The notes below the pieces were generated by a model. That model saw only the letters and a program-made list of their open reading frames with translations. It did not search any database and was not told where the DNA came from. The position numbers were made by a program, and so were the translations under genes. This document shows, piece by piece, positions 1 through 34,621 of a stretch of DNA of 34,621 nucleotides; within the stretch, counting starts at the first letter, position 1; each line of letters starts with the position of its first letter. Source of the DNA: Pirellulaceae bacterium (GTDB lineage: Bacteria > Planctomycetota > Planctomycetia > Pirellulales > Pirellulaceae); assembly GCA_024102795.1 (NCBI GenBank), contig JAGFJK010000373.1, forward strand, positions 1-34,621, read 5' to 3'.

Positions 1-207
1 CCCTGGAAAGCTGGCTGTCCGCGCCAGCGGGCAGCGATGCGAAACGGGTCGGAATGCCTGCCTCGGCACGCGCCGCGGAATCAGGGCTGGCGGACGGTGG
101 CTGGGGTGCGGTGGCACGGGTTTCTCCGATCCTGACGCGGGCGGAAGGCAAAGGGCCGCGTTCGTCGTCCGACGGCGGACGGCGGCAAGCCTCCGGCAAA
201 TATACGT
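1..207. other. Unassigned window edge
   Basis: No gene can be supported here. A plus-strand frame is open from base 3 to a stop at 284 and could be the 3' end of a gene that starts outside the window. Its translation is low-complexity and Arg/Ala/Gly-rich, and it would overlap the end of the MFS gene. It is more likely a chance open frame in GC-rich DNA. Confidence 0.3.
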
Positions 208-1749
208 TCAAGTCGGCAGTTCGCGGCCCTTGGTTTCGGGAGCCAGCAGCAGCACGAGCACTCCGACCAGGAACAGTCCGCTGAGCAGGGAAGCCGTATC
301 CTCCAGCGAAAACCCCTGGCTTTTTTGCATCCAGCCGGCCAGGAACATGATGGGAGCCGCGATCACTCGTCCCACGTTGAAGCAAAATCCAGCCCCCGAA
401 CCGCGCAGACGCGTGGGAAACAGCTCCGGAAAATAGACGGCATATCCGGCGTGCATGCCCAGCGTCAGGAAACCGAACACGGGCAGCACCAGCCAATACA
501 CCCAGGCCTCGGATTCCGCCAGCCACTGAAACAGCACCACCGCCACGATCGCGCCGCCCAGGTGGTAGAACAGGAACGCTCCGCGGCGGCCCAACCATTC
601 GCACAGCGGCCCGAAAGCCAGCAAGCCCACACCGCCGCCCGTCGTGGTCAGGAACATTCCCAGCATCTCGGCCTGCTTGAGCGGGTCCAGATTGCGGAAG
701 GAATCCAGGAGCCGTTGCAGGAATCCGGGCGGCGGAGCGCCGCTGGTGCGGCTCGCGGTGGTTGCCGGTCGCCCGCCGTCGGCCGGCGACTCCGGCGAAT
801 CCTGCGACTCCGGCGACTCCTGCGACTCCGGCGGCCGAATGGCGGCGGCAGCGTCCGCGGCGGATGCGTTGCCAGCAGGGACGCTGCCAGTGGCCGGCTG
901 GTCCGTCGCGCGGGCCGCGCTCTCACGCTGGGCACTCTTGCGCATCAGGTCCTTGCCGTAGATATGAACTCCCCAGAACGTGGCCAAACCCACGGAGGCC
1001 AGCGAGACGCCGATCAAGGTGCTGCCCAGGTATTCGCGGCCGAACAGGTCGAATACATTGCCCGTCCGTTTCAGGCGATCGGCGCCCGCGGCGGCTCGTG
1101 CCTGGACCCACTTGTCGGGTTCGCGCAGCCGCCAGCGGATCCAGAGCGTCAGCACGGCGGGTAACGCGCCCAGGGCGAAACCCACGCGCCAGCCGAGTTC
1201 CGGATTGCCGACCACGAGCACTCCGGCGGCAATCGCCAGGTAGGTCCCGAAGACGCTCGAAGCATGGAAGATGGCGCTGGTTCTGGCTCGCGCCCGCTCC
1301 GGGAACACTTCGGCCACCATGGCCGCGGCCACCGCCCATTCGCCGCCCACGCCCATGGCGACCAGGAACCGCAGAAAGGCCATCTGCCAGGGCGTCTGCG
1401 CGGCGGCGGTGACGCAGGTGAACAGCGAGTACATCAGGATCGTCAGGATCATGGTCACGGTCCGGCCGATCCGGTCACTCAGCGCGCCGAACAGCACCCC
1501 GCCTAGCGCGCCGCCCAGCAGGAACAGGGCCAGGGCGATGTTGTTGTAGTACTGGGCCGTGCCCTCTGGAGCGTCGTCGGGCAACAGCGAAGGCATCGCC
1601 TCCTGCATGCTGGACACAAAAATCTGCCCTTCGAAGACGTCGAAGATCCAGCCCAGCGAGGCGATCAGCAGCGCGAGCCACTGGTACCGGGTGATCCCCT
1701 CGTACCAGCGGAGCGAGGATTCGGGCGGCGGTTTCACGTGCTGGTTCAC
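208..1749 (-). CDS. MFS transporter (metabolite:H+ symporter type)
   Basis: Inner-membrane secondary transporter of the major facilitator superfamily, 513 aa. The N-terminal half holds about six hydrophobic helices. The loop after TM2 carries the family signature (GALSDRIGRTVTM), and the TM4-TM5 region has GVGGEWAVAAAMVAEVFPER, typical of the sugar/aromatic-acid:H+ symporter branch. The second half repeats the fold (PLCEWLGRRGAF, then YFPELFPTRLRGSG). The central cytoplasmic loop is unusually long, about residues 270-350. It contains an Ala/Pro/Ser/Glu-rich stretch encoded by a 9-bp repeat. The start at 1749 is a GTG. A second in-frame GTG four codons later sits about 7 nt after an AAGGTGA sequence and is equally plausible. 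The substrate cannot be read from the sequence. The next gene upstream on the same strand, the P-type ATPase, ends 105 bp away, so co-transcription is possible but not shown. Confidence 0.88.
   Translation of the reverse strand: MNQHVKPPPESSLRWYEGITRYQWLALLIASLGWIFDVFEGQIFVSSMQEAMPSLLPDDAPEGTAQYYNNIALALFLLGGALGGVLFGALSDRIGRTVTMILTILMYSLFTCVTAAAQTPWQMAFLRFLVAMGVGGEWAVAAAMVAEVFPERARARTSAIFHASSVFGTYLAIAAGVLVVGNPELGWRVGFALGALPAVLTLWIRWRLREPDKWVQARAAAGADRLKRTGNVFDLFGREYLGSTLIGVSLASVGLATFWGVHIYGKDLMRKSAQRESAARATDQPATGSVPAGNASAADAAAAIRPPESQESPESQDSPESPADGGRPATTASRTSGAPPPGFLQRLLDSFRNLDPLKQAEMLGMFLTTTGGGVGLLAFGPLCEWLGRRGAFLFYHLGGAIVAVVLFQWLAESEAWVYWLVLPVFGFLTLGMHAGYAVYFPELFPTRLRGSGAGFCFNVGRVIAAPIMFLAGWMQKSQGFSLEDTASLLSGLFLVGVLVLLLAPETKGRELPT
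786..830. repeat. 9-bp microsatellite inside the MFS gene
   Basis: Five consecutive 9-bp units, gcgactccg alternating with gcgaatcct or gcgactcct. Because the unit is a multiple of three, the reading frame is kept. On the minus strand they encode a Pro-Glu-Ser-Gln/Asp-Ser run within the long central loop of the transporter. Confidence 0.85.
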
Positions 1750-1854
1750 CTTTCGTCACGGAGCCGGCGGGCCGAAAGGCGGACACCAGCGGCAGGGCAG
1801 CGAGAGAAATCCAAGCGTACGCCCTGCCGCGGCGGATTACAAGCCGCGCCCCGT

Positions 1855-4065
1855 TCACCTGCGGCTCAACAATCGCAACCCGTTGAAGATCACCAGCAGC
1901 GACGCGCCCATGTCGGCGGCAATCGCCATCCACAACGTGGCCAGGCCCAATACCGCCAGCACCACGAACAGCAGTTTGGAACCGAGCGCGAATGCCGTAT
2001 TCTGCAGAATGATGCGGCGGGTTCGCCGTGCGTGCCGGACCAGCCACGGCAGCTTGGACATGTCATCGGCCATCAGCGCCACGTCCGCCGTTTCGATCGC
2101 CGTGTCGGTGCCGATCGCTCCCATCGCCACGCCCACGTGCGACGCCGCCAGCGCCGGCGCGTCGTTCACGCCGTCTCCCACCATCGCCACCGCGCGGTGC
2201 TGGCGGACATGCTGCTCGACATAACGCAGTTTGTCCTCCGGCAACGCCTCGGCCAGCAGGTCCTCGATCTCCAGGTCCTGGGCCACGGCCAGCGCGGTCG
2301 GCTGGTTGTCGCCAGTCAACATCCCGACGCGCCGCACTCCCAACGCCCGCAACTCGGCGATACTCCGCGCGGCCTCCGGACGGACCTGATCCTGGACGCT
2401 GATCAGCCCCAGCACGCCGTCCGTGTCGCCCAGGATCACCACCGAGTGCCCCGCGTCCTCCAGGGCTGCCTGCCGACCTTCGAGGATCGAACTCTCGCCC
2501 AGGCGTTCGCGCAGCAAACGCCGGTTGCCGATCCAGCATGACCGCCCGCCCACGCGGCCCTCGGCGCCCTTGCCCGGCAGCATGCGAAACTGCTCGGCTG
2601 CCGGCACCGCGATCGCCCGCTGGTGCGCGTGGTGCCGAATGGCTTGCGCGATCGGATGCGAGCTGTGCGATTCGAGTGCCGCGGCGCAGGCCAGTAACTC
2701 ATCGCCACACATATCGCCCAGAGGTACTAGTTGCTGCACCACAGGGCGGCCGGTGGTCAGCGTGCCCGTCTTGTCGAACAGGATCGCGTCCAGCCGCGCG
2801 AACGCTTCCAGATAGCGTCCTCCCTTGACCAGCACGCCCTGGCGAGCGGCTGAGGCCAGCGCCGACACGATGCTGACCGGCGTCGAGATGACCAGCGCGC
2901 AGGGGCAGGCGATCACCAGCAACACCAGCGCGTTGTAGAACGACGCTTGCCAGGAACCGCTCAGCAGCAAGGGCGGGACGAGGGCCAGCAGCAAGGCCAG
3001 TCCGATCACGGCGGGAGTGTACCAGAGGGCGAACCTCTCGACCCATTGCTCGCTCGGCGCCCGCCGCGCCTGGGCCTGCTCGATCAGGCGGCTGATCCGA
3101 GCCAGCGTGCTGTCGTCGGCCGGACGAGTGGTGACCAGTTCCAACAGCCCTTCGCCGTTGATCGTCCCCGCATACACGGAGTCGCCCGCCTGTTTTTCCC
3201 GCGGCAGCGATTCGCCGGTAATCGGAGCCTGATTCACGGCCGACTGCCCGCTACGGATGGTGCCGTCCAGCGGAATCCGCTCGCCAGGCTGCACGCGAAT
3301 GAGTTGTCCGGGCGGAACTTCGCTCACGGGCAACAGGCTCCAACTGCCGTCCGGCTGCCGGCAACGGGCCTCGTCGGGAGCCAGATCCAGGAGCCGCGAG
3401 ATGGCGCGCCGAGCGCGGGCCACGCTGTTCTGCTCCAGCCACAGCGCCACCGCGAACAGAAACGACACGGTCGCCGCTTCCAGCCAGTCGTCCAGCAGCA
3501 AGGCGCCGCCGACCGCCAGGCACATGAGCAGGTGCATGTCGGGCCGTCGGCGTACCAGTGCCGCCCAGGCCCGCGGCAGGACGACCCACAAACCGCAGGC
3601 AATGGCCAGGCCGTAGACCAGCCGCGCCGCCCACGGGACCGCCGTGTCGACACCGCCGGGATCGTGACCCAGCGCGGCCGTGAAGTCGCGCGCCAGCACC
3701 GCGTGCAATCCCAGACCCAGCGCGGTCAGCAACCCGGCGGTGCCCCATAGCGGCCAGCGGCGCTGGGCCGTTTGGTCCGCCGGCGCGCCGCTCTCGCCGG
3801 ACCACCGGCGCGCATGCAGGCCCGCGGCGGCCACCTGCTCCAGGATCGCCTCGACCGAGGTCTCCCGCGCGTCGAATTCGACCCGCATCCGGCCCCGCAA
3901 CAGATCGAACTCCAGTGAGCCGATGCCGGGTCGACCCTCCAGGGCGGCCCGCAGCACGCGGACTTCCTCCGCGCAGTCCAGCTCGTCCACGCGGAACCAC
4001 GCGGATCGCAATTCGCCGGGGCCGGTTCGCGCCTTGACCTGCGGATTGGCGGAATTCGTGTCCAT
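1855..4065 (-). CDS. Heavy-metal P1B-type ATPase, Zn/Cd type
   Basis: Metal-exporting P-type ATPase of the inner membrane, 736 aa from the chosen ATG. An N-terminal heavy-metal-associated domain has DELDCAEEV, the DCxEE form seen in Zn/Cd/Pb pumps rather than the GMxCxxC form. It is followed by membrane helices, the actuator-domain TGES, the membrane CPC metal site (VIACPCALV), the phosphorylation motif DKTGTLT, the SHP motif of the nucleotide domain, and GDGVNDAPAL. The last helix carries ADMGASLLV, an Asp typical of P1B-2 (ZntA/CadA) pumps. ATP-driven Zn2+/Cd2+ export is therefore inferred. An upstream in-frame ATG-less extension to 4209 was rejected, because it only translates palindromic repeat DNA (4136-4198). 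The start at 4065 puts the HMA domain near the N-terminus. The gene is divergent from a ZIP transporter gene, which suggests a metal-homeostasis locus. Confidence 0.93.
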   Translation of the reverse strand: MDTNSANPQVKARTGPGELRSAWFRVDELDCAEEVRVLRAALEGRPGIGSLEFDLLRGRMRVEFDARETSVEAILEQVAAAGLHARRWSGESGAPADQTAQRRWPLWGTAGLLTALGLGLHAVLARDFTAALGHDPGGVDTAVPWAARLVYGLAIACGLWVVLPRAWAALVRRRPDMHLLMCLAVGGALLLDDWLEAATVSFLFAVALWLEQNSVARARRAISRLLDLAPDEARCRQPDGSWSLLPVSEVPPGQLIRVQPGERIPLDGTIRSGQSAVNQAPITGESLPREKQAGDSVYAGTINGEGLLELVTTRPADDSTLARISRLIEQAQARRAPSEQWVERFALWYTPAVIGLALLLALVPPLLLSGSWQASFYNALVLLVIACPCALVISTPVSIVSALASAARQGVLVKGGRYLEAFARLDAILFDKTGTLTTGRPVVQQLVPLGDMCGDELLACAAALESHSSHPIAQAIRHHAHQRAIAVPAAEQFRMLPGKGAEGRVGGRSCWIGNRRLLRERLGESSILEGRQAALEDAGHSVVILGDTDGVLGLISVQDQVRPEAARSIAELRALGVRRVGMLTGDNQPTALAVAQDLEIEDLLAEALPEDKLRYVEQHVRQHRAVAMVGDGVNDAPALAASHVGVAMGAIGTDTAIETADVALMADDMSKLPWLVRHARRTRRIILQNTAFALGSKLLFVVLAVLGLATLWMAIAADMGASLLVIFNGLRLLSRR

Positions 4066-4135
4066 GGGCGCCGATCGCGAGGCGGGAGCCGCGCCGCGGT
4101 AAAGGTGCGGCGCGCGGGATTGGATTGACGGTTCC

Positions 4136-4198
4136 GCTACTTTCGCGGAGCGAAAGGATACTATGGCGCTACTTTCGCGGAGCGAAAGGCGACTGTGG
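4136..4198. repeat. Two copies of the CTTTCGC/GCGAAAG palindromic repeat
   Basis: The element gctactttcgcggagcgaa occurs at 4136 and again at 4168, a period of 32 bp. The core is ctttcgc-(3 nt)-gcgaaag, a 7-bp hairpin. The same family in the other orientation forms the array at 34350-34621. It lies in the 218-bp gap between the divergent metal transporter genes. I see no clear promoter in the rest of that gap. Confidence 0.85.
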
Positions 4199-4283
4199 GG
4201 GTTGACCACTGGATTATTGTCGCTGGAGCCGCGCGGTCAAGGTAAGCGGACCGGCCCTTGTAATCGCTCGGCAACCGCCTACC

Positions 4284-5258
4284 ATGGACGCTTCGCCCCG
4301 CGCCTCTGCCTTCCGCGACTCGTCCATGGCCACGTCCCTGCTTGCCGTCTATTGCGTGCTGATCACGCTCGTCTCCGTACTGGGCGGACAGTTTCCGCTG
4401 CTGGTCCGCCTGACGCACCTCCGGGTGCAGTTGATGATGAGCTTCGTGGGCGGCTTGATGCTGGCCGTGGCCCTGCTGCACCTGCTGCCCCACGCGGCCG
4501 CGACCAGTGGTTCGCTGGACACGCCCGCGATCGCGGCGGTGGTCGGCCTGCTGTTTACCTTCTTCCTGATCCGGGTGTTTCACGTCCACCAGCACGAACC
4601 GGGACAGGACCCGCAGGAGCACGGGGCAACGTGCGAGCATGCGGGCCACGACCATGTGCATACCGAGGTGCATACCGAGGTGCATTCCGAGGTGCATTCC
4701 GAGGGACATCCCTGGAGCTGGGTGGGGCTGGCCGTCGGCCTGGGCCTGCACACGCTGATCGACGGCGTGGCGCTGGGGGCCAGCGTCTCGGCGGAAGCGG
4801 CACACGACGGCGGATGGCTGCCGGGGCTGGCCACTTTTCTGGCGATCCTGCTGCACAAGCCGCTGGACGCGATGGCGATCACCATGCTGATGACGTCGCG
4901 CGGCTGGACCGGCAGTTCCACCACGCTGATCAACATTCTGTTCGGGTTGATGTGTCCCTTGGGCGCGCTGGTGTTTTACTTTGGCGCCGCCAGCCTGGGC
5001 TCGCTGCAACCGGTCATCGTGGGCGCCGCCCTGGGGTTTGCCGCGGGAGCCTTCCTGTGCATCTCGCTGGCGGACCTGCTGCCGGAGATCCAGTTCCATT
5101 CGCACGACACGGCCAAGCTTTCAGCGGCGCTGGTGGCCGGAGCGCTGCTGGCCTTCGCCATCCGCCTGATCGAACCCGAGCACGCGCACGATGCGCCGGG
5201 CCACGCGCACGAGCGTCACGAGCAGGAAGCGGAATACGACCACTCCGCACAGGAATAG
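4284..5258 (+). CDS. ZIP-family metal transporter with His-rich loop
   Basis: Zinc/iron permease family (ZIP) protein, 324 aa, with about eight hydrophobic helices. The long loop between TM3 and TM4 is very His-rich (HVHQHEP, then HAGHDHVH, then four VHTE/VHSE units at 4656-4703). This is the usual metal-binding loop of the family. The helix motifs are HTLIDGVALGASV, matching the HSxxDGxAxG signature of TM4, and HKPLDAMAI in place of the HExP-G motif of TM5. The C-terminus is again His-rich (EHAHDAPGHAHERH). The ATG at 4326 (MATSLL) is an alternative start that sits closer to TM1. Neither start has a good Shine-Dalgarno sequence. ZIP proteins move metal into the cytoplasm. Divergence from a Zn/Cd exporter suggests import and export are controlled together, which is an inference. 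Confidence 0.9.
   Translation: MDASPRASAFRDSSMATSLLAVYCVLITLVSVLGGQFPLLVRLTHLRVQLMMSFVGGLMLAVALLHLLPHAAATSGSLDTPAIAAVVGLLFTFFLIRVFHVHQHEPGQDPQEHGATCEHAGHDHVHTEVHTEVHSEVHSEGHPWSWVGLAVGLGLHTLIDGVALGASVSAEAAHDGGWLPGLATFLAILLHKPLDAMAITMLMTSRGWTGSSTTLINILFGLMCPLGALVFYFGAASLGSLQPVIVGAALGFAAGAFLCISLADLLPEIQFHSHDTAKLSAALVAGALLAFAIRLIEPEHAHDAPGHAHERHEQEAEYDHSAQE
4656..4703 (+). repeat. Four 12-bp units coding VHTE/VHSE
   Basis: gtgcataccgag occurs twice, then gtgcattccgag twice, in frame within the ZIP gene. The two sub-variants look like stepwise duplication. Each unit adds one His to the metal-binding loop. Confidence 0.9.
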
Positions 5259-5289
5259 CTGGAACCGACCTCGTTATTCACCAGACAAT

Positions 5290-6138
5290 ATGTCGTCAGA
5301 CGTAATTGGCGCCGGGATTGACCAGCCAGGTTTTCTCGCTCGTGCGCTGCTGGTCGGCGAGCGAATCGACGTGCGAGCCGCTCGGTTGGGTGAGCGGTTG
5401 GCCAATCAGCCGGCCCTCGTCCCACTCGCCGAATCGCTCGAGGATCAGCCGGCCGGTCCGCGGCGTCCCGGCGGAATTGCGGTCGTGTTTCGCTACGGAG
5501 CGCTGGTCTTGTTGAATGTGCCCCCGCCATCCGAGCGGGAGTTTCTGGAACAGTTGCGGCCCTGGATTCAACACCCGTTGGCCGATCCTGAGACCGAGCA
5601 GTTGTCGGTGCGGGTGGAACCGGAAGGTCGCGAGGGGATGGACGGCGCCGCGGTCGTGTTGCGGCAAGCCGATTTGCCGCGCCTGCAACTGCTGGCCACC
5701 GTACTCAGCAAAAGCGTGCTGTTGGGGCGGTACGAAACGGACGTGGCCGCCGCCTTTGACCAGATCGAGCCGCTGGCCGAGCAGTTGCAGCGGGGAGACG
5801 GCGGGCGCCGCGGGGCGCGCCAGTTGCTGCGGCACATCGGCACCGCCCTGCTCAGCCAGCACCGGATGATTGGCCGGGCCGAAGTCCGCGAGAAACCGGA
5901 ACTGCTCTGGGAGCGCCCGGAACTCGAACCGCTGTATCAGCGCCTGGCGGACGAACTGGAACTGGTCGAACGCCACACGATCCTGGAACGCAAGCTGGAA
6001 TTGATCTCGCGGACAGCCGAGACCTGCCTGGAACTGCTGCACACTCGGCGCAGCCTGCGGCTGGAATGGTACATCGTGATTCTGATCGTGGTCGAGATCG
6101 TGCTGTTTGTTTACGAGCTGTCCATCAAGAGTGCGTAG
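5290..6138 (+). CDS. RMD1/YagE family (DUF155) membrane-anchored protein
   Basis: A 282-aa protein with the layout of the RMD1/DUF155 family. It has a soluble N-terminal domain that includes a hydrophobic strand motif (GIAVVFRYGALVLLNV), a helical middle and a single C-terminal membrane anchor preceded by a conserved basic stretch (RRSLRLEWYIVILIVVEI). In this family the helix just before the anchor (ERKLELISRTAETCLELL) is also typical. Eukaryotic members act in mitochondria; the bacterial role is not known. The ATG at 5290 was chosen because residues upstream of it only translate the end of the ZIP gene. The start is 31 nt after the ZIP stop. The gene ends 20 nt from the convergent deiminase-family gene. 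Confidence 0.82.
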   Translation: MSSDVIGAGIDQPGFLARALLVGERIDVRAARLGERLANQPALVPLAESLEDQPAGPRRPGGIAVVFRYGALVLLNVPPPSEREFLEQLRPWIQHPLADPETEQLSVRVEPEGREGMDGAAVVLRQADLPRLQLLATVLSKSVLLGRYETDVAAAFDQIEPLAEQLQRGDGGRRGARQLLRHIGTALLSQHRMIGRAEVREKPELLWERPELEPLYQRLADELELVERHTILERKLELISRTAETCLELLHTRRSLRLEWYIVILIVVEIVLFVYELSIKSA

Positions 6139-6158
6139 CATCACCTGCGGTGCTGGCG

Positions 6159-7520
6159 CTACCCGGCACGGCCGGGATCCGTCAACGCCGTGAACTCATG
6201 GCTTGGACCGGCCGGCACGCGCTGCCGTGGTTGTGCGGCCGGCGGCATGGCGTGCGACCGGGGGACCCGGCGCAGCGGGCCCAGGTTCATCGTGATGCAG
6301 TGCAGGGCGCCGCCGCAGGCAATCAGCGGGCTGGCATCGACAGGCACGATCCGCCACCCCGGCAGCAGGCGGGAGTAGGTTTCCAGCGCCTGGCGCCGGC
6401 CCTCGTCGTCGCGGCCCGGATAGGCGGGAACCAGCAGCACGCCGTTGGCAAACACGACGTTGGTGTAGGTCCGCCACAGCGAGTCATCCCGGGCCGGCAT
6501 GGGAACTCGAACCACGCGCAGCGGCTTGCCGCGCACCTCGACCTGCGCCAGTCGCTCGGCGTTGCGGTCCAGCACAGCCGCGTTTTCGGCGTCCACCAGC
6601 GGATCGTACGCTCCCACCACAACCACGTCGGGAGCGGCAAAGGCCGCGAACATGTCGACGTGGCCCGTGGCTTCTCCGGCCAGCGGTTCCAGAAACACGG
6701 TGGTCGTCGCTCCGAAGATGCGGGCCAGCCACTGTTCGATCAGCAGTTCGTTCATCAGCAGCAGGTTGTCGTCGACCAGCTTGCGGGTCGCCACGCACAG
6801 CCCCTGACCGTTGCTCAGCAGGTTGCCGCCCTCCAGGATCAGCGGCGTCTGGATCAACGGCAACCGCCACTGCCCGGCCAGGGCGTGGGGCACGTGGTCG
6901 TCCTGGGGCCGCGCCAACTGGCCGTACGCGGAATCGATAATCAACGCCCGCCCATCCAACTCCACGGCCAGAGGACCATAGTCGCGGGCCCACATCGTGT
7001 TGTGCGAAACGGCCACCAGATGCACGGGGGCCGCGATCTCCCGCCGCTGAAGCACCCGACGAACCAGTTCGGCTTCGTCCTGGTCGTTGACCAAGGCGAT
7101 GATTTCCACATGATTCTGGGTGGCTTCGACGATGTCCGAAAACACGTCCGGCATCTGAGTCAGCAGTTCACGACTGCCCAGCAGCAGCGCCCCCTGCCGC
7201 TCGAATTCGCCCGGCAGCCGGCAATTCTTGCCGTCCGCCAGGGCAGGCGGCAGGAGCGGCAGACCGGGCACGCCCGGCGGCGGCAGCAGGCCGGGAACCC
7301 GCCCCGGTTGGGGAAACATGCCGGGCGGCGGGAGCCGGTGATCGGGCATTCGAGCCGGTGCTCGCCACGCAGTTGGGGGCCAGCCGCCCGGCGCCGCGTC
7401 AGCGTCCGGAGAACGGCCGGCCGCCCGGTCGGGAAGAGACGATCCAGCACACAGAAACAGCAGCCAAAGCGCGCACGCCGAGAACCGGTGGCCAAGGCAG
7501 GTAACCAAGTGCGGCTCCAA
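6159..7520 (-). CDS. Exported agmatine/peptidylarginine deiminase family protein
   Basis: Member of the guanidino-group modifying superfamily (agmatine deiminase and bacterial PAD), 453 aa. The N-terminus has a hydrophobic segment ending in LLFLCAGS, a possible lipoprotein signal, followed by about 70 Pro/Gly-rich residues. The enzyme domain shows WARDYGPL, EGGNLL, GEATGHVDMFA (the catalytic His/Asp region) and CGGALHCITMN, with the probable nucleophilic Cys near residue 408. The reaction is expected to be hydrolysis of a guanidino group (agmatine or peptidyl-arginine) to a ureido group with release of ammonia. The exact substrate cannot be told, but export argues against ordinary cytoplasmic agmatine use. 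The start is uncertain: 7520 is a TTG without a clear ribosome site, and another TTG lies four codons later. It is convergent with the DUF155 gene. Confidence 0.82.
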   Translation of the reverse strand: MEPHLVTCLGHRFSACALWLLFLCAGSSLPDRAAGRSPDADAAPGGWPPTAWRAPARMPDHRLPPPGMFPQPGRVPGLLPPPGVPGLPLLPPALADGKNCRLPGEFERQGALLLGSRELLTQMPDVFSDIVEATQNHVEIIALVNDQDEAELVRRVLQRREIAAPVHLVAVSHNTMWARDYGPLAVELDGRALIIDSAYGQLARPQDDHVPHALAGQWRLPLIQTPLILEGGNLLSNGQGLCVATRKLVDDNLLLMNELLIEQWLARIFGATTTVFLEPLAGEATGHVDMFAAFAAPDVVVVGAYDPLVDAENAAVLDRNAERLAQVEVRGKPLRVVRVPMPARDDSLWRTYTNVVFANGVLLVPAYPGRDDEGRRQALETYSRLLPGWRIVPVDASPLIACGGALHCITMNLGPLRRVPRSHAMPPAAQPRQRVPAGPSHEFTALTDPGRAG

Positions 7521-7726
7521 GGTGGGGGGATGCTGGTCTTCCGCGCCGACGCCCCGCCAGGAGGCACGGCGGCGACCAGGTGAGCAAATCTTCGTGCTAT
7601 TCTAACTCAAGTTTGCCTTGCCGCGAGCCAGGTAAGGTCTGCCGAGAGACAAGTTTGGCGACTAGAATTGGAGAACCGGAGACGGGACTGACCGTGCCAA
7701 CCGGGTGTCGCAGCGGAAAGTCAACC

Positions 7727-9052
7727 ATGCAGCAGCCAGTAGAACCGATCAAGATCCGCCAACAGTTGGGGAAGTATAAGATCGAGCGGCGGCTGGGGCA
7801 GGGTGGGTTCTCCATCGTTTACCAGGCGATGGACACCATCGAGGGGGTGCGCGTCGCGCTTAAGATTCCCCACCGGCGGTACATCAATCGGGAGACGCTG
7901 GAGGAGTTCCGACGCGAAGTCCGCCTGGCCGCCCAACTGAAACATCCCAACATCCTGCCGCTGAAGAACGCCGAATTCATCCAGGGATACTTCGTCGTCG
8001 CTTTTCCTTTGGGCGAACGGACGCTTGGCGAGCGCCTGCAACATCGGGTCTCCCTGGCGACGGCCTTGGAGTACGCCGAGCAGATGTTGCAGGCCACGGC
8101 CTATGCGCACCTGCACCACATCATTCACTGCGACATCAAGCCCGATAACCTGATCCTGTTTCCCGACAAGCGGTTGATGCTGACCGATTTCGGCATCGCC
8201 AAAGTGGCGGTCCGCACGATCCGCGCATCGGGGTCGGGAACGGTGGGTTACATCGCGCCCGAACAGGCGATGGGCAAGCCGTCGTTTCGCTCCGACGTGT
8301 TCTCGCTGGGGCTGATCGTCTACCGCATGCTCAGTGGCAGCCTGCCGGAGTATCCGTTTGAGTGGCCGCCTCCAGGCTACGACCGCATCCGCCGGCGGCT
8401 GGACCCCGAACTGATTCAATTGGTCCGGCGGGCCATCGACGTGGATCCTCGCAAGCGGTTTGCGGACGCGGGGAAAATGCTGGCCGCTCTGCAGCGCGTC
8501 AAACCGCGAGCGCTGCGCTACGGCTCGAAGCGGGCGATGCAGGCCAGCAAGACCAGTCGCGGGCGGGACTGGCGGACGATGCAGCGGCGCCAGTTCCTGC
8601 AGCAATACGGCTCCACGCTGCAAACGCGCTACAAGTGTTCCAAATGCGACGGCCCGGTAGCCGAGTGCATGCAGTATTGCCCCTGGTGCTCCGTCCCGCG
8701 CCCGGTTCATACGGATCAGACGACCTATCCGCAGCGATGCCCGCGTTGCAGCCGCGGGATGAAGCTGGACTGGACTTTTTGCCCCTGGTGTTTCGGACCG
8801 GGGTTCGAGGTGCAGACGGTTCGCCATTTTTCCGACTCGCGTTATATTGCCAAGTGTTCCAACTCGAAGTGCGCGCGGAAGCTGCTGATGCCCTTTATGA
8901 GGTATTGCCCGTGGTGCCACCGCAAGATTCGGCGAAAATGGCAGATCCCGGACTGTGCCGAACGGTGTGGCTCGTGCGGCTGGGGTGTGGTCGGCACGTT
9001 CTGGAGTTATTGCCCCTGGTGCGGCAAAACGTTGCTCGGCCGGAACAAGTGA
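7727..9052 (+). CDS. Ser/Thr protein kinase with four C-terminal zinc ribbons
   Basis: Hanks-type protein kinase, 441 aa. Visible motifs are the glycine loop GQGGFSIVY (about residue 24), VALKI with the ATP-binding Lys46, HCDIKPDN (catalytic Asp136; the Arg of HRD is Cys), DFG at 154-156 and APE at 178-180. After the kinase domain (about residues 15-260) comes a basic linker. Then four Cys-pair modules each end in Y/F-CPWC: Cys304/307 with 318/321, Cys338/341 with 352/355, Cys377/382 with 394/397, and Cys410/414/417 with 429/432. They look like tandem zinc ribbons. No transmembrane helix is seen, so the kinase is probably cytoplasmic. The ATG at 7727 puts the glycine loop at the usual distance from the N-terminus. 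The phosphatase gene starts 10 nt after the stop, so kinase and phosphatase probably act as a pair. Confidence 0.93.
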   Translation: MQQPVEPIKIRQQLGKYKIERRLGQGGFSIVYQAMDTIEGVRVALKIPHRRYINRETLEEFRREVRLAAQLKHPNILPLKNAEFIQGYFVVAFPLGERTLGERLQHRVSLATALEYAEQMLQATAYAHLHHIIHCDIKPDNLILFPDKRLMLTDFGIAKVAVRTIRASGSGTVGYIAPEQAMGKPSFRSDVFSLGLIVYRMLSGSLPEYPFEWPPPGYDRIRRRLDPELIQLVRRAIDVDPRKRFADAGKMLAALQRVKPRALRYGSKRAMQASKTSRGRDWRTMQRRQFLQQYGSTLQTRYKCSKCDGPVAECMQYCPWCSVPRPVHTDQTTYPQRCPRCSRGMKLDWTFCPWCFGPGFEVQTVRHFSDSRYIAKCSNSKCARKLLMPFMRYCPWCHRKIRRKWQIPDCAERCGSCGWGVVGTFWSYCPWCGKTLLGRNK

Positions 9053-9062
9053 GGCTCTGAGG

Positions 9063-10013
9063 ATGAAGGCCAACGCGCTGGCGACCGCCTGGTTTGTGGA
9101 CGAACGTCATGCGGCACCCGATTTATTGGAGCTGCCCTGCGGACGGGTCGTCGTGCATTCGTCCCGCTGTCCGGGAAAGGAATCGCCCAACGAAGATGCG
9201 GCGGCGGTGATCCCGGTGGCGGACGACACGGTCGTGCTGGTGGTGGCCGATGGCATGGGAGGTGGTCCGGCGGGCGAGAAGGCCGCGCTGTTGGCCGTGC
9301 ATGCGCTGGCTGGCGCGCTGGAGGAGATCGATCCGTCGCACGATCAGCAACGGCGGTTCGCCATCTTGAACGGCATCGAGGAAGCGAACCGGTCGATCCA
9401 GCAGTTGGGCATCGGTGCGGCGACGACGCTGGCCGTGGTGGAGATCTGCGGCCGGGTGATGCGGCCGTATCATGTGGGCGATTGTTTGATCCTCGTAGTT
9501 GGCCAGCGCGGCAAGCTCAAGCTGCAGGCCGTGCCGCACTCCCCGGTGGGCTACGGCGTCGAGTCGGGATTGCTGGACGATAACGAGGCGATGCATCATG
9601 CCGATCGGCACCTGGTGTCGAACGTCGTCGGCTCGCCCGACATGCGGATCGAAGTCGGCGCGCCGCTGGAGCTGGCGGCGCGCGACACGTTGATCGTGGC
9701 CTCCGATGGCCTGTCCGACAACCTGCGCGTGGATGAAATCGCCTCCGAGATGCGCAAGGGAAACTTGTGGCAGGCAGCCGAGCGGCTGGCGCTAGGGGCC
9801 CGCGAACGGATGTCGGGCGCGATTCCCGATGTCCCCAGCAAGCCGGACGATCTGACTCTGCTGGCCTTCCGTCCCCGCCGGGCGTTCTTCCAGCGGCCGC
9901 CGGTGAAGGCACCGGCCGAACGGGTCGCGGCGCCGACGGTCGAGCCTCGGCGGCCAGGTCCCGAACGCGGGGAGTCGACCGCGGACACCGCCACCACCTC
10001 GGCCGCCGGCTGA
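9063..10013 (+). CDS. PP2C-family Ser/Thr protein phosphatase
   Basis: Metal-dependent PPM/PP2C phosphatase, 316 aa. The metal-binding motifs are present: SPNEDAA (Asp45), VVADGMGGG (Asp63), HVGDC, VASDGLSD and PDDLTLLAF. The catalytic domain fills about residues 30-275. The remaining 40 residues are Pro/Ala/Arg-rich and look disordered. The ATG at 9063 is preceded by GTGAGG at 9049-9054, 8 nt away, and this overlaps the kinase stop codon. That spacing suggests translational coupling. The likely role is to reverse phosphorylation by the upstream kinase, which is inferred from gene order. Confidence 0.93.
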   Translation: MKANALATAWFVDERHAAPDLLELPCGRVVVHSSRCPGKESPNEDAAAVIPVADDTVVLVVADGMGGGPAGEKAALLAVHALAGALEEIDPSHDQQRRFAILNGIEEANRSIQQLGIGAATTLAVVEICGRVMRPYHVGDCLILVVGQRGKLKLQAVPHSPVGYGVESGLLDDNEAMHHADRHLVSNVVGSPDMRIEVGAPLELAARDTLIVASDGLSDNLRVDEIASEMRKGNLWQAAERLALGARERMSGAIPDVPSKPDDLTLLAFRPRRAFFQRPPVKAPAERVAAPTVEPRRPGPERGESTADTATTSAAG

Positions 10014-10031
10014 TTGCGGCTGGCCAAAGGC

Positions 10032-10061
10032 GTGACACTTTTCCGCCACGGACTCTATAAT
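10032..10061 (+). promoter_or_regulatory. Sigma70-like promoter before the selenoprotein gene
   Basis: GTGACA at 10032-10037 (five of six bases of TTGACA) and a perfect TATAAT at 10056-10061, separated by 18 bp. The predicted transcript start is near 10068, giving a 5' leader of about 55 nt before the ATG at 10123. It lies just after the phosphatase stop, so the downstream gene can have its own transcript. Confidence 0.65.
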
Positions 10062-10122
10062 CAACTGCCGCTGCGGAAGCTTTCCCCCTCACTCCACGAT
10101 CCGGACCGATCGGGTTTTCACC

Positions 10123-12063
10123 ATGCGACGTTTCCAATGGCGGCGGCTGACGGTGGAGTGCCTGGAGAGCCGAGCTCTGCTGCATGGCGGCCCCTACGAC
10201 ACCAGCGATCTTCCCCCCTGGCGCGAGCCGTCCGGCAGCTACTGGGCTGCCGCGGGCGAGGGATCCGGGATGCTGGTGGCCGACTTCAGTTTGCTGGATA
10301 CCAACCCGACCTCGCCCACGCACAACCAGCCCGTTTCGCCCCGTGATTACCTTGGCCAGGTCAGCGGCTGGTACTTCGGCCACGCGACGTGAGGCTACTG
10401 CAGCGTCCAGTTTGGACGCCTGGATGACTTGCAGCGCGACCTGCGGACCAACCACCCGGATCTGCAAATCCAAATCCTGGGCATGAATCAGCTCGGACAC
10501 GAAGGAGGCAACCCGTCGATCACGGACGGGCGGGATCTACCCTGGCTGCAGGACGTCGACGCGGATCAAAACGGCAGCTCCGACGTCTGGCTCAATAGCT
10601 GGCCGTTCGCCTACCGTGACGTCGTGATCCTGGACGCTGAAAACCGAGTTCTCAGCAGGTACAACCTGACCTCGAACGACCTGCGCGTGGCGGCCAACTA
10701 CGACGAACTGAAACAGTTGTTCCTGGACGCGGCGGGTGAAAGCGCCGCCACGCCGCTCAACAACGATTTCCTGGAAATGCCGCCGGGCGCGGTGAGCGAC
10801 ATCCTGGTTTTGCGCAACGACCCGGTGGGAGCCAACGGCAATTGGACGTTGGAATCGTTCCAGCCGCCGGCCCAAGGGACGGCCGAGCTGGTCACGATCA
10901 GCTATCCGACCGACCTGAATCCGCAGGAGTGGCCGGCGCCAACGCTGGTGATCAGCGAAATTCGGCCAGGAGAAGCGATTGAGCTGTTCAACGGATCCTA
11001 CCAGCCCCTGGCGCTGGACGATGTGAACTGGCAACTGGTCGCCGGCTCCCAGCGGCGGGCGATTTCCGCCATGGCCAGCGGTCAGGTCGTGAACGCCCGC
11101 GGCTACGTCGAACTGGCCTGGCCCGCCGAGTTTGCCGGCTCGGACGGCGGTGGCGAATTGCTGTTGTACGGCCAGCCCGGAGCGGACCTGAACGACCCGA
11201 ACCAGGTTCGCGATTTCGTCGCCTGGGGCACGCCGCTGGCCGGCAGCCGGATTGAACTGGCGCGAGGTTCCGGCCGCTGGTCGGGCGACCCCGCCCCGGC
11301 ACTGGCACAAGGCTCCATCCAGCGACGCGTCGCCACGTTCGGCCAATCGGCAAGTGACTATGAAACGCAGACGGCGCCCACACCTGCCGCGGCACCCGAT
11401 GGCGCGTCGGTCAGCCATCCGGCGATTCGCTACACGGCGCCGGCGGACTTCGCCGGCGAGGTTTCCTTCGGATACACGGCCCGCGATCCGATGGGAATTG
11501 CCGGCACCGCCTCGGTCACCATCGACGTGCTTCCCGCCGCTCACCCCTGGCGCAACGCCGCCGATAGCCTGGACGTGGACGCCAACGGCCTGCGTGCTCC
11601 CAACGACGCCTTGCTGATCATCAACCTGCTCAACCGCGGACTGCAGGGCCAGTTGCCTGTGTCGCGAGTGTCGTTACTGGCCACGCTGCCCTACGTCGAC
11701 AGCAATGGCAGCAATTCGATCGAACCCGCGGACCTGCTGCGGATCATCAACGGTCTGAACAGCGGCGTGCCGGCCGAAGGCGAAGCGTCAGCCGTGATGC
11801 CGGGCTTTGAGGTCGCGCCGGGCTTTCCGGTGGTGCCGGGCTTTCAGGCCGCCAACAATACGCCAGTGAACGATCTCTATTTGACTGGGCCAAACGTTCA
11901 GATGGTGCCGGGCTTCCAGCCTGGCTTGGACACGCCAGAGGTACGGCTCCACGGAAATCGGACAGGCCAGAGGCCTAGCACCGCCGCAAGACCAGGCACT
12001 TGGAGCGACGAACTGCTGCTGGCCGAACTTGTGGATGCCGTCTGGGAGGATGAGCTGTCGTAG
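10123..12063 (+). CDS. Predicted secreted selenoprotein: SelP-like domain plus dockerin
   Basis: The frame runs unbroken from 10123 to 12063 except for one TGA at 10390-10392. Read as selenocysteine, the product is 646 aa with Sec90 and Cys93 in a UGYC motif. Residues 1-20 (RRLTVECLESRALL) resemble the planctomycete LEPR-XLL secretion signal. Residues about 50-200 resemble the N-terminal domain of animal selenoprotein P. ATUGYCSVQFGRLDDL compares with ASUYLCILQASKLEDL of human SELENOP, and later blocks also match (LPW...DVW, then YRDVVILDAENRVLSRY). This is a thioredoxin-like redox fold. Residues about 274-370 look like a lamin-tail domain (LVISEIRPGEAIELFNG). Next is a cadherin/Ig-like strand set (RYTAPADFAGEVSFGYTARD). 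Residues 477-546 form a type I dockerin with two Ca-binding-loop repeats (DSLDVDANG, YVDSNGSN). The role is inferred to be extracellular redox or selenium binding. The main alternative is a nonsense-split pseudogene. Confidence 0.85.
10390..10392 (+). other. In-frame TGA proposed to code selenocysteine
   Basis: The TGA lies between GHAT and GYC codons at the exact position of a redox-active Cys/Sec in a U-x-x-C motif. The frame stays open for another 557 codons and the protein similarity continues on both sides of the codon. Other genes in the window use TGA as a normal stop, so a general code change does not explain it. Confidence 0.82.
10398..10434 (+). promoter_or_regulatory. Candidate bacterial SECIS hairpin
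   Basis: gcgtcca at 10403-10409 and tggacgc at 10413-10419 form a perfect 7-bp stem with a gtt loop. An outer ctgca/tgcag pairing (10398-10402 with 10430-10434) can extend it across an internal loop. The apical loop starts with G, and 17 nt separate it from the TGA. As I recall the bacterial SECIS rules, these are a short stem-loop inside the coding region, a G among the first two loop bases, and 16-37 nt from UGA to loop. This hairpin meets them. It would recruit SelB with Sec-tRNA. Confidence 0.75.
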
Positions 12064-12067
12064 CTGG

Positions 12068-12162
12068 AACGCGGGCTGGATGCTGATGTTACGTGCGTCA
12101 TGGACAGAACACGGGCTGGAAGCCCATGCTACAAGGAAACACGGGCTGGAAGCCCATGCTAC
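12068..12162. repeat. GGGCTGGAAGCCC hairpin repeats
   Basis: Two exact copies of a 24-bp element whose core is acgggctggaagcccatgct, at 12109-12132 and 12139-12162, with a decayed copy at 12068-12093. The core ggget-like palindrome is gggct-gga-agccc. They fill the short gap between the selenoprotein stop and the convergent PVC haem gene and could fold in either transcript. Confidence 0.8.
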
Positions 12163-12188
12163 GCTGGAAGCCGATGGTGCGACTGGCA

Positions 12189-15100
12189 TCATGGATCGGT
12201 GACGATACGCTGCACAGTGCCCACGGGCGGACCGGCCGCCATCAGGTAGGCGAACAGGTCGAGCACCTGTTCGGGTCGCAGGTTGTTCAGCAGCCCGTCG
12301 GGCATCAACGACAGGTTCGAGCTCTGGATCTGTTCCACCGCGTCGCGGTCGATCGTCAGCTTTTCCTGCGGTGTCTGCAGCGATACCGTGCGTCCCGACT
12401 CGCCACCCAGCACTCCGTTCAGCACGCGGCCATCGGCGAGCACGACGACCGACATCCGAAAACTGGCGGCAACCTGCCCCGACGGGTCGAAGATGTTTTC
12501 GAGCCAGTAGTTGACGTTCGTTCGCTGGGCGCCGGTCAAATCGGGACCAATCGCGCCCCCGTCGCCGAACAGTTTGTGGCACTTGCCGCAGGCTTCCCGA
12601 AAGACCAGCCGGCCCCGTGCGGCATCGGCCGTGGACAAGTCGGCGGCCGACAACCGCTGGCGCCACTCGGCGATTTGCGCCAGTTTATCCTCGGCCAGCA
12701 ACCGCAGATCGGGCCAGAGCCGCGCCACCTCGTCCGACAGACTCTCATCGCCCAGCAACTGCATTTGCCGCAGCACAAACGGACTGACCTCCTCCCGGCG
12801 AACTGTCCCGGCGGCGACGGCCGCGAGCAGTACGGACGCGGTGGCGGGGCGCGAGGCCAGCACTTCGATCGTTGCCTCGCGGGCCGCGGTTCGCATCTGG
12901 CCGTACTTGGACAGCAACAGCCCGGCCGTGTCGTCGCTGCCGCTGACTCCCAGCGCGCGGACGGCCGACACGCCCAGTTCGCGGTCGGCCAGCAGGCCGC
13001 TCACCAGTTGGGGCAAGTCGGGGCTGCGGGCATCGGCCAACGCTCGAATGGCGCTCCGCCGCGTTTCGAGCGGCAGCGAGCCGTCGCCGACCATTCGCCG
13101 CAGTTCGTCCAGCGCTCGGCCGTCGCCAAACACCAGCGACACCTCGCGAAGCTGATCCCGCACATCCACCGGGTCGTGGCGCTGGACGGTCGCGGCCAAT
13201 TGCGGCCAGCCGGCGGGTTGCGGAGCGCGCAGCCAGCCGCGCAGCGCCTCGGCCATTCCCCGCACAACCGCCTGGCGCTGCGCCGCGTCGAATGAAGTGG
13301 CGGCCTGGCGAGTCAGCGCATCGGCTGCCTGCGGCTGCTGGTCCAGCAGCGAGGCAACGCGGCGAGCGACCAGCCGGTTGACTCGCGGCATTCGCGATTG
13401 CGACACCAGCTCCGCGGCCCGCTCCGGCGCGCCCGCCACGATCGGTTCGACACCGTACCAGATCATCAGCGGCAGCGTGCGGTCGTCGGCGAACTGCTCG
13501 TGCCCCACCAACCGCCGTGCCAGCTCCCACCGCTGGTCGTGCGGCAATCGCTGCAAAGCCGACGCCAGGTATGTGAGCACCAGGCCCGACGTTTCCCGTT
13601 CCGCCAGGCTCGCCAGCTTCTCTGCGACGGCCTGCGCAACGGGCGACGTTTCGACCAGCAACTGAATGGCCCACACCCGCACGTGCTCGCTGGGATGAGC
13701 CAGTTGTTCGAGCAACCAGCCGGCTTCCAGCGCCCCGATGGCGTGCAGGCACCAGAGTTGCCGCAATTGGTGGACCTCGTCTGTTTCGCTGGCATACTGC
13801 AGGTGGAGTTGCCGGGCGGCCTCGGACAGATCGGCTCCGGCCGCCGCCCGCTGCTGCAACTGCTGCCGGGCCTGACGCGCGTGCCACTCATTGGCGTGCC
13901 GCTGCAATCGCACCAGCTCGTCATCCGCCGCTTGCGACAGGTCGGCAGTCGCGCCGCGCGACTGGCCGTGGCGAATCCTGTAGATCCGTCCCGATGTGCG
14001 ATGCACGCCGTCGTTCTCGTGGCATTCGCCGATATCCGACCAGTCCATCAGGTACACGGCGCCATCGGGACCAGCCAGCAGTTCCAAACCGCGGAACCAG
14101 GGGTCGGCCACGGTCAGGAAATCGGGTTCATGCCGCCCGGTATACGTGGCCCCGTCGCGTTGCAGCCGGTCGCGGTTCACGCGGAGTCCGTGCAGGTTGA
14201 CGGTGAATGCCTGGCCGCGGTACTCGGCGGGCCATTGATCGCCCTGGTAGATCATCAGGCCGCTGTGGGCGTGGCCGCCGCCCAGGCGGCTCGAAGCCTC
14301 GCTCACTCCCTGGTTACGTACGTCCGACCATTTCTCGCGGCCCGCGTCCCAATGCACGTGGTCGGCCGTCTGGCCGATCAGCTCGTACACGTACGGGTTC
14401 AGGTCCTCGCCATACATCCGTTCCAGGTGAGCTCCCGGCACGGCGTGCCAGAGGTGGCCGATGACGGTGTTGATGAAGAACATCTGCCCGTGACGGTCCC
14501 AGTCGCTGCCCCAGGGATTGGTCGTTCCGTGGCAGACAACTTCAAAGCGGCGCTGCACCGGATGAAACCGCCAGATGCCGCAGTTCATCGGCTGCCGCTC
14601 CAGGTCGGAACATCCCGGCACGCCGATTCGCGACGTGGCCAGAATTCCGTTGCGGCCGTACAGCCAACCGTCGGGGCCCCACTTCAGGCCGTTGACGAAG
14701 TTGTGCCGCGCCTCGGATGCGTCCCAGCCATCGAGCACCACTTGCGGCTCGCCATCCGGCACGTCGTCGGCGTCGCGATCGGGAATGAACAGCAGGTGCG
14801 GCGGGCACAGAGCCCACACGCCTCCGAAGCCGACTTCCACGCTGGTCAGTCGCTGCGCCTGGTCCCAGAACACGCGCCGCTGGTCCGCTCGCCCGTCGCC
14901 GTCAGTGTCGGCCAGGATCACGATCCGGTCGCGGTACCGCAGGTCGTAATTCGCCTCGCGTTCGGCATAGGTGTAGTTCTCCGCCACCCACAACCGCCCG
15001 CGGGCGTCGAAGGTCATGGCGATTGGCTGCTGCACCTGCGGCTCGGAGGCGAACACGTCCACGGCAAAGCCCGCGGGCAACCGCATGCCGGCGGCCGCCA

Positions 15101-15302
15101 CGGCGGCACTCAGGCGGGCAACGGACTCTGGCTGCGTATTCGAACTCGCGTCGATCGTCGCCGGCTGCTGTGCCGGGATCGGGGTCGCGGCCAGCGACCA
15201 CAGCAGCAGCGCCAGAGTAGCCGACTCGTAGAAGGTCTTCCCTCGCTTACGCGTCGGGCTGCATGGGACATCCAAGTGGTGTGGTACCATCAGTTGCATC
15301 AT
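12189..15302 (-). CDS. PVC-type membrane-bound dehydrogenase/HEAT/haem-binding protein
   Basis: Large planctomycete-type secreted protein, 1037 aa from the ATG at 15302. After a signal-like hydrophobic segment (ATLALLLWSLAATPIPAQ), the N-terminal half looks like a beta-propeller of the PVC 'membrane-bound dehydrogenase' group (PIAMTFDARGRLWVAENYTY, DTDGDGRADQRRVFW, GPDGWLYGRNGI, GPDGAVYLMDWSD). The middle is helical HEAT-like repeats. The C-terminal domain has one c-type haem motif, CGKCH, followed by IGPDLTG and the PVC haem-domain pattern (LENIFDPSGQVAASF, LADGRVLNGVL). The function is probably periplasmic electron transfer coupled to oxidation of a sugar-like substrate; the substrate is unknown. 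An open frame continues upstream to 15761 but only shadows the sulfatase gene. A repeat element lies within the N-terminal codons, and ATGs at 15299 and 15287 are alternative starts. It is last in a probable three-gene operon. Confidence 0.85.
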   Translation of the reverse strand: MMQLMVPHHLDVPCSPTRKRGKTFYESATLALLLWSLAATPIPAQQPATIDASSNTQPESVARLSAAVAAAGMRLPAGFAVDVFASEPQVQQPIAMTFDARGRLWVAENYTYAEREANYDLRYRDRIVILADTDGDGRADQRRVFWDQAQRLTSVEVGFGGVWALCPPHLLFIPDRDADDVPDGEPQVVLDGWDASEARHNFVNGLKWGPDGWLYGRNGILATSRIGVPGCSDLERQPMNCGIWRFHPVQRRFEVVCHGTTNPWGSDWDRHGQMFFINTVIGHLWHAVPGAHLERMYGEDLNPYVYELIGQTADHVHWDAGREKWSDVRNQGVSEASSRLGGGHAHSGLMIYQGDQWPAEYRGQAFTVNLHGLRVNRDRLQRDGATYTGRHEPDFLTVADPWFRGLELLAGPDGAVYLMDWSDIGECHENDGVHRTSGRIYRIRHGQSRGATADLSQAADDELVRLQRHANEWHARQARQQLQQRAAAGADLSEAARQLHLQYASETDEVHQLRQLWCLHAIGALEAGWLLEQLAHPSEHVRVWAIQLLVETSPVAQAVAEKLASLAERETSGLVLTYLASALQRLPHDQRWELARRLVGHEQFADDRTLPLMIWYGVEPIVAGAPERAAELVSQSRMPRVNRLVARRVASLLDQQPQAADALTRQAATSFDAAQRQAVVRGMAEALRGWLRAPQPAGWPQLAATVQRHDPVDVRDQLREVSLVFGDGRALDELRRMVGDGSLPLETRRSAIRALADARSPDLPQLVSGLLADRELGVSAVRALGVSGSDDTAGLLLSKYGQMRTAAREATIEVLASRPATASVLLAAVAAGTVRREEVSPFVLRQMQLLGDESLSDEVARLWPDLRLLAEDKLAQIAEWRQRLSAADLSTADAARGRLVFREACGKCHKLFGDGGAIGPDLTGAQRTNVNYWLENIFDPSGQVAASFRMSVVVLADGRVLNGVLGGESGRTVSLQTPQEKLTIDRDAVEQIQSSNLSLMPDGLLNNLRPEQVLDLFAYLMAAGPPVGTVQRIVTDP
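15238..15260. repeat. Interspersed repeat inside the N-terminal codons of the haem protein
   Basis: ccctcgcttacgcgtcgggc and flanking bases. A close relative, ccctcgctgacgcttcgggc, lies at 26590-26608 in intergenic DNA. Here it is translated as SPTRKRGKT just before the signal peptide, so an intergenic-type repeat appears to have become coding. Confidence 0.7.
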
Positions 15303-15352
15303 CGGGGGAGCTTTCGCATCACGTGCAGTGGGATTTCGCCGCGGCATCCGAG

Positions 15353-16855
15353 CTACCGCCAGAGCGGTTCGACCATCTGAGCGTTCAATTCCTGCCAGCG
15401 TTCCGCCAGTTCCCGGACCACATCGGGCCGCTGCCGGGCCAGGTCGCGGCTTTCGCCGGCATCGCCCGCCAGGTCGTACAGTTCCCAGTCGGGCGGCGGA
15501 TCGCCGGAGGAACCGTGCCGGACCAGTTTCCAGTCGCCGTGCCGCAGCGCGTGCCGCGCACCAACTCGCCAGAACAAGGTCCGCGGCGCGTCGTCCGCGG
15601 TCGCGTCTTCGCCGGCCGCCAGCAAGGACCGCAGCTCGACCCCGTCCAGGCGCGGATTGTCGGCCGGCTGGATGCGAGCCGCCGCCAGGAACGTGGGGAC
15701 CAGGTCCAGCGAGCTGACGGGCCGCGAGCAGACCTGGCCTGCCGGCAACTGCCCGGGCCAACGAGCCAGGAACGGGACCCGGATCCCGCCTTCATACAAC
15801 TGGCCTTTCTCGCCCCGCAGCGGCCGGTTGCTGCTGGTGAGTTCGCGCGTCGGGCCGCCATTGTCGCTCAGCAGCACGACCAGCGTGTCGCGGTCCAGGT
15901 TCCGCTCGCGCAACTTGTCCAGCACCCGTCCCACGCTCTCGTCCAGATGGGCCAGCATGGCGGCGAAGATCCGCCGCTGGATGTCGCCGATGGTATTGAA
16001 GCGGGCGAGCAAGCGGTCGGTGGCCTGCAGCGGACTATGCACGGCGTTGTACGACAGCAGCAGAAAGAACGGCTGCCCGGCGTGCCGATCGATGAACGAC
16101 TCGGCCTCGCGCGTCAAGGCATCCGTCAGGTACTCGCTTTCGGCCACCGGCTGGCTGTTGCGCAAGATCGGGTTGTTGGCGTCGTAATCCGGTTCGTTGT
16201 GGCCCATGTGGGTCGACCAGATCACTCGACCGTCGCCGCTCGTCCAGCGACCGCGCGAGCCATCGGGCAGAGCCTTGCGGCGGAGCCAGGTGGTGACGCC
16301 CTCCCAGGGAGGCGGCACAAAATAGTGCCCCTCATGCAGAAAGCCGTAAAACTGGTCGAATCCGCGCCGCTGCGGGTGGAATGGTGCCGTGCCGCCCAGA
16401 TGCCACTTGCCGATCAGGGCCGTCGCGTAGCCTCCGTCGCGCAGCAGGTGCGCAATCGTTGATTCGCCAGGCGGCAATCCGACCCCCGGCTGCTCGTTGC
16501 GAGCGCCGATTGGATTGAACTCAAAACCAAACCGCGTCTGGTAGCGGCCGGTCAGCAGTCCGGCGCGCGAGGCGGCACAGAACGGCGCGGTCACGTAGCC
16601 GTCGGTGAAGCGCACGCCCTCGGCCGCGAGCTGGTCGATCCGCGGAGTCGGGATGTCCCGGCCGCCCTGACAACCCGTTTCGCCATAACCCAGATCATCG
16701 GCCAGCAAAAGCACGATATTGGGCGCCCTGGTGGATTCCGCGGAGTGTGCCGTGATCGGCGAGCCGACGGACCATACCGCCGCGGCGACCACCGCAAAGA
16801 GTGCGACAAGTCGGGGGAGTGACTGGGCGGCGAGTTCCCTGGGTCGGGCAGGCAT
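15353..16855 (-). CDS. Secreted sulfatase (alkaline phosphatase superfamily)
   Basis: Arylsulfatase-type hydrolase, 500 aa, with a signal peptide (LVALFAVVAAAVWSVGSPITAHS). Metal-site residues are seen in NIVLLLADDLGYGE (Asp53, Asp54) and LSDNGGPT. The active-site segment is C93-A-A-S-R97-AGLLTGRY. The usual core is C/S-x-P-x-R. Here Ala replaces Pro, a form known to be accepted by radical-SAM anaerobic sulfatase-maturating enzymes. Cys93 would be converted to formylglycine. KWHLGG and the C-terminal substrate region complete the fold. It hydrolyses sulfate esters, probably of polysaccharides, outside the cytoplasm. GGAG lies 8 nt before the ATG at 16855. The stop is 50 nt before the haem-protein start and the gene follows the DUF1553 gene by 54 nt, so the three are probably co-transcribed. 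Confidence 0.92.
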   Translation of the reverse strand: MPARPRELAAQSLPRLVALFAVVAAAVWSVGSPITAHSAESTRAPNIVLLLADDLGYGETGCQGGRDIPTPRIDQLAAEGVRFTDGYVTAPFCAASRAGLLTGRYQTRFGFEFNPIGARNEQPGVGLPPGESTIAHLLRDGGYATALIGKWHLGGTAPFHPQRRGFDQFYGFLHEGHYFVPPPWEGVTTWLRRKALPDGSRGRWTSGDGRVIWSTHMGHNEPDYDANNPILRNSQPVAESEYLTDALTREAESFIDRHAGQPFFLLLSYNAVHSPLQATDRLLARFNTIGDIQRRIFAAMLAHLDESVGRVLDKLRERNLDRDTLVVLLSDNGGPTRELTSSNRPLRGEKGQLYEGGIRVPFLARWPGQLPAGQVCSRPVSSLDLVPTFLAAARIQPADNPRLDGVELRSLLAAGEDATADDAPRTLFWRVGARHALRHGDWKLVRHGSSGDPPPDWELYDLAGDAGESRDLARQRPDVVRELAERWQELNAQMVEPLWR

Positions 16856-16909
16856 GCGATTCTCCGGTGGCCGGTTGCTTCGCGGGAACGTGAAGATGCC
16901 GGCCCCGCC

Positions 16910-19417
16910 CTACCTCAAGTAAATGAACTCGTTGGCCGCCAGCACCGCCTGGCACATCACTTGCCAGGCTTGCCGGCGAGCGGCCGCTTCCGGCATCTTG
17001 TCTTCCCCGGCCTCCTCGCGTACCAGGTCAATCAGTTGTGTCAGCTCGGCCGCGAACTGCTCCCGTTCCTCGGCCGTCGCCCCGCGACCATAGGCCAGCC
17101 GATACAACTGCTCCACCCGCTGATCGTCCGACAGCTCTTCGCCGCTCAACAGACGATCGGCCAGCGCCGCAGATGCCTCGATGACCAGCGGGCTGTTCAT
17201 CATGAACAGGGCCTGGGGAGCGATCGTCGTCGAACTGCGGTCGCCGTTCGACACGCTGGCATCCGCGAAATCGAACAACTGAAACACGTCGTACAGGTTG
17301 TTTCGCACCACGGGCAGGTAAACGCTGCGCTGCCGGCTGTCGTACTTCGTGCCATCCTTCGAGGTGTGGTCGAAAAAGAATTCCCGGTTGCCCACGTGCA
17401 GCAGCGAACCGCCCAACCGCTGGTCCAGCTTGCCCGAGACGAACAGCAGCGCGTCGCGGATCGCCTCGGCCTCCAGCCGCCGCAAGGGGAAGCGGGCCAG
17501 CAAGCGATTGTCGGGATCCTTCTGGCGCGCCAGCGGTTCGGCCAGACTGCTGGTACGGTAGGTGCTGGAAAGCACGATCAGGCGGTGCAGTTGCTTCAGC
17601 GACCAGCCGTCACGCTGGAAGCGGACCGCCAGCCAGTCCAGCAGTTCGGGATGCGTCGGGCGAGTCCCAAGCTGGCCAAGGTTGTCGGTCGAACGGCAGA
17701 TGCCCTGCCCGAAGTGCCAGCGCCAGACGCGGTTGACGATCACGCGGCTGGTCAGCGGATGGCCCGGATCCGTCAGCCACTCGGCCAGCTCCCGGCGCCC
17801 ACTGGTCTGCTCGGCAAGCTCCACCGGCTCGTCATCCGCCAGCACCTGCGGGAAGCCGCGCGGAATCACCTCGCCCAACGTCAAATGGCTGCCGCGCACG
17901 TGGATCGGAACGTTGCTGATCTCGCGGTCGCAAACGCCCATCGCCGTCGGCAACTGCGGCGCCTGGCTCTGCAGCAGCTTGAGCTCATCCCGCAAGGCCT
18001 TCAATTGGCTGCGCGTTTCCTCCGGATATTTGGCCTCGGCGTCCTTGGGTACCGTCGCCCCCGGTTCGGCAGACTTCAGCAGTTGCTGGTTCGCGTCGGC
18101 GACCAGTTGCTGGATGGCCTGTTCCTGAGCCGCCACCCGGCGCTGGTGTTCGTCCGCCTGTTGCTGCTGGTCGGACGAGGCAATCGAAACTTCGTTCCAG
18201 CGGGCGATCTTGCGAAAGTGCTCCATCGTCCGCGTGCTCTTGAAGATCCCGGCCAGCGCGTAATAGTCGCGCATCGTGATCGGGTCGAATTTGTGGTCGT
18301 GGCAGCGGGCACAACCGAAAGTAAGTCCCAGGACGGCCGTGCCGAGGGTGCTGATCTGTTCGTCGATGATGTCCATTTCCATTTTGGTCTCATCGACTTC
18401 GGCCAGCACCTTGGGTCCCAGCGACAGAAAGCCGGTGGCCGTCGCCTGATCCCGCCGCTCGGCGTCGCTGGCCGCCGGCAACTGATCGCCGGCCAGTTGC
18501 TCGGCCAGGAACCGATCGTACGGCTTGTCCTGGTTCCAGGCCGCGATGACATAATCGCGGTACCGCCAGGCGTTGCCGTGGGCGATGTTCTCGTCCAGGC
18601 CGTTCGAGTCGGAGTAGCGAGCCACGTCGAGCCAGTGGCGTCCCCAGCGCACACCGTAGTGCGGCGAGGCGAGCAGGCGGTCCACGGCCCGCTCGTAGGC
18701 GTCGGCCCGCTGGTCGTCCTCAAACGCGGCCAATTCCTCCGGCGTTGGCGGCAGGCCCGTCAGGTCGAAGGTTACCCGCCGCAACCAGGTGCCCCGCGTC
18801 GCCGCCGGCGACGGCCGCAAACCGGCACGTTCCAGTTCCGCCAGGATGAAGTGGTCCAGTTCGTTGGCGGGCCAGGTGGTATCGGTGACCGCGGGCAAGT
18901 CGGGCATCCGGGGCGGAACAAACGACCAGAACCGTCGCGCCTGTTCCAGGTCGATGCGGTACCGTGAGCTGGCGGCGGGGGAAGCGGCGCCTCGAGCGTC
19001 CGGATGCGGCGCGCCCGCTTCGATCCAGCGGCGGAAGAGCGCCAGTTCCTCGTCCGACAACTTGCGATCCGGCGGCATCTGCAAGTCGTCTTCCTGGTAG
19101 CTGATGGCCGTCATCAGCAGGCTTTGGCCCGGCTCGCCGGGAACCACGGCCGGCCCCGAAACGCCGCCGCTGGCCATTCCCTCCCACGTATCCAGCCGCA
19201 GGTCCGACTCCTGCTTTTCCTCGCCATGGCACTTCAGGCAATGCCGGGCCAGCAACGGGCGGATCTTTTGCTCGAACAGCGCTGCGTTGGGCGGCGCTTC
19301 GGGTTCGGCGGACGCCGCCGGACCTGCCACCAGGCCCAGCCAGCTCGCCGCGACCAGCCACAACCCGGCAACACGGCTAACCCGGCGCACATTGGCCGGA
19401 ATCAAGTTCCAAATCAT
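16910..19417 (-). CDS. Planctomycete cytochrome C (PSCyt1)/DUF1549/DUF1553 protein
   Basis: Typical planctomycete exported protein, 835 aa from the ATG at 19417, which has GGAG about 10 nt upstream. After the signal peptide (VAGLWLVAASWLGLVAGPAASA) comes the PSCyt1 domain with haem motif C60-L-K-C63-H64 and its usual followers (LRLDTWEGMASGG, VVPGEPGQSLL, MPPDRKLSDEE). Then come the DUF1549 (PSCyt2) domain (WPANELDHFILAELERAGL, RRVTFDLTGLPPTPEE, RYSDSNG), a possible second haem motif CARCH, a coiled-coil-like Gln-rich stretch and the DUF1553 (PSD1) domain (LTSRVIVNRVWRWHFGQG, LARFPLRRLEAEAIRDALL, QALFMMNSPLV). The biochemical role of these proteins is not established. Their regular company with sulfatases suggests polysaccharide oxidation or degradation. 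It is the first gene of the probable operon. Confidence 0.92.
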   Translation of the reverse strand: MIWNLIPANVRRVSRVAGLWLVAASWLGLVAGPAASAEPEAPPNAALFEQKIRPLLARHCLKCHGEEKQESDLRLDTWEGMASGGVSGPAVVPGEPGQSLLMTAISYQEDDLQMPPDRKLSDEELALFRRWIEAGAPHPDARGAASPAASSRYRIDLEQARRFWSFVPPRMPDLPAVTDTTWPANELDHFILAELERAGLRPSPAATRGTWLRRVTFDLTGLPPTPEELAAFEDDQRADAYERAVDRLLASPHYGVRWGRHWLDVARYSDSNGLDENIAHGNAWRYRDYVIAAWNQDKPYDRFLAEQLAGDQLPAASDAERRDQATATGFLSLGPKVLAEVDETKMEMDIIDEQISTLGTAVLGLTFGCARCHDHKFDPITMRDYYALAGIFKSTRTMEHFRKIARWNEVSIASSDQQQQADEHQRRVAAQEQAIQQLVADANQQLLKSAEPGATVPKDAEAKYPEETRSQLKALRDELKLLQSQAPQLPTAMGVCDREISNVPIHVRGSHLTLGEVIPRGFPQVLADDEPVELAEQTSGRRELAEWLTDPGHPLTSRVIVNRVWRWHFGQGICRSTDNLGQLGTRPTHPELLDWLAVRFQRDGWSLKQLHRLIVLSSTYRTSSLAEPLARQKDPDNRLLARFPLRRLEAEAIRDALLFVSGKLDQRLGGSLLHVGNREFFFDHTSKDGTKYDSRQRSVYLPVVRNNLYDVFQLFDFADASVSNGDRSSTTIAPQALFMMNSPLVIEASAALADRLLSGEELSDDQRVEQLYRLAYGRGATAEEREQFAAELTQLIDLVREEAGEDKMPEAAARRQAWQVMCQAVLAANEFIYLR

Positions 19418-19550
19418 TCGCGTCGATCTCCACTCGGCCGTTCGCGGCGGCGCCACAACGACGCTCGCCACGCCATCCGACTCCCCGGCAATTCGCATCC
19501 ATGATTATAGATGCAAACGAGCGGCCGGGGGGAGAGGGACGACAAGCCGG

Positions 19551-21671
19551 CTACCACACCAGTGAGAGACCGCCGTAACCCGAAATGCCAGGTGTCCCGA
19601 AGCCGTTCACCTCCTCGTACTGCTCGTCGAACAGGTTGTCGCCGCGGAAGATCAGGCGGCAGGTGGGCGTCAGCTCGTAGTGCCCCGAGACGTTGACCGT
19701 CAGGTAGCGGTCCAGCACCGCGTCGCCCGTGTCGAGCCGGTCGCCGACGTACAGCAGATAGCCGCTCAGCAGTGCCCGATCGCAGCACAGGCGGCGGTGG
19801 ATTTGCAAGCTGGCCTTGTCGCGAGGACGCCGCAAGAGCGGCCGATCGGCGTCCAGGTCCAGCGTGTCGGTCAGTGTGTACGTGGCCCCCAGGGTCGTCT
19901 TCGCGTCGGCCTGCCAGTTGGCCACCACCTCGACGCCCGACGTCCGCGCCCGGCCCACGTTTTGCAGCGAGAAGGTGTTGAAGTCGAACACGATCAGATC
20001 CGTAAAGTCGTTGCGGAAGTACGTACCGCTCAACAGCACCCGATCGCCGAACAACTGCTGTTCGAGGCCCACGTCCCAGCCGCGACTTTGTTCGGGCCGC
20101 AGGTCGGGGTTGCCGAACTCGAACAGGTTCTCGGCCAGCGCGGGCGCTCGGAAGCCGGTCCCCAGCGAACTGCGGACCGCGGTGCCCGTTTCGTCGAACC
20201 GCAGCAAGCCGGTCAGCCGGTAGGTCTGGGCCGGGCCGGCCGTGTTCCAGTCGTCCCAGCGGTAGCCGAACGTCAAGTAAAACCGCTCGCCCCACTGCTG
20301 CTCGTCCAGCAGGAACACGTGCGCGTTGTGCTGCGAGTACGCGGCGTCGGTCGCCGCGTCCTCGTTCAAGTAGCCCGTGCCGACCGAGAACGTGTTGTTT
20401 TCGGTCAGCAACAGGTCCGCTCGATAGTTGACCGTCCGTGTCTGCCCGTCGAAGGCGGGAACGAAGGCGAAGGCGCTGGTGTCCCGCCGGGCGTAGTCCG
20501 TCAGATTCAGGCTGACCGTGTGAGTGAGCGTACCGTCCAACTGAGCCAGTTGGAACTGCAGCCGGTTGTAGAGCGCGCGGGTCAGGTTCGCGCCAGGAAA
20601 GGCATCGGTCGGCAGTCCGGTCAGAAAGTCGAATTGATCGATCTCGGCGTCGGCGTCGGTGTAGCGGATCGAGTAGTCGATATTCAGGTTCTCGCGGGGG
20701 TTCCAGCCCACTCGCCCGGACAGCGTCAGGTTCTGATACCGGTCCCGCTCGGTGTTGCCCAGCCGCGAGCTGGCGGCGCTGATGCCGTCGGTATGCAGGA
20801 AGGCCGCGTCCAGGGAGTAGTATCGGCTGGCATTGCCGCCCGAAACGCTGACGGCCTGATCCGCGGTGCCGAAGCTGCCGCCGTTCAGTCGAAAGCGGGC
20901 CTGCGGCGGTCCCTCGCCGCGGCGCGTGATGATGTTCACCACGCCGCCGATCGCGTCCGATCCGTAAAGGATGCTCTGCGGCCCGCGCAGCACCTCGATC
21001 CGTTCGATGTTGTCCGTCAGCAGGGTCGAGAAATCGAAACCGCGCGTGGCGTTGCTGGGATCGTTCACTGGCATCCCGTCGATCAGCACCTTGGTCTGCT
21101 GCGAGTTCGCTCCGCGGAGGAACACCGAGGTCACACCGCCTGGCCCGCCCTGGCGCACGACGTCCAGGCCGACGGTCCCCCGGAGCACTTCGGCCACGGT
21201 GTTTTGAGCCGTGCGTTGAATGTCCTCGCGCGTGAGGACCGTGACCGAACTGGCCGTCTCGGACAGCGGCCGCTCGTTGCCCGTCGGCGCCTGCACCGGT
21301 TGGGACTGCCCCAGATCGGCCGATTCGCCGCCCGGTTCTCCCTGGACGACTGTCTCGGGGATCTCCAGCGGTTGTCCGTCGTCAGGCTGTTGATAAGCGG
21401 CGGCGCTGACTGCGGGAAGCGGCTGAGACTCGCTGACCGGCGGATCATTGGTCAACTGCCAGGTCTGCGCGCGCACGTTGGTCGCCGGCCACGCCAGCAG
21501 GAGGAGAAACAGGGCGAGCGTTGTGAGCGGCCAGAAACAGGGGGCTGACGCCCCCCGTTTGCCAACGTGGGGCGCCGAGAAACAGGGGGCTGACGCCCCC
21601 CGCTCGCCAACGTGGGGCGCCGAGAAACAGGGGGCTGACGCCCCCCGCTCGCCAAAGTCGGGCGGTGGCAT
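19551..21671 (-). CDS. TonB-dependent outer-membrane receptor (BtuB/siderophore type)
   Basis: Outer-membrane beta-barrel receptor, 706 aa. A hydrophobic signal (LTTLALFLLLLAWPATNVRAQ) starts near residue 50. A TonB-box-like IPETVVQGE follows, then the plug domain (SVTVLTREDIQRT, VFLRGANSQQTKVLIDGMPVND, IERIEVLRGPQSILYGSDAIGGVVNIIT) and a 22-strand-type barrel ending in Trp (GYGGLSLVW), the normal barrel end. The plug resembles BtuB-like and siderophore receptors; the substrate is not determined. Energy would come from TonB-ExbB-ExbD, not present here. The 45 residues before the signal peptide are three translated copies of a DNA repeat. No ATG, GTG or TTG lies between them and the signal, so the ATG at 21671 is the only clear start. 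I saw no convincing cobalamin riboswitch in the 170 bp upstream. Confidence 0.9.
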   Translation of the reverse strand: MPPPDFGERGASAPCFSAPHVGERGASAPCFSAPHVGKRGASAPCFWPLTTLALFLLLLAWPATNVRAQTWQLTNDPPVSESQPLPAVSAAAYQQPDDGQPLEIPETVVQGEPGGESADLGQSQPVQAPTGNERPLSETASSVTVLTREDIQRTAQNTVAEVLRGTVGLDVVRQGGPGGVTSVFLRGANSQQTKVLIDGMPVNDPSNATRGFDFSTLLTDNIERIEVLRGPQSILYGSDAIGGVVNIITRRGEGPPQARFRLNGGSFGTADQAVSVSGGNASRYYSLDAAFLHTDGISAASSRLGNTERDRYQNLTLSGRVGWNPRENLNIDYSIRYTDADAEIDQFDFLTGLPTDAFPGANLTRALYNRLQFQLAQLDGTLTHTVSLNLTDYARRDTSAFAFVPAFDGQTRTVNYRADLLLTENNTFSVGTGYLNEDAATDAAYSQHNAHVFLLDEQQWGERFYLTFGYRWDDWNTAGPAQTYRLTGLLRFDETGTAVRSSLGTGFRAPALAENLFEFGNPDLRPEQSRGWDVGLEQQLFGDRVLLSGTYFRNDFTDLIVFDFNTFSLQNVGRARTSGVEVVANWQADAKTTLGATYTLTDTLDLDADRPLLRRPRDKASLQIHRRLCCDRALLSGYLLYVGDRLDTGDAVLDRYLTVNVSGHYELTPTCRLIFRGDNLFDEQYEEVNGFGTPGISGYGGLSLVW
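21534..21660. repeat. Three 45-bp units with a GGGGGC/GCCCCC hairpin
   Basis: Units start at 21534, 21579 and 21624, each with gaaacagggggctgacgccc. The core gggggc-tgac-gccccc is a 6-bp hairpin. The period of 45 bp is exactly 15 codons, so the repeats are in frame with the receptor gene and add the sequence ERGASAPCFSAPHVG per unit. Confidence 0.9.
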
Positions 21672-21843
21672 GCGGTGTGTCCCCGTGGTTTGGTTTGCGG
21701 TCGAGATAGCTCCTAATCAGCATCGGAAAAAGTGGTTGTAGCGGTCATAATGAATTTGCGGTGTCCGCAGGGCCGTCCCGGGTTGCCCGTATTGACGGCG
21801 CCCACGTTTCGTAGTTTCCCAGTTTCACCTGAACCGCAAACTC

Positions 21844-22908
21844 ATGACGATCCTCGTAACCGGCGGGGCCGGCTTTATCGGTAGTTGTTTCGTCCGGCAG
21901 TGGCTGTCGGACGAGTCGCCCGAACCGCTGGTGGTGCTGGACAAGCTGACCTATGCGGGCAACCTGGATTCGCTGCCGGCTCTGGATTCGTCGCCGCGCC
22001 TGGCATTTCAACTGGGCGACGTGGCGGATGGACGGCTGCTGGCCGAGCTGTTGCGACGGCACGATGTGCGTGCGGTGGTCCATTTCGCGGCCGAATCCCA
22101 CGTGGACCGGTCGATCGACGGGCCAGCGCCATTCGTCCAGACCAACGTGGTGGGCACCTTTCAACTTCTGGAAGCGACACTGGAATACTGGCTGCAACTG
22201 CCCGAACCGCGGCGATCGGCGTTCCGGCTGGTGCACGTGTCGACCGACGAGGTGTACGGCAGCCTGGGCGACCAGGGGCGTTTTTGCGAGCGCAGCCCGT
22301 ACGCTCCCAACTCGCCTTATGCCGCTTCGAAAGCGGCGGCCGACCATTTCGTGCGGGCCTACCAGCGGACCTATGGGCTGCCGGCCATCATCACCAACTG
22401 CTCGAACAACTACGGCCCTTACCAGTTTCCCGAAAAGCTGATTCCGCTCGTCACGCTCAACGCGCTCGAAGGCCGGCCGCTCCCGGTCTACGGCGATGGC
22501 GGGCACGTCCGCGACTGGCTGCACGTGGAGGACCATTGCCGGGCCCTGCGGCTGGCACTGGAACGGGGCGAGCCGGGCGAGGTTTACAATCTGGGCGGCA
22601 ACTGCGAGCTGGCCAACCTGGAAGTCGTGCGAGCGATCTGCCGGACCGTGGACCGCCTGCGGCCGGATCTGCCGCATCTGCCGTGCGAAGTGTTGATCCG
22701 GTTCGTGCCGGATCGGCCGGGCCACGACCGCCGCTACGCCGTCGACTCGTCCAAGGCCGAGCAGCGCCTGGGGTGGCGGCGAAAGCACGATTTCACCAGC
22801 GGCCTGGAGATGACCGTCCGCTGGTATCTGGAACACGGCGATTGGGTGCGGCGAGTGACCAGCGGCACGTATCAGCGGCAGCGCCTGGGCCAGAGAGGCG
22901 ACCTATAG
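21844..22908 (+). CDS. rfbB: dTDP-glucose 4,6-dehydratase
   Basis: Short-chain dehydrogenase/epimerase superfamily enzyme, 354 aa, that converts dTDP-D-glucose to dTDP-4-keto-6-deoxyglucose on the way to dTDP-rhamnose and related sugars. The NAD-binding motif is TGGAGFIGS at the N-terminus. Other family marks are DKLTYAGN, HFAAESHVDRSI, the catalytic STDEVYGSLG (Thr-Asp-Glu) and YAASKAAADH (YxxxK), NCSNNYGPYQFPEKLIPL, and VYGDGGHVRDWLHVEDHC. Length and motif order match RfbB/RmlB. The start is the first ATG before the glycine motif; no strong ribosome site is seen. Other rml genes are absent from the window. It probably serves cell-surface polysaccharide synthesis in the cytoplasm. Confidence 0.95.
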   Translation: MTILVTGGAGFIGSCFVRQWLSDESPEPLVVLDKLTYAGNLDSLPALDSSPRLAFQLGDVADGRLLAELLRRHDVRAVVHFAAESHVDRSIDGPAPFVQTNVVGTFQLLEATLEYWLQLPEPRRSAFRLVHVSTDEVYGSLGDQGRFCERSPYAPNSPYAASKAAADHFVRAYQRTYGLPAIITNCSNNYGPYQFPEKLIPLVTLNALEGRPLPVYGDGGHVRDWLHVEDHCRALRLALERGEPGEVYNLGGNCELANLEVVRAICRTVDRLRPDLPHLPCEVLIRFVPDRPGHDRRYAVDSSKAEQRLGWRRKHDFTSGLEMTVRWYLEHGDWVRRVTSGTYQRQRLGQRGDL

Positions 22909-22973
22909 TTGATCGGGCACCGCACTTGGCGGGCGGCCCGAGTTCAACCCTCTTCGCTGGCTGGAAGGCAAAT

Positions 22974-23603
22974 ATGGCTGCTGTGGTCCTCGCGCCGACC
23001 GCCGACCGGCGGCGTTTCGTCCGCCGCGTGGCACTGGTGCCCGCCTGTCTGTGCGTGGTCGCGTTGCTGCACGTCTACCGGGTCTACTGGCACGACCAGA
23101 CGCCTTGGAAGGGCGGCGGTTTCGGCATGTTTTCGACGATCGACGAGCGGGCGGCACGCTATCTGCGATGCTACCTGGTAACCGCCGATGGCGAGATTCC
23201 CGTGGCGATTCCCTCGCGGTGGGAAAAGCGAGTCACCGTGCTGCGAGCCGCTCCCAACCAGTCTCAACTCGACGAGCTGGCCGCCGACCTGGCCGCCCAG
23301 CCGTGGCGCGACGCGCGACAGCACTGGGAGGCGATTGCCGTCGGGCTGGCGATGCAGTCCGGACCGCGGCCGGTCGAGGCCGGCGACTTGCACCCCAGCG
23401 GGTTGCGGCCGGAGATCCCCTCGCCGCCGTTCGGCAGTCCGCTCGAAGTCGAACCGGCCGCCGGCAGTGACCCGGCTGGTCCGCGGCTGGCCGTCCAGTC
23501 GGTGCGGGTGGAACTGTGGCGTTTCGAATACGACTCCGCGACCCGGCGACTTCGGGGACGGAAATCGCTGGCCGCCGAGGCGGCCACTCAAGGAGACGCA
23601 TAA
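22974..23603 (+). CDS. Hypothetical membrane-anchored protein
   Basis: A 209-aa protein not assigned to a family. It has one N-terminal membrane segment (VALVPACLCVVALLHVYRVYW), then WKGGGFGMFSTIDERAARYLRCYL, and a soluble C-terminal part with no catalytic motif that I recognise. The ATG at 22974 has a good ribosome site, GGAAGG at 22963-22968, 5 nt away. The stop TAA overlaps the ATG of the next gene by one base (TAATG), which indicates tight translational coupling. The two products probably work together in the membrane. Confidence 0.8.
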   Translation: MAAVVLAPTADRRRFVRRVALVPACLCVVALLHVYRVYWHDQTPWKGGGFGMFSTIDERAARYLRCYLVTADGEIPVAIPSRWEKRVTVLRAAPNQSQLDELAADLAAQPWRDARQHWEAIAVGLAMQSGPRPVEAGDLHPSGLRPEIPSPPFGSPLEVEPAAGSDPAGPRLAVQSVRVELWRFEYDSATRRLRGRKSLAAEAATQGDA

Positions 23604-24532
23604 TGGCTGGCATCGCCTGGACTCGTCGCCTGCGCCAGGCCATCGGCCGGGTGCCCAACCTGGACCCGCTGGAAGTCCTGCCGCTGCTGTCGGTCATGCT
23701 GCTGCTGCTGCACGCTCCGCAAGTCTGGTACTTGCAGTTCCCGCTGACGCTGCTGTGTGTTGCCGGGCTGGTGTTTCGCCCGCTGCTCCGCCAACCGGCC
23801 GTATGGTACCTGGCGGCGACCATGGTCGGAGCGACGGTTTACCTGAACTGGGAGTCGGCCGACAATCACAAGTACATGATCGGCTACTGGTGCCTGATGT
23901 TGTGCAGCGTGTTCACGCTGCCCGCCGGGCAGCAGGCTCGAGCGCTGGCGGTGACGTCCCGGTTGCTGATCGGTCTGTGCATGGCCTGGGCCGTGTTCTG
24001 GAAGGCGATCAATCCGCAGTACCTGGACGGTTCGTTTTTCGAATACACGCTGCTGGTCGACCAGCGGTTCGCCGATTTCGCCGGCCAGTTGTCGGCCATA
24101 TCCCGGCAGACGCTGCTGGATAACCGGCAGCTTGTCCAACTGCTGACCGAAGGCCACGTTCGCGGCCTGCCCGTGGAGACCGTGGTGCTGGCCGGCAACG
24201 AAGTGGTGCGTCCCCTGGCTCAGGTGCTGACCTGGTGGACGATCCTGATCGAGCTGGTGCTGGCAGCGGCGTTCCTCTGGCCACACGGCCGGCGAGTGGC
24301 GGTGATCCGCAACGCCTCGCTACTGCTGTTCGGAGTGACCACGTACGCGATTGCCCCGGTGGTGGGCTTCGGCTGGACGCTGATGCTGCTGGGGTTGGCT
24401 CAGTGCGAAGCGCGAGCGCGCTGGCTGAAGCTGGCCTACCTGGGCGCGTTCATGTTGATCCTGGTTTACGCGGCCCCTTTCACGGCGGTGGCGGAACTGG
24501 TGTTGGGCCGGCTGTCGGGAGCCGGTGGCTGA
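23603..24532 (+). CDS. Polytopic membrane protein, HTTM-like
   Basis: A 309-aa hydrophobic protein with about seven to eight membrane helices. The segment AVFWKAINPQYLDGSFFEY, followed by a soluble loop, recalls HTTM/DoxX-like membrane proteins, some of which relate to vitamin-K-dependent carboxylase. The similarity is weak and the catalytic residues of the carboxylase are not evident. The start overlaps the previous stop by one base, with AGGAG at 23591-23595, 7 nt upstream. It forms a two-gene unit with the preceding single-pass protein. The function is unknown. Confidence 0.8.
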   Translation: MAGIAWTRRLRQAIGRVPNLDPLEVLPLLSVMLLLLHAPQVWYLQFPLTLLCVAGLVFRPLLRQPAVWYLAATMVGATVYLNWESADNHKYMIGYWCLMLCSVFTLPAGQQARALAVTSRLLIGLCMAWAVFWKAINPQYLDGSFFEYTLLVDQRFADFAGQLSAISRQTLLDNRQLVQLLTEGHVRGLPVETVVLAGNEVVRPLAQVLTWWTILIELVLAAAFLWPHGRRVAVIRNASLLLFGVTTYAIAPVVGFGWTLMLLGLAQCEARARWLKLAYLGAFMLILVYAAPFTAVAELVLGRLSGAGG

Positions 24533-24937
24533 CAGCGCCAGCGGACGAGCGAGGGGTAATTGACGGACGAAGCGGAGCGCCCGCCGCGCAAGGAACGCTT
24601 GACCGAGACAACTTGCGGAACATCCTGGCGAGGGCGACGGCGGGACAGCGCGGGCGTGGCATGTTCAGCCTGCGGCACGCCTGTTGCAAAAATCATACGT
24701 GCGGCGGCCGGCGGCGTTTCAAGCGTGAAACCCGCCGCCGCGGCGGGCTGAAATGCGGGCGACCAATCGCGTGCGGTAAGTCATTCAGTAGTAATACCTT
24801 TCCAGAGTTCGTCGCTTGCCAGGGGGCGATTCCCACGGGTTTTGGTACAGCGTATGCGTGAGACGGGGCCCGGTGATCGGGCAACGTGCAACGCGGCGGT
24901 CCGGTACGAACTTCTTCAAGACGAGAACTTCAAGATC
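24533..24937. repeat. Intergenic block with interspersed repeat and strong hairpin
   Basis: This 405-bp gap has no supported gene. Bases 24537-24692 have the look of planctomycete interspersed repeat DNA (gcgaggggtaattgacggac ... tgttgcaaaaa), which I judge from recall and cannot confirm here. Next to it is a long hairpin at 24710-24737: gtttca-agcg-tgaaac enclosed by ggcgg/ccgcc pairing with one bulged C. No T-run follows, so a classical terminator is not claimed, although the hairpin could end the upstream transcript. The remainder (24740-24937) shows nothing I can name. Confidence 0.5.
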
Positions 24938-25192
24938 ATGAATGGGCTGACTCGAAACAACCGGCGACTTCGCCAGCGGCGTCGCGGAGTGCTGACGCTG
25001 GAGTGGATCCTGCTGATCACGGTCCTGGTGATCGGCATCATTGGCGGCCTGGGGGCGGTCCGCAACGCGACGGTCGCCGAATTGGCCGACCTGGCCGAAG
25101 CGATCAGCGCTCTGAACGTCAAGACGCTGGCGGAGTGTTGCGCCGAGGAAGCTGGCTGCATGCCCGGCGAAACGCCGGCCAGTTGCCCCTGA
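24938..25192 (+). CDS. Flp-like type IVb pilin
   Basis: A small protein of 84 aa with a prepilin-like N-terminus: basic RQRRRG, a predicted cleavage after Gly, then VLTLEWILLITVLVIGIIGG with Glu at position +5. This is the arrangement of Flp/Fap pilins cut by a TadV-type prepilin peptidase. The tail has CCAEEAGC, which could form a disulfide. The ATG at 24938 was chosen because it places the basic leader directly before the cleavage site. No tad assembly genes lie in the window, so it is an orphan here. It might also be a pseudopilin-like protein of another secretion system. Confidence 0.65.
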   Translation: MNGLTRNNRRLRQRRRGVLTLEWILLITVLVIGIIGGLGAVRNATVAELADLAEAISALNVKTLAECCAEEAGCMPGETPASCP

Positions 25193-25253
25193 AAATCGAT
25201 CTGCTCCGCAAGTCCGCCTGCTCCCGTGGGACGCGACCCGCTCGGGCCACCGG

Positions 25254-25299
25254 CGGGACCTGCTCTGCGGGACCTGTTCTGCGGGACCTGTTCGGCGGG
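25254..25299. repeat. 14-bp minisatellite
   Basis: Three units of cgggacctg(c/t)tctg at 25254, 25268 and 25282 plus a partial fourth, located in the 183-bp gap between the pilin and the cysteine desulfurase genes. Confidence 0.85.
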
Positions 25300-25375
25300 C
25301 CGGTGTGAGCCTAAGCTGTAGGCGCGTGCCGGCGGGGCTGGCGCGGGCCGGAGTCCAGGCGGGTGACTCGAATTC

Positions 25376-26518
25376 ATGCGGCACATCTATCTCGATTACA
25401 ACGCGACGACTCCCATCGCTCCCAGCGTCCAGGAGGCGATGGAGCCGTTCTTGAGCCGGCACTTCGGCAATCCGTCCAGCAACCACGCCCTGGGGCTGGC
25501 CTGCCACGAGGCGATCAGCGACGCCCGCTCCAAGGTCGCCGCGGTGCTGGGCTGCGACACCGACGAAGTCGTTTTCACCTCGGGCGGCACCGAAAGCAAC
25601 AACACGGCGCTCAAGGGCACTTTGCTGCGGCAACTGCCGAGTGCCGGCGGGCATCTGGTGATCTCGGCGATCGAACATCCGGCCATCCGGCAGCCCGCCC
25701 GATTCCTGGAGCGCCTGGGTTACGACCTGACGTTGGTCCCCTGCAACGGTCAGGGGGTTGTGGAACCGGATGCCGTGCAAGCCGCTTTGCGGGCCGACAC
25801 GCGGCTGGTCAGCATCATGCACGCCAACAACGAAGTGGGCACGGTCCAGCCGCTGCGTGCGATCAGCGAAATCTGCCGGGAACGCGGCGTGTTGCTGCAC
25901 ACCGATGCCGCTCAAAGCGTCGGCAAGATCCGCACCTCGGTCCACGAACTGGGCGTCGATCTGTTGACGATCGCCGGGCACAAGCTGTACGCGCCCAAGG
26001 GGGTCGGCGCCCTGTTCGTCCGCCAGGGCGTGCAACTGGAACCGCTGCTGCACGGGGCCGGTCATGAGGGCGGACTGCGGGCGGGGACGGAAAACGTGCC
26101 TTACATCGTCGCTCTGGGGCAGGCGCTGCAACTGACCCGCAAGGCGCTGGACGATTCGATGCGGCGACTGGCCGCGCTCCGCGACCGCCTGCTGGAGCAG
26201 CTTCGCGCTGGAATTGGGCAGGAACTTGCGGTCCACGGGGAGGGCGCCGAGCGGTTGCCGAACACGCTGAGCGTGAACTTTCCGCGGGTTGCCGGCAGCG
26301 ACCTGCTGGACCGCATCCCGGAACTCTGCGCGTCCACTGGCGCGGCATGCCACAGCGGTGTAACACGCATGTCCGACACGCTGCGGGCGATGGGCGTATC
26401 TCCGGAGCAGGCCCGCGGCACGGTCCGGCTGAGCGTCGGCTGGTACACGTCGGAGGAAGAGATCGACCGTGCCGCCAGCCTGCTGCTGGACGCCTGGGAG
26501 CACCTCTGCCTGGCGTAG
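25376..26518 (+). CDS. Cysteine desulfurase / selenocysteine lyase-like PLP enzyme
   Basis: Class V aminotransferase-fold PLP enzyme of the NifS/IscS group, 380 aa. Family motifs are IYLDYNATTP, FGNPSSNHALG, FTSGGTESNN, SAIEHPAIR (His), MHANNEVGTVQP, HTDAAQSVGK, AGHKLYAPKGVG (PLP-binding Lys) and RAGTENV. The catalytic-Cys segment is STGAACHSG. Ordinary IscS has GSAC(T/S)SG on a longer loop, while animal selenocysteine lyase, as I recall it, has VGAACHSD. The enzyme releases sulfur (or selenium) from Cys (or Sec) as persulfide or selenide for Fe-S, thiouridine or selenophosphate synthesis. No iscU or other Fe-S genes are adjacent. Which substrate it prefers cannot be decided from sequence alone. 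The preceding gene is the small pilin. Confidence 0.9.
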   Translation: MRHIYLDYNATTPIAPSVQEAMEPFLSRHFGNPSSNHALGLACHEAISDARSKVAAVLGCDTDEVVFTSGGTESNNTALKGTLLRQLPSAGGHLVISAIEHPAIRQPARFLERLGYDLTLVPCNGQGVVEPDAVQAALRADTRLVSIMHANNEVGTVQPLRAISEICRERGVLLHTDAAQSVGKIRTSVHELGVDLLTIAGHKLYAPKGVGALFVRQGVQLEPLLHGAGHEGGLRAGTENVPYIVALGQALQLTRKALDDSMRRLAALRDRLLEQLRAGIGQELAVHGEGAERLPNTLSVNFPRVAGSDLLDRIPELCASTGAACHSGVTRMSDTLRAMGVSPEQARGTVRLSVGWYTSEEEIDRAASLLLDAWEHLCLA

Positions 26519-26562
26519 ATGTACAGCGCCGCTTGGAATCGATCCTTACCACGCGGGGAAGG

Positions 26563-26610
26563 TGAGCGAAAATCGTCCGCGGGCCTCCCTCGCTGACGCT
26601 TCGGGCTTCG
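26563..26610. repeat. Interspersed repeat, second copy of the 15238 family
   Basis: ggtgagcgaaaatcgtccgc followed by gggcctccctcgctgacgct and tcgggctt. The last part matches the element translated at 15238-15260. It lies just after the cysteine desulfurase gene. Confidence 0.7.
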
Positions 26611-26654
26611 TGTGGCCACGAGAATGGCCCGTCCCGTCTTACTGTCCCGCCTTA

Positions 26655-27024
26655 GAGATCGTGTAGCTCTTAAGTCCTTTGCCAGCAAGTTTCAGGATAT
26701 TTTGGTCGACTATTCGATCCGGTTTCCCAACCGGCGCGGGAAACCCCACAAATCACTTCTGGCTCCCTCCCCGAAGCGGGGAGGGAGCCAGAGGGATTTC
26801 AAGGGGGGAGAGCTCGCGGAAGCAGAGGCCGTCCCAAGTTCCCGCTATCCACACCCCCTAAATCCCGAGTTACCAACGCCTTAAAAGCTGCACGATCTCG
26901 AAGCTTGGGAGGGAGCCAAAGGGATATCAAAGGAGAGCGCTCGCCGAAGCGGAAGCCGTCCAGGTTCCCCTCGGTTGCAACGCCAAATTCCCTCGTCAGC
27001 ACAACTTAAAAGTTGCACGACCTC
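26655..27024. repeat. MITE-like element with terminal inverted repeats and a tandem partial copy
   Basis: gagatcgtgtagctcttaag (26655-26674) and cttaaaagctgcacgatctc (26880-26899) are inverted copies with 18 of 20 positions matching. They bound a 245-bp non-coding element. Inside are two hairpins: ggtttccc/gggaaacc (26721-26745) and a 15-bp stem at 26759-26791. A shortened second copy of the right part follows, ending in a third motif ttaaaagttgcacgacctc near 27006. The block separates the convergent cysteine desulfurase and TPR genes. Confidence 0.65.
26759..26791. terminator. Perfect 15-bp hairpin between convergent genes
   Basis: ctggctccctccccg pairs with cggggagggagccag around a 3-nt aag loop. 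It is symmetric, so it could stop transcripts from both sides. No T-run follows, and it is part of the repeat element, so terminator activity is only an inference. Confidence 0.45.
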
Positions 27025-27025
27025 C

Positions 27026-27370
27026 TTACTGTGGCGGCCGGGATTGCAGCATGTGGGCGCGGGCCATGGCGTCTTCCGCCAGTTGGATGTAGCGCATGTC
27101 CTGCGTGCCGGCAAAGGCCCGCTGGTACGTGACGCTCATCGCCGTAAAAGTAAACGGATCGTTCGGATCCAGTTCGCACGCTCGCTGCCCGTGCCGCACG
27201 GCGTCGGCATGGCGGTTCAGTTTGCCGTAGACCACGGCCAGCGCGAAATGGGCCAAGGCGTAGGCTTCGTCCTGCTGGAGTGCCTGCTCGAACTTCGCCG
27301 CCGCCTCCTCGTAGTGCCCAGCATCCTTAAGCTGCTCGCCTTTCGCGTAGAGCGCTTCGGCCGTCGCCAT
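27026..27370 (-). CDS. Small TPR-repeat protein
   Basis: A 114-aa protein made almost wholly of tetratricopeptide repeats. ALYAKGEQLKDAGHYEEAAAKFEQALQQDEAYALAHFALAVVYGKLNRHADAVRHGQRACELDPNDP covers two canonical repeats, and a third, less regular helical pair follows to the end. No signal peptide is seen, so it is probably cytoplasmic and acts in protein binding; the partner is unknown. A TTG start at 27379 is possible. The ATG at 27370 is preferred because GGGGAG lies 9 nt before it. It is divergent from lpxA, with 280 bp between them that hold no other feature I can name. Confidence 0.8.
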   Translation of the reverse strand: MATAEALYAKGEQLKDAGHYEEAAAKFEQALQQDEAYALAHFALAVVYGKLNRHADAVRHGQRACELDPNDPFTFTAMSVTYQRAFAGTQDMRYIQLAEDAMARAHMLQSRPPQ

Positions 27371-27650
27371 GTCTGCCAACTCCCCTGAATGTGGCCCTCG
27401 CCCAGAGGGTCTGATCTGCCTGATGGTCCACCGTGTCGCCCCAGTTTACCAAGTGACGCCGGCCGAGCGGAGTGGAGGTGCGGGGACGCGGAGGAAAAAT
27501 CCGAAAAACCGACCAACTTGCCTTAAGCCGGAGAACCCGTCCAGCCGATACGAACCGTTGAGAAAAATTCCGGCTGTTCGAGCCGAAGCCTCCACCGGGA
27601 CGGCCGCTCGAGAACGCCCAGGCCCCACGGTATTCAGGTGCGAGAAAATC

Positions 27651-28505
27651 GTGAGCTCCGTACACCCCACGTCGGTTGTCAGCCCCCGCGCTCAACTCGG
27701 TCGCGACGTCGAGATTGGTCCGTTCTGCGTCGTTGAAGACGACGTGATCCTGGGAGACGGCTGCCGGCTGTCCAGCCACGTCGTGATCCGGGCCGGCACC
27801 CGCTTGGGTCGGGACAATACGGTGTGCGAGGGGGCCATTCTGGGAGGCCGTCCCCAGCATCTGCGGGCCGGCGACGCGGTCGGGCGGCTGGAAATCGGCC
27901 ACGGCAACACAATCCGTGAACACGCCACGATTCACGTGGGTCTGACTCCCGACCAGGTGACCTCGGTCGGCGACAACAACCTGATCATGGTCAACGCGCA
28001 CATCGCGCACGACTGCCACATCGGCAACCACACGATCCTGGCCAACAACGTGATGCTGGCCGGGCACATTTCGGTGGCCGATCGGGCCTACTTGTCGGGC
28101 GCCGTGGCGGTCCACCAGTTCTGCCGCATCGGGCCCTATGCCATGGTCGGCGGCCAGGGCCACATCAAACATGACGTGCCGCCCTACGTGACCGTCGACG
28201 GCAAGAGCAGCCTGGTGGTCGGCCTGAACGTGATCGGCTTGCGGCGGAACGGATTCGATTCCGAGCAGATCCGGCAGCTCAAGGAAGCCTACCGGCTGAT
28301 CTACCGCAGCGGATTGAGCTGGAACCTGGTGCTGGAGCAGTTGTCGGCCCGGTTCACCGAGGGCCCCGCGGCCTTGTACGGCTCGTTCCTGCGGGGCGGC
28401 AAACGGGGTTTCATCCAGGAGCGACGGATGCCCCGCCTGTCCGCCTTGCGCGTTGCCGACGAAGCGACTTTGCCAGCCGAGGAAGCGGCTCGCAGGGCGT
28501 CGTAG
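27651..28505 (+). CDS. lpxA: Acyl-ACP--UDP-N-acetylglucosamine O-acyltransferase
   Basis: First enzyme of lipid A synthesis: transfers a 3-hydroxyacyl chain from ACP to O3 of UDP-GlcNAc in the cytoplasm. The protein is 284 aa, slightly longer than E. coli LpxA. The N-terminal two thirds are left-handed beta-helix hexapeptide repeats (VHPTSVVSPRAQLGRDVEIGPFCVV and on). NAHIAHDCHIGNHTILANNVMLAGH contains the catalytic His, and AVHQFCRIGPYAMVGG and DVPPYVTVDGK follow as in LpxA. The C-terminal helical part has NVIGLRRNGF and AYRLIYRSG. No ATG precedes the first repeat, so the GTG at 27651 is taken as start; the ribosome site is weak. It indicates an outer membrane with lipid A. The other lpx genes are outside the window. 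Confidence 0.93.
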   Translation: MSSVHPTSVVSPRAQLGRDVEIGPFCVVEDDVILGDGCRLSSHVVIRAGTRLGRDNTVCEGAILGGRPQHLRAGDAVGRLEIGHGNTIREHATIHVGLTPDQVTSVGDNNLIMVNAHIAHDCHIGNHTILANNVMLAGHISVADRAYLSGAVAVHQFCRIGPYAMVGGQGHIKHDVPPYVTVDGKSSLVVGLNVIGLRRNGFDSEQIRQLKEAYRLIYRSGLSWNLVLEQLSARFTEGPAALYGSFLRGGKRGFIQERRMPRLSALRVADEATLPAEEAARRAS

Positions 28506-28830
28506 CTCGGCGCGGCACCGTGTCATTTCAGGCCAGGGGATGCGCCAGTGAAGCCTCGCCAACACTGAGCGTGTGCGGTCGTCCAGCGGACGGTGGGTCA
28601 TCTCAGGATTCGCCACAAGTCGCAAGCCACGATCGACTCTGGTACTGCCCCCGCAATCCCTTGCGACCACAAGTCCCCAGCGAATAGAATTCACATAGTC
28701 CGTGGCGCGGGGCTAGTAGGGGCTAGTAGTGGGGGGGCGACCAAGTTCAACGTACGATCTATCCGGCCGCGTCCTGCCGCCGGATGAACTGCAATTCGTT
28801 CGGCGTTCGGAACGCTGGCGCTGCTTCACA
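28506..28830. other. Intergenic gap, no gene seen
   Basis: This 325-bp stretch lies between lpxA and the HEPN gene. It contains a short direct repeat (ggggctagta twice, near 28711-28732). I see no ORF, RNA gene or promoter I can support. The base composition becomes visibly less GC-rich towards its end, marking the start of an accessory patch. Confidence 0.5.
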
Positions 28831-29070
28831 ATGCAATTCCGAGATCGAGATTACTACCGGGCCAGTTTGGATCGGATGCGTCAGGCGCAAGCGCTGTCGA
28901 TGCACGGGGATGCTTATGCGTTGTCGATGTACTGCAGCGGACTCGCTGTTGAATGTCTCCTGCGAGCGTTTCGCTGGCGAGAGGATAACTCGTTTGAAGG
29001 ACGACACGATTTGACGGATCTGCTCAAGGCCAGCGGAATGGTGCTGTGGGACTCCCAGACAAAATCGTAG
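28831..29070 (+). CDS. Short HEPN-domain protein, probably truncated
   Basis: A 79-aa protein whose sequence (DYYRASLDRMRQAQALSMHGDAYALSMYCSGLAVECLLRAFRW, then GRHDLTDLLKASG) looks like the first two to three helices of a HEPN domain. HEPN proteins are commonly RNases or partners in toxin-antitoxin and defence systems. A full domain is usually over 110 residues, so the C-terminal helices seem missing. The usual RxxxxH nuclease motif is not visible. It ends at a TAG inside the start of the next frame. The patch is AT-richer than its neighbours, which suggests transfer. It may be a decayed gene. Confidence 0.6.
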   Translation: MQFRDRDYYRASLDRMRQAQALSMHGDAYALSMYCSGLAVECLLRAFRWREDNSFEGRHDLTDLLKASGMVLWDSQTKS

Positions 29071-29564
29071 CCGCCCTGCAAACGCCCCTCGGTGCGGAAT
29101 ACATCCGTCTCGATGACGACGATGGCGTTTCTGGTTTCGTCGTGTCGCGTCGATTTGAAAAGATGTCAACGTTAGACCGTCCGCAATTGATCGACGACGC
29201 ACTTCGCAACGCCCCTGATCCGCTGACCCCTGAAGAACATCGCCAGATTCTGATGATCGCTGGTCTCACTCCTATCGAATACGAGTCAGCAGGCGCGAGA
29301 GTTAGAGTCCATGAAATCAGAGAACACGATGATGGATCCCTTGAAGTCTTGCTACACGGCGGGTACTCGGATGCCGCGTACGTACGGGGTGCGTTAAATA
29401 ATCAAAAGGGCGTCCAGACGACGGAACCCGAACAATGTCCTGATGCCATTGGAGTTCTAATGACATTCCGCGCAAAGGGCACGGCGGCAGATCCCCTCAC
29501 AAGGGAGCGGGCAATCAGGATCTTGAAGGCTGAGCAATACGTACGGGTCATGCAGAACGACTAA
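29046..29564 (+). CDS. Hypothetical protein, possible BolA-like N-terminal fold
   Basis: A 172-aa protein starting at a GTG that overlaps the HEPN gene by 25 bases in another frame. An ATG at 29163 is an alternative. Residues about 5-50 (IVAALQTPLGAEYIRLDDDDGVSGFVVSRRFEKMSTLDRPQLIDDAL) resemble the BolA pattern of a short helix, acidic strand, 'VVSxxFxxMSxxxRxxLI'. This is a weak match and an inference. The second half (VRVHEIREHDDGSLEVLLHGGYSDAAYVRG) is unassigned. The overlap suggests translational coupling with the HEPN protein, or a frameshift junction. Confidence 0.6.
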   Translation: MGLPDKIVAALQTPLGAEYIRLDDDDGVSGFVVSRRFEKMSTLDRPQLIDDALRNAPDPLTPEEHRQILMIAGLTPIEYESAGARVRVHEIREHDDGSLEVLLHGGYSDAAYVRGALNNQKGVQTTEPEQCPDAIGVLMTFRAKGTAADPLTRERAIRILKAEQYVRVMQND

Positions 29565-29612
29565 CCAATGAACCAATAAGTCTTTGACAGCGCGAGGAAG
29601 CAGCACACAACC

Positions 29613-30014
29613 GTGAGCTACAAGCTGCTACGTGCCGATACGTTTTGTTCCATCATCGCCGATCTATTCGGCAACGAGGTTGCAATCGAGTGGCGTAATT
29701 GCGATGAGAACGAATGGGATTGGTGCGAAGAGTTCGATCTTCAACTTCATAAGGTGGTCCGCAAAACCGCGTCAGCAACGGGCGTCGAGTACGAAGAGGT
29801 GGTTTTTGACGAGTCGCTAAACAGAAGCCAGCATCGTGAAAACCTCGACTCATTCTACACGCCTCTTGGCGTGCGGCTCGGATTTGAGTTGGCGTCCGTC
29901 GAAGAACGCGGTTTTGCACGCATTTTTAATTCAACCTATATCTTCGCGAAAGAGCTTGGTGATCATGGTATGCCTCAGGGCAAGGTGTTGATTGGAGGTG
30001 GTTGCTCATATTGA
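29613..30014 (+). CDS. Hypothetical protein
   Basis: A 133-aa acidic soluble protein with no family I recognise. It contains an aromatic, acidic cluster (NCDENEWDWCEEFDLQ) and ends in GGGCSY. The start is a GTG at 29613 with GAGGAAG about 12 nt upstream, rather far. It lies 48 nt after the previous gene in the same AT-richer patch and may belong to the same acquired unit. A small hairpin, ggcggg-tttc-cccgcc (30070-30085), follows the stop. Confidence 0.55.
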   Translation: MSYKLLRADTFCSIIADLFGNEVAIEWRNCDENEWDWCEEFDLQLHKVVRKTASATGVEYEEVVFDESLNRSQHRENLDSFYTPLGVRLGFELASVEERGFARIFNSTYIFAKELGDHGMPQGKVLIGGGCSY

Positions 30015-30112
30015 AAACCCACAAACGTCGAATCCAAGGGTAACAACCGACGACATAATCGAGTAGTCGGGCGGGTTTCCCCGCCTGGTTATCACACTAC
30101 TACAGGCTGACG

Positions 30113-30432
30113 CTCAATCGGGCCTTGGGGCCAGGCTGGTTTCAGCGGCAAGAGCGATTGGGGACAATCGCTCCACCAGATGTGTAGCCCGATTGTCCTC
30201 AATCGGGCTTTGGGGCCAGGCTGGTTTCAGCGTCAAGAGCGATTGGGGACAATCGCTCCACCAGGTGTGTGGCCCGATTGTCCTCAATCGGGCTTTGGTG
30301 CCAGGTTGGTTTCAGCGGCAAGAGCGATTGAGGACAATCGCTCCACCAGATGTGTAGCCCGATTGTCCCCAATCGGGCCTTGGGGCCGGGCTGGTTTCAG
30401 CGTCAAGAGCGATTGGGGACAATCGCTCCACC
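30113..30432. repeat. 85-bp tandem repeat, nearly four copies, two hairpins per unit
   Basis: Full units start at 30187, 30272 and 30357, with an incomplete first copy from about 30113. Each unit holds gcccgattg-tcct-caatcgggc and gagcgattg-ggga-caatcgctc, two 9-bp hairpins that share the core cgattg/caatcg. Loop bases vary between units (tcct/tccc and ggga/agga) while stems are kept. The array ends 4 bp before the ppdK stop codon and fills the 422-bp gap between convergent genes. No protein is encoded. Confidence 0.9.
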
Positions 30433-30436
30433 CGGG

Positions 30437-33112
30437 TTACGGCTTGCGATTACGCAGCGCGGCCTGCGCGGCGGCCAGGCGGGCGATTGGCACCCGGAAC
30501 GGCGAGCAGCTCACGTAGTTCAATCCCACCTTGTGGCAGAAATTGATCGACGCCGGGTCGCCGCCGTGTTCGCCGCAGATCCCGACCTTCAAGTCGGAGC
30601 GGGTCTTGCGGCCGCGCTCCACACCCATCTCGACCAGTTGCCCCACACCGCCGGTATCCAATGTCTGGAACGGATCGGCGTGCAGGATCTGGGACTCCTC
30701 CTTCAGGTAGTCCGGCAGGAAGCTGTTGACGTCGTCGCGGCTGTAGCCGAACGTCATTTGCGTCAGGTCGTTCGTGCCGAAGCTGAAGAAGTCGGCGTAC
30801 TGGGCCACATCGTCGGCGGTCAAGGCGGCCCGCGGGATTTCGATCATCGTGCCGATCAGGATGTGCAGGTCGCCCGTGTAGCCTTCCGCCTGTTTGACCT
30901 GGGCGATCGTCTTCTCGGTCAGGTCGCGCAGCAGCCGCAGTTCGGCGGCGGTGCCGATCAGCGGGATCATGATTTCCGGATGCGCGTCGATCTTCTTGCG
31001 TTTGCAGGCGATCGTGGCTTGCACGATCGCCGTGACCTGCATCACGAGGATTTCGGGGTAGGTGACGCTGAGCCGGCAGCCGCGATGCCCCAGCATCGGG
31101 TTCGCCTCGTGCAGTTGGGTGACCCGTTCCTTGACCTTGGACGGTTTCACGCCCAGCACCTGGGCCACCTCGGCCTGGCTCTTGGCATCGTGCGGCAGGA
31201 ACTCGTGCAGCGGCGGGTCGAGCAGCCGGATGGTGACCGGCAGGCCCTTCATGGCGGTGAAGATGCCGATGAAGTCCTCGCGCTGGAACGGCAGCAGCTT
31301 GGCCAGAGCCGCCTCGCGAGCCTCGCGCGTCTCGGCCAGGATCATCTCCCGCATCGGCGTGATCCGGTCCTCTTCAAAGAACATGTGTTCGGTCCGGCAG
31401 AGCCCGATCCCCTCGGCCCCGAAGTCGCGAGCACGCTGAGCGTCCTGCGGCGTATCGGCGTTGGTGCGGATGTTGAGCGTGCGGTACTTGTCGGCCCACT
31501 TCATCACCTTGGCGAAATCGCCCGACAGCTTGGGCGTGGTGGTGGCCACTTCGCCGGCCATGACTTCGCCGGTGGAGCCGTCCAGGGAAAGCGTGTCGTT
31601 GTGGGTGAACACCTTGCCGTTGACGCGGATCTTGCGGGCCTTTTCGTCGATGATGATCTCGCCCGCGCCCGCCACGCAGCACCGCCCCCAGCCGACGGCG
31701 ACCACGGCGGCGTGGCTGGTGCGGCCACCCGTGCTGGTCAGGATCCCCGTGGCACAGTGCATCCCGTCGATGTCTTCGGGGCTGGTTTCGCGGCGGACCA
31801 GCAGCACTTTCTCGCCCGCCTGCGTGCGATGCACCGCCTCGGCGGCCGTGAATGCCAGTTTGCCAACGGCCGATCCGGGCGAGGCGGCCAGGCCCTTGGT
31901 CAGCACTTCGGCCGTCTTCTTGGCTTCGGGATCGAATCCGGGCAACAGCAGTTGGGTCAGGTCGCCGGCCGGAATCCGCAGCGTCGCCTTCTCCTCGTCG
32001 ATCAGCCCCTCGCGGACCATGTCGCAGGCGATCTTGACCGCCGCCATGCCGGTCCGTTTGCCCGTCCGCGTCTGCAGCATGTACAGCTTGCCGCGCTCGA
32101 TCGTGTACTCGATGTCCTGCATATCGCGGTAGTGGTTTTCCAGGGTCGTCTTGACCTCCAGCAACTGGCGGTAGATGCTGCGGTTCCACTTGGGCATCTC
32201 GTCGACCGACGTGGGCGTGCGGATGCCGGCCACCACGTCTTCGCCCTGGGCATTGACCAGGAATTCGCCGTAGAACTTGTTCTCGCCGGTGGTCGGGTTG
32301 CGGGTGAAGCCGACGCCGGTGCCGGAGTCGTCGCCCATGTTGCCGAAGACCATCGACTGCACGTTGACGGCCGTTCCCAGCAGGCCGCGGATGCCTTCCA
32401 CTTCGCGGTACTTCACCGCCCGCTCGGTGTTCCAACTGCGGAACACGGCCTCGATCGCCAGCTCCAACTGCCGCATCGGGTCTTGCGGGAACGGCTCGCC
32501 AGTGTGCTTGCGGTAAATCTCCTTGTATTCCTCGCACAACTTCCGCAGACCCTCGGTGGGGACGTCCGTGTCCGACGCGGCGTTGCAGGACCGCTTGATG
32601 CGCGAGAAGCAGGCTTCGAACACCTGGTGGTCGACGCCCATCACCACGTCGCCGAACATGTTGATCAGCCGGCGGTAGGCGTCGTACGCGAACCGTTCAT
32701 TACTGGTCGCGTTGGCCAGGCCGACGACCGAGGTGTCGGTCAGCCCCAGGTTCAGGATGGTGTTCATCATGCCCGGCATACTGACCGCCGCGCCGGAGCG
32801 GACAGAGACCAGCAGCGGATGGCGGTCGTCGCCAAAGACCTTGTCCAGTTCCTTCTCCAGCATGCGGACGTTCTTCTGGACGGCGTCCATCATGCCGTCC
32901 GGCAACCGCCGACCGCTCTGGTAATACTGGGCGCAGACCCCCGTCGTGATCGTGAAGCCGGGGGGGACGGGCAGGCCGATGCCGGTCATCTCGGCCAGGT
33001 TGGCCCCCTTGCCGCCCAGCAAATCCTTGCCCAGACCGCGGCCCTCGGTCAGGTCCTTGCCGAAGTAGTAGATCATGCGCGTGGCGGCGGTTGCCGCTTT
33101 TGCCTTGGCCAT
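30437..33112 (-). CDS. ppdK: Pyruvate, phosphate dikinase
   Basis: Cytoplasmic enzyme that interconverts pyruvate + ATP + Pi and phosphoenolpyruvate + AMP + PPi, 891 aa, the normal family length. The N-terminal nucleotide-binding domain starts at MIYYFGKDLTEG and has GGKGANLAEMTGIGLPVPPGFTITT. The middle has the phosphohistidine domain with TGGRTSHAAVVA (catalytic His). The C-terminal PEP/pyruvate barrel has GIGLCRTEHMFFE, MLGHRGCRL, FGTNDLTQMTFGYSRDD and ICGEHGGDPAS..VSCSPFRVP with the catalytic Cys. The ATG at 33112 gives an N-terminus of the usual form; AGGAAGG lies about 11 nt upstream. Upstream open codons to 33343 are non-coding shadow. A long open frame on the opposite strand is a GC artefact. 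Confidence 0.97.
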   Translation of the reverse strand: MAKAKAATAATRMIYYFGKDLTEGRGLGKDLLGGKGANLAEMTGIGLPVPPGFTITTGVCAQYYQSGRRLPDGMMDAVQKNVRMLEKELDKVFGDDRHPLLVSVRSGAAVSMPGMMNTILNLGLTDTSVVGLANATSNERFAYDAYRRLINMFGDVVMGVDHQVFEACFSRIKRSCNAASDTDVPTEGLRKLCEEYKEIYRKHTGEPFPQDPMRQLELAIEAVFRSWNTERAVKYREVEGIRGLLGTAVNVQSMVFGNMGDDSGTGVGFTRNPTTGENKFYGEFLVNAQGEDVVAGIRTPTSVDEMPKWNRSIYRQLLEVKTTLENHYRDMQDIEYTIERGKLYMLQTRTGKRTGMAAVKIACDMVREGLIDEEKATLRIPAGDLTQLLLPGFDPEAKKTAEVLTKGLAASPGSAVGKLAFTAAEAVHRTQAGEKVLLVRRETSPEDIDGMHCATGILTSTGGRTSHAAVVAVGWGRCCVAGAGEIIIDEKARKIRVNGKVFTHNDTLSLDGSTGEVMAGEVATTTPKLSGDFAKVMKWADKYRTLNIRTNADTPQDAQRARDFGAEGIGLCRTEHMFFEEDRITPMREMILAETREAREAALAKLLPFQREDFIGIFTAMKGLPVTIRLLDPPLHEFLPHDAKSQAEVAQVLGVKPSKVKERVTQLHEANPMLGHRGCRLSVTYPEILVMQVTAIVQATIACKRKKIDAHPEIMIPLIGTAAELRLLRDLTEKTIAQVKQAEGYTGDLHILIGTMIEIPRAALTADDVAQYADFFSFGTNDLTQMTFGYSRDDVNSFLPDYLKEESQILHADPFQTLDTGGVGQLVEMGVERGRKTRSDLKVGICGEHGGDPASINFCHKVGLNYVSCSPFRVPIARLAAAQAALRNRKP

Positions 33113-33269
33113 GCCTGTGCCTGCCTTCCTGGGTACGACGAATGCGAATGAGAGCGGAAAATACTGGCTTTTCCGCTCGGAATGAGTCTTACGGAAACCG
33201 GCGGAGTCTAACAGGTTGCCGGGCGAACCGTCAATGTACCGTGGGCCGGGCCAGCGGGCCCGCCGGATT

Positions 33270-34232
33270 CTACGGCTGGTCCGCGGGGCCGCTTTCCATG
33301 ATCCGCTGGTAGCGCAGCACCTCGTTGGCCTGGTCCTCGTCACCCATCTGCAGGTAGTCGGCCGCGAGGTTCCGCAGCATCCGGACGACCGAATCGCGGC
33401 GGGGGCTGGCCGCCAGTCTCTCCGGGCTGATCCCCGGCAGCAGTCGTTGCAGTTCGTCGGGACTCAGCACCTGCCCGCCTCCAAACGGGTCAATGATCAA
33501 GTCGCGGCGGGGAACGCCCTCCGGCGCCCGGCTGCCGTCGTACTTGACCATGTAGCGGCCCGGGACCTGCAGGCCGACCAGCGGCACGCCCAGCCGCTCG
33601 CCCACCGAGATCATCACGTGCGAGAGCAGGATCGGCAGCCCGCGGCGGCTTTGCAGCACGTGTTTCAGCGAGCTGCTGTGGGGATGGTCGTACGTGGCTT
33701 GAGCGCCCGCCAGGCCAAAATCGACGAACAGCACCTGCCGCATCGCCGCGACCACCCGCTCCGGTTCCACCCGGCTCGCGTCGGCGCCGGCTCCCAGCCG
33801 AGCCTGAACCTGGTCGGCCAGCGAGCTTAGTTGCCGGTCGAGCGGTTCCCAGGCGATGGTCGGATCGACAATCCGGGCGACCAGCCACATGGCCCGGTCC
33901 AGGTCGATCCGCTCGTCCCGCTCGGCGGCCAGTTGGCTGAAACCTTCGTTCAGGAATCGGCGCTGAATTGCCAGCGCGATGGCCTTCTGGCGCAGCTCGC
34001 GTTCGCGCGAAACGCCGGGCGGCACCAGCAGCAACTGGGGCAAGGCGGCGTCGCCCAGCTCCAGCAGTTGTCGCTGAGCGTCCTGGCGATCCAGGAAGCG
34101 GTCGGCGTCGAGCTGCCTCAGCAACCGCTCGATGCGCCCGGACTCGCCAGGCGTGTCGGCCCGTCCCCGTTCCGCTCCGAGCAGGAGCCAGCAGAACGCA
34201 GCCGCCAGCAGCAATCGTCCGCAAGATCTCAT
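33270..34232 (-). CDS. Exported SirB1-like transglutaminase-fold protein
   Basis: A 320-aa protein with an N-terminal signal peptide (LLLAAAFCWLLLGAERGRA). The first third is helical and Glu/Gln/Arg-rich. From about residue 110 it resembles the SirB1/Transglut_core2 family: DLDRAMWLVARIVDPTIAWEPLDRQLSSLA, then SSLKHVLQSRRGLPILLSHVMISVGERLGVPLVGLQVPGRYMVKY and IDPFGGGQVLS. The C-terminal helices (RMLRNLAADYLQMGDEDQANEVLRYQRIM) are TPR-like, as in many members. The nucleophilic Cys of true transglutaminases is not seen at the expected place (HSSSLKHVL), so it may be catalytically inactive. It is upstream of ppdK on the same strand, 157 bp apart. Confidence 0.83.
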   Translation of the reverse strand: MRSCGRLLLAAAFCWLLLGAERGRADTPGESGRIERLLRQLDADRFLDRQDAQRQLLELGDAALPQLLLVPPGVSRERELRQKAIALAIQRRFLNEGFSQLAAERDERIDLDRAMWLVARIVDPTIAWEPLDRQLSSLADQVQARLGAGADASRVEPERVVAAMRQVLFVDFGLAGAQATYDHPHSSSLKHVLQSRRGLPILLSHVMISVGERLGVPLVGLQVPGRYMVKYDGSRAPEGVPRRDLIIDPFGGGQVLSPDELQRLLPGISPERLAASPRRDSVVRMLRNLAADYLQMGDEDQANEVLRYQRIMESGPADQP

Positions 34233-34349
34233 GCTGGCGATCCCCTTGGTCGTTGGACCCTTCCCGCCTTCCCGACGACACAGGCAGCCTGACAGAAGGC
34301 CCGGCCCGCGTCAAGTTTTGCCGGCCCACGTCGGATACAGTAGCAGCGG

Positions 34350-34621
34350 CCGCGATAGTAGCCATTGGCTCCGCGAAAAGAGCGTGGTAGCTGAATTGTC
34401 GCCTTTCGCTCCACGAAAGTAGCGTGGAAGCTGTGGATTGTCGCCTTTCGCTCCGCGAAAGTAGCGTGGAAGCTGTGGATTGTCGCCTTTCGCTCCACGA
34501 AAGTAGCGTGGAAGCTGTGGATTGTCGCCTTTCGCTCCGCGAAAGTAGCGTGGAAGCTGTGGATTGTCGCCTTTCGCTCCGCGAAAGTAGCGTGGAAGCT
34601 GTGGATTGTCGCCTTTCGCTC
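34350..34621. repeat. 42-bp tandem array of CTTTCGC/GCGAAAG hairpins, cut by window end
   Basis: Units start at 34433, 34475, 34517, 34559 and 34601. Two decayed copies lie before them, from about 34350. Each has gcctttcgctccgcgaaagt flanked by tagcgtggaagctgtggatt. The palindrome is ctttcgc-tcc-gcgaaag; in some units gctcca changes the closing pair. There are no unique spacers. The array continues beyond the window. The two elements at 4136-4198 belong to the same family. Confidence 0.92.

Follow-up and report, generated by a model that had tools for sequence, protein, structure and literature searches.

Selenoprotein P (SELENOP) is a secreted selenoprotein that combines several selenocysteine (Sec) residues in its C-terminal tail with a UxxC motif (U, Sec) in a thioredoxin-like domain, described in Pfam as SelP_N (PF04592). 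The thioredoxin fold is likewise that of the TlpA/ResA/DsbE extracytoplasmic oxidoreductases, whose active-site pair begins with Cys. Redoxin-, Prx- and TlpA-like bacterial selenoproteins having UxxC set in a thioredoxin fold are listed in Table 1 of PMC13188914; neither NF053656 nor PF04592 appears among the rows of that table, and its generic entry "Redoxin family protein, PF08534, UxxC" might extend to relatives. Selenoproteins have also been reported in the planctomycetes P1 and P2 (PMC4807772), and the present family may be among the candidates given there. NCBIfam release 20.0 contains a domain family with the motif TUGYC, NF053656.1 (redoxin_TUGYCR; TUGYCR motif thioredoxin fold (seleno)protein), so the kind of domain is already known and catalogued. 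A description of the family was not found in the literature searched, nor was the word TUGYCR in a full-text literature search; Haft and Tolstoy 2025 and Haft and Gwadz 2023, which PMC13188914 cites, may describe it.

The gene analysed here lies in a stretch of 34,621 nucleotides from a Pirellulaceae bacterium (contig JAGFJK010000373.1), referred to below as the window; its features are collected in Table 1. We consider it probable that the gene encodes a Sec-containing, exported thioredoxin-fold thiol/peroxide reductase, which is a member of NF053656 and not a selenoprotein P. Taken alone, the reading of the TGA at codon 90 as Sec appears close to certain. The forward-strand frame at 10123-12063 gives 646 residues on translation and contains a single in-frame TGA before the final stop, placed in the context ATUGYCSVQFGRLDDL; the earlier note had described it as broken only by a TGA at the first position of UxxC, and so it is. 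The presence of this TGA-interrupted frame at UxxC is real, beyond chance. Translation table 11 breaks the gene in two, leaving 89 codons in front and, behind, an ORF of 544 aa that starts with TTG (10429-12063). The split exists in actual annotation, since the window's own product in the protein set (P0038) is the 544-aa piece, just as the earlier note had foreseen in expecting two ORFs. The note had called the second piece a "headless dockerin protein"; its dockerin-like part stays below the PF00404 cut-off.

Table 1. Features of the selenoprotein gene in window coordinates
Feature	Position	Strand	Basis or remark
Whole selenoprotein gene, TGA as Sec, 646 aa	10123..12063	+	Collinear homologue L054
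N-terminal Planctomycete-extracellular-like motif, residues 7-20	10141..10182	+	PF07595 13.1 bits, E=0.08; cut-off 25.5 not reached
TUGYCR thioredoxin-fold redox domain, residues 52-203	10276..10731	+	NF053656 match
TGA codon 90	10390-10392	+	First position of UxxC; Sec inferred
Cys93 codon	10399..10401	+	Partner residue of UxxC; predicted resolving residue
Bacterial SECIS-type hairpin	10403..10419	+	6-bp stem GCGTCC/GGACGC, loop AGTTT, 16 nt past TGA
Lamin-tail-like (LTD) segment, residues 272-331	10936..11115	+	PF00932 16.5 bits, E=0.012; cut-off 34.3 not reached
Bacterial Ig domain (Big_9), residues 423-467	11389..11523	+	PF17963 28.8 bits, above cut-off 23.6
Dockerin-like repeat, residues 525-548	11695..11766	+	PF00404 17.9 bits; cut-off 22.9

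Relatives of the window protein place the interrupted codon in an evolutionary context. The collinear homologue L054 (record name Planctomycetaceae bacterium SP176) has a TGA at the same codon and shares 241 of 569 aligned residues (42%) with the window protein before and after it; the alignment spans the N-terminal motif and the redox, Lamin-tail-like, Ig and dockerin-like parts. For the 544-aa C-terminal piece, the best 7998 shared-word candidates held only the piece itself and one relative (19% covered). When named genome contigs were scanned with an alignment of the part behind the TGA, 58 loci were confirmed among 68 stretches; a contig scan with a pattern having Cys in place of TGA gave 0. 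At the active site of the 58 loci, 50 have TGA, seven a Cys codon (TGT 4, TGC 3) and one TGN, which is the exchange of U for C in homologues that the earlier note had proposed to look for. The TGA is most likely a Sec codon because in most relatives it is either kept or replaced by a Cys codon. The record titles of these relatives name Planctomycetota, Myxococcota, Verrucomicrobia and Eisenbacteria; the TGA form occurs in a named myxobacterial strain (L072, record named Plesiocystis pacifica SIR-1).

Genome sets that overlap in part with the 58 named loci gave a similar distribution. Among 392 genomes of the phylum, 62 have some NF053656 match (E<=0.001) and 15 a match over the cut-off, the best of which in every case contains one internal TGA; in two genomes (G212, G063) second copies without stop stand beside the TGA-bearing best match. 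Within the organism's own family (119 genomes), 25 genomes have a match at E<=1e-15, 17 in the TGA form (for G398 and G414, as called from the profile match alone) and eight in the uninterrupted form, with G400 of the latter having an extra partial match, below the cut-off, with TGA and TAA at a contig end. The site codon could be read at 24 of 28 family loci tried (29 matches listed) and is TGA in 16, Cys in 7 and TGN in 1. The breakage of such genes in protein sets is illustrated by 35 database proteins that resemble the relative P0002 and are known from protein sequence alone: 27 end exactly one residue before the site, three start past it, three have Cys, one has Trp (P0004) and one Gly (P0006). 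Neither of the two UxxC positions varies in alignments A2 and A3 (16 rows each), in which Sec is shown as Cys and degenerate tandem copies are left out. A quick tree of 78 rows (64 U, 13 C, 1 unlabelled), kept from 91 after dropping near-identical ones, implies at least six changes between Sec and Cys, with 38 of its 75 inner branches unresolved. Tandem redox domains were seen at L010 and L011, where copy 1 has lost U and C and copy 2 keeps the TGA, and in P0005, where copy 1 has lost the same residues and copy 2 ends at the site.

The hairpin that follows the TGA agrees with the bSECIS model as given in PMC13188914, which describes a loop of 3-9 nt with a G within its first two positions, a stem of 4-16 bp, a distance of 16-37 nt from the UGA and an MFE of <= -7.5. 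The window hairpin has a 5-nt loop (AGUUU), 6 bp, a distance of 16 nt and -11.7 kcal/mol (25 nt). No Rfam family was found in the window at gathering thresholds, and the single-sequence fold of the window is not significant by itself (z -0.42), being informative only across relatives. The covariation set comprised 14 distinct sequences from 16 loci (L011 being the same as L010 there, and the distant L022 left out). In it, 91.7% of the stem cells are paired vs 68.9% in shuffles, and 23 double-change cells are seen vs 7.2 in shuffles, each value being reached by 0 of 500 shuffles; on sliding the stem partners, pairing falls to 26-43%. Two coarser counts did not beat the shuffles, namely the pairs changed on both sides (4, reached by 82/500) and the further pair types (8, reached by 384/500). 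All six pairs are present in 46 of the 50 named TGA genes and four pairs in the other four, as compared to 2, 2, 2, 3, 3, 3 and 4 pairs in the seven Cys genes, which are not independent because they form few clades, and 3 in the TGN gene. The mean MFE over 25 nt is -10.1 kcal/mol for the TGA genes vs -1.8 kcal/mol for the Cys genes, without overlap. The same division is found at the own-family loci (six pairs in 16/16 TGA, 2-4 pairs in 7/7 Cys). In a control on the TGA genes with synonymous codons redrawn from within each gene, 5.84 pairs are seen vs 3.95 expected, with 50 of 50 genes above expectation.

The host genome (8.56 Mb, 97.6% complete) has the complete set of Sec genes whose presence the earlier note had proposed to check: selA (555.6 bits), the adjoining selB (363.1 bits), selC as a tRNA-Sec with anticodon TCA (72.8 bits), and selD (343.5 bits). 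The selD gene contains one in-frame TGA of its own and, given the context C-A-G-TGA-A-G-K, is likely a second selenoprotein of this organism; the codon lies at about 2392-2394 (-) of L113, on contig C442 of the host genome (G000). In the own family, selA (E<=1e-60) is present in 17 of 17 genomes with the TGA form, as compared to 77 among all 119 genomes (P=3e-4 by a hypergeometric test that takes no account of kinship), and in 6 of the 8 genomes with the uninterrupted form, being absent from G393 and G486. Across the phylum set, selA was found in 13 of the 15 genomes that have a member and in 242 of all 392; the two member genomes lacking it are 77% and 87% complete.

The codon exchange, the covarying hairpin and the Sec genes together support the selenoprotein reading of the earlier note, and two other accounts of the TGA must be measured against them. 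Were it an ordinary stop, the locus would comprise an 89-aa peptide and a headless 544-aa protein, or else a pseudogene or sequencing error. Annotation does give both pieces, and the single-sequence fold is unremarkable; yet, of the 57 named relatives whose codon can be read, 50 have TGA and the remaining 7 a Cys codon, the covarying hairpin is absent from the Cys forms, and L054 is conserved on both sides of the TGA, so that we regard an ordinary stop as highly improbable. Suppression of the TGA with another amino acid, such as Trp, would fit the Trp of P0004, itself a protein sequence in which Trp may stem from a TGG codon or from another code used by the caller. The exchange partner is, however, Cys in seven named loci and three database proteins, and the SECIS-type hairpin stands in a genome with full Sec machinery; insertion of an amino acid other than Sec is accordingly judged less probable still.

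With the TGA read as Sec, the family to which the domain belongs can be addressed. NF053656 matches the window protein with 207.1 bits (E=1e-61) across the TGA, covering profile positions 1-146 of 146 and lying above the curated cut-off of 100 bits. The AlphaFold model of the domain (pLDDT 90.7) has its nearest PDB matches among proteins of thioredoxin fold and is closest to DsbE/ResA thiol-disulfide oxidoreductases, in support of the earlier note, which had placed UxxC in a thioredoxin-like fold. As modelled, the domain appears to share the fold of TlpA/ResA/DsbE proteins, from which it differs in having Sec for the first Cys of the pair and in lacking the conserved proline just before strand 121-125; identity to two DsbE/ResA chains is 19% and 14%. 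Profile comparison of the domain with TlpA-like proteins of the WATWC kind aligned only 32 columns around the active site at a probability of 2.8, which is uninformative.

The earlier note had gone further and identified the protein as a bacterial selenoprotein P, a claim that did not survive the profile search it had suggested. SelP_N gave no match to the full window protein at E<=10, none in the host genome at E<=1 and none to 16 domain sequences at E<=1. On the strength of the missing SelP_N match and the specific match of NF053656, the identification was set aside. The window protein resembles SELENOP in its UxxC motif, its thioredoxin-like fold and its likely export; it differs in having one Sec, no Sec-rich C-terminus and a hairpin inside the reading frame, the distinction being drawn by Pfam profile and Sec count. 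In favour of true SelP_N membership one might cite L022 (also L047; genome G133), a distant Sec relative with a weak NF053656 match, which exceeds the SelP_N cut-off of 23.2 bits with 29.7 bits alone and 26.3 bits in the genome search. The cut-off was passed in 5 of 392 phylum genomes, and the other four owe this to Cys proteins of the TlpA-like WATWC kind, scoring up to 27.7 bits. The SelP_N match of L022 is not specific, since ordinary planctomycete TlpA-like proteins score alike, and L022 was for the same reason dropped as a bridge between NF053656 and SelP_N. A bacterial selenoprotein P is therefore held very unlikely. L022 itself, at 1399-2271 (+), adds another planctomycete gene that is interrupted by an in-frame TGA; it has an SWUGFC thioredoxin-like domain and dockerin-like repeats, with a separate hairpin behind the TGA, and matches NF053656 below the cut-off (51.5 bits). 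A search with it gave 10 database proteins, of which 8 were read, all 8 starting past the site. The family assignment could also be right and the function different, with the domain of a real NF053656 selenoprotein serving in regulation, selenium storage or metal binding. Genes that recur in the neighbourhood do so at no more than 5 of 59 loci, none being conserved widely enough to name a substrate or an electron donor. The invariance of the UxxC positions in the aligned set, where Sec is shown as Cys, and the thiol-disulfide oxidoreductases as top solved folds speak against a non-reductase role, which we regard as unlikely.

The preferred reading of an exported reductase draws on the parts surrounding the redox domain. 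A motif at the N-terminus is predicted to be the export signal region, and L054 and L070 begin with a similar PF07595 motif, also under the cut-off (20.3 and 20.2 bits). In the 14 other above-cut-off NF053656 members of the phylum sample nothing follows the redox domain, and several of these proteins have, by eye, a lipoprotein-like start; the window protein, by contrast, goes on behind the domain with Lamin-tail-like, Ig and dockerin-like parts to a total of 646 aa. PEP-CTERM-like tails are seen in L057, below the cut-off (18.3 vs 20.7), and by eye in L059 and L101. From the lipoprotein-like starts and PEP-CTERM-like tails of relatives we infer that the window protein and its relatives are exported, and the export proposed by the earlier note is upheld as likely. 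The LTD-like segment is weak in L054 as well (18.9 bits). With its score below the cut-off, the window protein does not qualify as a type I dockerin protein by PF00404. Several planctomycete family members have the redox domain fused to dockerin-like parts: of nine relatives scanned with Pfam, five pass the dockerin cut-off (L053, L054, L055, L066, L070), two have a match below it (L057, L067) and two have none (L080, L109). Repeated PGF motifs (MPGFEVAPGFPVVPGFQ, VPGFQPG) were observed in the C-terminal part of the window protein (11797-11925).

The most likely function, judged from motif and modelled fold, would be that of an exported Sec-dependent thiol/peroxide reductase. As in the known pathway, SelB carrying Sec-tRNA(Sec) would bind the hairpin and insert Sec at the TGA. 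Outside the cytoplasm, the selenol of Sec90 could then attack a disulfide, a peroxide or another oxidised substrate, with Cys93 resolving the resulting selenenyl-sulfide, and the Ig, Lamin-tail-like and dockerin-like parts may anchor the domain to the cell surface or to a matrix. Provided that it is produced, the protein is an example of Sec in use outside the cytoplasm within a large, modular protein of bacteria. The family can be viewed as a natural experiment: in the DNA read, the hairpin is retained wherever the gene has TGA and missing wherever it has Cys, the at least six changes being counted on a weakly resolved tree. A wider proposal, to which we would give even chances, is that planctomycetes of this family carry surface-displayed multi-domain selenoenzymes, in which a Sec-containing thioredoxin-fold head is joined to Ig, Lamin-tail-like and dockerin-like modules, for an extracellular selenium chemistry; Cys would repeatedly have taken the place of Sec, with the SECIS hairpin lost from the Cys forms.

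Upstream of the gene in the window (7580-10013, +) lie genes for a protein kinase and a PP2C-like phosphatase, and downstream (12189-21671, -) DUF7133/cytochrome c, sulfatase, PSCyt/PSD1 and TonB-receptor genes. Just past the stop codon, at 12109-12162, two direct copies of ACACGGGCTGGAAGCCCATGCTAC were noticed by eye.
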